From contig CM069452.1 of NCBI GenBank assembly GCA_035610835.1, positions 27,392,143 through 27,456,142 of the forward strand: a DNA stretch of 64,000 nt, written 5' to 3'. How positions within the stretch are numbered: the stretch's first letter is position 1; the number at the start of each line of letters is the position of its first letter. The position numbers were made by a program, and so were the translations under genes. Under the pieces are notes generated by a model. That model searched no databases. It was not told the origin of the DNA and was given only the letters and a program-made list of their open reading frames with translations. Origin of the DNA: Ophiura sarsii (Eukaryota; Echinodermata; Ophiuroidea; Amphilepidida; Ophiuridae). Below are positions 1 to 64,000 of this stretch, piece by piece.

Positions 1-12
1 AAGATTTAATGC

Positions 13-285
13 CATGACCATATTCAAACTTGTATAGTCAACAAGGCGGCTATCGATCAACTGTATCGAATTCTTGTTGCATATTAAAACCAGGGATGTG
101 CCAAAACACATGATAAATCGGTGGGATTGATCATTGCGTGTGTGACCTCCGTGTGTAACAATTATATATAACGGAAAATATAAAGTGACATTTTACCAGC
201 ACACCTATCACGTTTTAATACATATACTCGCAGCAACCTGCCTTGAATATAACACTCAGTAGAAGCCTTCATTTGGAGCGTTTAA
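13..285 (+). repeat. Dispersed repeat, copy 1 of 3
   Basis: This block aligns by eye with 2205-2517 and, over a shorter stretch, with 6651-6785. Shared landmarks are GGCTATCGATCAA followed by TGTATCGAATTCTT, then GTGTGTGACCT, CACGTTTTAAT and AGTAGAAGCCTT. No coding capacity is evident. The family is unknown; no terminal repeats were seen. Confidence 0.7.
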
Positions 286-326
286 ATTCATATTCCCTAT
301 TCAATATTCTGCAGTTTAGTGATAAA

Positions 327-795
327 TGTATTCAGATGTGACGAATGTATTAAGAATGTATTAAGAATGTATTTAGAATGTATTCAGAATGTATTCAGAA
401 TGAAATGCATTCAGAATGTATTCAGAATTAATGCATTCAGAATGTATTCAGAATGGAATGCATTCAGAATGTATTCAGAATGAAATGCATTCAGAATGTA
501 TTCAGAATGGAATGCATTCAGAGTGTATTCAGAATGGAATGCATTCAGAATGTATTCAGAATGAAATGCATTCAGAATGTATTCAGAATGAAATGCATTC
601 AGAATGTATTCAGAATGGAATGCAGAATGTTCAGAATGTATTCAGAATGTATTCAGAATGTATTCAAAATGTATTCAGAATGTATTTCGATTTTATTTAG
701 AATGTATTCAGATTTTATTCAGAATGTATTCAGATTTTATTCAGAATGTATTCAGATTTTATTCAGAATGTATTCAGAAGTGACGAATGTATTCA
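327..795 (+). repeat. Minisatellite of 11-bp and 27-bp units
   Basis: The array is built from the 11-mer ATTCAGAATGT. In 400-620 this is organised into a higher-order unit of about 27 bp (two 11-mer-like modules plus GGAATGC or GAAATGC). From about 690 it changes to 22-bp units mixing ATTCAGATTTT with ATTCAGAATGT. The array starts and ends with a similar non-canonical module containing GTGACGAATGTATT. Apparent open reading frames here (repeating MHSECIQN-type peptides) follow from a unit length divisible by three and are not credible genes. Confidence 0.93.
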
Positions 796-854
796 GAAGA
801 CAAATATAATGCTATGCATCAATAATTCCAATTAGATTAACATATGATATGAAA

Positions 855-1432
855 CTGTTTTAAATAATATATAGACTCGGACAAACTGGCGTGAATTAAA
901 TTAACAAAGACCTTAAAAATAAACTGTCTCAAACATGGTCCCTCTCACATTTGCGGCGATAGGATAATCCACTAGACCAAAGAGACTGTGATATGGATAC
1001 CAGACGAATGAACACGTATGTATATAGACAAAGCCTTTGTTGAGAGCCTCTAGCAGCCAAAATACATGAGTAAATATTACAATTTATAATGGCCTATAAG
1101 CATGATTCTAGCCGAATCTATGACAAGCGAAACTCAATTAAATACATGCGAGGATAAAGCAAATGATACTAGCCGAGTAAGTGAAATGAATAAATAATAT
1201 ATACACTCGGACAAACTGGCGTGAACTCAGAAATACAATGTCTCGAACCCGGTCCCTATTGCATTCGCGGCATTCGCCACAGGGACTGTGTTTATATGGA
1301 TACCAGACGAATGAGCACTTATGTATTCAAAGCCTTTGTTGAGAGCCTCTAGCAACCGAAATACATAAGATAATATTAACAATTCGGCCTATACGCATGA
1401 TTCTTGCAGAATCTATGACAAGCGAAACTATT
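855..1432 (+). repeat. Two-copy direct repeat, period about 330 bp
   Basis: 855-1135 and 1187-1432 are diverged copies of one unit. Both contain CTCGGACAAACTGGCGTGAA near the left and GCCTTTGTTGAGAGCCTCTA near the middle, and both end with ATCTATGACAAGCGAAACT. The divergence and small indels suggest an old tandem duplication. No protein signal was seen. Confidence 0.85.
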
Positions 1433-2204
1433 TTAGTTATATATAATCCAATATATCGGGGATTTCCATACGTTATTCGTCCAACCGAAATACAATCTAG
1501 AGGTCGACTTTCTTTGATTTAGGCCCTCAAAATATGTTTTCTTCACAAATTTAAACGGCGTTCTTAAATCACCAACAATATCATTATTTCACGTCCGTAA
1601 ATAGATTCATCTGACACAAGTCGGCGTATTATATGAAATACTCTGTAATTTGATATGGGGATATGGATATTCTAAATGATTTTATATTAAGTCTTCACAT
1701 TTGTTTTGAAAAGGTCAGAGTATTCATACTTGAAGTATATTCAATTTAACATGCGAACAAGGTCTGTATCGATGCATACTGTATGTATTTACCTTTCTCT
1801 TCAAATTCACCAGCCGTGCGTATCATGTACCGTTTGTTTACTTAGCTTATTAATGATATCACGGGTAGCGGCCGTTTAGCGGCTTAAATATTCTATATGT
1901 TGAAAGTCGAAACATTAAACTCATCTTTAAAAATGGGGATATTGCGACGGTAATCGGATGACTTTTTCCCTTATATGCGTTGTGTTATTAGCACTTATGA
2001 AAGTGACTTCCTAACCCATGTAATAATGAGTTTAGAACCATTGTTTTTAATCTTATCTACTTGTAGCATATTATTCTTGAACAAGTACTTAAAAAATGGT
2101 GATACGAGTATTGGACATTCTTGTTATAAGGTCACAATTAGGTGAGAGGAACAAACCTTCAGTATAAATCTTTGATTTATTACTGTTTAATAAATATACG
2201 GTTA
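1433..2204. other. Unannotated AT-rich sequence
   Basis: I see no coding exon, RNA gene or clear inverted repeat in this stretch. It is single-copy within the window as far as I can compare by eye. Confidence 0.5.
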
Positions 2205-2517
2205 CCATGACCAAGTCTTAGCTTGACGTCTGAGCAAATATACAAAGGCTGTATTTCGTTGTATAGTAACCCAGAAGGCTATCGATCAATTGTATCGAAT
2301 TCTTATTGCGTATTAAGAACCAGTGATGTGTCATGTCTTGTCATGATCAATTGTGGGGATGGATCATCACGTGTGTGACCTACTGCTTGCAGCAATTATG
2401 CGGACAGTTATATGAAGCGAATATTATAGTGCCACCTTGTCAAAATACCCGTCACGTTTTAATCCATAAATTCAGCAGCAAGTTCTTAAAATATATAAAC
2501 TTTGTAGAAGCCTTTCT
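2205..2517 (+). repeat. Dispersed repeat, copy 2 of 3
   Basis: This is the longest copy of the family also present at 13-285 and 6651-6785. A 62-codon open frame inside it is not shared by copy 1, so it is treated as chance. Confidence 0.7.
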
Positions 2518-3099
2518 CTGACGTTTCTTTTGATGGGTCACAATAAATGTATGCACTTATATTCTTTATAATCCTCTTCTGTCTAGTATACAGTCTCGGG
2601 GGTGATGAGGCAAAACTTATATATGGAATCTGATAAGCAAGAGGTGAACCACCTAGTAAATCTGTAACACTAATACACAGTTATATAAGTAAACCATCTA
2701 AGATGATTTACATCCTAACAGACTCAAGGGGAACTGAAAAGGTCAATATCGAGTACGTGGCAAATTCAAAAGTATGACTGAACTACTACTGTACATGACT
2801 CAGTAGGTATGGTCTTATAAGGGATTTAAATTATTTTATTTTTCTAGCTTATTCATTTACGTGTTTTCTTTATTTGTCTTATTCTATATCTTTGTAAAAT
2901 ATTTGTTTGCCAAATAGTATCCATAATTCCTTAACCGCATTTAACATTCAAGCTGGGTTTTTCCCGGACCCAAATCGTATCTCTTGATAATTATGTATTG
3001 ATTGAATGATTCATTTAACTTCACCTGTTTAAATAAAAAAGAAAACAATAACCTCCAAAAATTGATTTCCGTATACTGGGTTCAGGATAAAAACTTATA
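2518..3099. other. Unannotated AT-rich sequence
   Basis: Nothing recognisable: no splice-compatible coding stretch with family motifs and no strong repeat within the window. Confidence 0.5.
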
Positions 3100-3930
3100 C
3101 AGGTGAGTCAAAAAGAAGTTGTACGGGAATGAATATTTTTTCCCAAAAAGACAAAACAAATTTGACAAACCAATGAGGTACGTATTCAAAGAGCAAATTC
3201 TTCCGCTCATATGAAAAAAGAATCACTGAAATTGATCCTTGCTATTAAGAGTTATGCCCAATTTTATAAATGAACCCATTTTAGTAGCTGTCCACGAAAT
3301 GATTAATCCTTTGAAATTATCCGTTTATGTGAGGAGCAAAGAGTACAGATTTATTAAAATTCCAATGGTCATGATGGTGTTTATACCAGAGATACTCAGA
3401 AAGTAAAGCACGTATATAAAGAACATATCGTTTCACTCATCTTTAAAAAAAACAATCACTGGAATTTCCCCTTGCTATCAAAAGTTATGGCTGTTTTATT
3501 AACAGACCCCGTTTTGGTAACTGTCCGGGGAGGGCTAACTGCTTTGAAATGATCCGTTTAACTGAGAATCTTGCAAATAGTACAGATTCATTCAAATTCA
3601 AATTCAAAGAAAATTTGATACAAAGAGTTTTGACTTTTTCTTGAAAAACCCAATTGTTGAGCTGTCAACGGAGATCTTAGTAAATAGAAACATTTACTTT
3701 TTGTATTTTCATTTCAGAGCGAAATTGATTTACACCCGGATTGATGGATATTATTCCTCATAATATGAAACAAACAAAAAATGATAAAAAGGGAAAATTT
3801 TAGAGTTGAGTCAGTTTTAAGCGACATATAATGGAGTTATACATAACACTCTATTGTGTGTTTGAAACTCCCTGGTTTAAATCTCATATTAATCCCTCTT
3901 TGTGAATATCTGCTCTTTACTCCTGACTTA
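3100..3930. mobile_element. Decayed MITE of the CAGG(G)TGAGTCAAAAAG family
   Basis: The left end reads TACAGGTGAGTCAAAAAGAA, nearly the same as the ends of the elements at 28427-29067 and 46291-46928. Internal matches include AATCACTGAAATTGATC and TTTGAAACTCCC. A block near 3180-3320 is repeated in diverged form at 3418-3545, so this copy has an internal duplication. The right terminal repeat is missing or too diverged to place, so the right boundary is approximate. Non-autonomous: no transposase frame. Confidence 0.72.
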
Positions 3931-4423
3931 CATAGGCCTAGTTGCAGCTTAGTTTGCAACTTGATAAAAAATAAGTGCCAATAGATATTCATTCTCATCA
4001 TCTGGAATGGATAGCGTGTGTCGTTTATTTAGTTATGGTACAACGTGCTCTTAAAGGATAACTGTGCGGAAATATCATGTAAGTTAAAATATGATATATT
4101 TGTACATGAAACATCTCTTAGAATACGATGTCACTATAATGCATCATGTTGCATTATAACGTCTGTTTGATGTAACAGTGGGATTTGCCTTAAAACATAC
4201 TGATAGGTATATATCAATTTTCAGAAAAAGAGGTATCCAAATGAACATCTTTATTTTGTGTTGTAATAGTTCAATCACAATGTCAATCATAATGAATCAA
4301 TACATCAAACCAAACACACGGGACAATGATATGCCATCGACCCAATCCACCATCTTTATTTCGGCAACAGCCCAGCAAGAACAAAACAATTCAATTAGCA
4401 CTATTTCCAACTATTATTCCAAA
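3931..4423. other. Unannotated sequence
   Basis: No supported feature. A 91-codon open frame begins at 4178, but it is compositionally like its surroundings and runs into the tandem repeats that follow, so I do not call it a gene. Confidence 0.5.
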
Positions 4424-4862
4424 CACCGGTCATATACATCAGGAACACTGTAGGTGACATATATGCCATTATAAATACAACTTAAAGTTTATATGTAACA
4501 TATCATTTGCAATATTTTATCAAAACACCGCTCATCAAAAACACCGGTCATATGCACCACCAGGAATCACTCAGGGTGACATTTTATGCCATCATAAATA
4601 CAGCCTGAATTTGTATGTAACATAATATTTATTGCGATCTTATATCAAAACCGATCATATTCACCAGGAAACACTCAAGGTGACATTTTTATGCCATTAT
4701 AAATACAACTAGAGGTTTATATGCAGCATAATTATCATTTGCGATATTTTATCAAAGCACCGCTCATCAAAATCAAACCGTTCATATGCACCAGGAATCA
4801 CTCAGAGTGACATTGGTATCAAAAACACTGGTAATTAAACATCAATAATCTCTCAGGGTAAC
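4424..4862 (+). repeat. Four-unit tandem repeat, about 110-130 bp per unit
   Basis: Four diverged units start near 4424, 4538, 4649 and 4778. Each carries a CACCGGTCATAT-like start, then CAGGAA(T)CACTCAGGGTGACAT, ATGCCATTATAAATACA and TTTGCGATATTTTATCAAA. The last unit is internally deleted. No function is evident. Confidence 0.85.
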
Positions 4863-4904
4863 ATATTACATACAAATCTGAGTTTAACTTTGAGAGCTAT
4901 CACA

Positions 4905-4952
4905 ACCGCCGAGATCTACTACCGGCTAACCGCCGAGATCTACTAACGGCTA
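4905..4952 (+). repeat. 24-bp tandem duplication
   Basis: Two adjacent copies of a 24-mer beginning ACCGCCGAGATCTACTA differ at one position. It is more GC-rich than its flanks. Confidence 0.9.
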
Positions 4953-5729
4953 AGTTATGAAAATAAAGGGGCGGGAGGGCTGAGCCTCGAAATGATTTCC
5001 GCTGATGCCGAAAAGACGATAGATAGAATCATGAAGAACACATCAAAATCGCATGCGCGAAAAAAAACAGGGTCCATTAGTTGTTTTAAATAGGCTTAAC
5101 TCGCCAGTACGGCTTCGTTAATCCCCATTATACATGTATAGCATTGTGTGTAAAGATTACTTTTCGAAAGGCATGTTGCGTCAAAAAATGTATTGTGTGA
5201 TTGGCCGACGATAAGCAGATTATTCTCTTATGAACCGGGACGTGGTGCTCTAGAAAAAAATCGTGAATTAAGTCAATTTTCTCCAACACCTGCCTCACAC
5301 GGGGCTGTCTTATAACGCTGTAAGGCATCAATACCAAATAGGTTTATAATTGGGACTCTTGCGTAATCTACTCAAGATTACGTGGCCCACCTGGCGCAAC
5401 GTAATAACGCACCTAGTTTGCTACTGAGTCTCTATTCAAACTCAAGTGCATTTGGCAAGATCCCGCAATTAGTGGTTTATTCAGCATAAATAATAAGGTC
5501 GAATCGACAAAGGTTTTATATTGTATTAGCATTACGGCGAAAACATAATAATGTAGTTTAGAGTTCTTCCATAAGTCAACCAAAACATATTATGTCAGTT
5601 TGAATTGCTTTATACTGTAATGCCCTTCCAACTATGACATTATAATGTTCAAACTAACATTTTTTTATTTTTGCATTTAAATGACACAATTTGACTGTAC
5701 ATCATATTTGTATGTTCCCTTTAAACTCA
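4953..5729. other. Unannotated sequence
   Basis: No coding exon, RNA gene or strong repeat identified. A short GC-richer patch containing CACCTGGCGCAACG lies near 5388 and is unexplained. Confidence 0.45.
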
Positions 5730-6080
5730 ATTGTCATTTGGGATATGTTTATCTGTATTGCAGTACCGTACTTGCTGTAAATATGTAGGTCAACATATGG
5801 TAGGCAGTACCACTTGAGAAACCTGTGTCTGTACACCAACATATCTTACCTTTTGTTTAATGAGCATTCCTTGCTACGGGGCGATTTAAGTAATTTACTT
5901 CGTAAAGTGAAGCTGCATTCACAGCTTAAAGGTTGGCATTGTTTTAAAGAATTCAAAACATACCATGCGAAGAGTAGTGCTAGAACAACAGCGAATGTGA
6001 CAGTTTATACTGTGGGGATGTTCCCATTTGGGTACAGCCGTCAACCTTTGGTTACGTTTATGATACTAACGCTCACAAGT
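5730..6080 (+). repeat. Dispersed repeat related to 10578-10930
   Basis: The start shares TTTGGGATATG, then ATCTGT, and the run TAAATATGTAGGTCAA with 10578-10660. Later similarity is weaker (a CTTCGTAA module and a TAGTGC module). A 93-codon open frame lies within but matches nothing I recognise. Confidence 0.55.
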
Positions 6081-6650
6081 GCACTAGCCTATTAGTATTA
6101 CTCCGAGGGCTGCCTTTATTTCAATATTGAGATATAATATGTTGAACCGGATCTGACATTAACATCAATTGATAAATGTCTGCTTTAATATTTTGTGTTC
6201 TCTGTTTTCACTAGCCTTACATAATATGTATCGTCTTTTAAAATACTAAGTTTGTGAACCCTAACCCACATGAAAGGTTCATAGCAAACTATTAGGATGA
6301 AACAGTAAAGCAAATAATGTCGAAATGGTTTTCTAACGTAAGACTGAGAACGAGCGAATTATTACGAGATCACGTTTGGTGGTGTTCCGTAGGTCAAGTT
6401 TAATGTCAGCAATTATCTGTGTAATGATAGTGTTTTGCTAGATAGATTTTAATAGAGGATTACCGTTTCGAAGATATTTTAGAATAACTCTCTTAGAAAA
6501 ATAGAATTAAACAAATTTGCAGGTATGCGTATACAGAACTTGATTACAGATTAACAACCAAATGTAATACAATGAGTTATATATTGAGTATCGCTATTCG
6601 TTTATAACGAGAGTAATTACCCTTCAATATTAAACCTTGACGTTTCACTC
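6081..6650. other. Unannotated AT-rich sequence
   Basis: No supported feature. Confidence 0.5.
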
Positions 6651-6785
6651 GCAGTTTTATATTAAAGTATATGGTTACTATCAACAAGTCCAGGCTTGAC
6701 ATGCAGGCAAATATACTAAGGCTATCTTTCGTTGTTGAATAACCCGAAAGCTATCGATCAATTGTATCGAAATGTTTTGCATAAC
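6651..6785 (+). repeat. Dispersed repeat, copy 3 of 3 (partial)
   Basis: It shares TATCGATCAATTGTATCGAA and the upstream block containing AGGCTTGACATG with copies at 13-285 and 2205-2517, then loses similarity just before the hAT-like element that starts at 6829. Confidence 0.65.
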
Positions 6786-6828
6786 CTATAGACCCAAAGG
6801 CGTGTGTTTGGGGAATAAAACTGTAATT

Positions 6829-7630
6829 CAGGGTTGGGCAACCTTTTTGAATGAATGGGCCAGATATAAGGAGTGAACAAATGACTGGGCCGCACCTAAA
6901 CCAAATTGTCTAGCAATGACCTGCTGTTGATTTCAAACCTTTGATTCCAAAGACTTTCAAGCAATAGGTGTGTGTGCTTAGAATCTATCTTCCCAAAAAC
7001 GTAATCTCAATACAGGGTGAGTCAAAATAGTCAGGTCCCGTTTTAAAAAAATCAAGAAAAATACTTCTTGTACAAAATTGGTAATGGTTTTCATTGTTTA
7101 TGAGAGAAGATATACTTCTTCATACCTGGTGATGTTTTCACGACAATATCATATTCCACGCCAGATTTACAACATATTTACGAAAAGACGCGTAATCCAA
7201 AGTGTTCCAAGTTTGGTGTTGGATGTTATTACTACTGTAATATATTAGTTATTCATACACACAACACACTGTATAACTGTTGCAATTTATACCAAAATAT
7301 CATGTTTTTTTGTTGAATCTCTGATAAATTAAACGATATTGCATGCAAAGTATTTAAATATATTATAATATAAATCAGTATTGCACAAATATATTCATAA
7401 AAATGGACTATGCACTTTGCCTGGTAAGTTGCCAAAGCACAAACTGTTTAAAGATATAAGATCTGTTTTTCTCTCAGACTTCTCTCATGATCAGTTCGAT
7501 TAAAATTCTAAGCAACTATATAGCTCGTTTTTTTGTGATGATGTAAAATAGATTGATTTTTTTCTCTCGTTTTCTTGAGACATCTCGCGGGCCACAAAAA
7601 CCCCACTGGGCCGTAGGTTGCCCACCCCTA
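6829..7630. mobile_element. hAT-like non-autonomous element
   Basis: The left end CAGGGTTGGGCAACC and the right end GGTTGCCCACCCCT are inverted, and the sub-terminal GGGCC of the left arm is matched by GGGCCGTAGG on the right. CAGGGGTGGGCAACC-type ends are typical of hAT elements. I find no convincing 8-bp target duplication (CTGTAATT versus AACTATAT), so a boundary may be eroded. Another transposon end begins at 7013, suggesting a nested insertion. No transposase frame was found. Confidence 0.75.
7013..7110. mobile_element. End of a TA-type MITE nested in the hAT-like element
   Basis: After TA the sequence CAGGGTGAGTCAAAATAGTC, followed by AGGTCCCGTTTT and ATACTTCTTG, matches the reverse complement of the right end of the MITE at 35436-35727. 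The opposite end is not identifiable here, so only this end is annotated. Confidence 0.6.
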
Positions 7631-8283
7631 AACTATATGGAGAGAAACACGGCCACGGTCAAACTACCCAATCTACCTGATCGCGCCACCGAGTCAGCTT
7701 CGAAAATATAGAAGATTTTCTTCAGCATATGTTATAATGGAAGTTCGGGCATGGTTCGTGTAAAGACCCACCATGGACTATGAACTGAGGTTTCGAATGT
7801 ATGCCTTTTTATGAGGGATATGGAAATGTTCATAAGGTCTTATTAAAAAAGGTCTCCGTATTCTCAGAGACCTCATTTTTCCTAAGATTTTTTTTCTTTT
7901 TTCTTGATTATTTACATTGCTGATATACATTTCGTATACGACTATTTTTTTCATTAGATACTACTGAATAAATGCAAATCAATTATATTCCCGAAATTGT
8001 ATGTTGAAACAATGAACAAGGTTTATTCCAAATAACTCATTATTACGATTCAAATTAGACATTGGATAAAGACGATTGCATGTTTCGTCATCTATGAATA
8101 AATAAATGCATCTTTTGAGAATCGACTGACAAGTTCCCTAAAAATAGCTCGTGATAAGCCGAGACTACGTCATACAAACTTCATCACAGGCATATATTTA
8201 TTGACTGTCATTTATATTGAGTACTAGTTCTTCCAAATCATAAAGAACTTCAAGACTTCTTTCAACATATCTTTCAGCAAATA
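7631..8283. other. Unannotated AT-rich sequence
   Basis: No coding or structural feature identified up to the TA immediately before the next element. Confidence 0.5.
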
Positions 8284-8972
8284 CAGGGTGACCCAGAAAA
8301 TGTTGAACCCAAAAATCACAAACTTAAAAAAAAGAATTAAAAATTAAAATAAATTAATATGGCATTTTGTTTTCAACGATTATGTTAACAATGTATTCAG
8401 CTTTCTGGAGAACTTTAGATCATGTAAATTGGCCTTACCAAACTAAAGATACACTTGATTGTGTGACAGGGGGTGTTTTCGCCCTTTTGTAAAAGTGAAA
8501 AAATTGTAACTTGGTTCAGATATGAAACTTAATTCTGTTCTAAGTACGGTGAGTTAAGTAATCTTTTCTTTTGATCTGTAGCCTATTTATCAAATTAACA
8601 TTTTCAAATGAAGTCAAGGGGACTTCAGTTTTTGTTTTCAAAGTCTCTTATATAATAATGATATTGATTTACATAATAAATGAATATTGATGAGATACTG
8701 TGCAGAAATGGTTTCAAACAGGCACTTGTTCTGCTCATGTAGCATGAAACCATTTTTTTGCACTTCACTTACACTACAAAACAACACTTCTTACAAAATT
8801 ACACGTATTTTAAGTTTCGTGTGGCCTATTTTTATGATCTAAAATGTTTCAGAAAGTTAAATGTATGGTGCACATAGCTGGTGAACGAGTTATGCAATAT
8901 TTTGTTATTTTAATGGTAAACAAAATATTGAATTTTTTGATTTTTGGGTTCAACATTTTCTGGGTCACCCTG
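8284..8972. mobile_element. TA-flanked inverted-repeat element (CAGGGTGACCCAGAAAA ends)
   Basis: A 689-bp element is bounded by terminal inverted repeats of about 34 bp that look identical: left CAGGGTGACCCAGAAAATGT, right the exact complement ending TTTTCTGGGTCACCCTG. TA dinucleotides at 8282-8283 and 8973-8974 look like a TA target duplication, as in Tc1/mariner elements. There is no transposase frame, so it is non-autonomous. A rearranged relative lies at 19300-19770. Confidence 0.9.
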
Positions 8973-9993
8973 TACCTAATGGATCACACGATTACTGTCA
9001 AATCTAACTAGCCGATTTTGATCTGTCAGCAATTATACGCTACCATTATAAGTGTACGTAAATTGTTGGACTAGTCATTCCGTTTTATTTAGTACTTAAA
9101 TACACCGCGTGTTTAATTATTAAGCATTTGTAACATTTGTTCTCAGTAGAGATTGAAATATGGTTGTTCAAATATATATAAATAATGTTAACGTCCCAAT
9201 TTGTTCATCATCCTGTCCAGATCCATGCCATATAACTCACCATTGCATATTAAAAGGAAAATTGCACCTGGTATAACATTAGGTATTTATTAGGCACTTG
9301 TCACATTCGGTATTGGTTTAAGTGTCAACTCACATAAATAAACGTTATGTATAGCACTGTCATTGATTTTGAATATACACGTCTGACATGTTTGTGGCGC
9401 TTTTGCTAAAATAGCGCCCGTTTTTTCTGACTCAACCTGTATGATTTGTATAGCTGATAAGTTTACTTATTTTAGAATTTCTCGCTAAACCGGTAATGCA
9501 TGTACGTCAGACATTCCTTATCTCAGGTGTATCTACATGTTTATATCGGCTGTCATTGTTATCACTTATTTAATCATAAAATATCTACACATCCGACCAG
9601 TAGGTTTTTACCATCAGCTCTTTAACAATATCCGCATTGTGCATTGCGTATGAAATTGAAGTTTTAAACATGTACAGGGTGTACCAAAAGAACAAACACA
9701 TGTTTTAAATGTTATAAAAAAAGTAGATTTAATACAAATTAAATGGTATAGCTTAGACTTAAGACATGTATTCAATCAAGAGCATGACAGTATTGTAACA
9801 TTTGAACTAAAAATGAGGCGGTTGATTTTAGAACACATAGGCCTACTACCTGGAAAAAATATAAGTATGAAATTATATTTTGCGTTCATACGTGAGGCGT
9901 GTTTGAGCCATTTGGAACACATTATACAGGTAAACCATAAGAAATTGTATATACGAGGATCGGTCAATAAGTAATGAAAGTGATCATGGTATG
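8973..9993. other. Unannotated sequence with two orphan transposon ends
   Basis: TGACTCAACCTGTA at about 9428-9441 and TACAGGGTGTACCAAAAG at about 9673-9690 resemble ends of TA-type elements, but I cannot pair either with a partner. The rest holds nothing I recognise. Confidence 0.4.
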
Positions 9994-10140
9994 GAATGCA
10001 TGATTGATTCTATTGAGAGATAATGTGATCAATACAAAGCATGAACCTTTGTCTTCCACAAGTGTATTGTTTGAAAGACAAAGGTTCATACTTTGTATTT
10101 GATCACACTATCCCTCAATAGAATCTCTCATGCATGAGAC
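9994..10140. repeat. Imperfect hairpin (about 60-bp arms)
   Basis: Left-arm landmarks GATTCTATTGAG, GTGATCAA and GAACCTTTGTCTT are mirrored on the right as AAGACAAAGGTTC, TTGATCACA and CTCAATAGAATC. The spacer is about 18 bp. A small foldback MITE is the likeliest explanation, but no target duplication was confirmed. Confidence 0.88.
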
Positions 10141-10369
10141 TGTAGAGTGGTGTGTAATTAAGATGGAAGGAAACGCTTGACTCTTTCGTCAGAGCGTAAT
10201 TACAAATAACTAGTTTACCTTATACGAACACCACCGATGCTCACACATATTAGGTAGAGGTATGAAATCACTAATTGATAAGTAGTATTTTCATCACGAA
10301 ATGGGTTGTGCTGTCTATTTATGTTCATCTGCACTCTTGTCATTTCATTTCAAATTGCAGCTGAATTTG

Positions 10370-10940
10370 TTGGATGGATGAGGAAATATTTTACTCTAGA
10401 ACTCAGAGTATCTATCTCACATCTCCATAAGTGGAGGACAATGGTCCCGGCATGGCAGTTTATAACGATTCACCGGCAATTCAACAAATTCCGCCAAGAC
10501 AGGCAAGCAAATTATCAATCACCAATCTTTACAGAGAAAATGTTTATATTGTTATCACTGTTCGCTTTTCTTCACTTTTAACTGTTGGTCTTTGGGATAT
10601 GATTATCTGTGTTGAAGTGCCATACCTGCTATAAATATGTAGGTCAATGGTACGCGCGCAGGACCACGTGAAAAAACATGTGGTCTGTATTACCAACGTG
10701 AGCATTCCCAGCCAATGTACGGAAATATCCAATATTTTCATTTGGCTTGTGTTTATAATTCACTCACTTCGTAAGATAAAGCTTTTGAGTAAACAATACT
10801 TTTACTCTAGTGCGTATAGTATCAATTTCGCGTCTCCATCTGTACGTGGGCACAATGCTCCAAACATAACGGCTTATAAACAGGGATTCGGCGGCGATTC
10901 AACAAATACATCTTCGGGGATGCACCTGTCGGTGTCAGTG
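10370..10940 (+). repeat. Diverged direct repeat, period about 413 bp
   Basis: Around 10380-10500 and 10795-10915 the same order of landmarks recurs: TTTTACTCTAG, then CATCTCCAT or GTCTCCATC, then a CACAATGCTCC or GACAATGGTCC module, then GGC(A/G)ATTCAACAAAT. The segment between (10578-10660) matches 5730-5810. Overlapping short open frames on both strands carry no family motif. Confidence 0.55.
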
Positions 10941-11767
10941 GTATTTCGTTGATTCAAGCAGGTACATTTTCAGTGACAAAAAAAACCCGATTGTGGTCCG
11001 TTTTGACTATTACATACATTTCTTCATAATGTAAAGTGACTTCATATGGGGGTTATCGTAAACAGTGAAACTTGAGATACGTGGGTTATCTACCGTGTCA
11101 ATAGTGTCACAAATATGATATCGTTCATTAGTATAAGTGCCTGCTAGGATTCCGTGTCATAACTTCTCGTATATGTTACGCTTTATTAAATGGATTATTC
11201 GGTGACAAATCAGGAAGTGCTGCTCTAGAAACACAAATATATCAATTTCATTTCATCAATATCTGTCCCGCTCTGGTGTGATTTGTATTCTCAAATACTT
11301 CGATACCACGTACATAGTCTAGAATGGTTATTCTTGTGAACCTACCCATAAAGCACTCGTGTTTGTTTCAATAGTATCAAGAGGGTCATCAGACGGTACA
11401 TAGTAAGAATGCGTTTAGTTTAATTTGGTTGGGTTTGATTATTGCTCAGATGCGTCCCCTTTCATGTTGGTGCTAATGGTAGGCCTACTAAGGATTCCAA
11501 CTAAATTGACTCATAATACACGATACAAAATAACATATATATCGATTGATTAACATAACGTTATAAATATATCAGGTAATGCATCGTCAAGGTAGTTCCC
11601 TCTTACGTTACCTTGTGATACAACTTGGAAATAATGTATACACACAAACGAGATCCATTAGCAAAAACGTCTGGTTTCCGTTATAGCATGCGTACTCGGA
11701 ACCGCCTAGACTTAACCTGAGCTTCTCGCAATTTCAATAAAATACATAACATATTTACATATTTCTG
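10941..11767. other. Unannotated sequence
   Basis: No supported feature. Confidence 0.5.
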
Positions 11768-12400
11768 CGGAGTGCATCACTTGTTGATTACCCGCAGTAT
11801 AGGTGCACTGTCACTAGCCGTGTAGGCCGATGCCATGCACATTATCGGTCGTCCTCGAACGGAACAACGCCTAGTGGAGGTACACTGCCGCCCATAAGCA
11901 TTTCTCCCCCTGGAAGCTTGCAAGTTATCACTGTGTTGTCGACAAATTATTAAACCATCAGATCCAATTACCATTTCATTGTGTTCATTCCGATGCACAG
12001 GACCACCATTTCTACGTGACTTCCGAACCACGAGGCAATTGAGACTAATTACTAATAGTTATAGTCATAAGCCAGATGTAATGCCTAAATACATTGTATC
12101 ATGACCTGCCCTGTCAGAGGCGGTGGAATAATACGCCAGGGGTCCCCATGCAGTTCGAGAAATAACCTGAACCAGGCGACGGTATTTTGATTCATGATTC
12201 TCTAGGGTTTTCTCTATATCAGTATCTTATAGTTATTTATTCCATATTATATCGGGTTCGTTTACTTCTTGTATCATGTATATTAATATTAATTAAAGTT
12301 CCAGTGGATTGCATCACGTGTTGATCAACCGCAGTAATCCTTAAGGGCTATGTCATTATTATAATAGCTGTGAAATAGGCCAATGTCATGGACCACCGCT
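11768..12400 (+). repeat. Direct repeat pair around GCATCAC(T/G)TGTTGAT
   Basis: 11768-11850 and 12304-12400 share GTGCATCACTTGTTGATTA-like starts, an ACCCGCAGTA or ACCGCAGTA module and a TAGGCC(G/A)ATG(C/T)CATG module, about 535 bp apart. Between them lies the block 11881-11989, which recurs inverted at 58876-58982. Confidence 0.65.
11881..11989 (-). repeat. Dispersed repeat shared with 58876-58982
   Basis: The reverse complement aligns over about 107 bp with 58876-58982, sharing ATGGTAATTGG, TCTGATGGTTTAATA and the run AGTGATAACTTGCAAGCTTC. On the minus strand it sits in an 84-codon open frame. The other copy reads the same peptide except for an in-frame stop. Similarity is comparable at the nucleotide level, so this is not by itself evidence for a protein. 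Confidence 0.8.
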
Positions 12401-12423
12401 AATTGAAATATATCTCGCCTATA

Positions 12424-13380
12424 CAGGGTATATAAAAAAAAAACCGCATCACATATCGCCCTGAAACTTAGATATTCGGTTTAGACTACCTATTGGTTAT
12501 CAAATAGTCAAATTACAGCAATAGTAGTAGGGAAGGGAACTAGGGAAGTGCAAAACACGTTTTACATCGTTTATCCTGTATTCTTGATTTTCTTGTCAGG
12601 TCAATATTAGCAAGATACTTTATCCATTGTACTTAAATAATGTGAAACAAACTAATCATTCTGAGAAGAATAATTATGTCATGTCAAAGATAACATCTGG
12701 CTATAACTATTATATTTCAGTATCATATCATATAAAAACTGAGCACATTTTTTTGCAATAAATTAGTTGATAGTTAATGACACACCTTGAAAATCCAAAT
12801 TACAAAGTCCCCTCCCCTCTTTCTCTCTTAAATGTAAGTTATAAAATGTAAGTATGGTACATTATTCTAAAAATTAACAACATGAAGTAGTCCAGTAAAT
12901 GTAGGCATTTTTTGTATGAATCATTCATTGTTAGTTTGTGTTGTTAGTTTCGTTTGTTTGTTAGTTTTGCACATTCCCGCATGAGCAGCACTATACTCGA
13001 CGTGTCATCCGTGTGCGCCTTATTCCCTAAAAAGCGTTGGTGACGCAGTATCTGGTGTCTGGAAGACTTGAGACTTAACATAACCCCGAAAGAAAAAGGC
13101 TAATGGTGTAAAGGTCTAGAGAGCGAGCTGGCCACTCCGTAGCATGTCTAAGACAAACAACTCTGTTTATAGGACGAACGATGTAAATCGTGTTTTGCAC
13201 TTGTCAACTTATATTATCTTTTAATATCTCAGCAAATTCATAATTGTTATCGCTGTAATTTGACTATTGTGATAGCCAAGAAGTAGTCCTAACATAATAT
13301 CTAAGTTTTAGGGCGATATGTGATTTGATGTAATCGTACAGCTCTCGGCAAAAAGTGTTGCGGTTTTTTGATACACCCTG
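12424..13380. mobile_element. TA-flanked inverted-repeat element, family shared with 47602-48696
   Basis: The left end is CAGGGTATATAAAAAAAAAA and the right end is TTTTTTGATACACCCTG, with TA at 12422-12423 and 13381-13382. Sub-terminal inverted modules include ATATCGCCCTGAAACTTAGA against CTAAGTTTTAGGGCGATATG, and GCAAAACACG against CGTGTTTTGCAC. Interior blocks such as TTACATCGTTTATCCTGTAT, then TTTTCTTGTCAGGT, recur in the element at 47602-48696, which proves a mobile family. No transposase is encoded. Confidence 0.9.
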
Positions 13381-15519
13381 TAGACTATGTGATTAAATTA
13401 GTTCATAGAGAGCGAATAATTTGATCCTTGAGTAGAATGCTGCTGGATTTATCCATTTAATCTAGTCTATATTCATATTATATCTCCTCGAGTTCCTTTA
13501 AAAACCACTCCTGTTAGATTCGTTAATCTTGGTTCAAATTAAGTAAGATATTTGTATCCCTCTCATGAACTAGTCTCTAATAAATATGTCAAAGAACATA
13601 CGAATCCACATTATCTTCTGAAGGGTCAAGACAAAGAGATGCGGAAAGAAGTGACAGATAATGTGAATACCTAACACTTCTCAAATGTATTTGCTCTATG
13701 ACTATAATTAGGGATATGCATTTGTAGCTCCCACTGCAAGAAAAATAAACCAATTATATACATAACCATTGGCTAAAGGGGGCTGTTAAGCCTAAACACA
13801 TGACATTATTACCTCCAAAATCCTTTTTTTTTTGCCATTTTTGGTCAACATTAATTTAAAAACTACAACAAATACTTGCTAGGGAGGTGTCTTTAGATGA
13901 TTTTGGTGCAATTTCAGCATTTTTTACCAAAAACAGAATTTGCTACGTTATTTTGAGCAAAACAAAGTGATTTGTTTTGGTCAACATTTTAAAAATCAGT
14001 ATTCTTAGTGAAATTTGATACCAAACATGGATTCTCCCCCTTAAGCACAATTAAGTTGCTGCACACCACACTTTCTGATGTTAGTACCAGAAATGAACCA
14101 ATGTGTTCACGTTATACGCTATACCCCTATAATATTCCCCACAATACCAATGTTTATTGGGGTTTTATTGAGACCATATTTAACGAAATACGATGTTGAC
14201 AGTTTTGCTCACGACGTAATACCATGCCTGTAATTGAACACGGTAGATATTTGATTCCAATGATCGCTCCTGAATACTCATATTCTCAAATTTCAATCGG
14301 CTTTGATGTAGGCTAATGCATATTGTTGGAATATTGGCAAGACGTACGCAGGACTTTTGGGGAAAGTAAACCACGAAACAATCGTGTCTTTAAATGTATT
14401 CCACTTATACCGACTTGCAAAATCTATACCTTGACAGTGTCTGCCAGTCATATAACATTCGTGTATATAACGAATGTACTTCAAAACAGCTTGGCTCTTT
14501 ACTTCATCTATAATTATTAGCATATTAGTTATACGGACACACCTGAAGTGAACTACTCAGACACTAACGCGTGCTACATTACATGTAATATGATACTTCC
14601 TAAAAGCAAAAGAAAAATGTGTATGGTTTTAGTGTTTGTTTAATTTCGGCCGCAATTTCCAAACATACTTTAACTAGTATACAAAACCTTAATAAGCCAT
14701 ACAGATATTTCAATGAGATATATGTCATCTTACTATTTTTTAAGTTTTGTAAAAAACATTTTTGATCATTGGTTTTATCAAAAGAGGGTTTTTGGACAAC
14801 ATCGTTGATTCTAGATTAAAACAGTCACAAGAAAATGTAATTGTATTATGAATTTGTCCAAAACATACGTATTGCCTATACGTTTGCCGACTGGTTATAA
14901 TCTTCATCAAAGCTATTAGATACGGATCATTTCATACACCTGGTTAAGACCCTCTCTAGACGATAAAATGCATTGAGTGCCATATTAAAATCGCATAAAA
15001 TATACAGACTGACCCGACCGGGTTTTCAATTACCATAAATAAGGTTAAAATCTGAATCGTCAATTCAAATTCAATAAAGTGAGACCTTCTTAATCCATTA
15101 AAATGCCAACTGATTCGGATTTATGATAGGGTAATTTCTCTAGTGTGTCTCTTTTAACTTTTGATATTGCAGATATTTTAAAAGCACTTAAGGACATTAA
15201 AAGCAGTAAAATACCGTAATGCAGATTTTAAGAGCTTGTTTTTGAACCTCTACGCACTATATCTACATGAACGCAGAAGGTTTGGTTCTATCAAAAATAA
15301 TGACACTATTTAATAGTGGAAATATCCAAATATTAACAGATGCCATATCTATCTGTGCTTCGATTGTGTTTTATTCTAATATTATGACATTAATAATTTC
15401 AAAGATCAATAATATGCTGAAATTATTCAGGTTGTTATCACTAACATATTTCATTACTATTGGATATTGAATATTCAGAAATTATACGAGTAAAAACAAA
15501 CAGCAAGACACCCCGACAA
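13381..15519. other. Unannotated AT-rich sequence
   Basis: About 2.1 kb with no feature I can support. Short open frames (for example 14008-14199, and frames on both strands at 14180-14523) overlap one another and carry no known motif. TTTTGGTCAACATT occurs near 13841 and 13976. Confidence 0.5.
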
Positions 15520-15605
15520 ACAGACAGACGAGCCGAAACGAAATGAAATGAAACGAAACAAACTAAAACAAAACAAAACAAAACGAAACGAAACGAAACG
15601 GGGAA
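15520..15605 (+). repeat. Degenerate (AAACG)n / (AAACA)n microsatellite
   Basis: The sequence is dominated by AACGA- and AACAA-type pentamers (GAAACGAAACGAAACG at the end). The phenylalanine/valine-rich frame on the minus strand is a by-product of the repeat. Confidence 0.9.
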
Positions 15606-16548
15606 AAAACACGAACAGACACCATACAAAACAACAATAAGACAAAAAAGACAGACCTTGACCAGTAACTACATCAAATTAAATATCTGATTCACTTCTC
15701 TAAGATGAGACGCTATCAATCCTCAGCTTCGTGGAAATTGCATGGATGCGGACAATTTTACAATTTGATCAGTAAAATTAAATTGATTAAATTGAAAAAG
15801 AAAAAACGGACGTTATCGCTAAAGAAAATGATACATTGATTTGTTTGTATTTGATTACAAGTTCCAAGATATATTGTACAATTTCAATTATTATAAGTTG
15901 CTTCAAACACAAATGCAATTAGTTATTGTTATTATATTGCCGCTGCTGTACTTTAGTATCAGCCATGTAATTTGATTGATTAAGGTAGACCAATGTAGAG
16001 TTCTAAATTGCACAACGGTGAACAGTGGTAACAGGAGCCGTAAAGGAATAAAAACCTAGGTTTCAAATGGTAAAGAGAGAAACAGGCCTCGTTGCAAAGT
16101 AATGCGTATGGTTTACACAATGATATATTAAATTATCCGTATGATTACAAGGATTGGGATCCAGAAATGACAAATTTGAATTAAGTATGCTTTTCATATC
16201 AATTAAAATAGTTTTAGATTTGACCAGGTAACCATAAAAAATGCGACCGTAATGTTTCTCAACCCGTACCGTGAAGATATATAATCAAGCGCAACTTTGC
16301 TTTTAAAGGAGGGGTCCCGCAAGCATAACATTATGCATTATATGTTAGACAAATAAGTATCGAGTCCAAATCGCGTAGTTATACAGAACAAAACTTAATA
16401 TACTTATGACAAAACCGAAAAATACTAAATACTAAATGTTTATTTGTGCTCATACTATTTACCCACGTGCATTGTATAAACATGACGTAATCGACACTGG
16501 GACTTTCGATTGCCGCGAATTTTAAAAATTGCATGTTGTGAGATGGCA
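15606..16548. other. Unannotated sequence between two microsatellites
   Basis: No coding exon or RNA gene recognised. Confidence 0.5.
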
Positions 16549-16672
16549 GTTCGAGACGAGACGAGACGAGAAAATATGAAACGAGAGGAGACGAGACGAG
16601 ACAAAACGAAACGAAACGTAACGCAACGAAACGAGACGAGACAAAATGAAGCGGAACGAAACTAAATGAATT
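16549..16672 (+). repeat. (GAGAC)n / (GAAAC)n microsatellite
   Basis: Runs of GACGAGACGAGACGAG grade into AACGAAACGAAACG and back. The pentamer type is close to 15520-15605, about 1 kb away. Confidence 0.9.
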
Positions 16673-17057
16673 GAAATGATATTAAATAATATAGCAAATC
16701 ATAAATAATTGTGTCTCTGCCTTATTTCAAAACAGTACTGATTCGTAATGGGAATATTGTGTATTAGATATAACTTTACTGTAATGAAATCAATATCCAC
16801 CGTAAGTGCTTTTGTTGGCGAACTAAGTTACTTATTACGCAGCTGAAGGTGGATTGTTTATTGCTTTTCTTATAAACAATCCTCCATCGATTGTATGATA
16901 ACGCTTTAGCAACTGCAATTTAAATCTAATGACTATTTCAAAACAAATAAATTACGTTTAACGGCAGTCCGTAGATTAATTTAGAATCGTTAAGGTATTT
17001 GCAGACGCTTCAGTATGGTCCATCGGTATCTTGTTATATATATAGAATATTATAATA
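16673..17057. other. Unannotated sequence
   Basis: Contains a short inverted repeat near 16846-16886 (GGTGGATTGTTTAT against ATAAACAATCCTCC). Nothing else recognised. Confidence 0.5.
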
Positions 17058-17655
17058 CGGCCGAGTGCACCAAACTGGCGTAACTTACGAGCGATATAAG
17101 CTACCTAGCTATTACTTATGCCCTAACTACAGCATAAGCTTCTGTACTAGCGATGTAATTTTGAGAGCAAAACTGGAAAATAAGAACGGAATAGTGACTA
17201 GCAAGTTAAATATCCAAATAAATGAACATCGTCCGACTTCAAAAAAAGTCAGTACATGTATCGAACATCAATCATAATGACATGAATGGTGTTCCGTAGA
17301 ATTATAAAAATGTGTCGTTAGTCGCTACGTCAAACGTTTATGTAAATACAAAGAATAATGCAACACGTCACACCACGTCCAGTCGAGTAATGAAAGTTGT
17401 AAAAAATGAAGCCATTTTTTTGTGTTCGAAAATTTCAAATAATACCATTCAAAAACGGGGACCATAATTACATAACAAACACATTTTTTCCGAGTGTAAC
17501 ATATAAAACGGAATGAAATTGCAAACATGTCACGATAAAAATCCGCTCATTGTAAATACATGGATCATTGGTTAAATAATAAAACTATCACACTTCTAGC
17601 GTCATATCTCTGTGGCGTGCTACTGTGAAGTTGGCTTTTATAAACGTAAAACATA

Positions 17656-17686
17656 GGTTCGATTCCCGTGATTGCCCTTTTTTCTT
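17656..17686 (+). other. Pol III B-box-like motif with T run (possible SINE relic)
   Basis: GGTTCGATTCC at 17656-17666 fits the tRNA B-box consensus and is followed by TTTTTT. I cannot fold a full tRNA around it: the T stem is imperfect, no acceptor partner is seen upstream and the A-box candidate is poor. A tRNA-derived SINE relic or chance are both possible. Confidence 0.3.
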
Positions 17687-17864
17687 CTTCATCTTTTTTC
17701 AAAAATGATGGTGACTTTGATGTCAATTTCCATGAACTACTGTATAGTGGCCCAGGTATTTACAATAATCAATCGATTTATTAAATGTGTATGTATTATT
17801 ATTTTGTATTCATCTTTTTTATTAACTTAAATGTATTTATTAATTAAGTTATAATATTCATTCA

Positions 17865-18080
17865 ATAGACGTTATTCGTAATTGGCGATTTCTGGCTAAA
17901 GAGGGCAACATACTCGATGTGACGTCACTAATCATAACGAAAGCGAGGCCAATAGTGGTATGTAACGTCAAAAGTGACGTAATTTACCACGATTGGCCTC
18001 GCTTTCGTTATGATTAGTGACGTCACATTGAGTATGTTGCCCTCTTTAGCCAGAAATCGCCAATTACGAATAACGTCTAT
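17865..18080. mobile_element. 216-bp foldback MITE
   Basis: Arms of about 97 bp are near-perfect inverted copies, with about two mismatches over a spacer of roughly 22 bp. The outer end is ATAGACGTTATTCGTAATTG and its complement closes at 18080. TA lies just outside GACGTT at both ends, consistent with a TA duplication. Arms contain GTGACGTCACTAATCA and GAAAGCGAGGCCAAT. The high arm identity suggests a recent insertion inside the older 17058-18730 element. Confidence 0.93.
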
Positions 18081-18154
18081 AGGCATGTATTTATTGATTT
18101 ACTTATTTTATCGTCTATTTATTTGATTTCATGTTATTTATTCAATGTATTAAC

Positions 18155-18333
<179 letters not shown>

Positions 18334-18730
18334 AGTTTGAACTTATGTTTACAACTGTGTGTGCATGATTGTGGATATATTTAAAATAGTTTATAATAAA
18401 TTGGTCTTAAATGTATCTTTGAGTATAATTATAATTATTATACACAAGTTGATAATAAATTACATGATAAATAAAATCTCCCATTGATCATCATATCTAT
18501 GTAATCGTCCATCGGGCAAATAAGAAATTGTCGTTTATAGTTACAGCATAAACTGTTATGCTTCAACTTACTCTTGGGTCCGGCTAGGTGTATGATTTAG
18601 CGTAAATTAGTCGCAAGTTACCAGCCTAGTAGCTTACCCCGGTTTGGTGCTCTCAAAATGTTGGGTTACGCTTCCGTTACTAGCGAGGTAGCGCTATTCT
18701 TCAGTTACTCGCCATTGGTGCACTCGGCCG

Positions 18731-19082
18731 ATAATGTCCTTCAAGTAATCGCAAACAGCAACTGCATTGTATTGCCCTTTATGTGTATGTGTATAGTGGA
18801 CAAGTAAAGCGTGTGTGCCGTATTTATCCACCGGAACAATGCGGCCAGCCGGCTATCCAGCAGCATGGGCATCGACTTGTGAAGTAGCACTACCACTACC
18901 AGTAGTCAATCATTTACCCGTGACTGAGTCCGCGTGCGTAGAAAAGCAAAAATGTGAAATGAAAATCGCACTTTAACTTACATTTTGGATTGTAACTTCC
19001 TCAATTATCAACTATTTATAGCGTGCACTATCTCAAATGTAGAAGTTTGCTTATGGAATAATCAGCTCATTTATTGCCTCAA
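18731..19082. other. Unannotated sequence
   Basis: No supported feature. The 18820-18940 stretch is locally GC-richer, with no recognised element. Confidence 0.5.
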
Positions 19083-19156
19083 ATACCATACTCAAAAATC
19101 ATGCACATTCATCAAAACTTCTTTTGATGAATGTACATGATTTATGAGTATAGTAT
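19083..19156. repeat. Small hairpin (about 35-bp arms)
   Basis: ATTCATCAAAA is followed by TTTTGATGAAT after a short spacer, and ATACCATACTCA by TGAGTATAGTAT at the outer ends. Several mismatches are present. Confidence 0.85.
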
Positions 19157-19299
19157 GAGGCTACTATTAATATCACGTGCTTAAATGTGAACAAATCAAG
19201 AAGATTATATCGTCGTGCGCGAGCAAAAACGTCGTAAGTGACATGTTGACAAAATTGAAGTTCTAAAACAAAATAATTGGTTTTTTTAATTAATAAAAA

Positions 19300-19770
19300 A
19301 CAATGTCAATGTCAAAGACTCTTATATAATAATAATATTGATTTACATAATAAATGAATATTGATGAGATACTGTGCAGAATAATGTATAAAGTTCATTG
19401 AACGACTGTTTTCTTTCAAAGTGCAGACTTTGAAAACAAAACCTGAAGTCCCCTTGACTTCATTTGAAAATGTTAATTTGATAAATACAGATCAAAAGAA
19501 AAGATTTAACTCACCGTACTTAGAACAGAATTAATTTTCATATCTGAACCAAGTTACACATTTTTTTCACTTTTACAAAAGGGCGAAAACACCCTCTGTC
19601 ACACAATCAAGTGTATCTTTAGTTTGGTAAGGCCAATTTACATGATCTAAAGTTCTCCAGAAAGCTGAATAAATTGTTCACATAACTGTTGAAAACAAAA
19701 TGCCATTTTTGTTTATTTTCGATTTTTTATTTTTTATTTTTTAAGTTTGTGATTTTTGGGTTCAACATTT
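19300..19770. mobile_element. Rearranged relative of the 8284-8972 element
   Basis: 19308-19380 matches 8638-8705 in the same orientation (landmark ATGAATATTGATGAGATACT). 19430-19770 matches 8450-8640 in reverse orientation (landmarks CTGAAGTCCCCTTGACTTC and ACTCACCGTACTTAGAACAG) and ends with GGGTTCAACATTTTCT, the inner part of the terminal repeat. An inverted internal rearrangement or head-to-head copies explains this. Only one terminal end remains. Confidence 0.8.
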
Positions 19771-21772
19771 TCTTCTGTATGTGTGACAGCTCAGCTAGCT
19801 AGCATGCCTTCACAGTTCTATAACACCGTTCTATATGTTTGACAGCTTGTATATCATATTACACCTTGAATGTATTTTCTGCCAACTGCGTATGTAAATT
19901 ATATTTGGACAGACTTATTGGTGAGCTATATCAAATATATTGTTAGTTATTATTTTGTTTTATTTTCACAAAAAAACCTCTTTGACCTCGCTCTTCATAT
20001 GTAAAGCTCACTTTTCAGTAGCACTCAGTCGTATATGTATAGCATCATCAATGGTTCATAGCAGGAAAAAAGTTTATTAGATGAAACTATTATTGCGGGT
20101 TACACGACATGAACCAACTTATTCATGAAAATAACTTTGATGTACACAACATTGTGTTTCACACAATGTTCCCATATATTATTAATGTATACGCTTCATT
20201 GTTTATACTTGTTCAGTCCATCTTTATAATTGCTATGGATACCGTATGGCATAGAAACATGAATATGAACCAAACCCTTGTGTACCGCAGTATTGTGATA
20301 TGATTCGCTATTCTTAATCCAGGTTTACTTTCATGATATTGCTTTATTCAAGCTATAGTCCCTTTTGTCAGCACATTCTAATGTATAGTGTTTACACACA
20401 GATATAATATAGATTAAACTTTGCGAGCACGGCAAATATTCTTTCCCAAACGGAAGCCATTATTAAACGAACGGGTATTATAAAAAAAGAATACCCCTTC
20501 ATAATGATAGCTTAAATTTAACTAAAAGCTTTGGAAAATGCTGATGAAATTCAAGAGCTTACACTAACAGATTTCACGTGAACGATGATTATTTGCTTTC
20601 TCAGATTGGTATGTTTCTTTCATTTTGTTATCGCCTGACACTTACACATGTTACCTACCAAATTAGTTATGTACCCCCTCTGCTCTTCAAAGGGGGCGAA
20701 GAAAGATTTGGTTAAGCGAACATGGCTTATGCAAACTCCCCATTTAGTAATACCCTTCCTATATTTATAGCTACTAAGTTTGACTGAAAGCTTTTGGAAA
20801 CACTTCCTCTTGAATTGGAATGATTGCACCCAATCTTGACAAATAAGATGCAATTGTGCATCTAAGGTAACAAAACAACTTCATGTTTGGGTGAAAGTGT
20901 GAATCGCTACCCTAATAAATTGATACTGATAAACAGAGACGGTAGTAGGATCCTAACTGCCGCACATCTGTATATGACTTTCAATGTTAATACCACCTCG
21001 GGGTTTAACTTGCTTCACTTCATCAAGTTGTAAAAACAAATCGCTGAAATACAGTGGATTTCGACGTAAAATTCCGAAAGGAAGTCCGTATGATATGTGT
21101 ACATACGATGGATCGACAAAACCCATGCGAGTTAATCAACCTTAGCTCCAAATTGAAATCGATATCAGGCTAATGCCGATAAAACAGGTACTCTGCGAAA
21201 CTCTGAAATCGTGAGCAGTGATTATTGTATAGGGCTAAAGTCAATTTCACACAGTATTGACTTATTCGGATTGATTTTCAACCGAGTAGTTTACTTGACT
21301 TCTGTTGACATCAGAGTTGAATTGTTGGGTACTCCTGAATAGCCTTAGATTCTAATTTAAACTTCCAATCAGCGTTATATATATAAAGCCGTTGAACCTT
21401 TAGTATAGTATACTACACAAGGGCGATGCTACCCAAGGCCATTGATCTGGATAGGCAACTATAACAGAATCTAGAGCAGAAAATGCATTTGACTAGATAT
21501 AGGTAAAGAGTTTCACGGGCACCCCGTCGGACAAGTTTAACACCGTCAAGGTATCTTCAAGGCCAAGTTACTATGAGCAAGACATAGAGACTGCCACTTC
21601 TCTATTATACAAGGGCAACTCAGAAGTGTCCTTTTGAAGCATTATAACAACGGTAAACCTCATAGTATAAAACTGAAAACATGCTAGGATAGAGAAACAC
21701 GTGTTTTTTTGCCGAATTTACAATAACATCACTAGTAACTCATGAAATAGTTTCATCAGGAATTCAACCGAA
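19771..21772. other. Unannotated sequence
   Basis: About 2 kb with no supported gene. Short open frames at 20109-20303 (+) and 20620-20853 (-) have no recognisable motif. ATCACTAGTAAC at 21728-21739 is repeated just beyond the next element (see 21773-22187). Confidence 0.5.
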
Positions 21773-22187
21773 GATTATGAATTTTTCATAGAAAAATTCC
21801 AGAATGGAAACTTACTATTTTTCCATACCACATTGGTGCCGCAGCAGATGTATACTACCTTTCTGCTACTATTTTTCCATACGGGTTTCAACAACTTGTC
21901 TGTTGTCTTCCTCAGTGGATTGTGTTTGATCCAGAGCTAGTGTTTCTAGTCTGTTTTTTGATGATGACGTCATCAGATGATGATGATGACGTACTCTGAA
22001 AAAAAACAGACTAGAAACACTAGCTCTGGATCAAACACAATCCACTGAGGAAGACAACAGACAAGTTGTTGAAACCCGTATGGAAAAATAGTAGCAGAAA
22101 GGTAGTATACATCTGCTGCGGCACCAATGTGGTATGGAAAAATAGTAAGTTTCCATTCTGGAATTTTTCTATGAAAAATTCATAATC
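21773..22187. mobile_element. 415-bp foldback element with 187-bp arms
   Basis: Arms 21773-21959 and 22001-22187 appear to be exact inverted copies on a base-by-base read, around a 41-bp spacer rich in GATGATGA and TGACGTCA. The 12-mer ATCACTAGTAAC occurs both 34 bp left of the foldback and overlapping its right end (22184-22195), possibly a target duplication of a slightly larger insertion. Each arm carries CTGAGGAAGACAACAGAC followed by GTTGTTGAAAC, a short stem followed by GAAAC. That arrangement resembles the hammerhead-ribozyme-like motif reported in Penelope-like retroelements, but this attribution is an inference. No protein is encoded. Confidence 0.93.
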
Positions 22188-22820
22188 ACTAGTAACATTT
22201 TTGGTGAAATAGAACCTCTTTACATATATTTAAAGAGTAGATAATTGCGCACATTTTCGATCCAATGCGTTTTCATTTTGATACAGCGAATTATCTTACC
22301 GACGATATAAACCTTTAAAATTCTATATAAAAAAATCGTTAATTAATAATGACAATATCGTACGTGAAGTACACTGATTTTATTTCTTGCAAGAACATCG
22401 TATCTACCACTTACGTTAGTATTGCAGGCTTATTATTCGTAGTGGATGTTATTTCACAGAAAACCAAGAACTTTGTAAGTATCACATACGACGTTCTGGC
22501 ATACACTCGCTTTTTAACATCGCCTACGTTTACGCGAGGTTAATCTTATGTGATGCCCGTCCATTACACATAGTTAATGTCAAAATCACATCTGGTCAAT
22601 AGTATGCTGCAATTCGGGGTTGCTATTCTTAATCACAAAACAGGTACTACTGATCAAGCTTCAACCGGAACACACATCTAACGATACAGAGAAACCAGCC
22701 CGATTAGCATTGCATGATACGCACGACTGGGCGTAGTTCAATGTTTAAATTACTAAAATATGTTCATAAAGTGGTTTTATGTCATCATGTAAGTGTCATA
22801 TGTGGTTGACCAGGAATGGG
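22188..22820. other. Unannotated sequence
   Basis: No supported gene. A 64-codon open frame at 22349-22543 (+) has no receptor or other family motif that I recognise. Confidence 0.5.
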
Positions 22821-22900
22821 AAAATGTACCTTAATATTCATTTGACCTGTGTTATATGGCAAAATGTACCTTAATATTCATTTGACCTGTGTTATATGGC
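22821..22900 (+). repeat. Perfect 40-bp tandem duplication
   Basis: 22821-22860 and 22861-22900 are identical. The unit begins AAAATGTACCTTAATATTCA. The lack of any mismatch implies a very recent duplication or an assembly artefact. Confidence 0.97.
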
Positions 22901-23030
22901 AAGTTTAAACAATGACATTGGACAATGCAAGGAATTTAATCTCTTATTTATTTAATTAAGATGTTCATTGTGTCGCCAAAGTACAGACGAAAGTTTTCCG
23001 AACTATAACTTTCGAATAAATGTAAGTGTA

Positions 23031-23829
23031 CAGTCAAAAAAACTGCAATAGTGGAAAGAAGCCATTTTATTTTCAAAACCAAGTTGAAGTTTAAATCTTT
23101 ATAAGCTTTGCAAGAATTATATATTTGTTTCTAAATTTATGTGAAAAATTGAAGTCAATCGCAATTGTCTTTGGTGAACCTTTTTGCTGCACAACCCACT
23201 TGTTTGTCCTAGAGCATAATGATGTTTAATTGAAATTGCACACATTTGTTCACATTTGATTAGCCCGCCAACAACAAATTGGAATAATTTCACTTTTATG
23301 TAAATCTAGAGCATTATAAGGAATTCATAGCATGGGTTTTGTTAATTGATTATTTTATCTCCCATGTAAACAAGGAATGAAGCATTAAATTCCAATTACG
23401 TCACAAATGTACTCGAATTTTCAATTGTTAATGATAGACGCATTTTGCAAACTTAAGCCTGTTTTGGGTGTTTCGTGGACAAGCGTGATAAATTAGTGCA
23501 TGGGTAAAAAAGATTCACCAAAGGCAAACAAAAAATGCGATTGACTACATTTATTCACATACAATTAGTAACAAATATGTTATTCTTATAACGTTTGCAA
23601 AATTTCAAACATCAACTTAGATTTGAAAACATACAAACAAATTCATGGCTCTTAAAAAGGCCGTTCAGATGGACTGCCTCGTGTTAACTGAAAAGAGAAA
23701 TATATACATTTGTCCATGTTTACTTAGAGTGCATTTTTAAGAACAACCAAAACTGGGAAGATATGCCAGTTTACTCTCTAAAAAACTATTAGTAGAGACG
23801 CTGGCAGACCTTACATTACATTTTGACTG
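23031..23829. mobile_element. Foldback-type element with long, diverged inverted repeats
   Basis: The subterminal left arm (about 23080-23195) and right arm (about 23490-23650) are inverted copies. Landmarks are AGTCAATCGCA and TTTGGTGAA on the left against TTCACCAAAGGC and TGCGATTGACT on the right. CAGTCAAAA at 23031 and TTTTGACTG at 23821-23829 could be the outer ends. The outermost boundaries are less certain than the paired arms. Confidence 0.65.
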
Positions 23830-25299
23830 CCTCGATAGTAACCATCTCTTAATAATACCGTGGGTGTTCCATTAACGCCCTAAGCCATGTCGATGGTAGG
23901 GCTCGCCAATTCTATGCGAGTTATTAATTCTTAAAACTTGTAGATCAGTGAACCTTCCCTGTCTGACTTTTATTCATAGAAATACTTATGTTATTAAACA
24001 CATAAAGTTACCGTGTATAATGTACAATAACAAACCCATTCAAAATAATATGAATAAATAACATCTCATTTGATTGTATACTGATGTGATATTAATTCCT
24101 CCGAACCAAAAGGACTTAACATTTAATTGACAAAAAGTCATACGCTTTTCTCATCTAGCTATGCAATTAGAGTTGTGCGTTTGAATTATTAGGCACATCA
24201 GAAATGAGGTAATTGCAATTTATAAAACAATCGAAGTCTGTTTTCTCTCGGCAACGAAACGTGTAAATACAACTTTAAAGTATGTAAGCTATACTAAATT
24301 ATTAAGCTTTAAACACCAAATGTCTTTATTTACCTACCCCATTATAAGCATACCTTACGTCTCTTTTATGAGAATCTATAACACGGTAATATGAAGAAAA
24401 ACACCAGCAAAGCTTGCCTGCTCCATAATATTGCTGTTGGTAGTAAAAACTTTTGACACATACAGGAACGTAACTGCTAAGCGCATTGACAATAAAGGTC
24501 CTGTCACATTGTTGCGTATAGAGCTAAAGTGTGCCCGGTTTGCAGAGGGACGCTGGGGTTAATGGAAATGTTTGAGCATGTTCAACATTTTGAGGGGTGA
24601 CAACGTAGTGATCAATACGCTATGTGCTAAGTATTTGCACGTTTCAACGGTTGGGCCCTAACAATGCAAATAACGCGAGCTCGAGTGTTTTAGATTGGTT
24701 TTGCATATTCGCCGTCGTATAACGTATAGGAAAAGTAATTAGCAATATATTGTTGTGAGCCCAGACATGATGTATCAAGTTTCGAATACAAAAAGCTATT
24801 TGGCCTTCATTCTGAATTGTCCATGTTTAATTGGTGCATTTTCCCTGAAAAGTAATGTATTTGTGATGAGTTGTTAAGACACAGTTATGTTTAGAGTGTC
24901 TATACTCTAATTACTGTATAACCCAAGAGCACATTTCTGGCAAACTCAATGAGTTTTAAGAGTATTTTACCATGAAAACATTGTATGAATTTTAAACTGT
25001 GTATGGCATTAATGTTGCTAATGTCGTACTAATCCATCAATAATGGTTTGGTTTAACCACTTTAAAAATGATTGAATAAAAAATATACTGACAAGTATAA
25101 AGTTGTATTTTACGAGGACAACAACTTCGAGCAAACGCACACTTTTGATATCTGATAGAATTAGCATTTAAGCTTATCATATGGTTGGTTGGTCGGTACG
25201 TTTTTATGGCATGACTGACAGCTCGAGACTTTGGTGATGACACACTACTTCCGTCGGTCAGCAGCCAATCGATAAATGACTGATGTAGGATGCCCAACC
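23830..25299. other. Unannotated AT-rich sequence
   Basis: No coding exon with family motifs, RNA gene or strong inverted repeat was found. I looked for the missing TM1/TM2 exons of the receptor here and did not find them. Confidence 0.5.
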
Positions 25300-25461
25300 A
25301 GAGTTTTTGACATCTTACTGAAGAAGGTCAAAAATGAAGGTGAGAGCTTGGGCCTACGTCTCAATGTTGCCAAAACAAAGTTCATGGTCATCGTTGATGA
25401 TGGAAACATTGCCCCTCTTCTAGTTGACGGTCATATATCTGCCTACTTGTATATTTTGCTA
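25300..25461 (+). pseudogene. LINE reverse transcriptase fragment
   Basis: The frame reads LKKVKNEGESLGLRLNVAKT, then KFMVIVDDGN and LLVDG. This matches the reverse transcriptase segment after the catalytic YxDD block in non-LTR retrotransposons, where a GL(R/K)xNxxKTK motif is followed some 15-20 residues later by (V)DG. The catalytic YADD is absent: sequence upstream of about 25300 is unrelated. The fragment is dead and only about 50 residues long. Clade (RTE, Jockey, CR1) cannot be fixed. Confidence 0.75.
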
Positions 25462-27012
25462 CTTGTATTGTACTGTGTATATTAAAAAATTGACTTATCG
25501 TCTAAATCCTATTTTAAATTGTTTTGTCCCTGAAAATTAGTTGCTTTGTCAATGACAAGGTTATGTTATGTTACGCTGTAATTGCATCAAAGTCCTAGAA
25601 ACTGTAACTCGAGGTCTCTGATCTTACCTGCTTTTCACCAAAGTCCATCGTTTACAATTAATTGTATGACACTTTGTTTATCCATCCACATTGCATGTTT
25701 ATCGCAGCTCCTCTTATTCGCGTCCTATAATAATAATAGTAGGGAAACTACTTAATCTGCATACCATACACGCATCTGCATACCATACACGACATTTCCT
25801 TATACCCGACACTCGTGTCCTTAATTGTAAAGTCGCTCAGACACCGTTGATGTGTCTTTTTATGAGGTGTTACAAATAGCAAACTAATGACATTAAGTGT
25901 AAATGTACCGTAACAATGAACTTATGAATCCAACCTTTCAATCAATTTTAAAAGTGCAACGAGAAATTCAATAAACCACAAGTTTTAAAAGTATTTTACG
26001 AATAAGTATAAATAGAAAAATGCAACATAAGTCACAGTGTATAGTGAAGCGAAGGAAAGTCAGAGGATATTCTGGCTGCAACGAAGATATTGTTCACGAG
26101 AACAGTCAGTTATATCTACTAATAATGTACAATTTTGCAAGGATTAAAAGTAAACGTCGTGCACACCTCCTTTCCTATACAAAGCAATTCAATGCAACAA
26201 TGAGGTGCACATTGCATAGGATTCTAGATAGGCCATTTTCATTCATTGCCGCTCAAAATGTCGTGATTGTAATTGAAATGAAATCCCGGGATTTAATCAA
26301 ATCCGAAAAACGCGCTTCTTATTACACAGCTATTAAAAGCCTTCAACACAGGCAATATGCGTAGCAAAATCCCATTCGGAAAGCACTTACAACTGCCAAT
26401 AGTTCTCCCTGATGATGAGATTGTTACGGCAGTTAGGTACTTACTATTGTGTGTTTCCGTACGATTTGGTAAACTTGTTATACTGTATAGTATAGTATAT
26501 CATGTAATATTTCGCAATTTGGTAATTTCGATGTAGATCATATCGAGATTATCAGCAGAATTCGGCACATGTGGCTTCACCAGGATGTTTATCTAGCGCC
26601 ATCACTTCAACCCTTTTCCCTATGAAATATTACGTTTCAGGGTTATATTATACCTTATCTATTAAAATTATTTATTTTCTTCAAATTTCATTTCGTTCGC
26701 AAATCTCTCCGTGCCCCTTTAATTGTATTTAAGAAGAGTGATTTTTGAACTTAAGGGGGGACTTAAGGAAGTTTTTGACTTGATTTTTTGAATTTTGTGA
26801 GTGCTGTTATTATTGAAATATTAATCAAATGCATATAAAAGTATACACTTTTGGAAATGAAATGGATCAGAGAATCCAACTTTGACCGTCAATGTTGACC
26901 AAAAATTTTGATTTTGTGAGAAAAATCACAAAAAATAACTGTTTTGACCCAAAAAAGTTCCAACAAAGCTAACAAAAATAATTGTGAGTAAAAGAATCCC
27001 AAATTGCTAGAT
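25462..27012. other. Unannotated sequence upstream of the receptor exons
   Basis: A 114-codon open frame at 26020-26364 (+), rich in Lys/Arg/His/Cys, has no family motif and is near the length expected by chance at this base composition. Sequence from about 26760 on is very A/T-rich with repeated TTGACC/GGTCAA words. Confidence 0.45.
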
Positions 27013-27181
27013 TATGATATTAAAACACTAACTTAGGGACGATTTTTTTTTTAACCTTACCTAATATTTTTGGAAATATTGACAAAAATGTTGGCGCTTT
27101 TTGGTCAAAATGTCAAAAAATATTAGATTAGGTGTTTGAGAAGAAAAAAATCGTCCCTAAGTTAGTGTCTTAATAATATAA
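27013..27181. repeat. Inverted repeat with about 60-bp arms
   Basis: CACTAACTTAGGGACGATTT at about 27036 is mirrored by AAATCGTCCCTAAGTTAGTG at about 27148. Similarity continues outward (ATATTA) and inward (CCTAATATT against AATATTAGATTAGG). A small foldback MITE is likely. It ends about 480 bp before the first receptor exon. Confidence 0.9.
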
Positions 27182-27658
27182 GTTACTATTAACTATCTTG
27201 AGCTCTATTAAGTTGGACCCAGATCTAATGTTTGACATGGATGGATCCTATTTCATGAAGATTTAATTATGAATTCTTACACATCTTCTTTTTAGAAAGA
27301 GTTGACAACTTATGAAGAATCACGCTTCTTAAAGTTACAACGTTCATGCAATAAGATCCGGATCTTTTAAAAAGCTTCTGGGAAAACATAAGTACTAACT
27401 ATTATACCACATTTACTTCAGGGTATCATCCGTATCATCTACTCCATCCTGTTATTTTGATTGCCGGCCATGGCATTCTTAATATAACATATTTGTATCT
27501 TAACGCGTGCGCGTGATATACCTTTTTGAGTTCCTTGATCTTTCAAGCGTGGTGTAACTTACTTTACTTCTCTTTTGCTATATTTACCTATGTCATCCGA
27601 CTATTATTATATCAATGGTAGTAACACATCGCCAATATCTTGTGTCGTTTATTTACAG
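27182..27658. other. Intronic sequence upstream of the first receptor exon in the window
   Basis: Ends in the acceptor tract TCGTTTATTTACAG. The open frame continues in phase upstream to an ATG at 27575, but that stretch lacks receptor features and crosses the acceptor, so it is treated as intron. No TM1/TM2 exon was found in it. Confidence 0.6.
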
Positions 27659-27794
27659 GTATCAGTACAAGCGACATGCTGCACACTGACCGCCATGACG
27701 ATTGACAGATACTACTTAATTGTGCACGCCGTCAAGTCCAGACACAACCGCACCGTTCTGAAGGCTATAGTTGTCTGTGTTTCTATATGGATAG
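27659..27794 (+). CDS. Kisspeptin-receptor-like GPCR, internal exon (TM3-TM4)
   Basis: This 136-bp exon encodes 45 residues plus the first base of a split glycine. It begins in phase 0 after TTATTTACAG and ends at the donor ATAG|GTAATA in phase 1. The peptide opens VSVQATCCTLTAMTIDRYY: the cytoplasmic half of TM3 with the DRY motif (27704-27712), whose arginine holds rhodopsin-class receptors inactive and contacts the G protein. ICL2 follows (RTVLKA), then TM4 ending SIWIG. VSVQATCxTLTAM and SIW(I/V)G resemble the kisspeptin receptor GPR54; galanin and allatostatin-A receptors are the next alternatives. Upstream exons for the N terminus, TM1, TM2 and the conserved TM3-start cysteine are not visible here and presumably lie further 5', beyond a long intron. 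Confidence 0.85.
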
Positions 27795-29222
27795 GTAATA
27801 TATAATATCATATAAATAAAAATATATACGTGTGTATAGGCAATGTGTAATATCATACATAATACATGCTTTTACATGGATAGGTTACGCGCAAAGTCGT
27901 GAATAAAAATGTTGTACTAATAGAACTGGAGATGTCTGTTGAAAGGTTTTATTATTAATGTTATTGAATATTGATTTAAGTCCACTTATTCAGTAACTTA
28001 TTCAGTTATAAAATAACCGAGTTATGATCTTAACTTTTTAAAAGAAAATACCGAAACCCAAAAGCGACATCAGTATTATGATTATCAGTCAAATATGTTG
28101 TCCTGTGTTGTCACGGATTGTCTCTACCGACAGGCGTCAACTCTCACTAACATAGGAAACCACGAACACGGGATTTATTGGTTTCCAACATTTATTTCTT
28201 TAAAAACGTGGCTTTATCAGCAAAGTCTTCTTACAAAATAAACTCTTCATGTATGGCTTTTACATGAGTTCAAAGGGTTCATACAATTCTCAAGGTTAAG
28301 AAAGCATGTTCAGAAAGACCCTCACGTAGATAATGTCTTACGTAGCTGTGACCATCTCTAATCTGTGATATAATCTACTGGGACTTGGGAGTACTATTCT
28401 ACTTGGTCTCTCTTACCTACGCATAGCAGGGCGAGTCAAAAAGAAGTTGTACGGGAATGAATATTTGTGTAAAAATAGACTAAACAAATTTGTCAAACCA
28501 ATGATGCACGTTCATATGACAAAAGGAATCATTGAAATTGATCAATTAGATTAGGAGCTATGCCTGTTTTTTTTAAAAAGTACCCCTCTTTTAGCTGTCC
28601 ACGGAACGCTTTAATTCTCTTGAAATATATCCACCTCAAGAGGGCAGCAACATTTACACACGGTCATTCATATTCAAATGAGATTAAAGCCCGGGAGTTT
28701 AAAACACAGGTGGGAATGGTGTGCATAACTTAAATAGTCAGTGACTACAATAAGAAAATGATCAAACATTGAAGGCCCGCTTAAAACGGTTTAGCCTTAG
28801 AGTACAAACATCAGCAATCATTTTGTTGCCTACTTAGAGTGGATATATTTCAAGAGGATTTTAAGCGTTCCGTGGACAGCTAAAAAGAGGTTCTTTTATT
28901 CAAACAGGCCTAGCTCCTGATATAATTGATCGATGTTAATGGTTCCTTTTGTCATGTAAACGGAATAAGTTGCTCTTTAAATGCGTGCCTCATTGGTGTG
29001 TCACATTTGTTTGGTCTATTTTTAAACAAATATTCATTCCCGTACAACTTCTTTTTTGACTCACCCTAATAATTAAATACAAATGATAATGGTCAGCCCT
29101 GAATTGTAAATGGTACTTAATGACTAACTTTAGGTAAATATACCCAAATATGTTCATGTTTAATAACTGCAATAGACTGCAACCACACACAACCTCTTTA
29201 TATTTGTTTAATTCTTTTACAG
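27795..29222 (+). other. Receptor intron (phase 1), 1,428 bp
   Basis: Bounded by GTAATA and TTCTTTTACAG. The flanking exons join in frame to make an intact TM4 (SIWIG joined to SALLHLP). It contains the 641-bp MITE at 28427-29067, nearly half its length. About 155 bp separate the MITE from the acceptor, leaving the branch region clear. Confidence 0.85.
28427..29067. mobile_element. MITE inside the receptor intron
   Basis: The left end is CAGGGCGAGTCAAAAAGAAG and the right end is CTTCTTTTTTGACTCACCCT. Inverted similarity extends well inward (TTGTACGGGAATGAATATT against AATATTCATTCCCGTACAAC, and a GGATATATTTCAAGAG module against CTTGAAATATATCC). Same family as 46291-46928 and 3100-3930. The left flank is GC rather than TA, so the target duplication is eroded. 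No protein coding. Confidence 0.92.
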
Positions 29223-29848
29223 GATCCGCTCTGCTGCATCTCCCAAAGTTTGCTTTCACAACAATCGTAGGCAACAACTATGATAACACGTATGCTTGCA
29301 ATGTAGTATTTCCAAGTAAGCAAGGTGAAACAGCTTACATCACTTTCACGGTTCTAGTAACATACGTATTACCGGTGGTCGTCATTTTGTACTGTTACGC
29401 CCAAATTCTAGTGACAGTTTGGCGAAAGACGTCTGCCGGTACCGAAAGTGCTCAAGCACAGTCCAGAGCTCTTCGTCGGAAGAGGAAAATTACACGAATG
29501 GTGTTCATAGTGGTTATACTGTTCGCCTTGTGTTGGTTACCGATCCAGAGTTTCACAATTTGGTACACATACGACAAGATGGGTTTTCATATCATATTCT
29601 GCGATCACAGTCAGGCGGTATTGATAACCGCTCTCGTATTTAAGGCGATAGCCCACACAAACTCGATTGTGAATCCATTTGTGTATGCTTTCACAACAAC
29701 AAGCTTCAAGAAATACTACAGGAAGGTGTTCCAAATGTGCTGCCCAAACAAAGGGCCTGAGCCTACTAGTGCTGTAAGTATGAGTATGACAAAAGGAACC
29801 AAAACAGAGCGATTGACATCAACCACCAAAGAGGATTCTTCGATGTAA
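29223..29848 (+). CDS. Kisspeptin-receptor-like GPCR, terminal exon (TM4-C terminus)
   Basis: This exon supplies two bases of the split glycine, 207 further residues and the TAA stop. With the previous exon it gives 253 residues, roughly the last two thirds of a receptor. In that numbering: ECL2 with its conserved cysteine (YAC, C71); TM5 (TYVLPVVVILYCYAQIL); a basic ICL3 (LRRKRK); TM6 with FALCWLP at 146-152 (FxxCWxP switch); TM7 with NPFVY at 196-200 (NPxxY); helix 8 (SFKKYYRKVFQ) with a Cys-Cys pair at 218-219, a likely palmitoylation site. The Ser/Thr-rich tail could be phosphorylated. It is a plasma-membrane receptor for an amidated neuropeptide by family inference. The frame is intact with all switch motifs, so the gene looks functional. 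Subfamily (kisspeptin versus galanin/allatostatin-A) is less certain than the GPCR call. Confidence 0.9.
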
Positions 29849-30098
29849 TTTATTTTTTAAACCTGATACGTGCTATAATTAAGGGATGTTTTACACGGAA
29901 CATTTGATTGCGATAATTGTTCAACATTTCCATATAATATTGTAATAGTGTGCATACCTTGGCTATATACAATCATGGAAAAAAGGTTGATACACTTTGT
30001 GTCCGATTTAAGGAAAGATAGCGCTCCCTCACCCGAGGCAACATTATCCGAGTCGTGTAATCAGAAGCCTTGGAAGTCCCTCCAACATTTATTGATAA
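29849..30098 (+). other. Probable 3' UTR / downstream flank of the receptor gene
   Basis: AT-rich sequence directly after the stop codon. No AATAAA was seen nearby. An ATTAAA at 30216-30221, beyond the poly-G tracts, is a weak candidate polyadenylation signal. Transcript end not determinable. Confidence 0.4.
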
Positions 30099-30135
<37 letters not shown>

Positions 30136-30140
30136 CGTGT

Positions 30141-30185
<45 letters not shown>
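30099..30185 (+). repeat. Two long poly-G tracts
   Basis: An uninterrupted run of 37 G (30099-30135), the hexamer CGTGTC, then 44 G (30142-30185). Such runs can form G-quadruplexes on this strand and are error-prone in sequencing, so exact lengths are uncertain. The glycine-rich frames across it are artefacts. They lie 250 bp beyond the receptor stop codon and may be in its 3' UTR. Confidence 0.95.
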
Positions 30186-33100
30186 CTATAAGAAAGGTGG
30201 AGACTTCTGCTTTCTATTAAACTGTGCTTGTGTCCCCAATTTTGAGCACGGGTTGGGTTGTAATACGTTGAGTCAAGTGTTACAACTATTATTGTCCATG
30301 ATTGTAGGTTGGCACAGAATCAACCTAATGAGTTAAAATGACTTTTCGGTCTTGGTGCAACAACAGACGATATTTTCAAATGTATTTATTTTTAATGATT
30401 CCGTTTATTTATGACTGTGTTGGTTGTATATCCTATGAAACCGAAATACTATCGATACAACGAAAAGGAAGTCATGTTCCCTGTATTGATGTTTGTCTAC
30501 CCGTGACCTGTGATACACATGTCAATAGTTGCACTACAATGAACATGTTTTTAGTCAACTATAACATGGCGCCTGATGTTCACATTGTGTTAAAATAAGT
30601 GTATGTACCTTTCAGCACTCAAATACCTCAGCACACTAACTTAAAGATGGTATCCCAAGTTAAGCTCCTCTAACTCTGATCGATATATAAATGGACCGCT
30701 TGTTTTCCTCTGTGAAATACTCGCGCCGTACCACCAGTACAGTGATCAAAGCTCGAAATGTATTTCTCAACGAGAGTCAATTGCAGAGATAATCATACGC
30801 ACCTTGTATTGAATTATGTGTCAATTGAGAAACACAGCGAACTATGGAGCACTAATGTCGACTACCTAATCAATAATGGGCGTATGAGGGCGTTAAATCA
30901 ATATCCTAACTGGCGGTATCATTCTCTTGCAGTTGTACCAGACTACTTGTGGATAGCACCGTGGAAAATATTACAGCGATTTAGTTACGTTTCCCCCCTG
31001 TTAATTAGTCTATTAATAGTTATACTAGTTCTGATCACCCCTAGTTATGCTATAAAATCCCGTGTAAGCTAGTCCCTAGTTATCTATCGTCTCTCTGTTA
31101 ACTAGTTACTTTTTCATTTTCAACTTTATGTTCGTAGTATTTGATATTCATAAACGATTACACTCATATTGAACGCCACTTTCGCCTTGGAACGCAGTAA
31201 TTAGTTGCTGGTAGGTGCTAGTAGGTCTGTATATGTTAAGGAGAGTGAATTCATAGTATTTGTGTATGAGAGAAATGCTGTGTTAAGGGTGAGTGAAGGT
31301 ATTGTAAAGATGAGTTACGTGAGAAAATAATTGCATGTATATCTAGTATATATTTATATCCAACAGACAAAAAAAGACCTAGCAATGACATTACAGGATG
31401 GTTCCTATATGGTGGGTACAAACGGAAGCGCATATTTGCTCTCAGTATACGTTTGGTAATGGTGCTATTGATATATTATCAGAATATGTCTCAGATAGAT
31501 CAAATAGCCTTCAGATACTTTTGTTTTATATCGTGCGCGTGTTTGCATTTGCCAATCTAAAGTTATGCTTTATTTTAACCCTTACAACCCACATAGATTA
31601 GAAGTGTAAATTATGACCCCTGCCCTCTATCGCCCTTAAAATGTTATTGGAGTCTCCAACATATTGGATTGACACCAAGGTTATATAACCACTTGCCAAC
31701 AACAGAGCAACCGTAGTCACCAAAGGTTCACCTCTATGTTAATAGTTGCTCACGGAGGTATTGATTCTGTAAGATTGTGTACATGCTATTGTAAATCTCA
31801 GCCAATCGATATGACAATTGGACCCTTGCACGCGCTATTAAATTCTGCTGCTTAGCAGACTAAACGTGCGCGCCAAATACAAATACATATGGAGTGCATA
31901 GGATTGTACATGCCCCTATAGTTTACCGTGAGACTGTGCATAGCTGTACATAGCTGTACATCAACCTACCTTTTTTACGCCTAAGGCAACTCAAAAGGTA
32001 TACCTTGGTGTACCTTTGTAACACATTGTTAGGCTGGTAAATACCACAGATTTGATATAAATGAAAAGCTTTAAGCACATTTTATCAGCTACCACAACTT
32101 ATTCTGTAATTAAAACTACTCTCTTTGAGAAATTTAGCCTGAAGTACGAAGTTTCACTTAATTAGCATGTCATCGCTGTTCTCCTTCTCAGATGTGGCCT
32201 CATCGGCTAGTATTACTGCTAATATTTACCGCTTCTTTACAAAGAGGGCAGTACATACAAATAAAGTAATATATTTAACCTGTAATGCATGTGAACCCTG
32301 AACCCCATGAAATCCATTTGAAAACTATGCTGGCAGCACGTGTCGCCTCAGTCGATCTCGCCGGGGCGCTGACGGCGGGTGATAAATGCGCACGGAATGG
32401 TTAATTGCGGACACGTGAACCCCCTTCCGTCATTGGCAAGTCCGGTTGTCCCCGCTTAATTTCGCCCATTTCTACCCCGGATATTTTTTCAACATTTCCG
32501 TCCAAAAGTGTTAGGGTATTATACACTCAATTATACACTCAATTACTGAGATTTGAAAGAAAATATATTCAGTTTAAAGGTACAGTAGACCTCTAACACA
32601 ATATTGTATTGCTAAATAACAAAAAAAAGTAGGACTGTAACCTGCTCCTTTTCCAGTAATAAGTACACTTCTGTAGGATCCTCCGCCTGTCCAAAATGTC
32701 ACTGACATTGTATGCGTATACAGTGGCCACGGTCGGAGTGGTTTAAATAAAGGGTTCAAATGAAGTAAATCCCCCCTAAAATTAGATCACGTTTGTTTGT
32801 ATAACTCCGCACACGATTAGAGGTTTTGAAAAATTGATACGTTTATGAAATGGGTAAACGCTTGGCTACCCGCTTCAATATCATGTTCAATTTTCCCAAA
32901 CACAGTCACATTTCTCCAACATGATGTCTTCAGAAAAAGTGGCACTTTTCAAGATCATATACAAGAAAGTAACAAGAATGTCTCCAATATTTTTTTTAAT
33001 TAAATTCGAATATCTTTTTTTTCAAGTAAAAGACAATCTCTTCTTTGTTTAGCTAGTCTTTATTTAAAATCTAAAAAACAAAAAATGTACGATGACTAGC

Positions 33101-33194
33101 CAATAAGGGGGACTTACTTTTTGTTAACCCTTTATGTACATTGTCAAACAATATGGCTTTTGATCAGATGCTGCGAATTCATTGCTGCCTCTTA
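30186..33194. other. Unannotated sequence, including a GC-rich patch near 32340-32480
   Basis: No gene supported across about 3 kb. Short frames (30338-30598, 30758-31072 and others) carry no motif. A GC- and CpG-richer patch (containing CTCGCCGGGGCGCTGACGG) stands out from the AT-rich background at 32340-32480. It could be a promoter, an eroded element or chance. CATAGCTGTA is duplicated near 31937-31957. Confidence 0.45.
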
Positions 33195-33455
33195 CACTGC
33201 AAAAACACCGGTGTTAAAAATAACACCATTGGTGTTGTGAGAGGTCCACACCAAATAAAATTAACACCGGTGTACCGGTGTTAAATTGTTGGTGTTATAT
33301 CAACACCATGTAGTGTCATTTTAACAACTGCAAGTGTGAAAAATAACACTGTAAGTGTTAATGTAACACCAAGATAGTGTTAAAATAACACTAATTGGTG
33401 TGGACCTCTCAGAACACCGAACGGTGTTATTTTTAACACCGGTGTTTTTGCAGTG
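33195..33455. mobile_element. 261-bp MITE (CACTGCAAAAACACC ends)
   Basis: Ends CACTGCAAAAACACCGGTGT and ACACCGGTGTTTTTGCAGTG are exact complements, flanked by TA on both sides. The interior is made of GTGTTA/TAACAC words, with a second inverted pair GAGAGGTCCACACCA against TGGTGTGGACCTCTC. The whole element can fold on itself. No coding capacity. Confidence 0.95.
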
Positions 33456-33799
33456 TACCCAGTCCGTAAGGGACAGCGCTTACACCTTCACACGTGATCG
33501 CGTTGTTCTTCGTTCTGCATTCACTTCAAAGCGCAGTGCGTACCCATTTGAGAGGGCGCAGTGCATACGCGCGCCGAATGCGTTTATTTTATAAATGGGT
33601 AAGATGTGTGTGTCCATGATTGTAGATAAAACATTCATTTTACATTTTTTACATTAACAGTTATTTGTAATGAGATACAAAATTGTACATGCATTATAAA
33701 GACATTAAAAGATTGAAAGTGTGGTTTGGTTCCCGGACTGTGTGCCGGTGTAAAAGGAGATAGGTCCCCGGGAGCTATAGCTCGGCATGCCCAATAAAG
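33456..33799. other. Unannotated sequence
   Basis: No supported feature between two MITEs. Confidence 0.5.
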
Positions 33800-34137
33800 T
33801 ATAGATGAGGTGACATGTGTTGACATTTAGGACGCCCTCTGTTGGTTTGAGACAAAACACACCGGGCAAGAGTTCCTATAGTTTACATAGGCCAGATCAG
33901 GTTTAACTAGATTGTGGTGTCACAGCAAATTGTTATCAAAACTGTCTTTAAACTTGCTTAGGAATGCTATAAGCTATCGCATTTCACACAAAAAACTAAA
34001 ACTGAATGAGTATTACAATTCATTAGAAAGAAATTTCATGTTGTCTTCATTAACTTTACTGTATATTCTGCCTGGAGGGAAACAACAGAGGGTGTCCCAT
34101 TTGTAAATACTTGACATCATAGGTCACCTCATCTATA
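33800..34137. mobile_element. 338-bp MITE (TATAGATGAGGTGAC ends)
   Basis: The left end is TATAGATGAGGTGACATGTG and the right end is AGGTCACCTCATCTATA. A subterminal inverted pair (CGCCCTCTGTTGGTTT against AACAACAGAGGGTGTCC) supports the pairing. The spacer between the end and this module differs in length between arms. No frame of interest inside. Confidence 0.88.
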
Positions 34138-35435
34138 GGGCAGACACTAATTTCTACACGCAACACTAGTTTCACGCTCCATTCCGTGTATGGCTCCTAT
34201 TACACCGACATCCACTACGATGAATATTATACGACCATTGTCCGGCAACTAAAAAATAAATCTTCATCTTTTATTCTCTAATTGTATAAGTAAATGGACC
34301 CAATGATCTCTTATAGTTTGTAGTTGATATTTAAAGTTCCAAATTCACATTAAACCCAATATTTTAAGTTTAAGTTACACTGACAATTATAGACCGTTAA
34401 CTTTATTTGTTATGATTGTGATATCAATGTATCAATACGTGAATCTACATATCAGATGATTTACGAATGTATTTTATGTACAATTTAAATACTATATTTT
34501 GTTTATTTTGTAAGAGTATATGAAAACATTAGGTGTAAGAAAAATATGTTTAAAATGACTCTTTGTATGGGGATTATTTACGCATTGACCTGATTTCAAG
34601 CTGCTTATAACTTGGTCTGCGGCACCATGGTGGCACAGTAATCAATCTTACTGCAACCATACACTATAATATTGATGACCTCTAATGACTTTGTTACAGT
34701 CAAACGTGTCTGGAAAAACAGCTCCGTAGTGTTGGCTGCACCCGCGATCGATTCAAATCATATAAAATGCAAATCTGCCACCGCGTCCGCAGCCTTTTTG
34801 CTCGCTATCAATAGCTGTTTAGTGCCTGAAATCCAATATATTCAGACACCGATAGGTGAGATAAGATATCCTTAAGATGTGATAAAACGCTATACTCGAG
34901 TTCACCTGTAGCAGATGATGTTCCTGTTACTTTTCACTATGTCAACACTCGGTGAATACATATTTATAAAAACTTGGCTTCATTTTACGCCGGAATATTA
35001 ATTCAAACTCTTAACTTAGATTTTGACACTTGATATTTTACCTTAAACTACAAGAAGTTCAAAAAGGTTTACTTTGTGTTCGTTTAATATTTGTATTGTG
35101 ATTGCAAAATTGCTTTGAGTATTCTCAAGTGGTTTTATAAGTATTAACATCCATTACCGGCTAACAACGATGACGTCCACACTATTATCGCACTCTTTTG
35201 TTTCTTGGTAAAAACGCATGCCCTGTATTTTTAACTTTACCACGCATCTCTTTAAAACCGTAACTTAAAATCAGTAACTTGGTTCTCGCTATATCAAGCA
35301 CAAGACAGTGCAGTATGTGTCTTTCTGTATGAGCTAAGTTTCTGTATATTTATTATTATAATAGGGGGTAAACATGTGTGATTAAGCGGGATAGACAAAG
35401 GTTTCAGACACACTACCAGCAAAAAAATCGACATA
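34138..35435. other. Unannotated AT-rich sequence
   Basis: No gene or repeat recognised. The small frame at 34672-34875 has no motif. Confidence 0.5.
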
Positions 35436-35727
35436 CAGGGTGTTTCAAAATATTCAGGTCCCGATTTTACCGCATTTTAAACCAGACAATATGCAACAAA
35501 TAATATATTTATTGAAACGCACAGTAAGAACGCATTGTTAGCTATAACATTTCATTTCATTCAAATTGGTTATTCCAAACGGGAAATATGTGCATTTTCC
35601 GAAATTCTGTGACCAAGTGTGAAGAAATTCGTACTCCTATAAACAATGTAGAAATCAGTCAATTTTAAACAAGAAGTATTTTTACTTATTTCCTAAAAAC
35701 GGGACCCGGATATTCTGACTCACCATG
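35436..35727. mobile_element. 292-bp TA-flanked MITE
   Basis: The left end is CAGGGTGTTTCAAAATATTC followed by AGGTCCCG. The right end is CGGGACCCGGATATTCTGAC followed by TCACCATG. TA lies at 35434-35435 and 35728-35729. The right end matches the element end at 7013, so this is a dispersed family. Confidence 0.88.
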
Positions 35728-35933
35728 TACTGTTTTCCTACAACGCTCTATAACATTGGCTCAGACGTGTCAATTATTTCCACGCATAAATTACATGAAA
35801 TGCAGGCCCTGAGAATCGGTACCCATGTTTCAATATTGAAACAATATGGAAAATCTTGTTTTAAAATCGCGGTTTTTCCGCATCATAATGCCAGTATTGC
35901 CTCGGTGGGGAAATAGTTTAGATAGGACTTCAT

Positions 35934-36190
35934 AACTAATACATGTACGTATGGCTAATACGTGTAAAGTAACTTGTACATATAAGATTTATACGATAGG
36001 CGACAAATTAATATTTATTATCACCATACGTACAAGAACCCACGAAAATTGAATTAAGACTGACACAAATATTTCTATATTATAATGGAAATTTGTGTAA
36101 ATATTGTAATGCAAAGTATTTCTTTGGTGCCTATCGTATGAATCTTACGTACATATCACGTACAGTACGTATGAACCATGCGTATTAGTT
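35934..36190. mobile_element. Small inverted-repeat element rich in TACGTA
   Basis: The ends start AACTAATAC and close GTATTAGTT. An inner pair AGATTTATACGATAGGCG against GCCTATCGTATGAATCTT confirms the fold. Several TACGTA words lie in both arms. A MITE is the likely explanation, though no target duplication was confirmed. Confidence 0.8.
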
Positions 36191-38901
36191 TTGCAGTGAG
36201 ACCATATGTGATCTAAATTGTGAGATGATAACAACATTGATGTTAAAAAGTGACGTCAATGTATATATTTGTGCGAAGACCAGTCCCCTCTGCACTGCGG
36301 TAATTATATACTGCATTGCCCTCTACGTCGTCAATCACGCGATCTCTTATTCACGCTGACTATTGTTGATGGATGGAACAATCATCTCCTCTCCAGCAAC
36401 CGCCTATGGTTTGGATATTTGTCTTGTATAGCTTGTCGACTTCAGTGTACGAACACTCATGAACTCTAAGAACCCTAATGTCATGTTAGAAGTCTAAAGT
36501 AATAGACACTTTAACCCTCGTACTACTGAGCGTTTTTTTAACGGTTTACTTACCACCAGCCAGATTCTTTGGGAATATCCTAAGGTTGAGATTTCTCCAT
36601 CTTAACTCTATTTCATCTGCCCCCAAGTGAACAGGTGTAAGCTAGTTCACCCTGGGTGAACTGGCTAGAGTGGACCTTTGCATTCAAATCCAACAGAGAC
36701 GCCGAGTCTACTTATCTTGGTACTGTTTTATAGTTAGATGGTCTCCTCTATATTCATAAATACCAAAAAAAGACAATGACGTCATAAACATGACCGACCT
36801 CAAAATACTATCGCGTTCTTTTTTACAGTGCAAATATAGGTCAAAATTGAAATTGTCGCCAAAAACCTAAATTTCTTCAAAATGGGCGCATGGATGTAAA
36901 ATATTATTACCTACAATCTTGCAAACAAGTTCTTGGAACGCTTTACACGTTTTGCGCACTATGTGCATATTTTGTTCTGATCTTTAAATGATGTTTATTT
37001 TGTTAAGAGCTGAAAAGGACATCTTAGACAACAATTTTTCCTTCACCACTCCCCATCGATCAATGTTGGGACACCTTGAACAATGCACGATGAAAGGGGG
37101 TGTTAGGGATGGCATCCAGATTCGTACGGATTGAAAACTGTAGATCGGAGAGGGTAAACGCACTGGCTGTCCGTTCACGGGAGTTGTTCAATGCGTTCGC
37201 TAAGCATGGCTAATCACGTATTGTTTGGTCATTATTTAACGGCGTTCCGTTTATCTACACAAAGCTATCCGTTTATCCCAGTGCGTTGCACTTTGCTTTG
37301 ACGATAACATAATCCCTTCGGTGGTGATTGTCAATATTTTCTATAAAGATTTGCGAAATACGTGGGTGGAGTAAAAACATGGAAAAAAACTCACAAAACA
37401 GAACAGACGTGCAGGTTTATTTTTGAATTGAGTCGTGATTAAAACATCCCTCTTGCCATTTATCTCACAGCATCCGTGTACAATCATCACGAAACAATAT
37501 TGTTCACCCAAATACGAATATTGGAATTGTATGTCTCACAAAGTAATTGCAGACGGATGTTGACGTATAAGCTATTAATCTTTCTACACAAGATTTCCGA
37601 ATTTCTTTAACACTCACGCTTTGTGTCACGTTTTGTGTGAGCGCATGAAGCAATCATATACGTCAACAACTGGCGACAGCTGGTAATGTAGTCTTATCGC
37701 CGAAGATGGCGCGCTTCTATGTAAACATTTATCATTAAGCATTCATATATGAAATGCCTTTTACAGCTCATTATCGCAGAGAACGCGTGTTGTATTATTT
37801 GTTGTAAGTATGTTATTACTTAAAAGCTGTCAATACACCACTCGTTTATCGTTGTACGCATTGTCAACCGTCAGAGTATGGTGATTATTGTCACATAAGG
37901 AAATCTATGCTTCATGGTATGCGTGATATTCAGTGAATTATGTCACAAAAGGGGATGAATTCTTGAATTGCGTTAGTAAATATATAATAGTATATGTATT
38001 GAATATTTGTCCTAATTTTTTTTAAAGGTAAACGTAATACTTATCCCTGTGCTTTATATGTGTTGGTGATGAGAGAATGGCTAGCCGGAATGATTATATC
38101 GTGTTATGTGTATATATGGAAAATATACTTCAGATAAAAAATGTATATAAATTAATTTTGTACATGCCAATAATTATAACTACAATTGTCTGTATAGTTT
38201 TGCTGTGGACGATGACGGGAACATGTGTGTTATCATACGGTTTCGTGTGCTTTTGTAAGCTCACACTGATTTCGAAACGCAATTAAAAATCTATTTGGCA
38301 CAAAATGAATATATGAAAGTGTGTAATTAATACCTGCTGTCTGTGTTTTAAATACATTTAAAAGGGTAGGGGAGAACTGGTCGTGTTCGCCCTATTTCAA
38401 TTTAAAGTGGTCTAGAGACGTCAATTTAAAGATTGTATGGATATATTGACATTTATGTGGAAGACTAATATCTTGGCTACATAAGACAATGATCTCAGTG
38501 TTCTAGGCCTTACTGTAAAGGCATGAGTAAAGGATAAAGACAGGTGTCCCAAATAGTGAACTTGTTCCACCTCGGGCAGGTTCCATTACAGGCCGGTGCA
38601 AGTTCGCCCGAGGTAAAGAATTAGGCTACATAAACTATCATGTATCCAATACATACTTTTAAGTATGTGCATTGCGATTTTCTTCCAAAATAATCAGGGT
38701 GGGGCATTTTTGCGGATCATAAGCCTACTGGAATTTCCAAATAAATAATAATAGATGCCACTTTTTAAAACATTCTTGTAATATATTAGTGCTACAATGG
38801 CCAGTACGGGCACAAGACTTCCGGCACCTCTCTCTCTCTCTCAAATGCCTTGTTGGGAGTCTTCCTCAGAATCCTAAGTGACAATCTTTCGAAGAACTCG
38901 G
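36191..38901. other. Unannotated sequence with small palindromes and an orphan element end
   Basis: TTAACCCTCGTACTACTGAG at 36511-36530 resembles the ends of the MITE at 45779-46095 but has no partner here. AGTTCACCCTGGGTGAACT near 36644 is a short palindrome. At 38370-38610, GGGGAGAACTGGTC and GCAAGTTCGCCCGAGG form a loosely inverted pair. No coding exon was recognised; the 38077-38286 frame is hydrophobic but motif-free. Confidence 0.45.
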
Positions 38902-38922
38902 GTGGGGGGGGGGGGGGGGGGG
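38902..38922 (+). repeat. Poly-G tract
   Basis: About 21 G after GGGT at the left edge of the palindrome-array element. It seems to have replaced or expanded into that element's left terminal repeat. Confidence 0.9.
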
Positions 38923-39300
38923 TCTCTCCTTAGATTCTGGACTGTACTAGTATTGTCCGATACTGGAACATCCAGTATACAAAGTCAGTGTTTCAGTATC
39001 GGGCAATACTTGCACTCATCTATAAAATGTTCCAGTATCGGGCGATATTGGGCCAACATTGTGTACCAGTATCGTTTAATACTGGGACAAATCACCACTG
39101 GTAGCATGTATGCCAGTATCGCTCGTATATAGAATATAAAAAAGTTCCAGTATCGCTCAATACTGGGACATAAAGTGATGTTCCAGTATCGAACAATTTA
39201 TGAACAGTAAATTCGTACCAGTATCGTGCGAAACTGGCAAGTATTACGTTCCAGTATTGAACTATAATGGTATGCCAGTATCTGGGATCAAAATTACACT
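38923..39300. mobile_element. Palindrome-array element, copy A
   Basis: A 378-bp block made of spaced motifs on the theme CCAGTATCGNNCGATACTGG. About ten occurrences, mostly one or two mismatches from the consensus, lie 20-45 bp apart (for example near 39030, 39065, 39145, 39180, 39217). The right end ATCAAAATTACACT corresponds to ACCAAAAGTACACT of copy C2. The left end keeps CCTTAGATTCTGGACTGTAC, but the outermost TIR is lost at the poly-G run. The sequences between palindromes are conserved between copies, so the array moved as a unit. Confidence 0.88.
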
Positions 39301-39868
39301 CTTCCCCACATATGCTAAATTAATATTTTGAAATTATTCAAAATGTTAATCAGTTTTTGATTTTTGGGTTTTTTTATATATTTTTTTTAAGCAAGCAGAT
39401 ACTACTCAAAACATGTTTTCATCTTTCTTTATTGTTATGTGCTTCTTTCTTTCACTTTTTGAAGAAAAAAATTTTAAAAATAAGTAGCGACCCTAGATTT
39501 CCGAAAATTCGGGTCGGTCGGAAAGGGCAAGTCAACTCTTTTTTGTTTGTTTTGCCTAATGTAAATTCCTATGGGTGGACATACCCCATCATCATAGGGC
39601 AAATGTGCCCCATAGCACAATACATGCATCGTGCATCAAACGGTATACCAGGCACGTCCTATACATGTAATAACGGGTTTATAACTGTATCAGATCCTTA
39701 ACAAATCACATTATTTTCTTTATGAGGATTCACATTAAAATCATCTCTACGAATATCTTTGTTTGAATACCATTTGAGAAAGGAAGACATCCACTTATGT
39801 TATGTAAAACTAGTTTTTGAAAGATAATTTGACAAACACTATACGATGATATCCCACGTTACTGTAAT
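39301..39868. other. Unannotated AT-rich sequence
   Basis: A 114-codon open frame at 39357-39701 starts with a Phe-rich hydrophobic stretch over poly-T sequence. It has no motif and is not called a gene. Confidence 0.45.
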
Positions 39869-40089
39869 CAGTGGCGGATACAGGGGGAGGCTTTGGGGGC
39901 GGGCGCCCCCCGTAAAATTTGACAACATACCTTTTTTGTGTACGCGCCCCCGTAAAATTTGACAATATACCTTTTTTGTGTACCACTTTACCTTTTTCAG
40001 AGACATAGGTAGGTTCCGTCGGTACATTTGCCACTTGTACCGTGCGATTTTTTTTGCCGGTTTTGGGACAACCACATTGCTACCCCCCC

Positions 40090-40122
<33 letters not shown>

Positions 40123-40186
40123 GGGGCCCTTTTACGTTTTTGTTGTTGTCAGCCCCCCGTAAATTTTAATCCTGGATCCGCCACTG
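39869..40186. mobile_element. Short hAT-like MITE (CAGTGGCGGA ends)
   Basis: The left end CAGTGGCGGATACAGG and the right end CCTGGATCCGCCACTG are inverted, with GTAAT directly outside both ends. The interior holds a direct repeat (CCCCGTAAAATTTGACAA, twice, about 49 bp apart) and a poly-C run at 40083-40110 followed by A9. CAGTGGCG ends are typical of hAT elements; the 5-bp rather than 8-bp duplication is a discrepancy. Confidence 0.82.
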
Positions 40187-41895
40187 GTAATAGGAAACTT
40201 GCAAAATACTGCTTTTTACTATTGCGTGTTCGTCACATTTTTAACTTGTAGCCAAAATGATGACAATCACGTGGTGGGCGTACCTACCCGAATGGCGTTC
40301 ACATATCAAATGAAGGAAAAACATTAAATAAATGTTGTGCTGTGTTTTCGTGAGTGGTAAACGCTCAATCAAACTACGTTCCTGACATATCTGTACAAAA
40401 AGTGTTAAGGTGTCGACTTGTTTATTGTTGAATTTGCTAGTATTTTTCGTCTGGCATATCAAATTTCAACAGTAAACTATCACTGATTGATCGTACTGAA
40501 ACGCGACACCGAAAAACATGAATCCGTAGACTGCTATTGGCATTAAGCACCACCGTGATTTCTCTGTAGGGATTATGTACCGGTGATTGTAATCGGGCCA
40601 ATGTAGTAAATGCAGTCCCTATATCAGGTATTCGAGTAGTCCCATGAGATCAATCGGGAAAACTGAATCAGTTGTCACCATTTCATCTGTACCGTATAAT
40701 TAATGCGAATATCAGACAATGTAACCGCACCTGAAAAAGATTGCTTCACAATAATGTGTATAACCCAGCGTGACACGGTTCACGGCGCAAACCGCTAAGA
40801 ATCGCCTTTCTGTTTCTATTGGGTTTATTGCCGATTATTGCTGATTATTGCCGGTTCCAAACCTGGTTTGTGAAGATTTTTGGGATTACCAAAAATACCG
40901 ATTATTGCCGGGTTCTGTGGGCAAACTTAGCGTTTATTAGCGGTTTCTTCCCCAGCAGAAACACGCTTTTAGTCCCAACTATTGTGTGTGCTATTTATTT
41001 TCTTTAGACTGAATTCATAGTGAAAATCACAGTGCATTTCACGTAGGACCAGGGTGGACACGTATTCATGTGTTTTTAACTTTTAAACAAGGTGCAAATT
41101 CAAGGATAAAGATATACTTGATATTGGCATTCGGTCGATATTTATTGTCCTTTATTAGGGCCACAATTAATTAAATACCTGTATACAATCAACGCAGGAC
41201 CACTTTGCAGAGTTTAAAATCGTGTTTTGTTAAACCATGGTTAAACACGATGGTTAAACACGTCGTCTAAAGGATAAACTCACGTTTAAGTTAGACACGC
41301 GTTTAGTTAAACACGGTTTTAAGCTAAAACCGTGTTTAGTACGAGAATACGGCCCTATATGTTTACAGCTTTAAGGCAGGTATACACTACGAAAGCGAGG
41401 AGCGTGGGAACGAGGTTTCCAGAAGAAGAAAAAATATCAAAAGAATAATGATTATTCAATATAGAAATAAAATACAATAACAAACTATAAGAGAAAAATG
41501 TAAATGCAACTGCATTTCATTAATACTATTAGCCTTTCATTCGAATTGTTCGAAAACAGTCTGACTGTGGTCTAAAAGCATTTGGTTCAATACTTTCAGT
41601 ACAACAATAATAATACCGTTGGTCATTAAACATTCGGCATAGTCAAGAGCTCACTTAGGCTCACATTTTCAAACATGTGGTATTGATTTATTTTAATTGT
41701 CAACCTCCAAATGTCAAGTAGGATTTAGATGGTGCTATCTGTATTAACTTATTATAAACAGCCTCCATAAATCAAATTGAATCAAAACATGTTAGGAAAT
41801 GTATACCTATAGCTAAAATTAATATGTCAATTATAGAGTGATGAATTGCATATTAAATTGTTTTTAAGTGCCAGATAAAATACAATTCATTCCTA
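40187..41895. other. Unannotated sequence with GTTTAAC-type inverted words
   Basis: 41220-41345 is dense in TTAAACACG and its complement (for example GGTTAAACACGATGGTTAAACACG, written here as two GGTTAAACACG units, and ACACGGTTTTAAGC with GCTAAAACCGTGTTT), making a short foldback region. CCGATTATTGC recurs near 40828-40910. No gene recognised. Confidence 0.5.
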
Positions 41896-42296
41896 CACTC
41901 TAAGAAATTAAAGAACCCCTTTTTGTCCTGCCAAGAGAACCCTTAAAGGTTCTTTAAAGAACCAAAAACAGTTCCCCAAACGTGATACAGAACCATTTTG
42001 GTTGATACAGAACCATTTTTAGTTGATACAGAGTCATTTGTGGTTCTATGAAGAACCTTGTTTGGTTCTTCAATTTTCAAGAACCATTTTTGAAGGTTCA
42101 AGAGAGAGGTTCTTTATAGAACCTTCAAAAAAGGTTCTTGAAAATTAAGGAACCCCAGAGGTTCTTCATAGAACCGAAAATGGTTCTGTATCAACCAATA
42201 ATGGTTCTGTATCATGTTTGGGGAACTATTTTTGGTTAAAAAACCTTTAATGGTTCTCCTGGCAGGACAACTTTAGAACCATTTTTTCTAAGAGTG
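41896..42296. mobile_element. 401-bp MITE built from AGAACC/GGTTCT words
   Basis: Ends CACTCTAAGAAATTAAAGAA and TTCTAAGAGTG are inverted and flanked by TA. The interior repeats AGAACC, GGTTCT and GATACAGAACCATTTT, and is a palindrome overall: TCCTGCCA against TGGCAGGA, TTCATAGAACC against GGTTCTATGAA. It is fully self-complementary in outline and encodes nothing. Confidence 0.93.
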
Positions 42297-42304
42297 TACC
42301 TCTC

Positions 42305-42525
42305 CCATTTTATCCTTTCCCATTTCGTCCTATCCCATCGTCCTTTACTATTTGGTCATAATGCTTTAACGTCCTTGTGCTAGTTCTGCCTATTACAATT
42401 TGGTCCTTTCCTGTTTGGTCCTTTACCGTTTCGTCATCTCCCTTTTCGTCCTTTGCCACTTCGTCCTTCGCCACTTCGTCCTTTGCCCCTTCGTCCTTGT
42501 TCTATTTTATCCTTTGCCATTTTTT
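42305..42525 (+). repeat. 15-bp minisatellite
   Basis: Diverged tandem units of the type TTTCGTCCTTTGCCA. The best-preserved copies are at 42440-42500. It directly abuts the right end of the MITE at 41896-42296. Confidence 0.88.
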
Positions 42526-43129
42526 TTCCCTGAAATGTCGGTGATTTGTTACGACCGAACCAAAAATGTTAGGAATTTTAAAATGTAGCAATCATATAAT
42601 GGTATGATAATGTATCACTGATTTGTTTAACAACTTGATAAGCTGAGGACCCATGCCTCACAACACCCCGAAAATTATACACTCTTAGAGGCAGACACTG
42701 TTAAATTGTTTCAAAAACAGGTGTTATGGGATTCAAGTGAGATCCAACTTGTTACTTTATTACAAAACCATCCCAGGTTCTTTTTGAATGACCTAGAAAT
42801 AGTTAATGGTTCATTTGAAAAATTGGTGAATGTATCGACATCTTTTAAGTCCTCCTCGTTCAAAAACAAACACACTATTTGAGAGACGCGAAGAAAAATT
42901 GATCAATAGATATTGAAACTTCAACCAAACTTTGGTCACAATATATTGTATTGGAATTTGGGATGTTCAATCGTTCTGCTGGATGAAGTCGGATAAGAAG
43001 CTCTTTTTGTGATATCAAAAGTAGAATCCGCCATATTGAAGCACAACTTAAAACTGAGTGTCCAATGTCAAACTTATTTTCAAACAACAGGGGTTGTCTA
43101 TGGGGCAATGCTCTACTGAACTATGTGAT
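42526..43129. other. Unannotated sequence
   Basis: No supported feature. It may hold more of the decayed LINE that becomes recognisable at 43130, but I cannot align it. Confidence 0.4.
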
Positions 43130-43560
43130 ACAATATGCCACTCAGGTGAAAAAATGGTTTCCATTAGCGATAACATATTCGAATGGTTCCATTATCATAT
43201 TGATGTGTTTAATAAATAAATGTCCTCATGGTACTAGGCCAATCTCTATCTTCAAGATCGTATTAAGCAATATGCACCCTCACACGATCTTTGTTCTACA
43301 ACTCAATCACGTCTTATCTGCTCTTCAATGTCCACTCAATATGGCCAGCGATCTTTCTCTGTGTCTGCTACTGGAATTTGGAATAATATTCCTCTTAATG
43401 TGAAGAACGCGGAGACTGTATTTCAGCTGCCTAAGAAATCCTTAAAGATTCATTTGTTCGGCACAGTAATATGTGTTTTCTTCATCAATGTATAGGCGAT
43501 ATTAGGCGCTATACAAATACGGTATGGTTACCAATAGTATTATTATCATGATGATGATGA
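43130..43560 (+). pseudogene. 3' end of a LINE (reverse transcriptase tail plus 3' UTR)
   Basis: Two frames together give the C-terminal region of a non-LTR retrotransposon polyprotein. The first, to about 43245, reads KWFPLA then INKCPHGTRP, comparable to the HWLPI...YKCLHGTAP block. The second (43250-43495) reads LQDRIKQYAPSHD, then STTQSRL, YGQRSFSVSATGIWNNIPL and KKSLKIHLF, ending TAG at 43493. One frameshift near 43245 separates them. After the stop, TAGGCGCTATACAAATACGG and a TTATTAT/ATGATG tail resemble CR1/L2/Jockey-type 3' ends. The catalytic domain is absent: a typical 5'-truncated, dead copy. Confidence 0.85.
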
Positions 43561-44889
43561 TTTTAATAGTGGAATGAGGCGAAATTATTTTCAAAAGAAT
43601 TTCGCCTTAACGTCGTTTTAAGCAATAGATAACAAAAAACGGAATAAATCGCATTGTTTACTTCGCCTAATCGCATGAATTAACCAAGTTAGTATAATGG
43701 TTATTATCAATCACAATGCTGCATCTGGCAATCTCACCGACAGTGACCGAGTCGGTGTTTGACGCTGATCAACTACTTCAACAATTCATGAACATTGATT
43801 ACTCAGGATGCTAATGAATATGGCAATTTGAAGTGACGCTCTTGAGATTAATCTGTCATTTCAAGTCCGCTGTAAGTGTACCTCAGGGAGAGCTTTCTTT
43901 CAGGCAAGTATAAGAACATAGATCATAGCACCGTAGATGCAGTCGTAGTTAGGATCCAGATACATATCATAAGCACGGTTATAGATGCTTTCAAATCTTT
44001 TTGCCAGAGGCATCTCGCGCGTATAACTTTAACATTAATACATGACACAAGACGCACTAAAATGCGTTTAAAAGACTTTTCTTTCATATGCCAAATACAA
44101 AATGTGTAAAGAGAAAGGTCAATCAAAATAATAAGATCCAAAAACCATTGCCATGCATGGCAGTGCTGAAAATAAATAAATCTATGTGAAATAAATGTTA
44201 ACAAATTGCCAATGTAAAACCAAAAGCGATGTCCAAAATAATTGAAAGCCGACCTAAATGTGTAAATATAAACTTGACACGTCAAAGATGTATATAAATG
44301 ATTAAAGGCTTTGGCAATCAGCCCCTGTCTTAATAACAAGAAGGTTCAAATCAGCCTTCCCATTTCGAAATGTCCTTACAGTTCTAGGCTCAGGTGATGC
44401 AACCAATCGTGAAAGGCATGAAGGGATAAAGAAGCCTTACGGATCTGCCTTAAATGTTCTTGATAGGTGTACGTACTGAGGCATGGTGCAAGCAGCCCGC
44501 CACATCAAACAGGCATACATGAGTAGGTGCAGAAGCCGTGCATATGAGGGTAATTTTCAATGCCATCTGACATTTGCCCCAAGTTAAGTTATGTTAAGTA
44601 ATTAATATAGATGGTCCTTGGATGTTAACGATGTTATAATTGTGCCATTAAATGGCAACATTTCAAATTAACCAACAATGTTCAGTGATGTTTACATCAT
44701 ATGTCGTATGTACAGCATCGCTTATTGTCGGTTCATATGACAAGATTTCCATTTTAGTGTGACTTAGTAATACACAATTAAAAAAAACATTACCCATATA
44801 CTAAACCAAATCAAATCGAATAATGAAATAATTTAAATATATAAAGCGTGTCCCAGAAAACCGGCAAATTATTTTAAAGGAGGGGAAAG
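43561..44889. other. Unannotated sequence
   Basis: A 138-codon open frame on the minus strand (43923-44339) is hydrophobic and lacks any motif I recognise. No splice-linked neighbours are evident. It is left uncalled. Confidence 0.4.
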
Positions 44890-45150
44890 GTATACTTTAG
44901 GTCCCACATACTGGAATGTAGGCCTAATAGTAATGTCCAATACTGGAACACCAAGTATCGATCGATACAGTAAAAGGTCAGTGTTCCAGTATTGCTCGAT
45001 ACTGGCACATAATTCTACTGGTAAAAGTATGTACCAAAATTGACCGTTACTGGTACATTTTAATGCTCCAGTATCGGTCGATACTGGTTATACATATGTG
45101 TACCAGTGTCGCCCAATACTAGCACAAGAACTCATTCCAGTATTCTTTAC
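44890..45150. mobile_element. Palindrome-array element, copy B (left part)
   Basis: It starts GTATACTTTAGGTCCCA, the terminal module shared with copies at 50319 and 50543. It carries spaced CCAGTATCG/CGATACTGG motifs; the exact palindrome CCAGTATCGGTCGATACTGG lies near 45069. Similarity stops near 45150, where unrelated sequence begins. Confidence 0.85.
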
Positions 45151-45289
45151 GAAAATACTTCTTTCAACAGATTTATAACTGATTGAACAGAATCCACTGT
45201 ATTTTACTTTGTCAGAGATCGAATTAAAATTGACATGGGACAAAAGATATTTGCACTACCACCGATTGTGCATATCATTATTGCTAATA

Positions 45290-45716
45290 ACTTCAATCTC
45301 TACGTGTATATTGTTAATACTAGTTCAATATCGAGCAATACTGGAACGTATCGACCGATACTTGAACATTTTACATGTCCAAGTATGTTGTAATAATGGG
45401 ACATTTCAGTATCGATCGAGCACCCAGTGTTCCAGTATCGGACGATACTGTCAAATAGTTGGTGTTCCAGTATCGGACGATACTGGACGATACTGAAACA
45501 ATTAAAATGCACCAGTATCGAGTGTTACTCTGGCAAATGTGTATTGAAGCTGAAGTATACTTTTCCCTGGAACACATACAATGTGTCAGTATCAAGCGAT
45601 ACTGGAACACATGAAATGTTCCCGTATCGGTCGATACTAGAACATAATATGTTAGGTGTTTACTGTTCCTGGAACAGTAAGATCGAACATGTATCGAGCG
45701 ATACTGGCAAGTTATA
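45290..45716. mobile_element. Palindrome-array element, copy B (right part or second copy)
   Basis: After about 140 bp of unrelated sequence the array resumes. Two exact cores (CAGTATCGGACGATACTG) lie near 45433 and 45470, with about eight more diverged ones up to 45710. No terminal module like that of C2 is seen at its right end, so this is either the remainder of an interrupted copy or a truncated independent one. Repetitive peptide frames (QYRSILE, VSSDTG types) on both strands are by-products of the palindromes. Confidence 0.82.
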
Positions 45717-45778
45717 TGGACTATTGAACAATAACAATTATTGTATTAAAATGGTTGGTGTTTGGATATTTTCATAAT

Positions 45779-46096
45779 TTAACCCTCGTCCTACTGGGGG
45801 CACCAAAATGCAACCGATAGTGACATGGGAATTAATTTGATCACTTTCACATCATTTGTGCTCCTTTTGACGAAATAATTTGAGGATACCACCGTTAAAG
45901 TTAGAAGTGGTGGTGCTAACTTATAATATTTTAAATCGCCTTTTTCAAAAATTAAAAATATCTTAATAGTATAGTCTTGAACCTTATAGTATATGGCAGA
46001 AACACAACTTCCCTTTCTTTAAAGCCAAAAACCTGGTAACCACCCACATCCTTATAAACCGTGTTACAACAAAGGCCCAGTAGGACGAGTATTAAA
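45779..46096. mobile_element. Small MITE (TTAACCCTCGTCCTACTGGG ends)
   Basis: The left end TTAACCCTCGTCCTACTGGG is mirrored at the right by CCCAGTAGGACGAGTATTAA. No TA or other duplication is clear. An orphan end of the same type lies at 36511. Confidence 0.85.
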
Positions 46097-46290
46097 CTAA
46101 TATTGCACAAGTCTAATGAGTTAATGTACTACCAAAAGAACATACATCACCGAATGGATTGATGCACACAATGTGTTACGATTTCAACAAGCGTTTATAT
46201 ATTTTTAATAAATTTTACTTTGGGAAATTTAAAATTTATATTTACCCAAATTCGGATAACCAGACTTACTACGGTTCATATTGAGACATA

Positions 46291-46928
46291 CAGGTTGAGT
46301 CAAAAAGAAGTTGTACGGATTTGAATATTTTTTCCTGAGAAAGAAAAAAAAGAATTGACCTAAAACTCAAACAATATTTCGACGAAAATCTTCTTCCGAT
46401 CATCTGAAAAAAAAGAATGACTGAAATCGATCATTCCTATCCAGAGTTATAGCTATTTTACTGCAATAACCCATTTTTTTTGCTGTCCACCGATACGTAA
46501 AACACAACAAAGCAAAGAAAAGGTTTAAAACTCACCATTATCATTTCAGGAAGTAATTGTTTTATTTCTCATAATGCAAAATCGTAGAATCCGTCAAAAA
46601 GATAAGGTTAAAGTCACTGATTGTTTATTGTATGCACACCATTCCCACCTGTGTTTGAAACTCCCGGTCTTTAATCTCATTTGAATATCAATGACCGTGC
46701 GTACATTTTGCTGCCCGCTAGAGTGGATAGATTTCAAGGCGATTAAGCATTCCGCTAAAAGGGGTTCTTTTATTAAAAAAAGGCATAGATCGTGATTTAA
46801 TTGATCGATTTCAATTATTCCTTTGTCATATGAGCGGAATAAGTTGCTCTTTGAGTACGTGCCTCATTGGTTTGTCAAATTTGTTTGGTCTATTTTTAAA
46901 CAAATAAACTTCTTTTTGACTCACCCTG
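46291..46928. mobile_element. 638-bp TA-flanked MITE, same family as the intronic copy
   Basis: The left end CAGGTTGAGTCAAAAAGAAG and the right end ACTTCTTTTTGACTCACCCTG are inverted, with TA at 46289-46290 and 46929-46930. The interior aligns with 28427-29067 (landmarks GTGTTTGAAACTCCCGG-like and GTTGCTCTTTGAGTACGTGC-like). No protein. Confidence 0.93.
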
Positions 46929-47062
46929 TATGACGGCTGCATACTGATTTTCGATATTATAATTCGATGATCACACGTAATTTCAAAACCAATTTATCAA
47001 TGTGTTTTTTTTATTTACACTTGAATGTTGGAGATTCTAAGGCTTCCAGAATGTTTTAACAT

Positions 47063-47114
47063 TCACCATAGATTTCAATAATATTTTTAAAAATATTATT
47101 GAAATCTATGGTGA
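47063..47114. repeat. Perfect 52-bp palindrome
   Basis: Two 26-bp arms with no spacer, outer sequence TCACCATAGATTTCAATAAT and an AT-rich centre at 47088/47089. A cruciform or hairpin is possible. No target duplication was identified. Confidence 0.96.
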
Positions 47115-47601
47115 TATAGTGAAACTAAAACACCGTCAATATTAGTTGCACGTTTTAGTGATTTACTTGATTGAACAGTAGGACCATAATGTTTCATCAA
47201 ATCGGTTGAACAGGTTCTCGACATACCTTTCTCTACATTTGCATCATTTGAAAACAGATTAACCTATCCTAATTGTCATTTCATCATTTAAATGTGGATA
47301 TCCTGAGATCCAGAATGTATAAACATGAATAAGATCCATGGCATCAAAGTCAAACTAAGGACATGTCAAAATAAGTTGCATGTTTTATTGGAAATCCTGT
47401 ACTTAATCGAGCTCAGAGAAACGGTATTGCATGTTGCCGATTATGTGCATCATAAATGATTTTTCAATCTGGGATAATGTATATATTCTTCGCCCTTCTG
47501 TTCAAAGTGTCACAATATTCAGTATATCATTCAAAAATTTCAAATGAAACTAGAGGTGTTACTATAGTAACATAGAAGACACACCTGTGAGTCAGACTAT
47601 A
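47115..47601. other. Unannotated AT-rich sequence
   Basis: No supported feature up to the TA preceding the next element. Confidence 0.5.
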
Positions 47602-48696
47602 CAGGGTGTATCAAAAAAAACGCAACACTTTTTGTCGCGAGTTCTCCGATTACGGCAAATCACAAATCACTCTGAATTTATATATTCTGTTAGGTATACT
47701 TATTGGCTATCACATAACCAAATTACAGCGATATCGATTATTGATTCGCTGAGATATCAACGATACACGTAGACAAGTGCAAAACACATTTTACATCGTT
47801 TATCCTGTATGCCTGATTTTCTTGTCAGGTGAATATTAGGAAGACACTGTAATAACTCATTGTACTTAAATAATTGGAATCAAACTCATCATTCTGAGAA
47901 GAAAATGACATGTTAAAGGTATCAAATGTCTGGCTATTACAGTATCATATCAATATTAATTAAATCTGGCAATAAATTAGTTGATAGTTAATGACACAAT
48001 TTGAAAATCCAGATTACAAAGTCTGTTTGCAAATCCTCTCTCTTTGTCTCTCGTTAATGTCATAAATAAAACAGTATGGCACATTATTCAAAAGATAAAC
48101 AAATGGAATAGTCCAGAAGGTAGTAATTGTCTTGTATGAATCAGTCATTGTTAGTCTGTTGTGAATGGGAATAGGACATTATGGTGCTGGTCGACCCTCA
48201 AAATGCTGTCCTTGTTTTAAGATGCATCGATTATGAACTTTAATTTATGAAAGAACGAACCGTACCATAGACATTATGTGGCGATCATAGCAATCGGTGC
48301 TTCAGAACTTAAAAAGGGTGATTGACGTATTCAAATGCTCGAATGATTATCAGATTACACGATTCAATGATTTTATGTACCACCTTACTCAAACAAAGGA
48401 AATTAAGATAAACCATTCCAGACATTAAAGTTACATAATTATTAAACTGTTAACCCAAATTACTAATCAGACAGGAAAATCCAATTTTTTAGAACGAACG
48501 ATGTAAAACGTGTTTTGCACTTCTCTACTTATACCTTTAATATCTCAACGAATAAATAATCGATATCGTTGTAATTCGAGTATGTGATAGCCAATAAGTA
48601 GACCTAACAGAATATATAAGTTTTAGATTGATTTGTCTTTTACTGTGACCGTACAGCTCTCGACAAAAAGTGTTGCGTTGTTTTTGATACACGCTG
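47602..48696. mobile_element. 1.1-kb TA-flanked inverted-repeat element
   Basis: The left end is CAGGGTGTATCAAAAAAAAC then GCAACACTTTTTGTCG. The right end is CGACAAAAAGTGTTGCG then TTTTTGATACACGCTG. TA flanks both ends. Long subterminal inverted arms include TATTGGCTATCACATA against TATGTGATAGCCAATA, and CAAAACACATTTTACATCGT against ACGATGTAAAACGTGTTTTG. It is related to 12424-13380. Small frames in each arm are inverted copies of each other, not genes. Confidence 0.94.
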
Positions 48697-50318
48697 TATA
48701 ACTTATAAGAGAGGCATGCCAAACATATGGTGTTGAATGTATCTACAGGTGTTATTTGGCATATTTTGCATGGGATATGGCAGATACTAGATTAACGTTG
48801 TATTAGCACGTGCTGTGGTGACATTTTATGGATGTCAGTATTCTACATTAAAATGCAAAGCATCCCCCTCTACCTTATTATACCCTCTGACTTTTGTAAA
48901 ACGTGATAAAGCGATGATTTTGCGTATCGGATGATTTTTATCAATATTAAACTGCTCTGCTGACGGACATTTAAATGTTGACATAGCCTAATTTCTTAAA
49001 CAAATTCTACATCTATAAAATCACCTCAACCAGCAGGATTTGTATAATGATGGTTATTTTAATGAACCAGACTTAACCTTACACTCAATCCAGACGTAGT
49101 AAAGAAAAGAAAAGCTGATTTCTCCTTGGGCGTCTTGGCGGCGTAGAAAGTTAAGATGATAAACACGTATCCTACGCCTATGTGACCAATTGCAAGGTCT
49201 CGCGAACACTATTCATTGATGGACGTATATCACTCATATTAATTGCAATGCCAAATTATGGCGATTTAAAATCAATGTCGCTTAACAACGTTTACAGACA
49301 AAGATGACATACATAATTACACGCTCAAATGATGTTATTAGAAAAGTATTGATATTTTGCATTTCTTTATATCCATTAGTAAATTCATTCATTTGCTGTT
49401 CACGGCATATTAGTATGATGAAGCACAAATTTCTGCTGGGATTAAATTTGAATGAAGATGTGCTCACGATTTATAATGAGGTTTATAATGAAGTAGTTAG
49501 GAAGCAAGCGACCTGGTTGAATTTTACTTATATGGAATCTTTAAACGAAGATAGTGAAACGAAATCGCTAAATGATGATGCTAGTATACAGGGATCTCTA
49601 AAACTATGGCAATATACAGAATTGACAATTAGAAGGCACACGAGTATTACATACTAGGTTGCAAAGAAATAATATTATTTCGTAAATAAGTTGCAAATCC
49701 GTCGTTATCAATCGAAAGATGATAGAGACTATAGACCTCTTACACATAATGACTACCAACAGGAGGTGACGAATCTCCCAGACCATTATTGGTTTATCAT
49801 TATCGTTAAATTTCTCATACTCACACATGGGAACATGCAGCTTGACGCGCGAAATTAACAACACATCCGTTCCGTGGCTTCATCTCAAAAGGCGTTGCGC
49901 AGGGAGTTTTTTATTGTCCATTATTTTTCTCTGGCCCCTTCAGTTTCTGAATAGCCACTGCAAGTCATTGTGTAAACTGAGCCGCGCTCATGCAATTAGT
50001 TGTGAACATTAGGAAGTGTGACACACTCTGCAAAGGGGTATTTGAAAATATATATTTGATAACTTTCTCTAGGATACACTTACACTTTATTGTTTGTCTT
50101 TTTCCATTTTGCTTTGTAAGTAAAATAATAGAAATAATAGCTTCACTATCATTATAAATACACGGTTTCGAAGTTTCAGCGCCGGAAGTCAAGATGTATC
50201 GATTATAAATTCGATCCTATGGAGCAAAGAACATTTTACACGGAAATGTTTCAGACCAGAGGTAGGTTAATCATCGGCATTGTTGCATGTAACACTCTAT
50301 GCATGTGGGAGGAAATAT
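48697..50318. other. Unannotated sequence; one 117-codon open frame at 49304-49657
   Basis: The + strand frame at 49304-49657 begins with ATG and holds a hydrophobic stretch near residues 14-32 (LIFCISLYPLVNSFICC), followed by a polar, acidic segment. It could be a small secreted or membrane protein, but this length is expected about once by chance in a window this size and composition. No homologue is recognised and no promoter or splice context supports it. Confidence 0.3.
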
Positions 50319-50520
50319 AGTGTACTTTAGATCCCAGATTCTTGACTGTACTAGTATCGTCCGATACTGGAACACCCAGCATCGTTCAATACTTGTACAA
50401 AATCAATGTTCTGGTATCGGTCGATACTGGCGCGTAAACAATGTTCCAGTATCGGGGGATACTGGAACATATGTATGTACCAGTATCGTTCAATTCTGTG
50501 ACAAATCTCACCGGTGTCAA
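50319..50520. mobile_element. Palindrome-array element, copy C1 (right-truncated)
   Basis: It begins AGTGTACTTTAGATCCCAGA and carries CTAGTATCGTCCGATACTGG, then further spaced motifs (near 50409, 50440, 50480). It stops after the GACAAATCTCACCGGT module and is followed within about 25 bp by copy C2 in the same orientation. Confidence 0.88.
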
Positions 50521-50542
50521 GTGGAAATAACAATAGGAAAAG

Positions 50543-50924
50543 GAGTACTTTAGGTCCCAGATTCTAGACTGCACTGGTATCGTCAGATCCAGTATCGTTC
50601 GATACGATACTGGTACAAAGTCAGTGTTCCAGTATCGGACGATACTGGGACATATGAAATATACCGGTATCGGGCGATACTGGAACAAAATTATGTACAA
50701 GTATCGTTGAATGCTGGGACAAATTACATTGGTAACATGTGTACCAGTACGCATTGCTCGATACGTGAACATAAAAACGTTCCAGTATCACGCGATACTG
50801 GAACACAATTTGGCGTTCCAGTATCGAACAGTAAAATCGTACCAGTATCGACTGATACTGGCAACTGTTATGTTCCAGTATTGAACGATATTAATATACC
50901 AGTATCTGGTACCAAAAGTACACT
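50543..50924. mobile_element. Palindrome-array element, copy C2 (most complete)
   Basis: The best copy: left end GAGTACTTTAGGTCCCAGAT, right end ATCTGGTACCAAAAGTACAC then T. These are imperfect inverted repeats of about 20 bp, which mark it as a MITE-like element of 382 bp. Inside are about ten CCAGTATCG/CGATACTGG motifs starting near 50629, 50662, 50698, 50742, 50782, 50819, 50841, 50875 and 50899, 20-45 bp apart. The inter-motif sequences correspond in order to those of copy A. It encodes no protein; a transcript would fold into a chain of hairpins. Confidence 0.9.
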
Positions 50925-51054
50925 TTTTGCTGTTTTCTTACATGACAATAGACACATATGCAACATATATCTTTGTCATCTTATATACAATATATTGGAA
51001 CCAAAAAAATTGTCACCTTATGACAATGTACAATATTGTAAGGTTGTGTATGAT

Positions 51055-51116
51055 AATTATTTTCAGAAGTCAATGTTTTTACTATAATTATTTTCAGAAG
51101 TCAATGTTTTTACTAT
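51055..51116 (+). repeat. Perfect 31-bp tandem duplication
   Basis: 51055-51085 and 51086-51116 are identical; the unit starts AATTATTTTCAGAAGTCAAT. Confidence 0.97.
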
Positions 51117-51255
51117 ACAATGTAAACATTACATACATGTAGGTGATTCAGTATAACGGGTTTTGTGATAATGAATTTATTTATTCTTTAGCATACGTCC
51201 TCATAACAATGCGTTGCCTTAATGCAATGCTTCGTACATTAATCACACCACGTAT

Positions 51256-51340
51256 TTCGATGTCTTAAAAAGGGTTGTAATTCAGCGTGCTAAGCGATTT
51301 CGATGTGTTAAAAAGGGTTGTAAGTCTGCGTGCGAAGCGT
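51256..51340 (+). repeat. Diverged 42-bp tandem duplication
   Basis: Two units share TCGATGT, TTAAAAAGGGTTGTAA and GCGTGC. A few substitutions separate them. Confidence 0.88.
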
Positions 51341-51916
51341 GACTTGGGGATAATAGTCTGGAGGGTACCTAAAAACCAGTAATATTACAAACATACTGTC
51401 TGGAGATTTGAGACGTTATGAGACCACACCTGTTTAACCTGCATTTATGTATGCCGAAAGAATAGTACTGGCTCAAGCTGAGCATGTCATGGAAATTGTT
51501 AAGACAATCATATCGCATAAAACACAAATGAATATGTTTTAACTGTCCTCCAACTGGATACTTACTCAACAGCATGTTATTATTCAATACAATATGAATT
51601 CCAACGTCAAAATTGAAATCATATAGGCATACAACACTAATTCACCATTTTATTGATATATGTAAGAATAATTTAAATGCATGCAAATTAAATTTAGGCA
51701 ACTAAATGATTTATTACATGTAGTTATAAGCAGACTTTCAACATCAACATTAAAAACACACATCAACTTTAGGTGCATTACAGAGCTTAGTGTTTGTTAG
51801 TTAACTTTACTGATATTTTCCAAGTAAATTAGGCTTTCAATTGTGACCTGCTTAGTATTTCCTGGTATTTCCCAGTATTTGACGTCATGCCGAACTGTTA
51901 GCAGATATCGGTATGT
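51341..51916. other. Unannotated AT-rich sequence
   Basis: No supported feature. Confidence 0.5.
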
Positions 51917-52202
51917 ATGCACTTATCAATTGCAATCCCGACCTCGGGGAACCCAGGATTAACCAATATGCCGTCCCCGGTACAGTCGTGTACGGAGCAC
52001 TCTATGTGTACGTCCCCGCTAAACAGTCCAGCCCCCCCCCCCCCTCCCCCCTTAACCGGGACAAAGTGTACAATGTACGTCACCGTTACAGTCCCGGCCC
52101 CTTAGGCAGGACAAAGTGTACGCAATTCCCCGGCTAGTTTTGTTATACGTCCCCGCTACAATCCCCGGTCCCTGGTTCCGGGGTTGCATTTGATAAGTGC
52201 AT
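51917..52202. mobile_element. GC-rich MITE (ATGCACTTATCAA ends)
   Basis: The left end ATGCACTTATCAATTGCAAT and the right end GGTTGCATTTGATAAGTGCAT are inverted. The interior is markedly GC-rich (GTCCCCG and CCCCGGTAC-type words, a C run at 52031-52041), unlike the AT-rich surroundings. Repeated ACAAAGTGTAC modules occur at about 52062 and 52111. Proline-rich frames across the C run are artefacts. Confidence 0.86.
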
Positions 52203-53322
52203 TACCACCCGGTATTTTCCCGTCCGGGTTATACCGGCCGACCCTAATCTCCCCTCTAGACATATGTGCGGTGTTAGTAAATGTCAATAGAAATCGAGAT
52301 ATGTGACGTTGAATGTCAATACGTTATAATATTATCCTTGGAGATAATTGCTAACCATAAACAGTCATTACAACGATTAACACAATGTAATTGCTAGTAT
52401 AATATATTTATTACATAAATGTATAATGAACATGAAATAAAAACATAATTATGAATGTATAGACTCGGATCAAATTTGATATCTCAATTATACAGTAATA
52501 ACATGCATTTTAAAGGGTACCAGTTGAACGATGAACGATCTATAGCATTTAACACCTGTCATCACAAAATGAGAGTTAAGTCGGAATAAAATATTTTTCA
52601 GATTTGTCCAGATTTAAAATGCTCAGAAAACAAGCTTTAACATGAAATGCAACATGTCAAAATTGCTCAACGATTTCACTGTCAAAAATAAATGCACACT
52701 GGCGACTTTAAAACGCTCATTTTGTGGTGGCAGGTTTTATTTTAAGGTGATAATATTTGAGATATAAACGCAGTGTTTTAACTGCTGTGGTTATCGCATT
52801 GACGTAACTTATAACGTTGAAAAGCAAACGGAAGAAACATTTAACTACATATATCAAATCAAAGTATGCAATTATTTGACATTTATCATGTCTGTGTCAT
52901 CTGTTCTTCAATCGTAATGTAGATTCCGGTATTAGAGGTAGAGGAAATGTTAAAGTAAATCGGTGACATTATTTGAATTTCAATCAATTGTGTCATGCTA
53001 TTCCCAATGTACCACAAACAGGTTAACTTATCCAATATAGATATCATAATCCTAATGCTATTGAGTACACGGATCTCTACAGCAAGTCTACGTCATCAGT
53101 GGCTCCGCTTGCCCAGTCTCAACAATTCTTCTTCTAAAGTTCTCTACCATTGCGTGTCCATGCGGAAAGATCCTGACTCAATTTTGGTCCCTGATATGGT
53201 CCATTTCTTTCCACTGGTAGTTTCATTCCCAAAAAGAACTTATTAATCACTTGGAGGTAACGGCGACTGTGTTAATACTGTACGCGTGTTTTCGTTTTCT
53301 CCTATTAGATAAGTACCTATTA
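52203..53322. other. Unannotated AT-rich sequence
   Basis: No supported feature across 1.1 kb. Confidence 0.5.
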
Positions 53323-53542
53323 CACACAGAAAACACTATGTAAAAAAAATACACAAATTATGTAAAAATTACACAATCTGTGTAAAAATAGAACTCCATA
53401 ATACTATGTAAACAGTTGTGTAAAGCTTTTGCATAGGAATTTACACAAGCTTGGGTATATATTACATGTTTTATGTAAACTCTTACATAATAATTATGGA
53501 GTTCTATATTTACATAATTTTTTACATAGTGTTTTCTGTGTG
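53323..53542. mobile_element. 220-bp TA-flanked MITE (CACACAGAAAACACTATG ends)
   Basis: The left end CACACAGAAAACACTATGTA and the right end TACATAGTGTTTTCTGTGTG are exact complements, with TA on both sides. The interior repeats TGTGTAAA/TTTACACA words, and TAGAACTCCATAAT is mirrored by ATTATGGAGTTCTA. A self-complementary, non-coding element. Confidence 0.95.
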
Positions 53543-54581
53543 TAGATATAACTGACCCGGTGATATGATAAACGCAAGGGCCCCCAAAACGGATGGATTA
53601 ATAAATGTCACTGTGCTATATACATTATCCGACAGTTGACCGAATCGTTGTTTGACACTAATTAACTAAATCAATCCATTTACATTGAATTACCTGGCTG
53701 TATAATGAATAATGCATTTTGGAGTGACACTATTAAGATGTTCTGTTATTTTAAGTACGACGTATTAGTGTACCCAGAGGAGATATTTCGGTAAGACCTG
53801 TACAAATACAAATCAGAGAACCGTGGACGGCCCTTGGCTCGGAAGAATCATCAGGACTCTTGAAACCACATAGTGTTGATAATCCAGACGATAAGTACTG
53901 CTGAAGTATTGTCAGCACCGATCTGTGAAAGCCTTTACAAGTAGCGGAACGTAACATGACGAGTCGCCCTCTTAATTTGAATTCCCAAGATACGGACGTA
54001 AACGTCTTTCTACCCATAATGGAATACTGATTACTGATACTGATGCTAATGATGTACAATGTATTTTGTTTTGCTGTTTTCCTTGCCTAATAGTGTATTC
54101 TGAGAATCTGTTCAACGGGTGTTTATCTTTTCTGTAGACAGGAATACTCACCACTCTTCGCAATTTGCACTAGTTTCGTGTTGTGCTTGCATCTGGAATA
54201 AATAATAATGCGATTAAACTATATTCATGGTTCTTTTTTCTTTTGTTCTGATGGCCAATCTCTTCTTCGCTAGGAGAATTCATGTTGATATTAGCAAGTT
54301 ACCATATTATTATATTTACGGAATCTTTCTTTATTCCTGATAAAAGGCTCATAATATACTGGTAGTCCGCAATAAGGCCTCTGAGATTCATCGTTTATTT
54401 GACCGATTTAATTTTGAGAACACAGAAAGATTGCATTGGGTAAGACATCAAGATTACGTTTCTGAAATAATTGGTCTGAGTGTCCCAAGAGAAATAAATC
54501 CTACGTGACATCACGAACATAAGCCTACTATTATAACTAAGTACTGGTGATGCAGTTTTTTATCTAAAATATCAAGAGGTA
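53543..54581. other. Unannotated sequence
   Basis: The 102-codon minus-strand frame at 53751-54059 has no motif. No other feature is supported. Confidence 0.45.
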
Positions 54582-54661
54582 AATATAGAATGTATATAAT
54601 CCCATGTTACCACCATGTCATGTGACATGGTAGTAACATGGGATTATATACATTCTATATT
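54582..54661. repeat. Near-perfect 80-bp hairpin
   Basis: Arms of 39 bp (54582-54620 and 54623-54661) pair with one mismatch around a 2-bp spacer. The outer sequence is AATATAGAATGTATATAATC. No terminal duplication was seen. Confidence 0.96.
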
Positions 54662-54995
54662 CTTGAATACAGAATCTTACAGGATCCAATGTTAACAGTT
54701 TATACCGTTAGAATACGAGCATTTATTCTGAGCATGGTAACTATTATGGGATTGGGGTCAAGCATCCCATCGTACTACCATGTACTTGTACATGTATTGG
54801 TTGAAAATACACTTTTCCACTTCCGGTAAGGCAACGAACACTTCCTTGTTTTATGGTTCCGACCGGCATATTTGTTTAGGAATTACAAAACGTAAAATAT
54901 ATAGATGTTTTGATAATGTCCGAATTGTTTTTGAACCGTTTTTCTTTTTTATTCGATTTTTTGAATTCCAAAAATTGTCGAAATTCACAAAAATA
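54662..54995. other. Unannotated sequence
   Basis: No supported feature. Confidence 0.5.
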
Positions 54996-55477
54996 CAGAG
55001 TGTCTCTAAAAGAATTGCGTCGAACCTTGGGTGATCCTGCATAAGTGTCGGAATAAAACAATTTAAACAGCAACATACATTAGTTGGCTATAATTTTAAG
55101 AAAACCGCATCCGATTTGGTTCAGTAATTACGGAGATTATGAGCGATTACGTAATAGTAGTCAAAGAACACTTCCGTCCAATGTGTCTAAATAATTCAAA
55201 AAGTCTAAAACAATTCTCTACCAACACTCTCTTTATGCAGTCACCCGATAGTCTATACCGGTTGGATGGAGGTGATTACTGTTACGTAATGGGCGCTCAT
55301 GTCTACATTTCAATACTGAACCGAATCAAATGATCGGTTTTCTTCAAATAGCGATTCGATTTTACAAGTTTTTTCATTTGACATTTTACAAGTTTTTTCA
55401 TTTGACATTTTCCATCCCGATATTGCAATTACATAAAGCCACTGACTGGTCAGGTTAACTTTTGGGACACCCAGTGT
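54996..55477. mobile_element. Possible decayed mariner-type MITE
   Basis: TACAGAGTGTCTCTAAAAG at the left and CTTTTGGGACACCCAGTGTA at the right form a loose inverted pair of the CAGGGTGTCCCAAAAG type seen in mariner-like elements. Several mismatches make this tentative. No transposase motif is inside. Confidence 0.5.
55360..55407 (+). repeat. Perfect 24-bp tandem duplication
   Basis: 55360-55383 and 55384-55407 are identical; the unit begins TTTTACAAGTTTTTTCATTT. Confidence 0.95.
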
Positions 55478-56490
55478 ATATGAACACTATAAAAAGGTTC
55501 ACGCTCGAAAAAAGAGAGGTTATATCCAATCTATTGTCTTTAATTATCACATTTCACATATATACACAAAATGTGAATTACTTCAACCAAGTAACATTCT
55601 TTTAAATATATCTCTCTATCAAGATTTATAGAAAGTAGAGGAGTTCTGCTTTAAAGGGGCATTAAGAGATCCTTCATGGAGGGAGCCCTCAATTATTTCA
55701 GAAGTTGGGTTTTTCCCATACGTAATGCTTATACGTACTAACTACCACTCAAAATTATAGAGCTTAATTTGCAGTATTTCATGTGAAATTCATGGATTTG
55801 ATAGCGTTTTGAGTTTCTACGTGATCACATCGACACTATCCCAGTTCTTGAAGAGGTCGTGACCTCTGCTCAACATATGGGAGACGGGCTGTGTTTACTA
55901 GCTGATGTAAACAAACCATATATTATAACATAAGAGGCCACAGATGGCTTCTACTTTACTTTTTTCATGTTTATTCAAAATAACCTTGATGACTTGTTAC
56001 GTGATCCAAGGGTTCAAAAAGTAATTTCTTCCTCAGGAGCATGGTCCTAAGTTTTAAGATTTTCTCAATCAAACCGTAACCATGGTAACATAAAATAGCT
56101 TCTGCAGCAATTCAGAAGTAAGAATGTTAACATAATTATTAATATGTTTTGTCACAGAAATTAGCTTAATATCTACTTATTCATTGTTGACAACGAAATG
56201 ATCAGATTACCTCCCTGGGTTCAGTACATCATTGGAAACTGCATGCGTTGTTCTTGGATTTTATCAACAGTTTGTGTAACTCTATGAGGTTTCACACTGT
56301 AAGACGTGACGAAAGTGCCAGCTTTTCCCATCAAAATGTCTGTCTAAGGCTTTCCTCAGCACATTATCACAATGGTGGATTTCTGGTCCATTCCACGCCA
56401 CAAAAACGGCTTATTGACACTCTCGGGGGTCAACTTCCAAGCTGACTATGGAGCTACATGCATCCTCTGGGCCAGTACTCTGGTCACAAA
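55478..56490. other. Unannotated sequence
   Basis: No supported gene. The final 8 bases (GTCACAAA) are the probable left target duplication of the next element. Confidence 0.5.
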
Positions 56491-56657
56491 CAGTGGCGTA
56501 ACTTTTTCATTTGGGGGGGGGGGGGGGGGGTGAAGACGGGGCAGTGACTTGAAATGGGAGGGGGGGCTCCATTCCACACCCACACCGATTGATTTCATTT
56601 TGGGGGCAAGCGGGGGGGGGGGGGGGGGGCAAGGGTTCCAAGCTGGTTACGCCACTG
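56491..56657. mobile_element. 167-bp hAT-type MITE (CAGTGGCGTAAC ends)
   Basis: CAGTGGCGTAAC and GTTACGCCACTG are exact inverted 12-mers. The flanking octamers GTCACAAA and GTTACAAA match at 7 of 8 positions, as expected for a hAT target duplication. The interior contains two poly-G runs (about 56513-56530 and 56613-56629). Confidence 0.9.
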
Positions 56658-56799
56658 GTTACAAAGAGTTCTTCGCCACACTTGCTGGCATTCCCAGATC
56701 TGGGTAGCTTGTTATGATTACTTATTTATATTTGTATGATAAGTTGTTGTTGTTGTATTTGTAGGCCTATAGCTTCCTTATTATGTTCTTATATTTTTC

Positions 56800-56895
56800 A
56801 TACATGTATATTATGCGCCTCGGGGCTGTGTTCACAACATGAGGCGCATTATAAATACCCTTTTATTATTATTTATTATTATTATTATTATTTTT
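56800..56895 (+). repeat. Possible LINE 3' tail
   Basis: TGAGGCGCATTATAAATACC followed by (TTATTATTA)n resembles the 3' terminus of the LINE at 43130-43560 (GGCGCTATACAAATA plus an ATT-rich tail). No reverse transcriptase frame was recognised upstream, so the element would be heavily truncated. Confidence 0.55.
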
Positions 56896-57100
56896 ACGCA
56901 CATACTCAGTCAGCTGTCACAGTTGTTCGTCTTCATCAGCCAACAACCTTTTTTCAAGGTTGGACACAAGAGTTTCTAGAAAATCTTGAAGATCTCGAAG
57001 ATCTCTCTTTAGTCCTTGAATTGTGCAAACCAGGCAGGGCATTCTCGCTATTGAATCGAGCATTTCGTGTCACATATCTCACTTTTGGCTGCGGATTTAT

Positions 57101-57791
57101 AAGGCCGTGTTCCCACATCACCCGGTCCGGACTAAATCGCTAGTGGGAACGCGATTCAAGTAGGTCCCGGTGCGAACTCAAAATGATTTTGTTATTTTTT
57201 AAGACCACCTTTAAAGGTAGTCTTGGTCCGGACTAATTCAATATTTTTTTCATGTGGGAACGCGATTCACTCGAAACTAGTCGAGACCCGGACCACTTGA
57301 CCCGTTGACCTTTGCAATAGCGCGAATATTACTGCGCCTTGTAGTTACGGCGCGGCGCTGTACATAAAGTCGCGCGCGTTATAAAGGAAGACGCGCGCGA
57401 TATACATAAGTCGCGCGCGTGGTGAAATAGGACGCAGTGATCGTCTCAATTTTTGGTAAACAACTTAATTAAACAGTATTTCAGCACTAGTTTATGGTTT
57501 TATATCCACTAATGAAACTTATGTTGTTATGCGAAACCGATTCTAGCTATTTCTATTATTTGTATCATACTTCCATGTTATAAAGGGAATTTTACAAGCG
57601 TTTCCGGCGATTTTTGAATGGTTTTAGATTTACATCCGGGTCTAAGTGGATTTTGTTTTTAGAACACATTAGACCACTTTGCTGAATCATCGTTGTGACG
57701 AACACTTATGTGGGAACGCAACTTTCAAGTGGGTGCCGGTCCGGACTAGTCCGGACCAGGACAACTTCTACTTATGTGGGAACACGGCCTA
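57101..57791. mobile_element. 691-bp inverted-repeat element (AGGCCGTGTTCCCACAT ends)
   Basis: The left end AAGGCCGTGTTCCCACATCA is mirrored by ATGTGGGAACACGGCCT on the right. A second inverted tier (CCGGTCCGGACTA against TAGTCCGGACC) and a third GTGGGAACGC module lie inside both arms. The middle has CpG-rich CGCGCGCG words (57355-57420). It appears inserted within an open frame that ends at its left boundary, but that frame has no recognisable homology. No transposase. Confidence 0.9.
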
Positions 57792-58177
57792 AGAGTACCT
57801 GGAAGGAATTCATTTTTGACTATGCATGTTGTTCAAAATCACCCACTTATCTTGTGGTGGTGCCTCCTTTTCTGTGAGGCTGTTCTTCATTGTCGCATCA
57901 CTCGCATGGATATGGAGAGAGTAAAGAGACCACTGGCTACTTTTATCTTTGAACTCCTGCTGGCAGCCCGTAGTCCAATTTGTACGCTGCGCTGGTGATT
58001 ATCAATTTGACCTTTTCTTTCCTTTTCGTCCATAGCAAAAATATTATATCCTCAAATCTGAGATATTGGTGTCAGCTTCCATTTGTGTTACTGCTTATCC
58101 CTCTTGATGTTGATGATTCCATTTCCTCAAACTATTCTACTTTCCAACTTGTTTGGTGCTTATGGTGCTTCTTTATA
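57792..58177. other. Unannotated sequence
   Basis: No supported feature. Confidence 0.45.
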
Positions 58178-58215
58178 CAGCGTGTCCCAAAAAACTGGGT
58201 CCAAAATCTGCAGAG
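58178..58215. mobile_element. Orphan mariner-type element end
   Basis: After TA, CAGCGTGTCCCAAAAAACTG fits the CAGGGTGTCCCAAAA-type ends of mariner-like elements. No inverted partner was found within the next few hundred bases. Confidence 0.45.
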
Positions 58216-58875
58216 TTTGTAGCTTAAAAAGTTGAAAACGTAGCTGCTTAATATTTGAGGATATTAAGGTATATATACCTGACCGTAATTGTAAATGTGG
58301 AACTAATCAAATGGCAACTTTTTGAAACACAAAGCTTTCAATAGAGCGTGGTTAGAACCCATTTTTCCAATTTAGCAATAAACCACCTTACGCCTTGCAT
58401 GCGTTGTGTGTTCCCTACATCATGTGCATGAGCAACTGTTACCCTGATACCATGCCCGGAAATAGCACCCGCCCACCTGCCCATAGCGGGTAAATTTTGT
58501 GTCGGGAAAAAGTACCCCGGTAACCGACTGGCGGGTAAACAATTTCAAACTCACGGTGCAAGTGTGAGAGTTACACTGGCTGGTGGAATTTCTGTCGGGC
58601 AGATATTTTTGTGAGTCCCCTGCCCGATCCCGGGCTGCGCATGCCAATAATCATGTATAAAATTCTGAACATGGAGTTTTCCATCACCATCTGATCACAG
58701 TTGAACATTTCCTATAGCGTTACACTGCCGATAATGAGCTAATTGATATTCATGAGGTCATTTACTACGGCGATTTTACATTGGAATTTTGACTTGCCCG
58801 ATGAAATCGTGACTTGTAAAGCTTTTAAATCATGAATCTGAATAGGAAACATGAATTTATTGGTATAAAATGTAC
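58216..58875. other. Unannotated sequence with a GC-rich patch at 58450-58640
   Basis: The patch repeats CGGGTAAA and GCCCG-type words (for example GCGGGTAAATT and GCGGGTAAACA). It may be an eroded element; no boundary was seen. Confidence 0.45.
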
Positions 58876-58982
58876 AATGAACACAATGAAATGGTAATTG
58901 GGTCTGATGGTTTAATACTTTGTCGATAACACAGTGATAACTTGCAAGCTTCCAGGGGGGAATACTTATGGGCAGCAGTGTA
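58876..58982 (+). repeat. Dispersed repeat shared with 11881-11989
   Basis: The forward strand aligns with the reverse complement of 11881-11989. It stops five bases before the terminal repeat of the element starting at 58987. Confidence 0.8.
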
Positions 58983-58986
58983 TGTA

Positions 58987-60850
58987 TAGGGGAGGATGGG
59001 GCAACTGGACCGGTTAAGCATATTTCATGATATAAAAGCTTAAAGCTCGTGTAAATATTTATGGAATTGTTATGAAAATATCACCCATGTAACTGTTTAC
59101 ATATAACATATAATCAATGTTAAAAATATCCAAATAAAAGGCCAATCACCACTAACTAAAAACGTTACTTGGCACGGTCCAGTTACCCCATCGTTGGGGC
59201 AACTGGTCCTATACGTTCAACGGTTAGAATACACAGAAATCATTGATTGACAACATGGTAACTAAGCAGTATTTTCTTTAGAAACTCATTTCCATAATAT
59301 TTAACGTGTAAAAATGATAAAGGTTTCATGAAACCCATGTTTTATACAGTTTTCGTGATTACCGTGTAAAAGCAGTAATACTAATGGTGTAGAAAGCAAG
59401 CGCAATGTTCGACTGCACGTTTATTAGATAAAACGGTATGAACCTAGTTAAATGGTTACATGGTTGTGATATTCAGGCGCCCCATACATTTGTCTATACT
59501 CCTTTCTTTAATGATTTTATTTACTTCATATAATCATCATTTAGTACTTATAATAAACCATCTTGATATTTAGCCAGCTTTTCATGTTACAGGGGAAATT
59601 AGTCAATATGACAATGATGACCCAACAGTTGATATAGACAAAAAGCAGTGGATAAAATACATAAATCATGATATTTCGTCATAGCAAATACCTTTACAGA
59701 CACCATTCAAAATATAATAAAGATGTAATTCATAATACCGAGGTTTTAAACCATTCTAAAGCAATTTCATGTCATATTGTAATCCTTCAATATCAGAAAT
59801 AGTGGTATTAGACCCAAAAAGGCCCCAAAATGTCTAAGAACTTGAAAGAATGTGCATTATTTCATATTCTATTCACATTTCAATACCGAGTCATGTTTTA
59901 TTGACACTATCAACTCATTTTCAAAATGAATTTTACCATTTTGATTAAGTTTTTGTATGCGGTCCGGTTGCCCACACCCCTTCGGACTACTTACCCCAAC
60001 AAATGACGTAGCACTTTGTCGAGATGAAACGTTATTAAAACACGCCTGTGACGTAGTACATTTTACGCCAAAATGGTTTTAAAATACCATCATTTGTCAT
60101 AATAATCAATAACTCCAATACATTTCAGAAAAAAAGTCAAAACTGCATTTTTGTTTTTGGCCATTACACAGATTTCTGTAGCCAGTGAGTATCTTTGAAT
60201 TCGCAAATATTACGGCGTTCGGGTCCTACAAGTAGACGAGTGTCTTTAGATAAGTAAGAAATGGTGTATTTTGTTATTTGCAAATTCATGAACTAATAAC
60301 TCTATACCAAATGAATACCCGTGATAATGATTTAAGTTGAAGCAATCTTTAAATGATAATATTGATCGGAAATCCAAACCACCAATGTCCCAAATTAGCA
60401 ATATGCGCCATTTTACGATCATTTCAACCTCAACCTATGGTTTTAATCATATTTCAGAAAGTCCCTAAGCACACTACAATATAGCACCCATCAAATGCAA
60501 TATGCACCTAAGTATCTGAAGACGACTGTACTGCATGTATATTTACTGTTTCATATCTGTCAATAATATAAAGTACATTAAACATGATCTAAACCCATCT
60601 TCATATATCGCCCATACTATCTGTGAATTTTCAATCAGTCACTCAAGGAGTGAGCTTCAAAGATATGGAGAAAAATCACATGTGTAAATACCCTAAAGTT
60701 CCAAATGTTTTGGATTGTAGAAGGTAAAGATATATGTCAAGTATCAACAAAAGTCGTATTGTTCAAAAGAAAGCAGTATGCCCATACAATTACAAAATCC
60801 TTCATTTCGGACCACTTGCCCCACGGTCTAGTTGCCCCATATTCCCCTAA
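58987..60850. mobile_element. 1.86-kb inverted-repeat element (AGGGGA...TGGGGCAACT ends)
   Basis: The left end TAGGGGAGGATGGGGCAACT is mirrored by AGTTGCCCCATATTCCCCTA on the right. Internal sites repeat the theme: GGTCCAGTTACCCCA with TTGGGGCAACTGGTCC at 59177-59210, TCCGGTTGCCCAC near 59960, and GGACCACTTGCCCCA at 60820. Such repeated subterminal sites are typical transposase-binding arrangements. The rest is AT-rich with no transposase frame, so it is non-autonomous. Confidence 0.82.
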
Positions 60851-61044
60851 GCATCATGCATAGATCTGTGTTTAACATGTTTAAACAGTCACAGTTAAGG
60901 GGTCGTCCAAAATTATGGCCTTTTTCACTTACGTACAGAGCGTACGTAACTTTTTACCGCCGCCCACCCCCCCCCCCCCCCCCCCCACCCCTTCGAGTAC
61001 GTACGCAATAAATGGCGAAATGTTCATGGCTTGATATATTATAC
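60851..61044. other. Fragment with poly-C run and TACGTACG words
   Basis: GGGGTCGTCCAAAATTATGG and CGTACAGAGCGTACGTAAC precede a poly-C run (60967-60986). GAGTACGTACGCAATAAATGG follows it. It looks like a remnant of an element but has no clear ends. ATAC at 61041-61044 is the left flank of the next element. Confidence 0.5.
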
Positions 61045-63657
61045 GGTTAACTCTCATGAAAATAGTGCAAATGAGATTTCAGAAGTTGAAGAAAAAAATT
61101 GTCTCCAATTTTATTTATTACACTATTTTTTAATAGTAGACATGTACTGGATACTAGATTTAAAATTTTGTGAACAACACTCATTGCATTTTTGTACAAT
61201 ATAACGTTGAATTTATATTATAATATCACTTGTTTGCAGCTTTTGCTCCATGTTTATTACGTTATATACTTCCTATCAGCTCTAAATCAGAACGAGTTTA
61301 CAAACTGTGATGCCAAAAACACAAAATTATAGTTACGAAAGCATACTTCTACCAATTACAGCGAACAAAATGCAATGTAATTTTGTAAATTGCAAGTATT
61401 ATGAATTGTTTTTGGTCTTCACATCACTGTTTGAACCTCAGCTTTAAAACTAAAAAAATGCACGGTTTTCCAAAATGAATATCTTTGTGCAAAGTATAAA
61501 ATATATCTTTAATCGTATCTTTTTCCAAGCGTTATAATGTGTTTTTAAAAGTTAGCTCAGAAACAATAAATATTATGCTTTACCAAAAACGCTGGCATTG
61601 GTATTCGGACTTTATGGGGTGGGTAACGTAATAAACATATACAAACACATGTAAACAAATATATTCAACATCGACCAAGTCAGTTTATTTTGTACACAGA
61701 CATATCTTGTAAATGGTATTTTAGTAAAAGTTAGGTTGCCTAAAGTCCACTAAAAGACAGTTCTATATATTGTCGACTTGCTCTTTTGATGTAGGGTAAA
61801 TATGGTGAATAACGTAATAAACATGGTCACTAAATCGACAGATGTAACATGGCACTTTACAGATATGTTGTTAGACCATGACATTATTACCTTTATGTAA
61901 ATTTTAATAGCACTAAATATTGAATAGCCTTTTATCTCTTAAAATTAGTAAGATATTGATTTGTTTTATTTAAAATGATGGTAGTAGAATTGTTAATAAG
62001 ATTGTACTCTGATGACCTATTTGTCTCCACTGTTGCATTTGGTTCTGCCGGTATCGCCATTGGTTTTTTGCACTGTGTGGCATATATTTCTGTATAATAA
62101 AGATAACAAAAACAAAACAAAGTTAATGACATATATTGCAGCTGTTTCAGCTAGGTATACCGTATTTATTCACACAATTATACGAATTGGTTTATTACGT
62201 TATCCAATAGCCATAGAACTATGCATCATTGAAGCATGCAAACAAATGAGATTGTGTCAGTATGTGAGACAATATGTATGTACACTAAGTTAACATTCAT
62301 AAACACATAATAAATGTTGAATCACTATGAACAGGGTGCAATTATATTTATCAAATGATGGAAAGTTTATTACGTTGTCCATTATAAGGTGGTTTCAGTC
62401 CTCACATAGAATAGTCCACATATTACAATTATAACATTGGATACAATGTATGATACTCAAGTACATCAATCATGAAAGTTACTGAATTGACGCCAACATT
62501 GACATGAGACTAGACAATGAGGTTGGTTACGTTATCCCGTTTATTACGTTATTGGCAACTGCAACAGTGCCTAATGCTGGCTTATAACGTATATACAAAG
62601 CAATCAATGAAGATGTTAACGATACCTACTGCATTTCTTCACATTATTAACCCCATTCTGATATCATAGGTCCATATTCAATGTGCTTAAGAGATCTATA
62701 ATGACTTCAACTGTCATTCAGCTTAATGTTCATATTACTTACAAGAAAAAATGAGGAATTCTTACCATTCGTCGTGGTTTTTTTGCATTGTACTTTCATC
62801 GAGTATCCCCCATACATGCCTGCGAAAAGGGCCTGCCACGTATCTTTGTTTAATACAGTCGTAGAGAGCAGCTGTCTCTCTGTCGATTTATTCGACAACG
62901 TAATAAACGATAACGTAGTAAACGTTTTTCGTACTCAAAGTACCATGTAGACGATCTGGAAAGAGCTAGCGAGTGTTCCAAGTAACCACATAGTCTATGT
63001 ATATGTATCAAATTGGTTTTTAACCAAAAGTGTGTTTTGATACATAGTTCGGGAGAAATCTGAACAACGTAATAAACATCCTTAACAAGGTCGCATGCTT
63101 TGCAGCATTTTGATTTCTTCTCAAGGTCAGACATGCTGCTATAGATTTTTGATAATATTATTTTCCAACACCCATGTTCTTTTAGATTCAGAATATGTAC
63201 ATTTAAATGTTTAAATGTTAATTTTGAACAATGTTGATCCTCAATATGTCGCAGGTAACGTAATAAACATCAACATCTCGGACAACATATATGAAACTAA
63301 AACAGGTAAACATCGTAAAAGATGTGCATTTTTTTTCTATCCATGGAATATCGCTATATGTTCCCTACAAATTATGACATATCTTGTAGAAAATGGTGCC
63401 CTATTTGTATTGTAATTAATAAAGGCAAAATATACATTTATGCTGCGGACATGGAAATTTCGCTAATTTGGGGTATATGAGGGCATTTTTTTGAGTGAAA
63501 ACACGTTCAGAAGTATATCAAAGTATATAGATCCAAGTAGAAAACATCAATATCTATCTAGAAAAGAAGCTTTTCAAGCAAGAAAACATTGCATAACACA
63601 GAAATGGACCAAAGACATCAAAAAGTTCATTTTGCACTGTTTTCATGAGAGTTAACC
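61045..63657. mobile_element. 2.6-kb element with nine AACGTAATAAAC sites
   Basis: The left end GGTTAACTCTCATGAAAATA (then GTGCAAATGA) is mirrored on the right by TTTTCATGAGAGTTAACC: about 30 bp with one mismatch and one indel. ATAC follows at 63658-63661 and precedes at 61041-61044, a possible 4-bp target duplication. The interior carries nine exact copies of AACGTAATAAAC or its complement, at 61252, 61625, 61811, 62190, 62365, 62539, 62897, 63066 and 63257 (orientation - + + - - - + + +). No transposase or other protein motif was found. The class is unknown. Confidence 0.82.
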
Positions 63658-63975
63658 ATACCCTCATGTTTAATTAAAAACTATTGTATTAAAGACGAAT
63701 TGCCGTAGGACCTATACAACGTAAGAAACTGTACGGTACACAATAGAGAAAATTACACTTATTTGATCATATTGTATATCTCTGGTGTTAATTTGGTGAT
63801 TCTGCCGTTCTTTTCTTTGGTAAAAACTATAATTTACTTTGATGATAAATAATTATAAAAAAATATAAAATGGCACATGTATTAGATAGCCTACTTTTAA
63901 ATACAGAAATGATAAACAACAACACTATGGACTTGAGTCATGGATTGTTTTAAAAACACAGAAGCAATATTGCTT
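63658..63975. other. Unannotated AT-rich sequence
   Basis: No supported feature. Confidence 0.5.
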
Positions 63976-64000
63976 CAGTGGCGTAGCTAGGTATTTCATA
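63976..64000. mobile_element. Start of a hAT-like element cut by the window end
   Basis: CAGTGGCGTAGCTAGG is a typical hAT-type terminus, related to the ends at 39869 and 56491. The rest lies outside the window. Confidence 0.55.

Follow-up and report, generated by a model that had tools for sequence, protein, structure and literature searches.

Arrays of letter-constrained palindromes in a high-copy, non-autonomous transposon family of Ophiura sarsii

Introduction

The window analysed here, a whole stretch of 64,000 nt from Ophiura sarsii (GCA_035610835.1, CM069452.1, 27,392,143-27,456,142, forward strand), contains several arrays of one short palindrome, and the question is to which kind of element these arrays belong and what might read them. 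The interiors of MITEs are often regarded as filler. In the arrays described below, comparison of sequences alone shows, base by base, what a mobilising protein apparently needs inside a non-coding element, and this footprint was obtained by splitting post-insertion mutation from change in the source lineages.

Copies in the window

All 27 palindrome matches found in the window at no more than 3 mismatches (none in 100 shuffles) lie within the stretches reported in a preliminary description of this DNA, and the copies to which they belong are decayed members of a genome-wide non-autonomous DNA transposon family, of its 407-bp form. These copies, with their terminal inverted repeats (TIRs), and a duplicated segment are the following:

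50536..50930, + strand: near-full-length short-form copy (blastn 50536-50928, nhmmer 50536-50930; 85% to the 407-bp majority sequence)
50536..50562, + strand: left TIR of this copy, GGAAAAGGAGTACTTTAGGTCCCAGAT, read against the full family ends
50904..50930, - strand: right TIR of this copy, on the + strand ATCTGGTACCAAAAGTACACTTTTTGC, read against the full family ends
50589..50861, no strand: five palindromes of this copy (at most 3 mismatches, 20 bp each), starting at 50589, 50629, 50664, 50782 and 50842
50318..50524, + strand: half copy comprising the 5' side (profile 7-213), with palindrome starts at 50351, 50376, 50411, 50446 and 50480
38930..39307, + strand: older copy (profile 23-409), palindromes starting at 38947, 38993, 39032, 39066, 39147, 39218 and 39251
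44883..45143, + strand: decayed copy of which the 5' part is present (profile 2-255), with palindrome starts at 44952, 44986, 45068 and 45103
45325..45732, + strand: decayed array, palindromes starting at 45325, 45432, 45467, 45586, 45621 and 45688
44918..55191, + strand: duplicated segment (~10 kb) with three further occurrences on C12 (L097, L098, L099), ~79-95% identity in aligned pieces

The copy limits given in the preliminary description were nearly correct, the best copy extending 7 bp further left and 6 bp further right. Its right TIR is decayed, with GC at the end instead of CC, and its relatives at C12:27469545 and C12:27588611 are 95% identical and have their flanks in common. The half copy lies immediately upstream of the full copy, and the same pair of a partial and a full copy is seen again in L097 and L098. 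The older copy lacks the outermost 5' end and adjoins a poly-G tract, and the array at 45325..45732 has no recognisable ends and is covered by the overlapping alignments 45325-45540 and 45409-45732 (profile 100-346 and 43-367). Since the copies at 44.9-45.7 and 50.3-50.9 kb sit in a segment that recurs three times nearby on C12 (pieces of >250 bp and 75% identity were retained in this comparison), their local clustering is partly due to segmental duplication. That all copies lie within 12 kb had been stated for the window and is right there; genome-wide, the matches show a dispersed family. An Rfam search of the window gave no matches, and Pfam gave none at E 0.01 for the two window ORFs of at least 120 aa that lie over arrays.

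The palindrome unit

The consensus of the palindrome unit is TGTWCCAGTATCGNNCGATACTGGWACA (578 units in 53 sequences), and each palindrome is a 28-bp dyad, in which two half-sites CGATACTGGnAC flank a free dinucleotide. The array is regular and not the loose succession of a palindrome every 20-45 bp: 351 pairs of neighbours are 33-36 bp apart, and steps of 25 bp (47 pairs) and of 46-47 bp (53 pairs) recur. The observations that the inter-palindrome sequences correspond between copies and that the two central bases vary most hold in the unit consensus and in the branch counts given below.

The genome (1.57 Gb) contains 13,842 exact copies of the 20-mer and not one of its reversed control, and the 13 regions of C1 that were picked by palindromes alone all match the family profile, 12 of them reaching a terminal repeat. 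GTDB contigs gave 5 single matches to the 20-mer vs ~4 expected (a hand estimate for 257 Gb) and IMG/VR gave one, and literature text searches found no occurrence of the string cagtatcgatcgatactg or of five 12-14-mers from TIR and unit.

A mobile short form and its long parent

The short form is 407 bp long and has 27-bp GG...CC terminal inverted repeats (full ends GGAAAAAGTGTACTTTAGGTCCCAGAT...ATCTGGGACCTAAAGTACACTTTTTCC) and ten palindromes, five per end, mostly ~35 bp apart. It is mobile, as 8-bp target-site duplications flank the dispersed copies: in 41 of 60 all 8 positions match and in 45 at least 7, and among 50 perfect duplications there is an A at position 2 in 34 and a T at position 7 in 38. 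These duplications bear out the earlier idea of a MITE-like family whose members transpose whole, and several marks of a MITE are found, namely a length of 407 bp, which is below the ~800 bp usual for MITEs, the 27-bp TIRs, the fixed 8-bp duplication, and a high copy number without coding capacity. Within the three larger subfamilies, the short copies are ~95-100% identical, and their movement is therefore recent. Two first-look searches of the genome gave 3,814 and 5,979 candidates (40 scored in each). Outside the two standard short-form contexts, which the search pattern excludes at three positions, 242 TIRs (118 + 124) occur genome-wide; from ~100 of these listed, 16 loci were picked by eye as the least palindromic. 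In 11 of these, at least two palindromes (6 mismatches allowed) lie within 400 bp; L140 and L151 each show a single match, with 6 mismatches, and L138, L147 and L148 show none.

The long form of ~1.7 kb is non-coding and consists of an array, a ~900-bp interior and another array, with about 10-11 palindromes inside each TIR. Each of the best 12 of 41 matches (L102-L113) has its two terminal repeats and carries palindromes at either end, and 8-bp duplications are found in 9 of the 12; the orientation of the interior is constant among long copies. The ends of the two size classes match: the left end of the short form is closer to the 25-bp-step end of the long form (86.3 vs 82.1%), its right end is closer to the other end (87.4 vs 83.7%), and the spacers correspond between short-form and long-form ends. 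The 407-bp form appears to consist of this non-coding parent's two ends joined together.

Constraint on the palindrome arms

On a tree of related copies, short terminal branches hold recent mutations and internal branches hold changes in the transposing source lineages. Changes on both were counted by Fitch parsimony on one ML tree, with these results per site:

Non-CpG arms: short terminal 0.26, internal 0.13
Arm CpG: short terminal 0.67, internal 0.19
TIR: short terminal 0.23, internal 0.20
Arm flanks: short terminal 0.27, internal 0.35
Spacers: short terminal 0.30, internal 1.0
Central two bases: short terminal 0.35, internal 1.4

Arms, spacers and centres thus take recent changes at similar rates, CpGs excepted, whereas on internal branches 25 changes on 180 arm sites stand against 94 on the 86 sites of spacers and centres (arms vs spacers plus centre, internal against recent changes: Fisher p=2.7e-12, with changes that are not fully independent, as they were counted by Fitch parsimony on a single tree of related copies). 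Changes in the source lineages avoid the arm letters. Dyad offsets 3, 4, 6, 7, 9, 11 and 12 have only 0-2 internal changes apiece and arm offsets 2, 5 and 8 have 7 apiece, whereas offsets 0 and 10 have 28 and 15; on internal branches, the outer TGT/ACA bases and most arm positions are conserved by letter, and change is free at the central dinucleotide, at offset 10 and in the spacers. The preliminary description had staked its idea on arms that are better conserved than spacers, and this is what the dispersed copies show. In the long form, the private/shared contrast between arms and interior is borderline, with p=0.054 in the Fisher test and p=0.007 when counted by sites, and the spacers of this form do not vary more than its arms (0.028 vs 0.024 shared variants per site).

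The TIRs, which must matter, appear less constrained than the arms on internal branches (0.20 vs 0.13 per site).

What reads the array

Two functions had been proposed for the arrays at the outset, a binding array and a hairpin-chain RNA or small-RNA source, and in the latter case selection would act on RNA pairing. A single strand does fold much better than its shuffled versions (-166 kcal/mol against -94, z -13.9), but such folding is expected of any palindrome. In 1503 pair states of the arms, 8 two-sided changes stand against 200 one-sided ones, and the two-sided changes are often complementary (6 of 8; 11 of 21 in distinct units; 27 of 38 in the uncollapsed 578 units, where 30.6 two-sided changes were expected and 21 of the 27 fall on a single offset). 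Their numbers, however, are close to independence, with ~8 expected by hand calculation for the 8 seen and 31 for the 21 in distinct units, and units with uncompensated changes are kept in many copies. As a clear excess of two-sided changes is lacking, the letters and not RNA pairing seem to be selected, and an RNA function is improbable in the extreme; the arm-letter constraint favours the binding array, and the hairpin RNA finds no clear support.

A reader of DNA could also be a host protein, such as a transcription factor, an insulator, or a silencing or replication factor; intact sites would then help a copy to spread by way of expression, chromatin or timing and not through contact with a transposase. 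The footprint implies some sequence-specific dyad reader, whichever protein it is, and no transposase was found for testing, but the arrays adjoin the TIRs at both ends in both size classes, which is a usual location of transposase sites, and palindrome clusters reach a terminal repeat of the family in 12 of the 13 sampled cases, so that a host protein is unlikely. Homogenisation of the array by unequal exchange or gene conversion would make the arms alike without any function and reshuffle centres and spacers. It would agree with the varying length of the array and with arms that are common to the units, as exchange would then alter only the differing centres and spacers, but conversion tracts would not skip single bases and are a poor fit to a pattern in which offset 10 is free and 11-12 nearly fixed, and offset 0 free and 3-4 fixed; this origin of the pattern is considered quite improbable. 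Very improbable, finally, is an ordinary MITE with passive internal tandem repeats that have no role in movement: the arms are constrained in source lineages, and arrays are retained at both ends of the internally deleted short form, even though PMC5139131 and PMC4079207 record tandem repeats within MITEs and foldback elements.

In this high-copy, non-autonomous cut-and-paste family, the palindromes are probably a subterminal array of dimeric sites, most plausibly for its transposase. The identity and the action of the reader are both inferred from sequence: a dimeric protein, most likely a trans-acting transposase or an accessory DNA-binding partner, would load on both arrays, which would raise occupancy and assist the pairing of the ends, and the terminal repeats would then be cut and inserted with an 8-bp stagger. 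Galileo is described in PMC4079207 as an example of transposase sites near TIRs. A more far-reaching and doubtful version is that a phased ladder of ten dimer sites fills nearly the whole 407-bp element and that the protein polymerises along the DNA into a paired-end complex; the array steps of 25, 35 and 46 bp differ by about one helical turn. If this were true, over ten thousand copies of one dimer site would be spread through the genome and open to regulatory or architectural co-option.

An animal with this many young copies makes the function of subterminal arrays directly testable, and the array supplies a bait sequence for the missing protein. For TGTTCCAGTATCGNNCGATACTGGAACA, the footprint predicts that binding would be lost with arm changes and that changes at the centre and at offset 10 would be tolerated.

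Autonomous partner and superfamily

The PF12762 and interior-peptide searches found no autonomous or transposase-coding copy, and the longer parent is non-coding. PF12762 (Merlin-type) has 39 matches in the genome, and none of the 30 loci that were cut out with ~1.5 kb flanks carries the TIR or the array, which leaves Merlin (IS1595-type DDE transposase) unsupported as source superfamily in the loci seen. A coding interior was rejected as well: the majority interior frame has a sub-threshold HTH_28 match (E 0.076) and nothing else, and none of the 150 matches to the interior peptide that were scored, out of 241 candidates, has an open frame >150 aa. The sole lead to a coding copy, and a weak one, is L151, where a frame that reads outward through the TIR stays open across all 445 bp (148 aa); Pfam gives no match to this frame at E 10, and the sequence adjoining the TIR is similar to a mariner end.

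Elements of the hAT superfamily are marked by an 8-bp duplication, T at 2 and A at 7, and CA/TA-type ends. The duplication fits, but the ends are GG...CC, with A at 2 (34/50) and T at 7 (38/50). The 8 bp seen compare with ~9 bp for Mutator-like elements, whose MULE transposase is PF10551, and they fit the 7-8 bp of the P/Galileo superfamily, which has a THAP-type transposase.

Relation to known elements

In En/Spm (TnpA 12-mers) and hAT elements, short motifs are repeated near both ends and bound by the transposase or a partner, and in Spm several motifs form inverted pairs and the target duplication is 3 bp. The palindrome family likewise has repeated short motifs near both ends, but it differs in the regular ~35-bp array that fills the short element, from Spm in the 8-bp duplication, and from hAT in a target preference of A at 2 and T at 7 instead of T...A.

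Bivalve tandem-repeat MITEs (pearl family, DTC84, CvA), as presented in PMC5139131, are also small, non-coding and with internal repeats; DTC84 carries a conserved palindrome, and the repeats of CvA are related to BIV160/Cg170 satellites. They come from another phylum, however, and an array of short palindromes is absent from their description in that source. The coral CMITEs of PMC2872659 include a group with an unusually conserved internal region and TIRs less conserved than the interior, and a conserved interior is found in the palindrome family too, but the CMITEs are piggyBac-related and their interior is not described there as a palindrome array.

The family may be a variant among the foldback/subterminal-repeat transposons, a kind already known. 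Foldback-type elements (FB, Galileo, Tetris, Tm1, sea-urchin foldback), to the extent covered in PMC4079207, PMC4168063 and PMC3169594, have long tandem-repeat ends, 7-10 bp target duplications, and many non-coding copies with an autonomous copy missing or rare, and the tandem repeats of Galileo contain extra transposase sites. Tandem-repeat end regions, duplication length and many non-coding copies, with an autonomous copy missing or rare, are shared with the palindrome family. In contrast to the elements described there, each of its repeat units forms a dyad whose letters are nearly fixed, the short form has just 407 bp, no Mutator or P transposase is linked to it, and its ends are not long exact inverted copies, the first 200 bp of the two ends being 84% alike in the long form and 83% in the short form. 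The long form has arrays at both ends around a middle, as in a foldback layout, but with ends only 84% alike over 200 bp.

The palindrome family in the window

The preliminary description had placed a MITE-like family built of spaced palindromes in this window. Its 20-bp palindrome, CCAGTATCGNNCGATACTGG, is matched 27 times in the window at up to three mismatches and never in 100 dinucleotide shuffles, and a search with a family profile bore out copies or pieces at the claimed sites, with no match elsewhere in the whole window:

38930-39307, plus strand (best reading), family copy or piece
44883-45143, plus strand (best reading), family copy or piece
45325-45732, plus strand (best reading), family copy or piece
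50318-50524, plus strand (best reading), family copy or piece
50536-50930, plus strand (best reading), family copy or piece
44918-55191, duplicated segment of about 10 kb with three further occurrences within 150 kb on contig C12

The window from 44.9 to 55.2 kb aligns piecewise at 79-95% identity to three C12 loci (L097, L098 and L099) that lie up to 146 kb from the window segment, and a pair consisting of a partial and a full family copy is common to the window segment, L097 and L098.

Across 578 units from 53 sequences, the palindrome has the 28-bp consensus TGT-W-CCAGTATCG-NN-CGATACTGG-W-ACA, and neighbouring palindromes are spaced mostly by 33-36 bp (351 pairs), also by 25 bp (47) and 46-47 bp (53); that these steps are about one helical turn apart, with positions being homologous in related copies, is suggestive only. 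Self-complementary centres (AT, TA, CG, GC) are rare, with 22 among 227 distinct units vs about 61 expected from single-base frequencies, 5 among 42 position-centre types in 60 short copies, and, counted by eye, 1 among 50 listed genome-wide palindrome sites. CA/TG centres are likewise rare (4 vs about 16 expected). Judging from these counts, perfect palindromes seem to be avoided family-wide, a test that is weakened by the shared ancestry of the units.

Short and long forms in the genome

The assembly comprises 1.57 Gb in 748 contigs, with C1-C19 measuring 63-160 Mb each and 1.53 Gb together. With a window copy as the query there were 3,814 first-look candidates and with a younger copy 5,979 (40 scored in each case), and the family size is likely of the order of thousands, these numbers being first-look and not exact counts. 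The exact 20-mer occurs 13,842 times genome-wide and the pattern read backwards not once. Thirteen regions within the initial 5.3 Mb of C1 were picked by palindromes alone; all 13 matched the family profile and 12 extended to a terminal repeat.

Dispersed copies of the short element are about 407 bp long, with GGAAAAAGTGTACTTTAGGTCCCAGAT at one end and its reverse complement at the other. Of 60 such copies, 41 have identical 8-bp flanks and 45 have flanks that agree in at least 7 positions, all 60 being top-scoring matches to two queries and hence biased toward well-kept copies; an earlier set had identical 8-bp flanks in 22 of 38, two further copies with unclear ends having been dropped. Not included in the 60 are the four copies that lie closest to the window on C12: three (L001-L003) have common flanks and no target-site duplication, and the fourth (L016) has no left end. 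Three larger subfamilies with about 95-100% internal identity are supported by the tree.

One of the palindrome-picked regions of C1, L078, holds an element of 1.57 kb that has an array at either end and is flanked by an 8-bp duplication. Its interior gave 713 first-look candidates (40 scored), and the 12 best long-form loci cut out all consist of terminal inverted repeat (TIR), array, an interior of about 900 bp, array and TIR. Eleven measure 1.5-1.76 kb; the other, L108 (C7:66258489 region), has 2,384 bp, since about 800 bp interrupt its right array, and a perfect 8-bp duplication flanks the whole element. Such a perfect duplication is found in 9 of the 12 and is absent from L104, L111 and L112. 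The majority sequence of the 11 loci without L108 is 1700 bp long and has 11 palindromes in one array and 10 in the other, and no long open frame was found in the long-form interior. Over 200 bp, the left end of the short form is 86.3% identical to the corresponding end of the long form vs 82.1% to the other end, the right end 87.4 vs 83.7%, and the ends agree with their counterparts in step and spacer, which fits an origin of the short form from this parent by internal deletion.

Constraint on the palindrome arms

A need for the arms in movement would show in post-insertion mutations that fall on arms and other sites alike, and in changes fixed in source copies that avoid the arms. Changes were counted on the tree of the 60 copies, with short terminal branches in 44 of them.

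Changes per site on short terminal branches; on internal branches
Arms: 0.26; 0.13
Arm CpG: 0.67; 0.19
Arm flanks: 0.27; 0.35
Spacers: 0.30; 1.0
Centre: 0.35; 1.4
TIR: 0.23; 0.20

Terminal and internal changes number 61 and 25 in arms vs 27 and 94 in spacers plus centre (p=2.7e-12, or 2.3e-8 with CpG sites excluded), the TIR also differs from spacers plus centre (p=0.002), as do arm flanks from spacers (p=0.02), and a smaller first branch test, in which the centre of the tenth unit was misplaced, gave p=0.004. With 20 sites per offset from the dyad, internal changes amount to 0-2 at each of offsets 3, 4, 6, 7, 9, 11 and 12, to 3 at offset 1, to 7 at each of offsets 2, 5 and 8, and to 9, 15 and 28 at offsets 13, 10 and 0. 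The better conservation of arms than spacers, on which the preliminary description depended, thus holds on the internal branches of the 60 dispersed copies, but not in the local L001-L003, where arms are not better kept relative to the short-form majority (12.5% vs 5.4%, the tenth unit being mis-centred); these are decayed, duplicated copies carrying indels. Long-form arms have 0.024 shared variants per site and the long-form interior has 0.059 (p=0.007 by sites), but the private/shared table for the two is borderline (p=0.054), and the long-form spacers, with 0.028, are barely over the arms.

Binding sites or hairpins

Selection could act on the pairing of the arms or on their letters. The predicted fold of the window copy is strong (z -13.9), as is inevitable for an array of palindromes. 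Compensatory changes, to which the preliminary description had looked, show no clear excess: among 1503 distinct pair states, 200 changes are one-sided and 8 two-sided, about the independence expectation by hand calculation, with 6 of the 8 complementary, and the 227 distinct units have 21 two-sided changes vs 31 expected, 11 of them complementary. Uncollapsed units have 38 vs 30.6 expected, 27 complementary, of which 21 are at one offset. Symmetric arm changes thus occur, and a dyad site would also allow them. The simplest account of these sequence patterns is that the array is a putative set of subterminal sites that a transposase or partner protein would bind as dimers, since the dyad, the free two-base centre and the arrays at both ends fit, the deletion form keeps five sites per end, and the constraint is at the level of letters.

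Tandem repeats within the ends are known from foldback-type elements; according to excerpts on Galileo, its repeats contain extra transposase sites (PMC4079207). Neither the palindrome and end strings, in open-licence PMC papers, nor a palindrome-array MITE, in titles and abstract openings of the matches listed there, were found, and the family may well be present unnamed in some automatic repeat library.

As to the superfamily, the 50 perfect target duplications have A at position 2 in 34 and T at position 7 in 38, with an A+T-rich middle. Taken with the GG...CC ends, this pattern does not seem to match the target preference and ends usual for hAT elements. A Merlin-type source is not supported, the Merlin-type loci examined in the genome (30 of 39 matches) being without the family's ends. 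At L151 (C2:35119996-35120440), the place of the array beside a family TIR is taken by a frame that stays open throughout 445 bp (148 aa); it has no Pfam match and is probably another element inserted next to the TIR.

Other features of the window

The GC content of the window is 32-43% in 2-kb steps, similar to that of the brittle star Amphiura filiformis. For A. filiformis, excerpts of the genome report give 1.57 Gb, 36.67% GC, 20 chromosomes totalling 1.47 Gb, an N50 of 68.86 Mb, and a burst of DNA transposons at a divergence near 2%, dated to 10-15 Ma (PMC11310086). A rhodopsin-type receptor frame lies at 29150-29848 (also given as 29150-29845); its best named relatives come from starfish and sea urchins and are about 50% identical, the closest being echinoderm GPR54-like and somatostatin-receptor-like proteins, and three database matches are closer (74-89% identity). 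This single gene places the host among the echinoderms. A separate inverted repeat of about 280 bp at 41960-42237, with arms 86-95% complementary, contains 21-bp tandem units (TGATACAGAACCATTTT..) and is perhaps another foldback-type element; after it, 42299-42498 consists of 15-bp tandem repeats. A long inverted repeat occupies 47598-48700 (arms 47598-47800 and 48497-48700, 82-88% complementary), and there are an 11/27/54-bp AATGTATTCAG array at 325-798, a perfect (TTGA)44 array at 18157-18333 and a G-rich run of 87 bases at 30099-30185.
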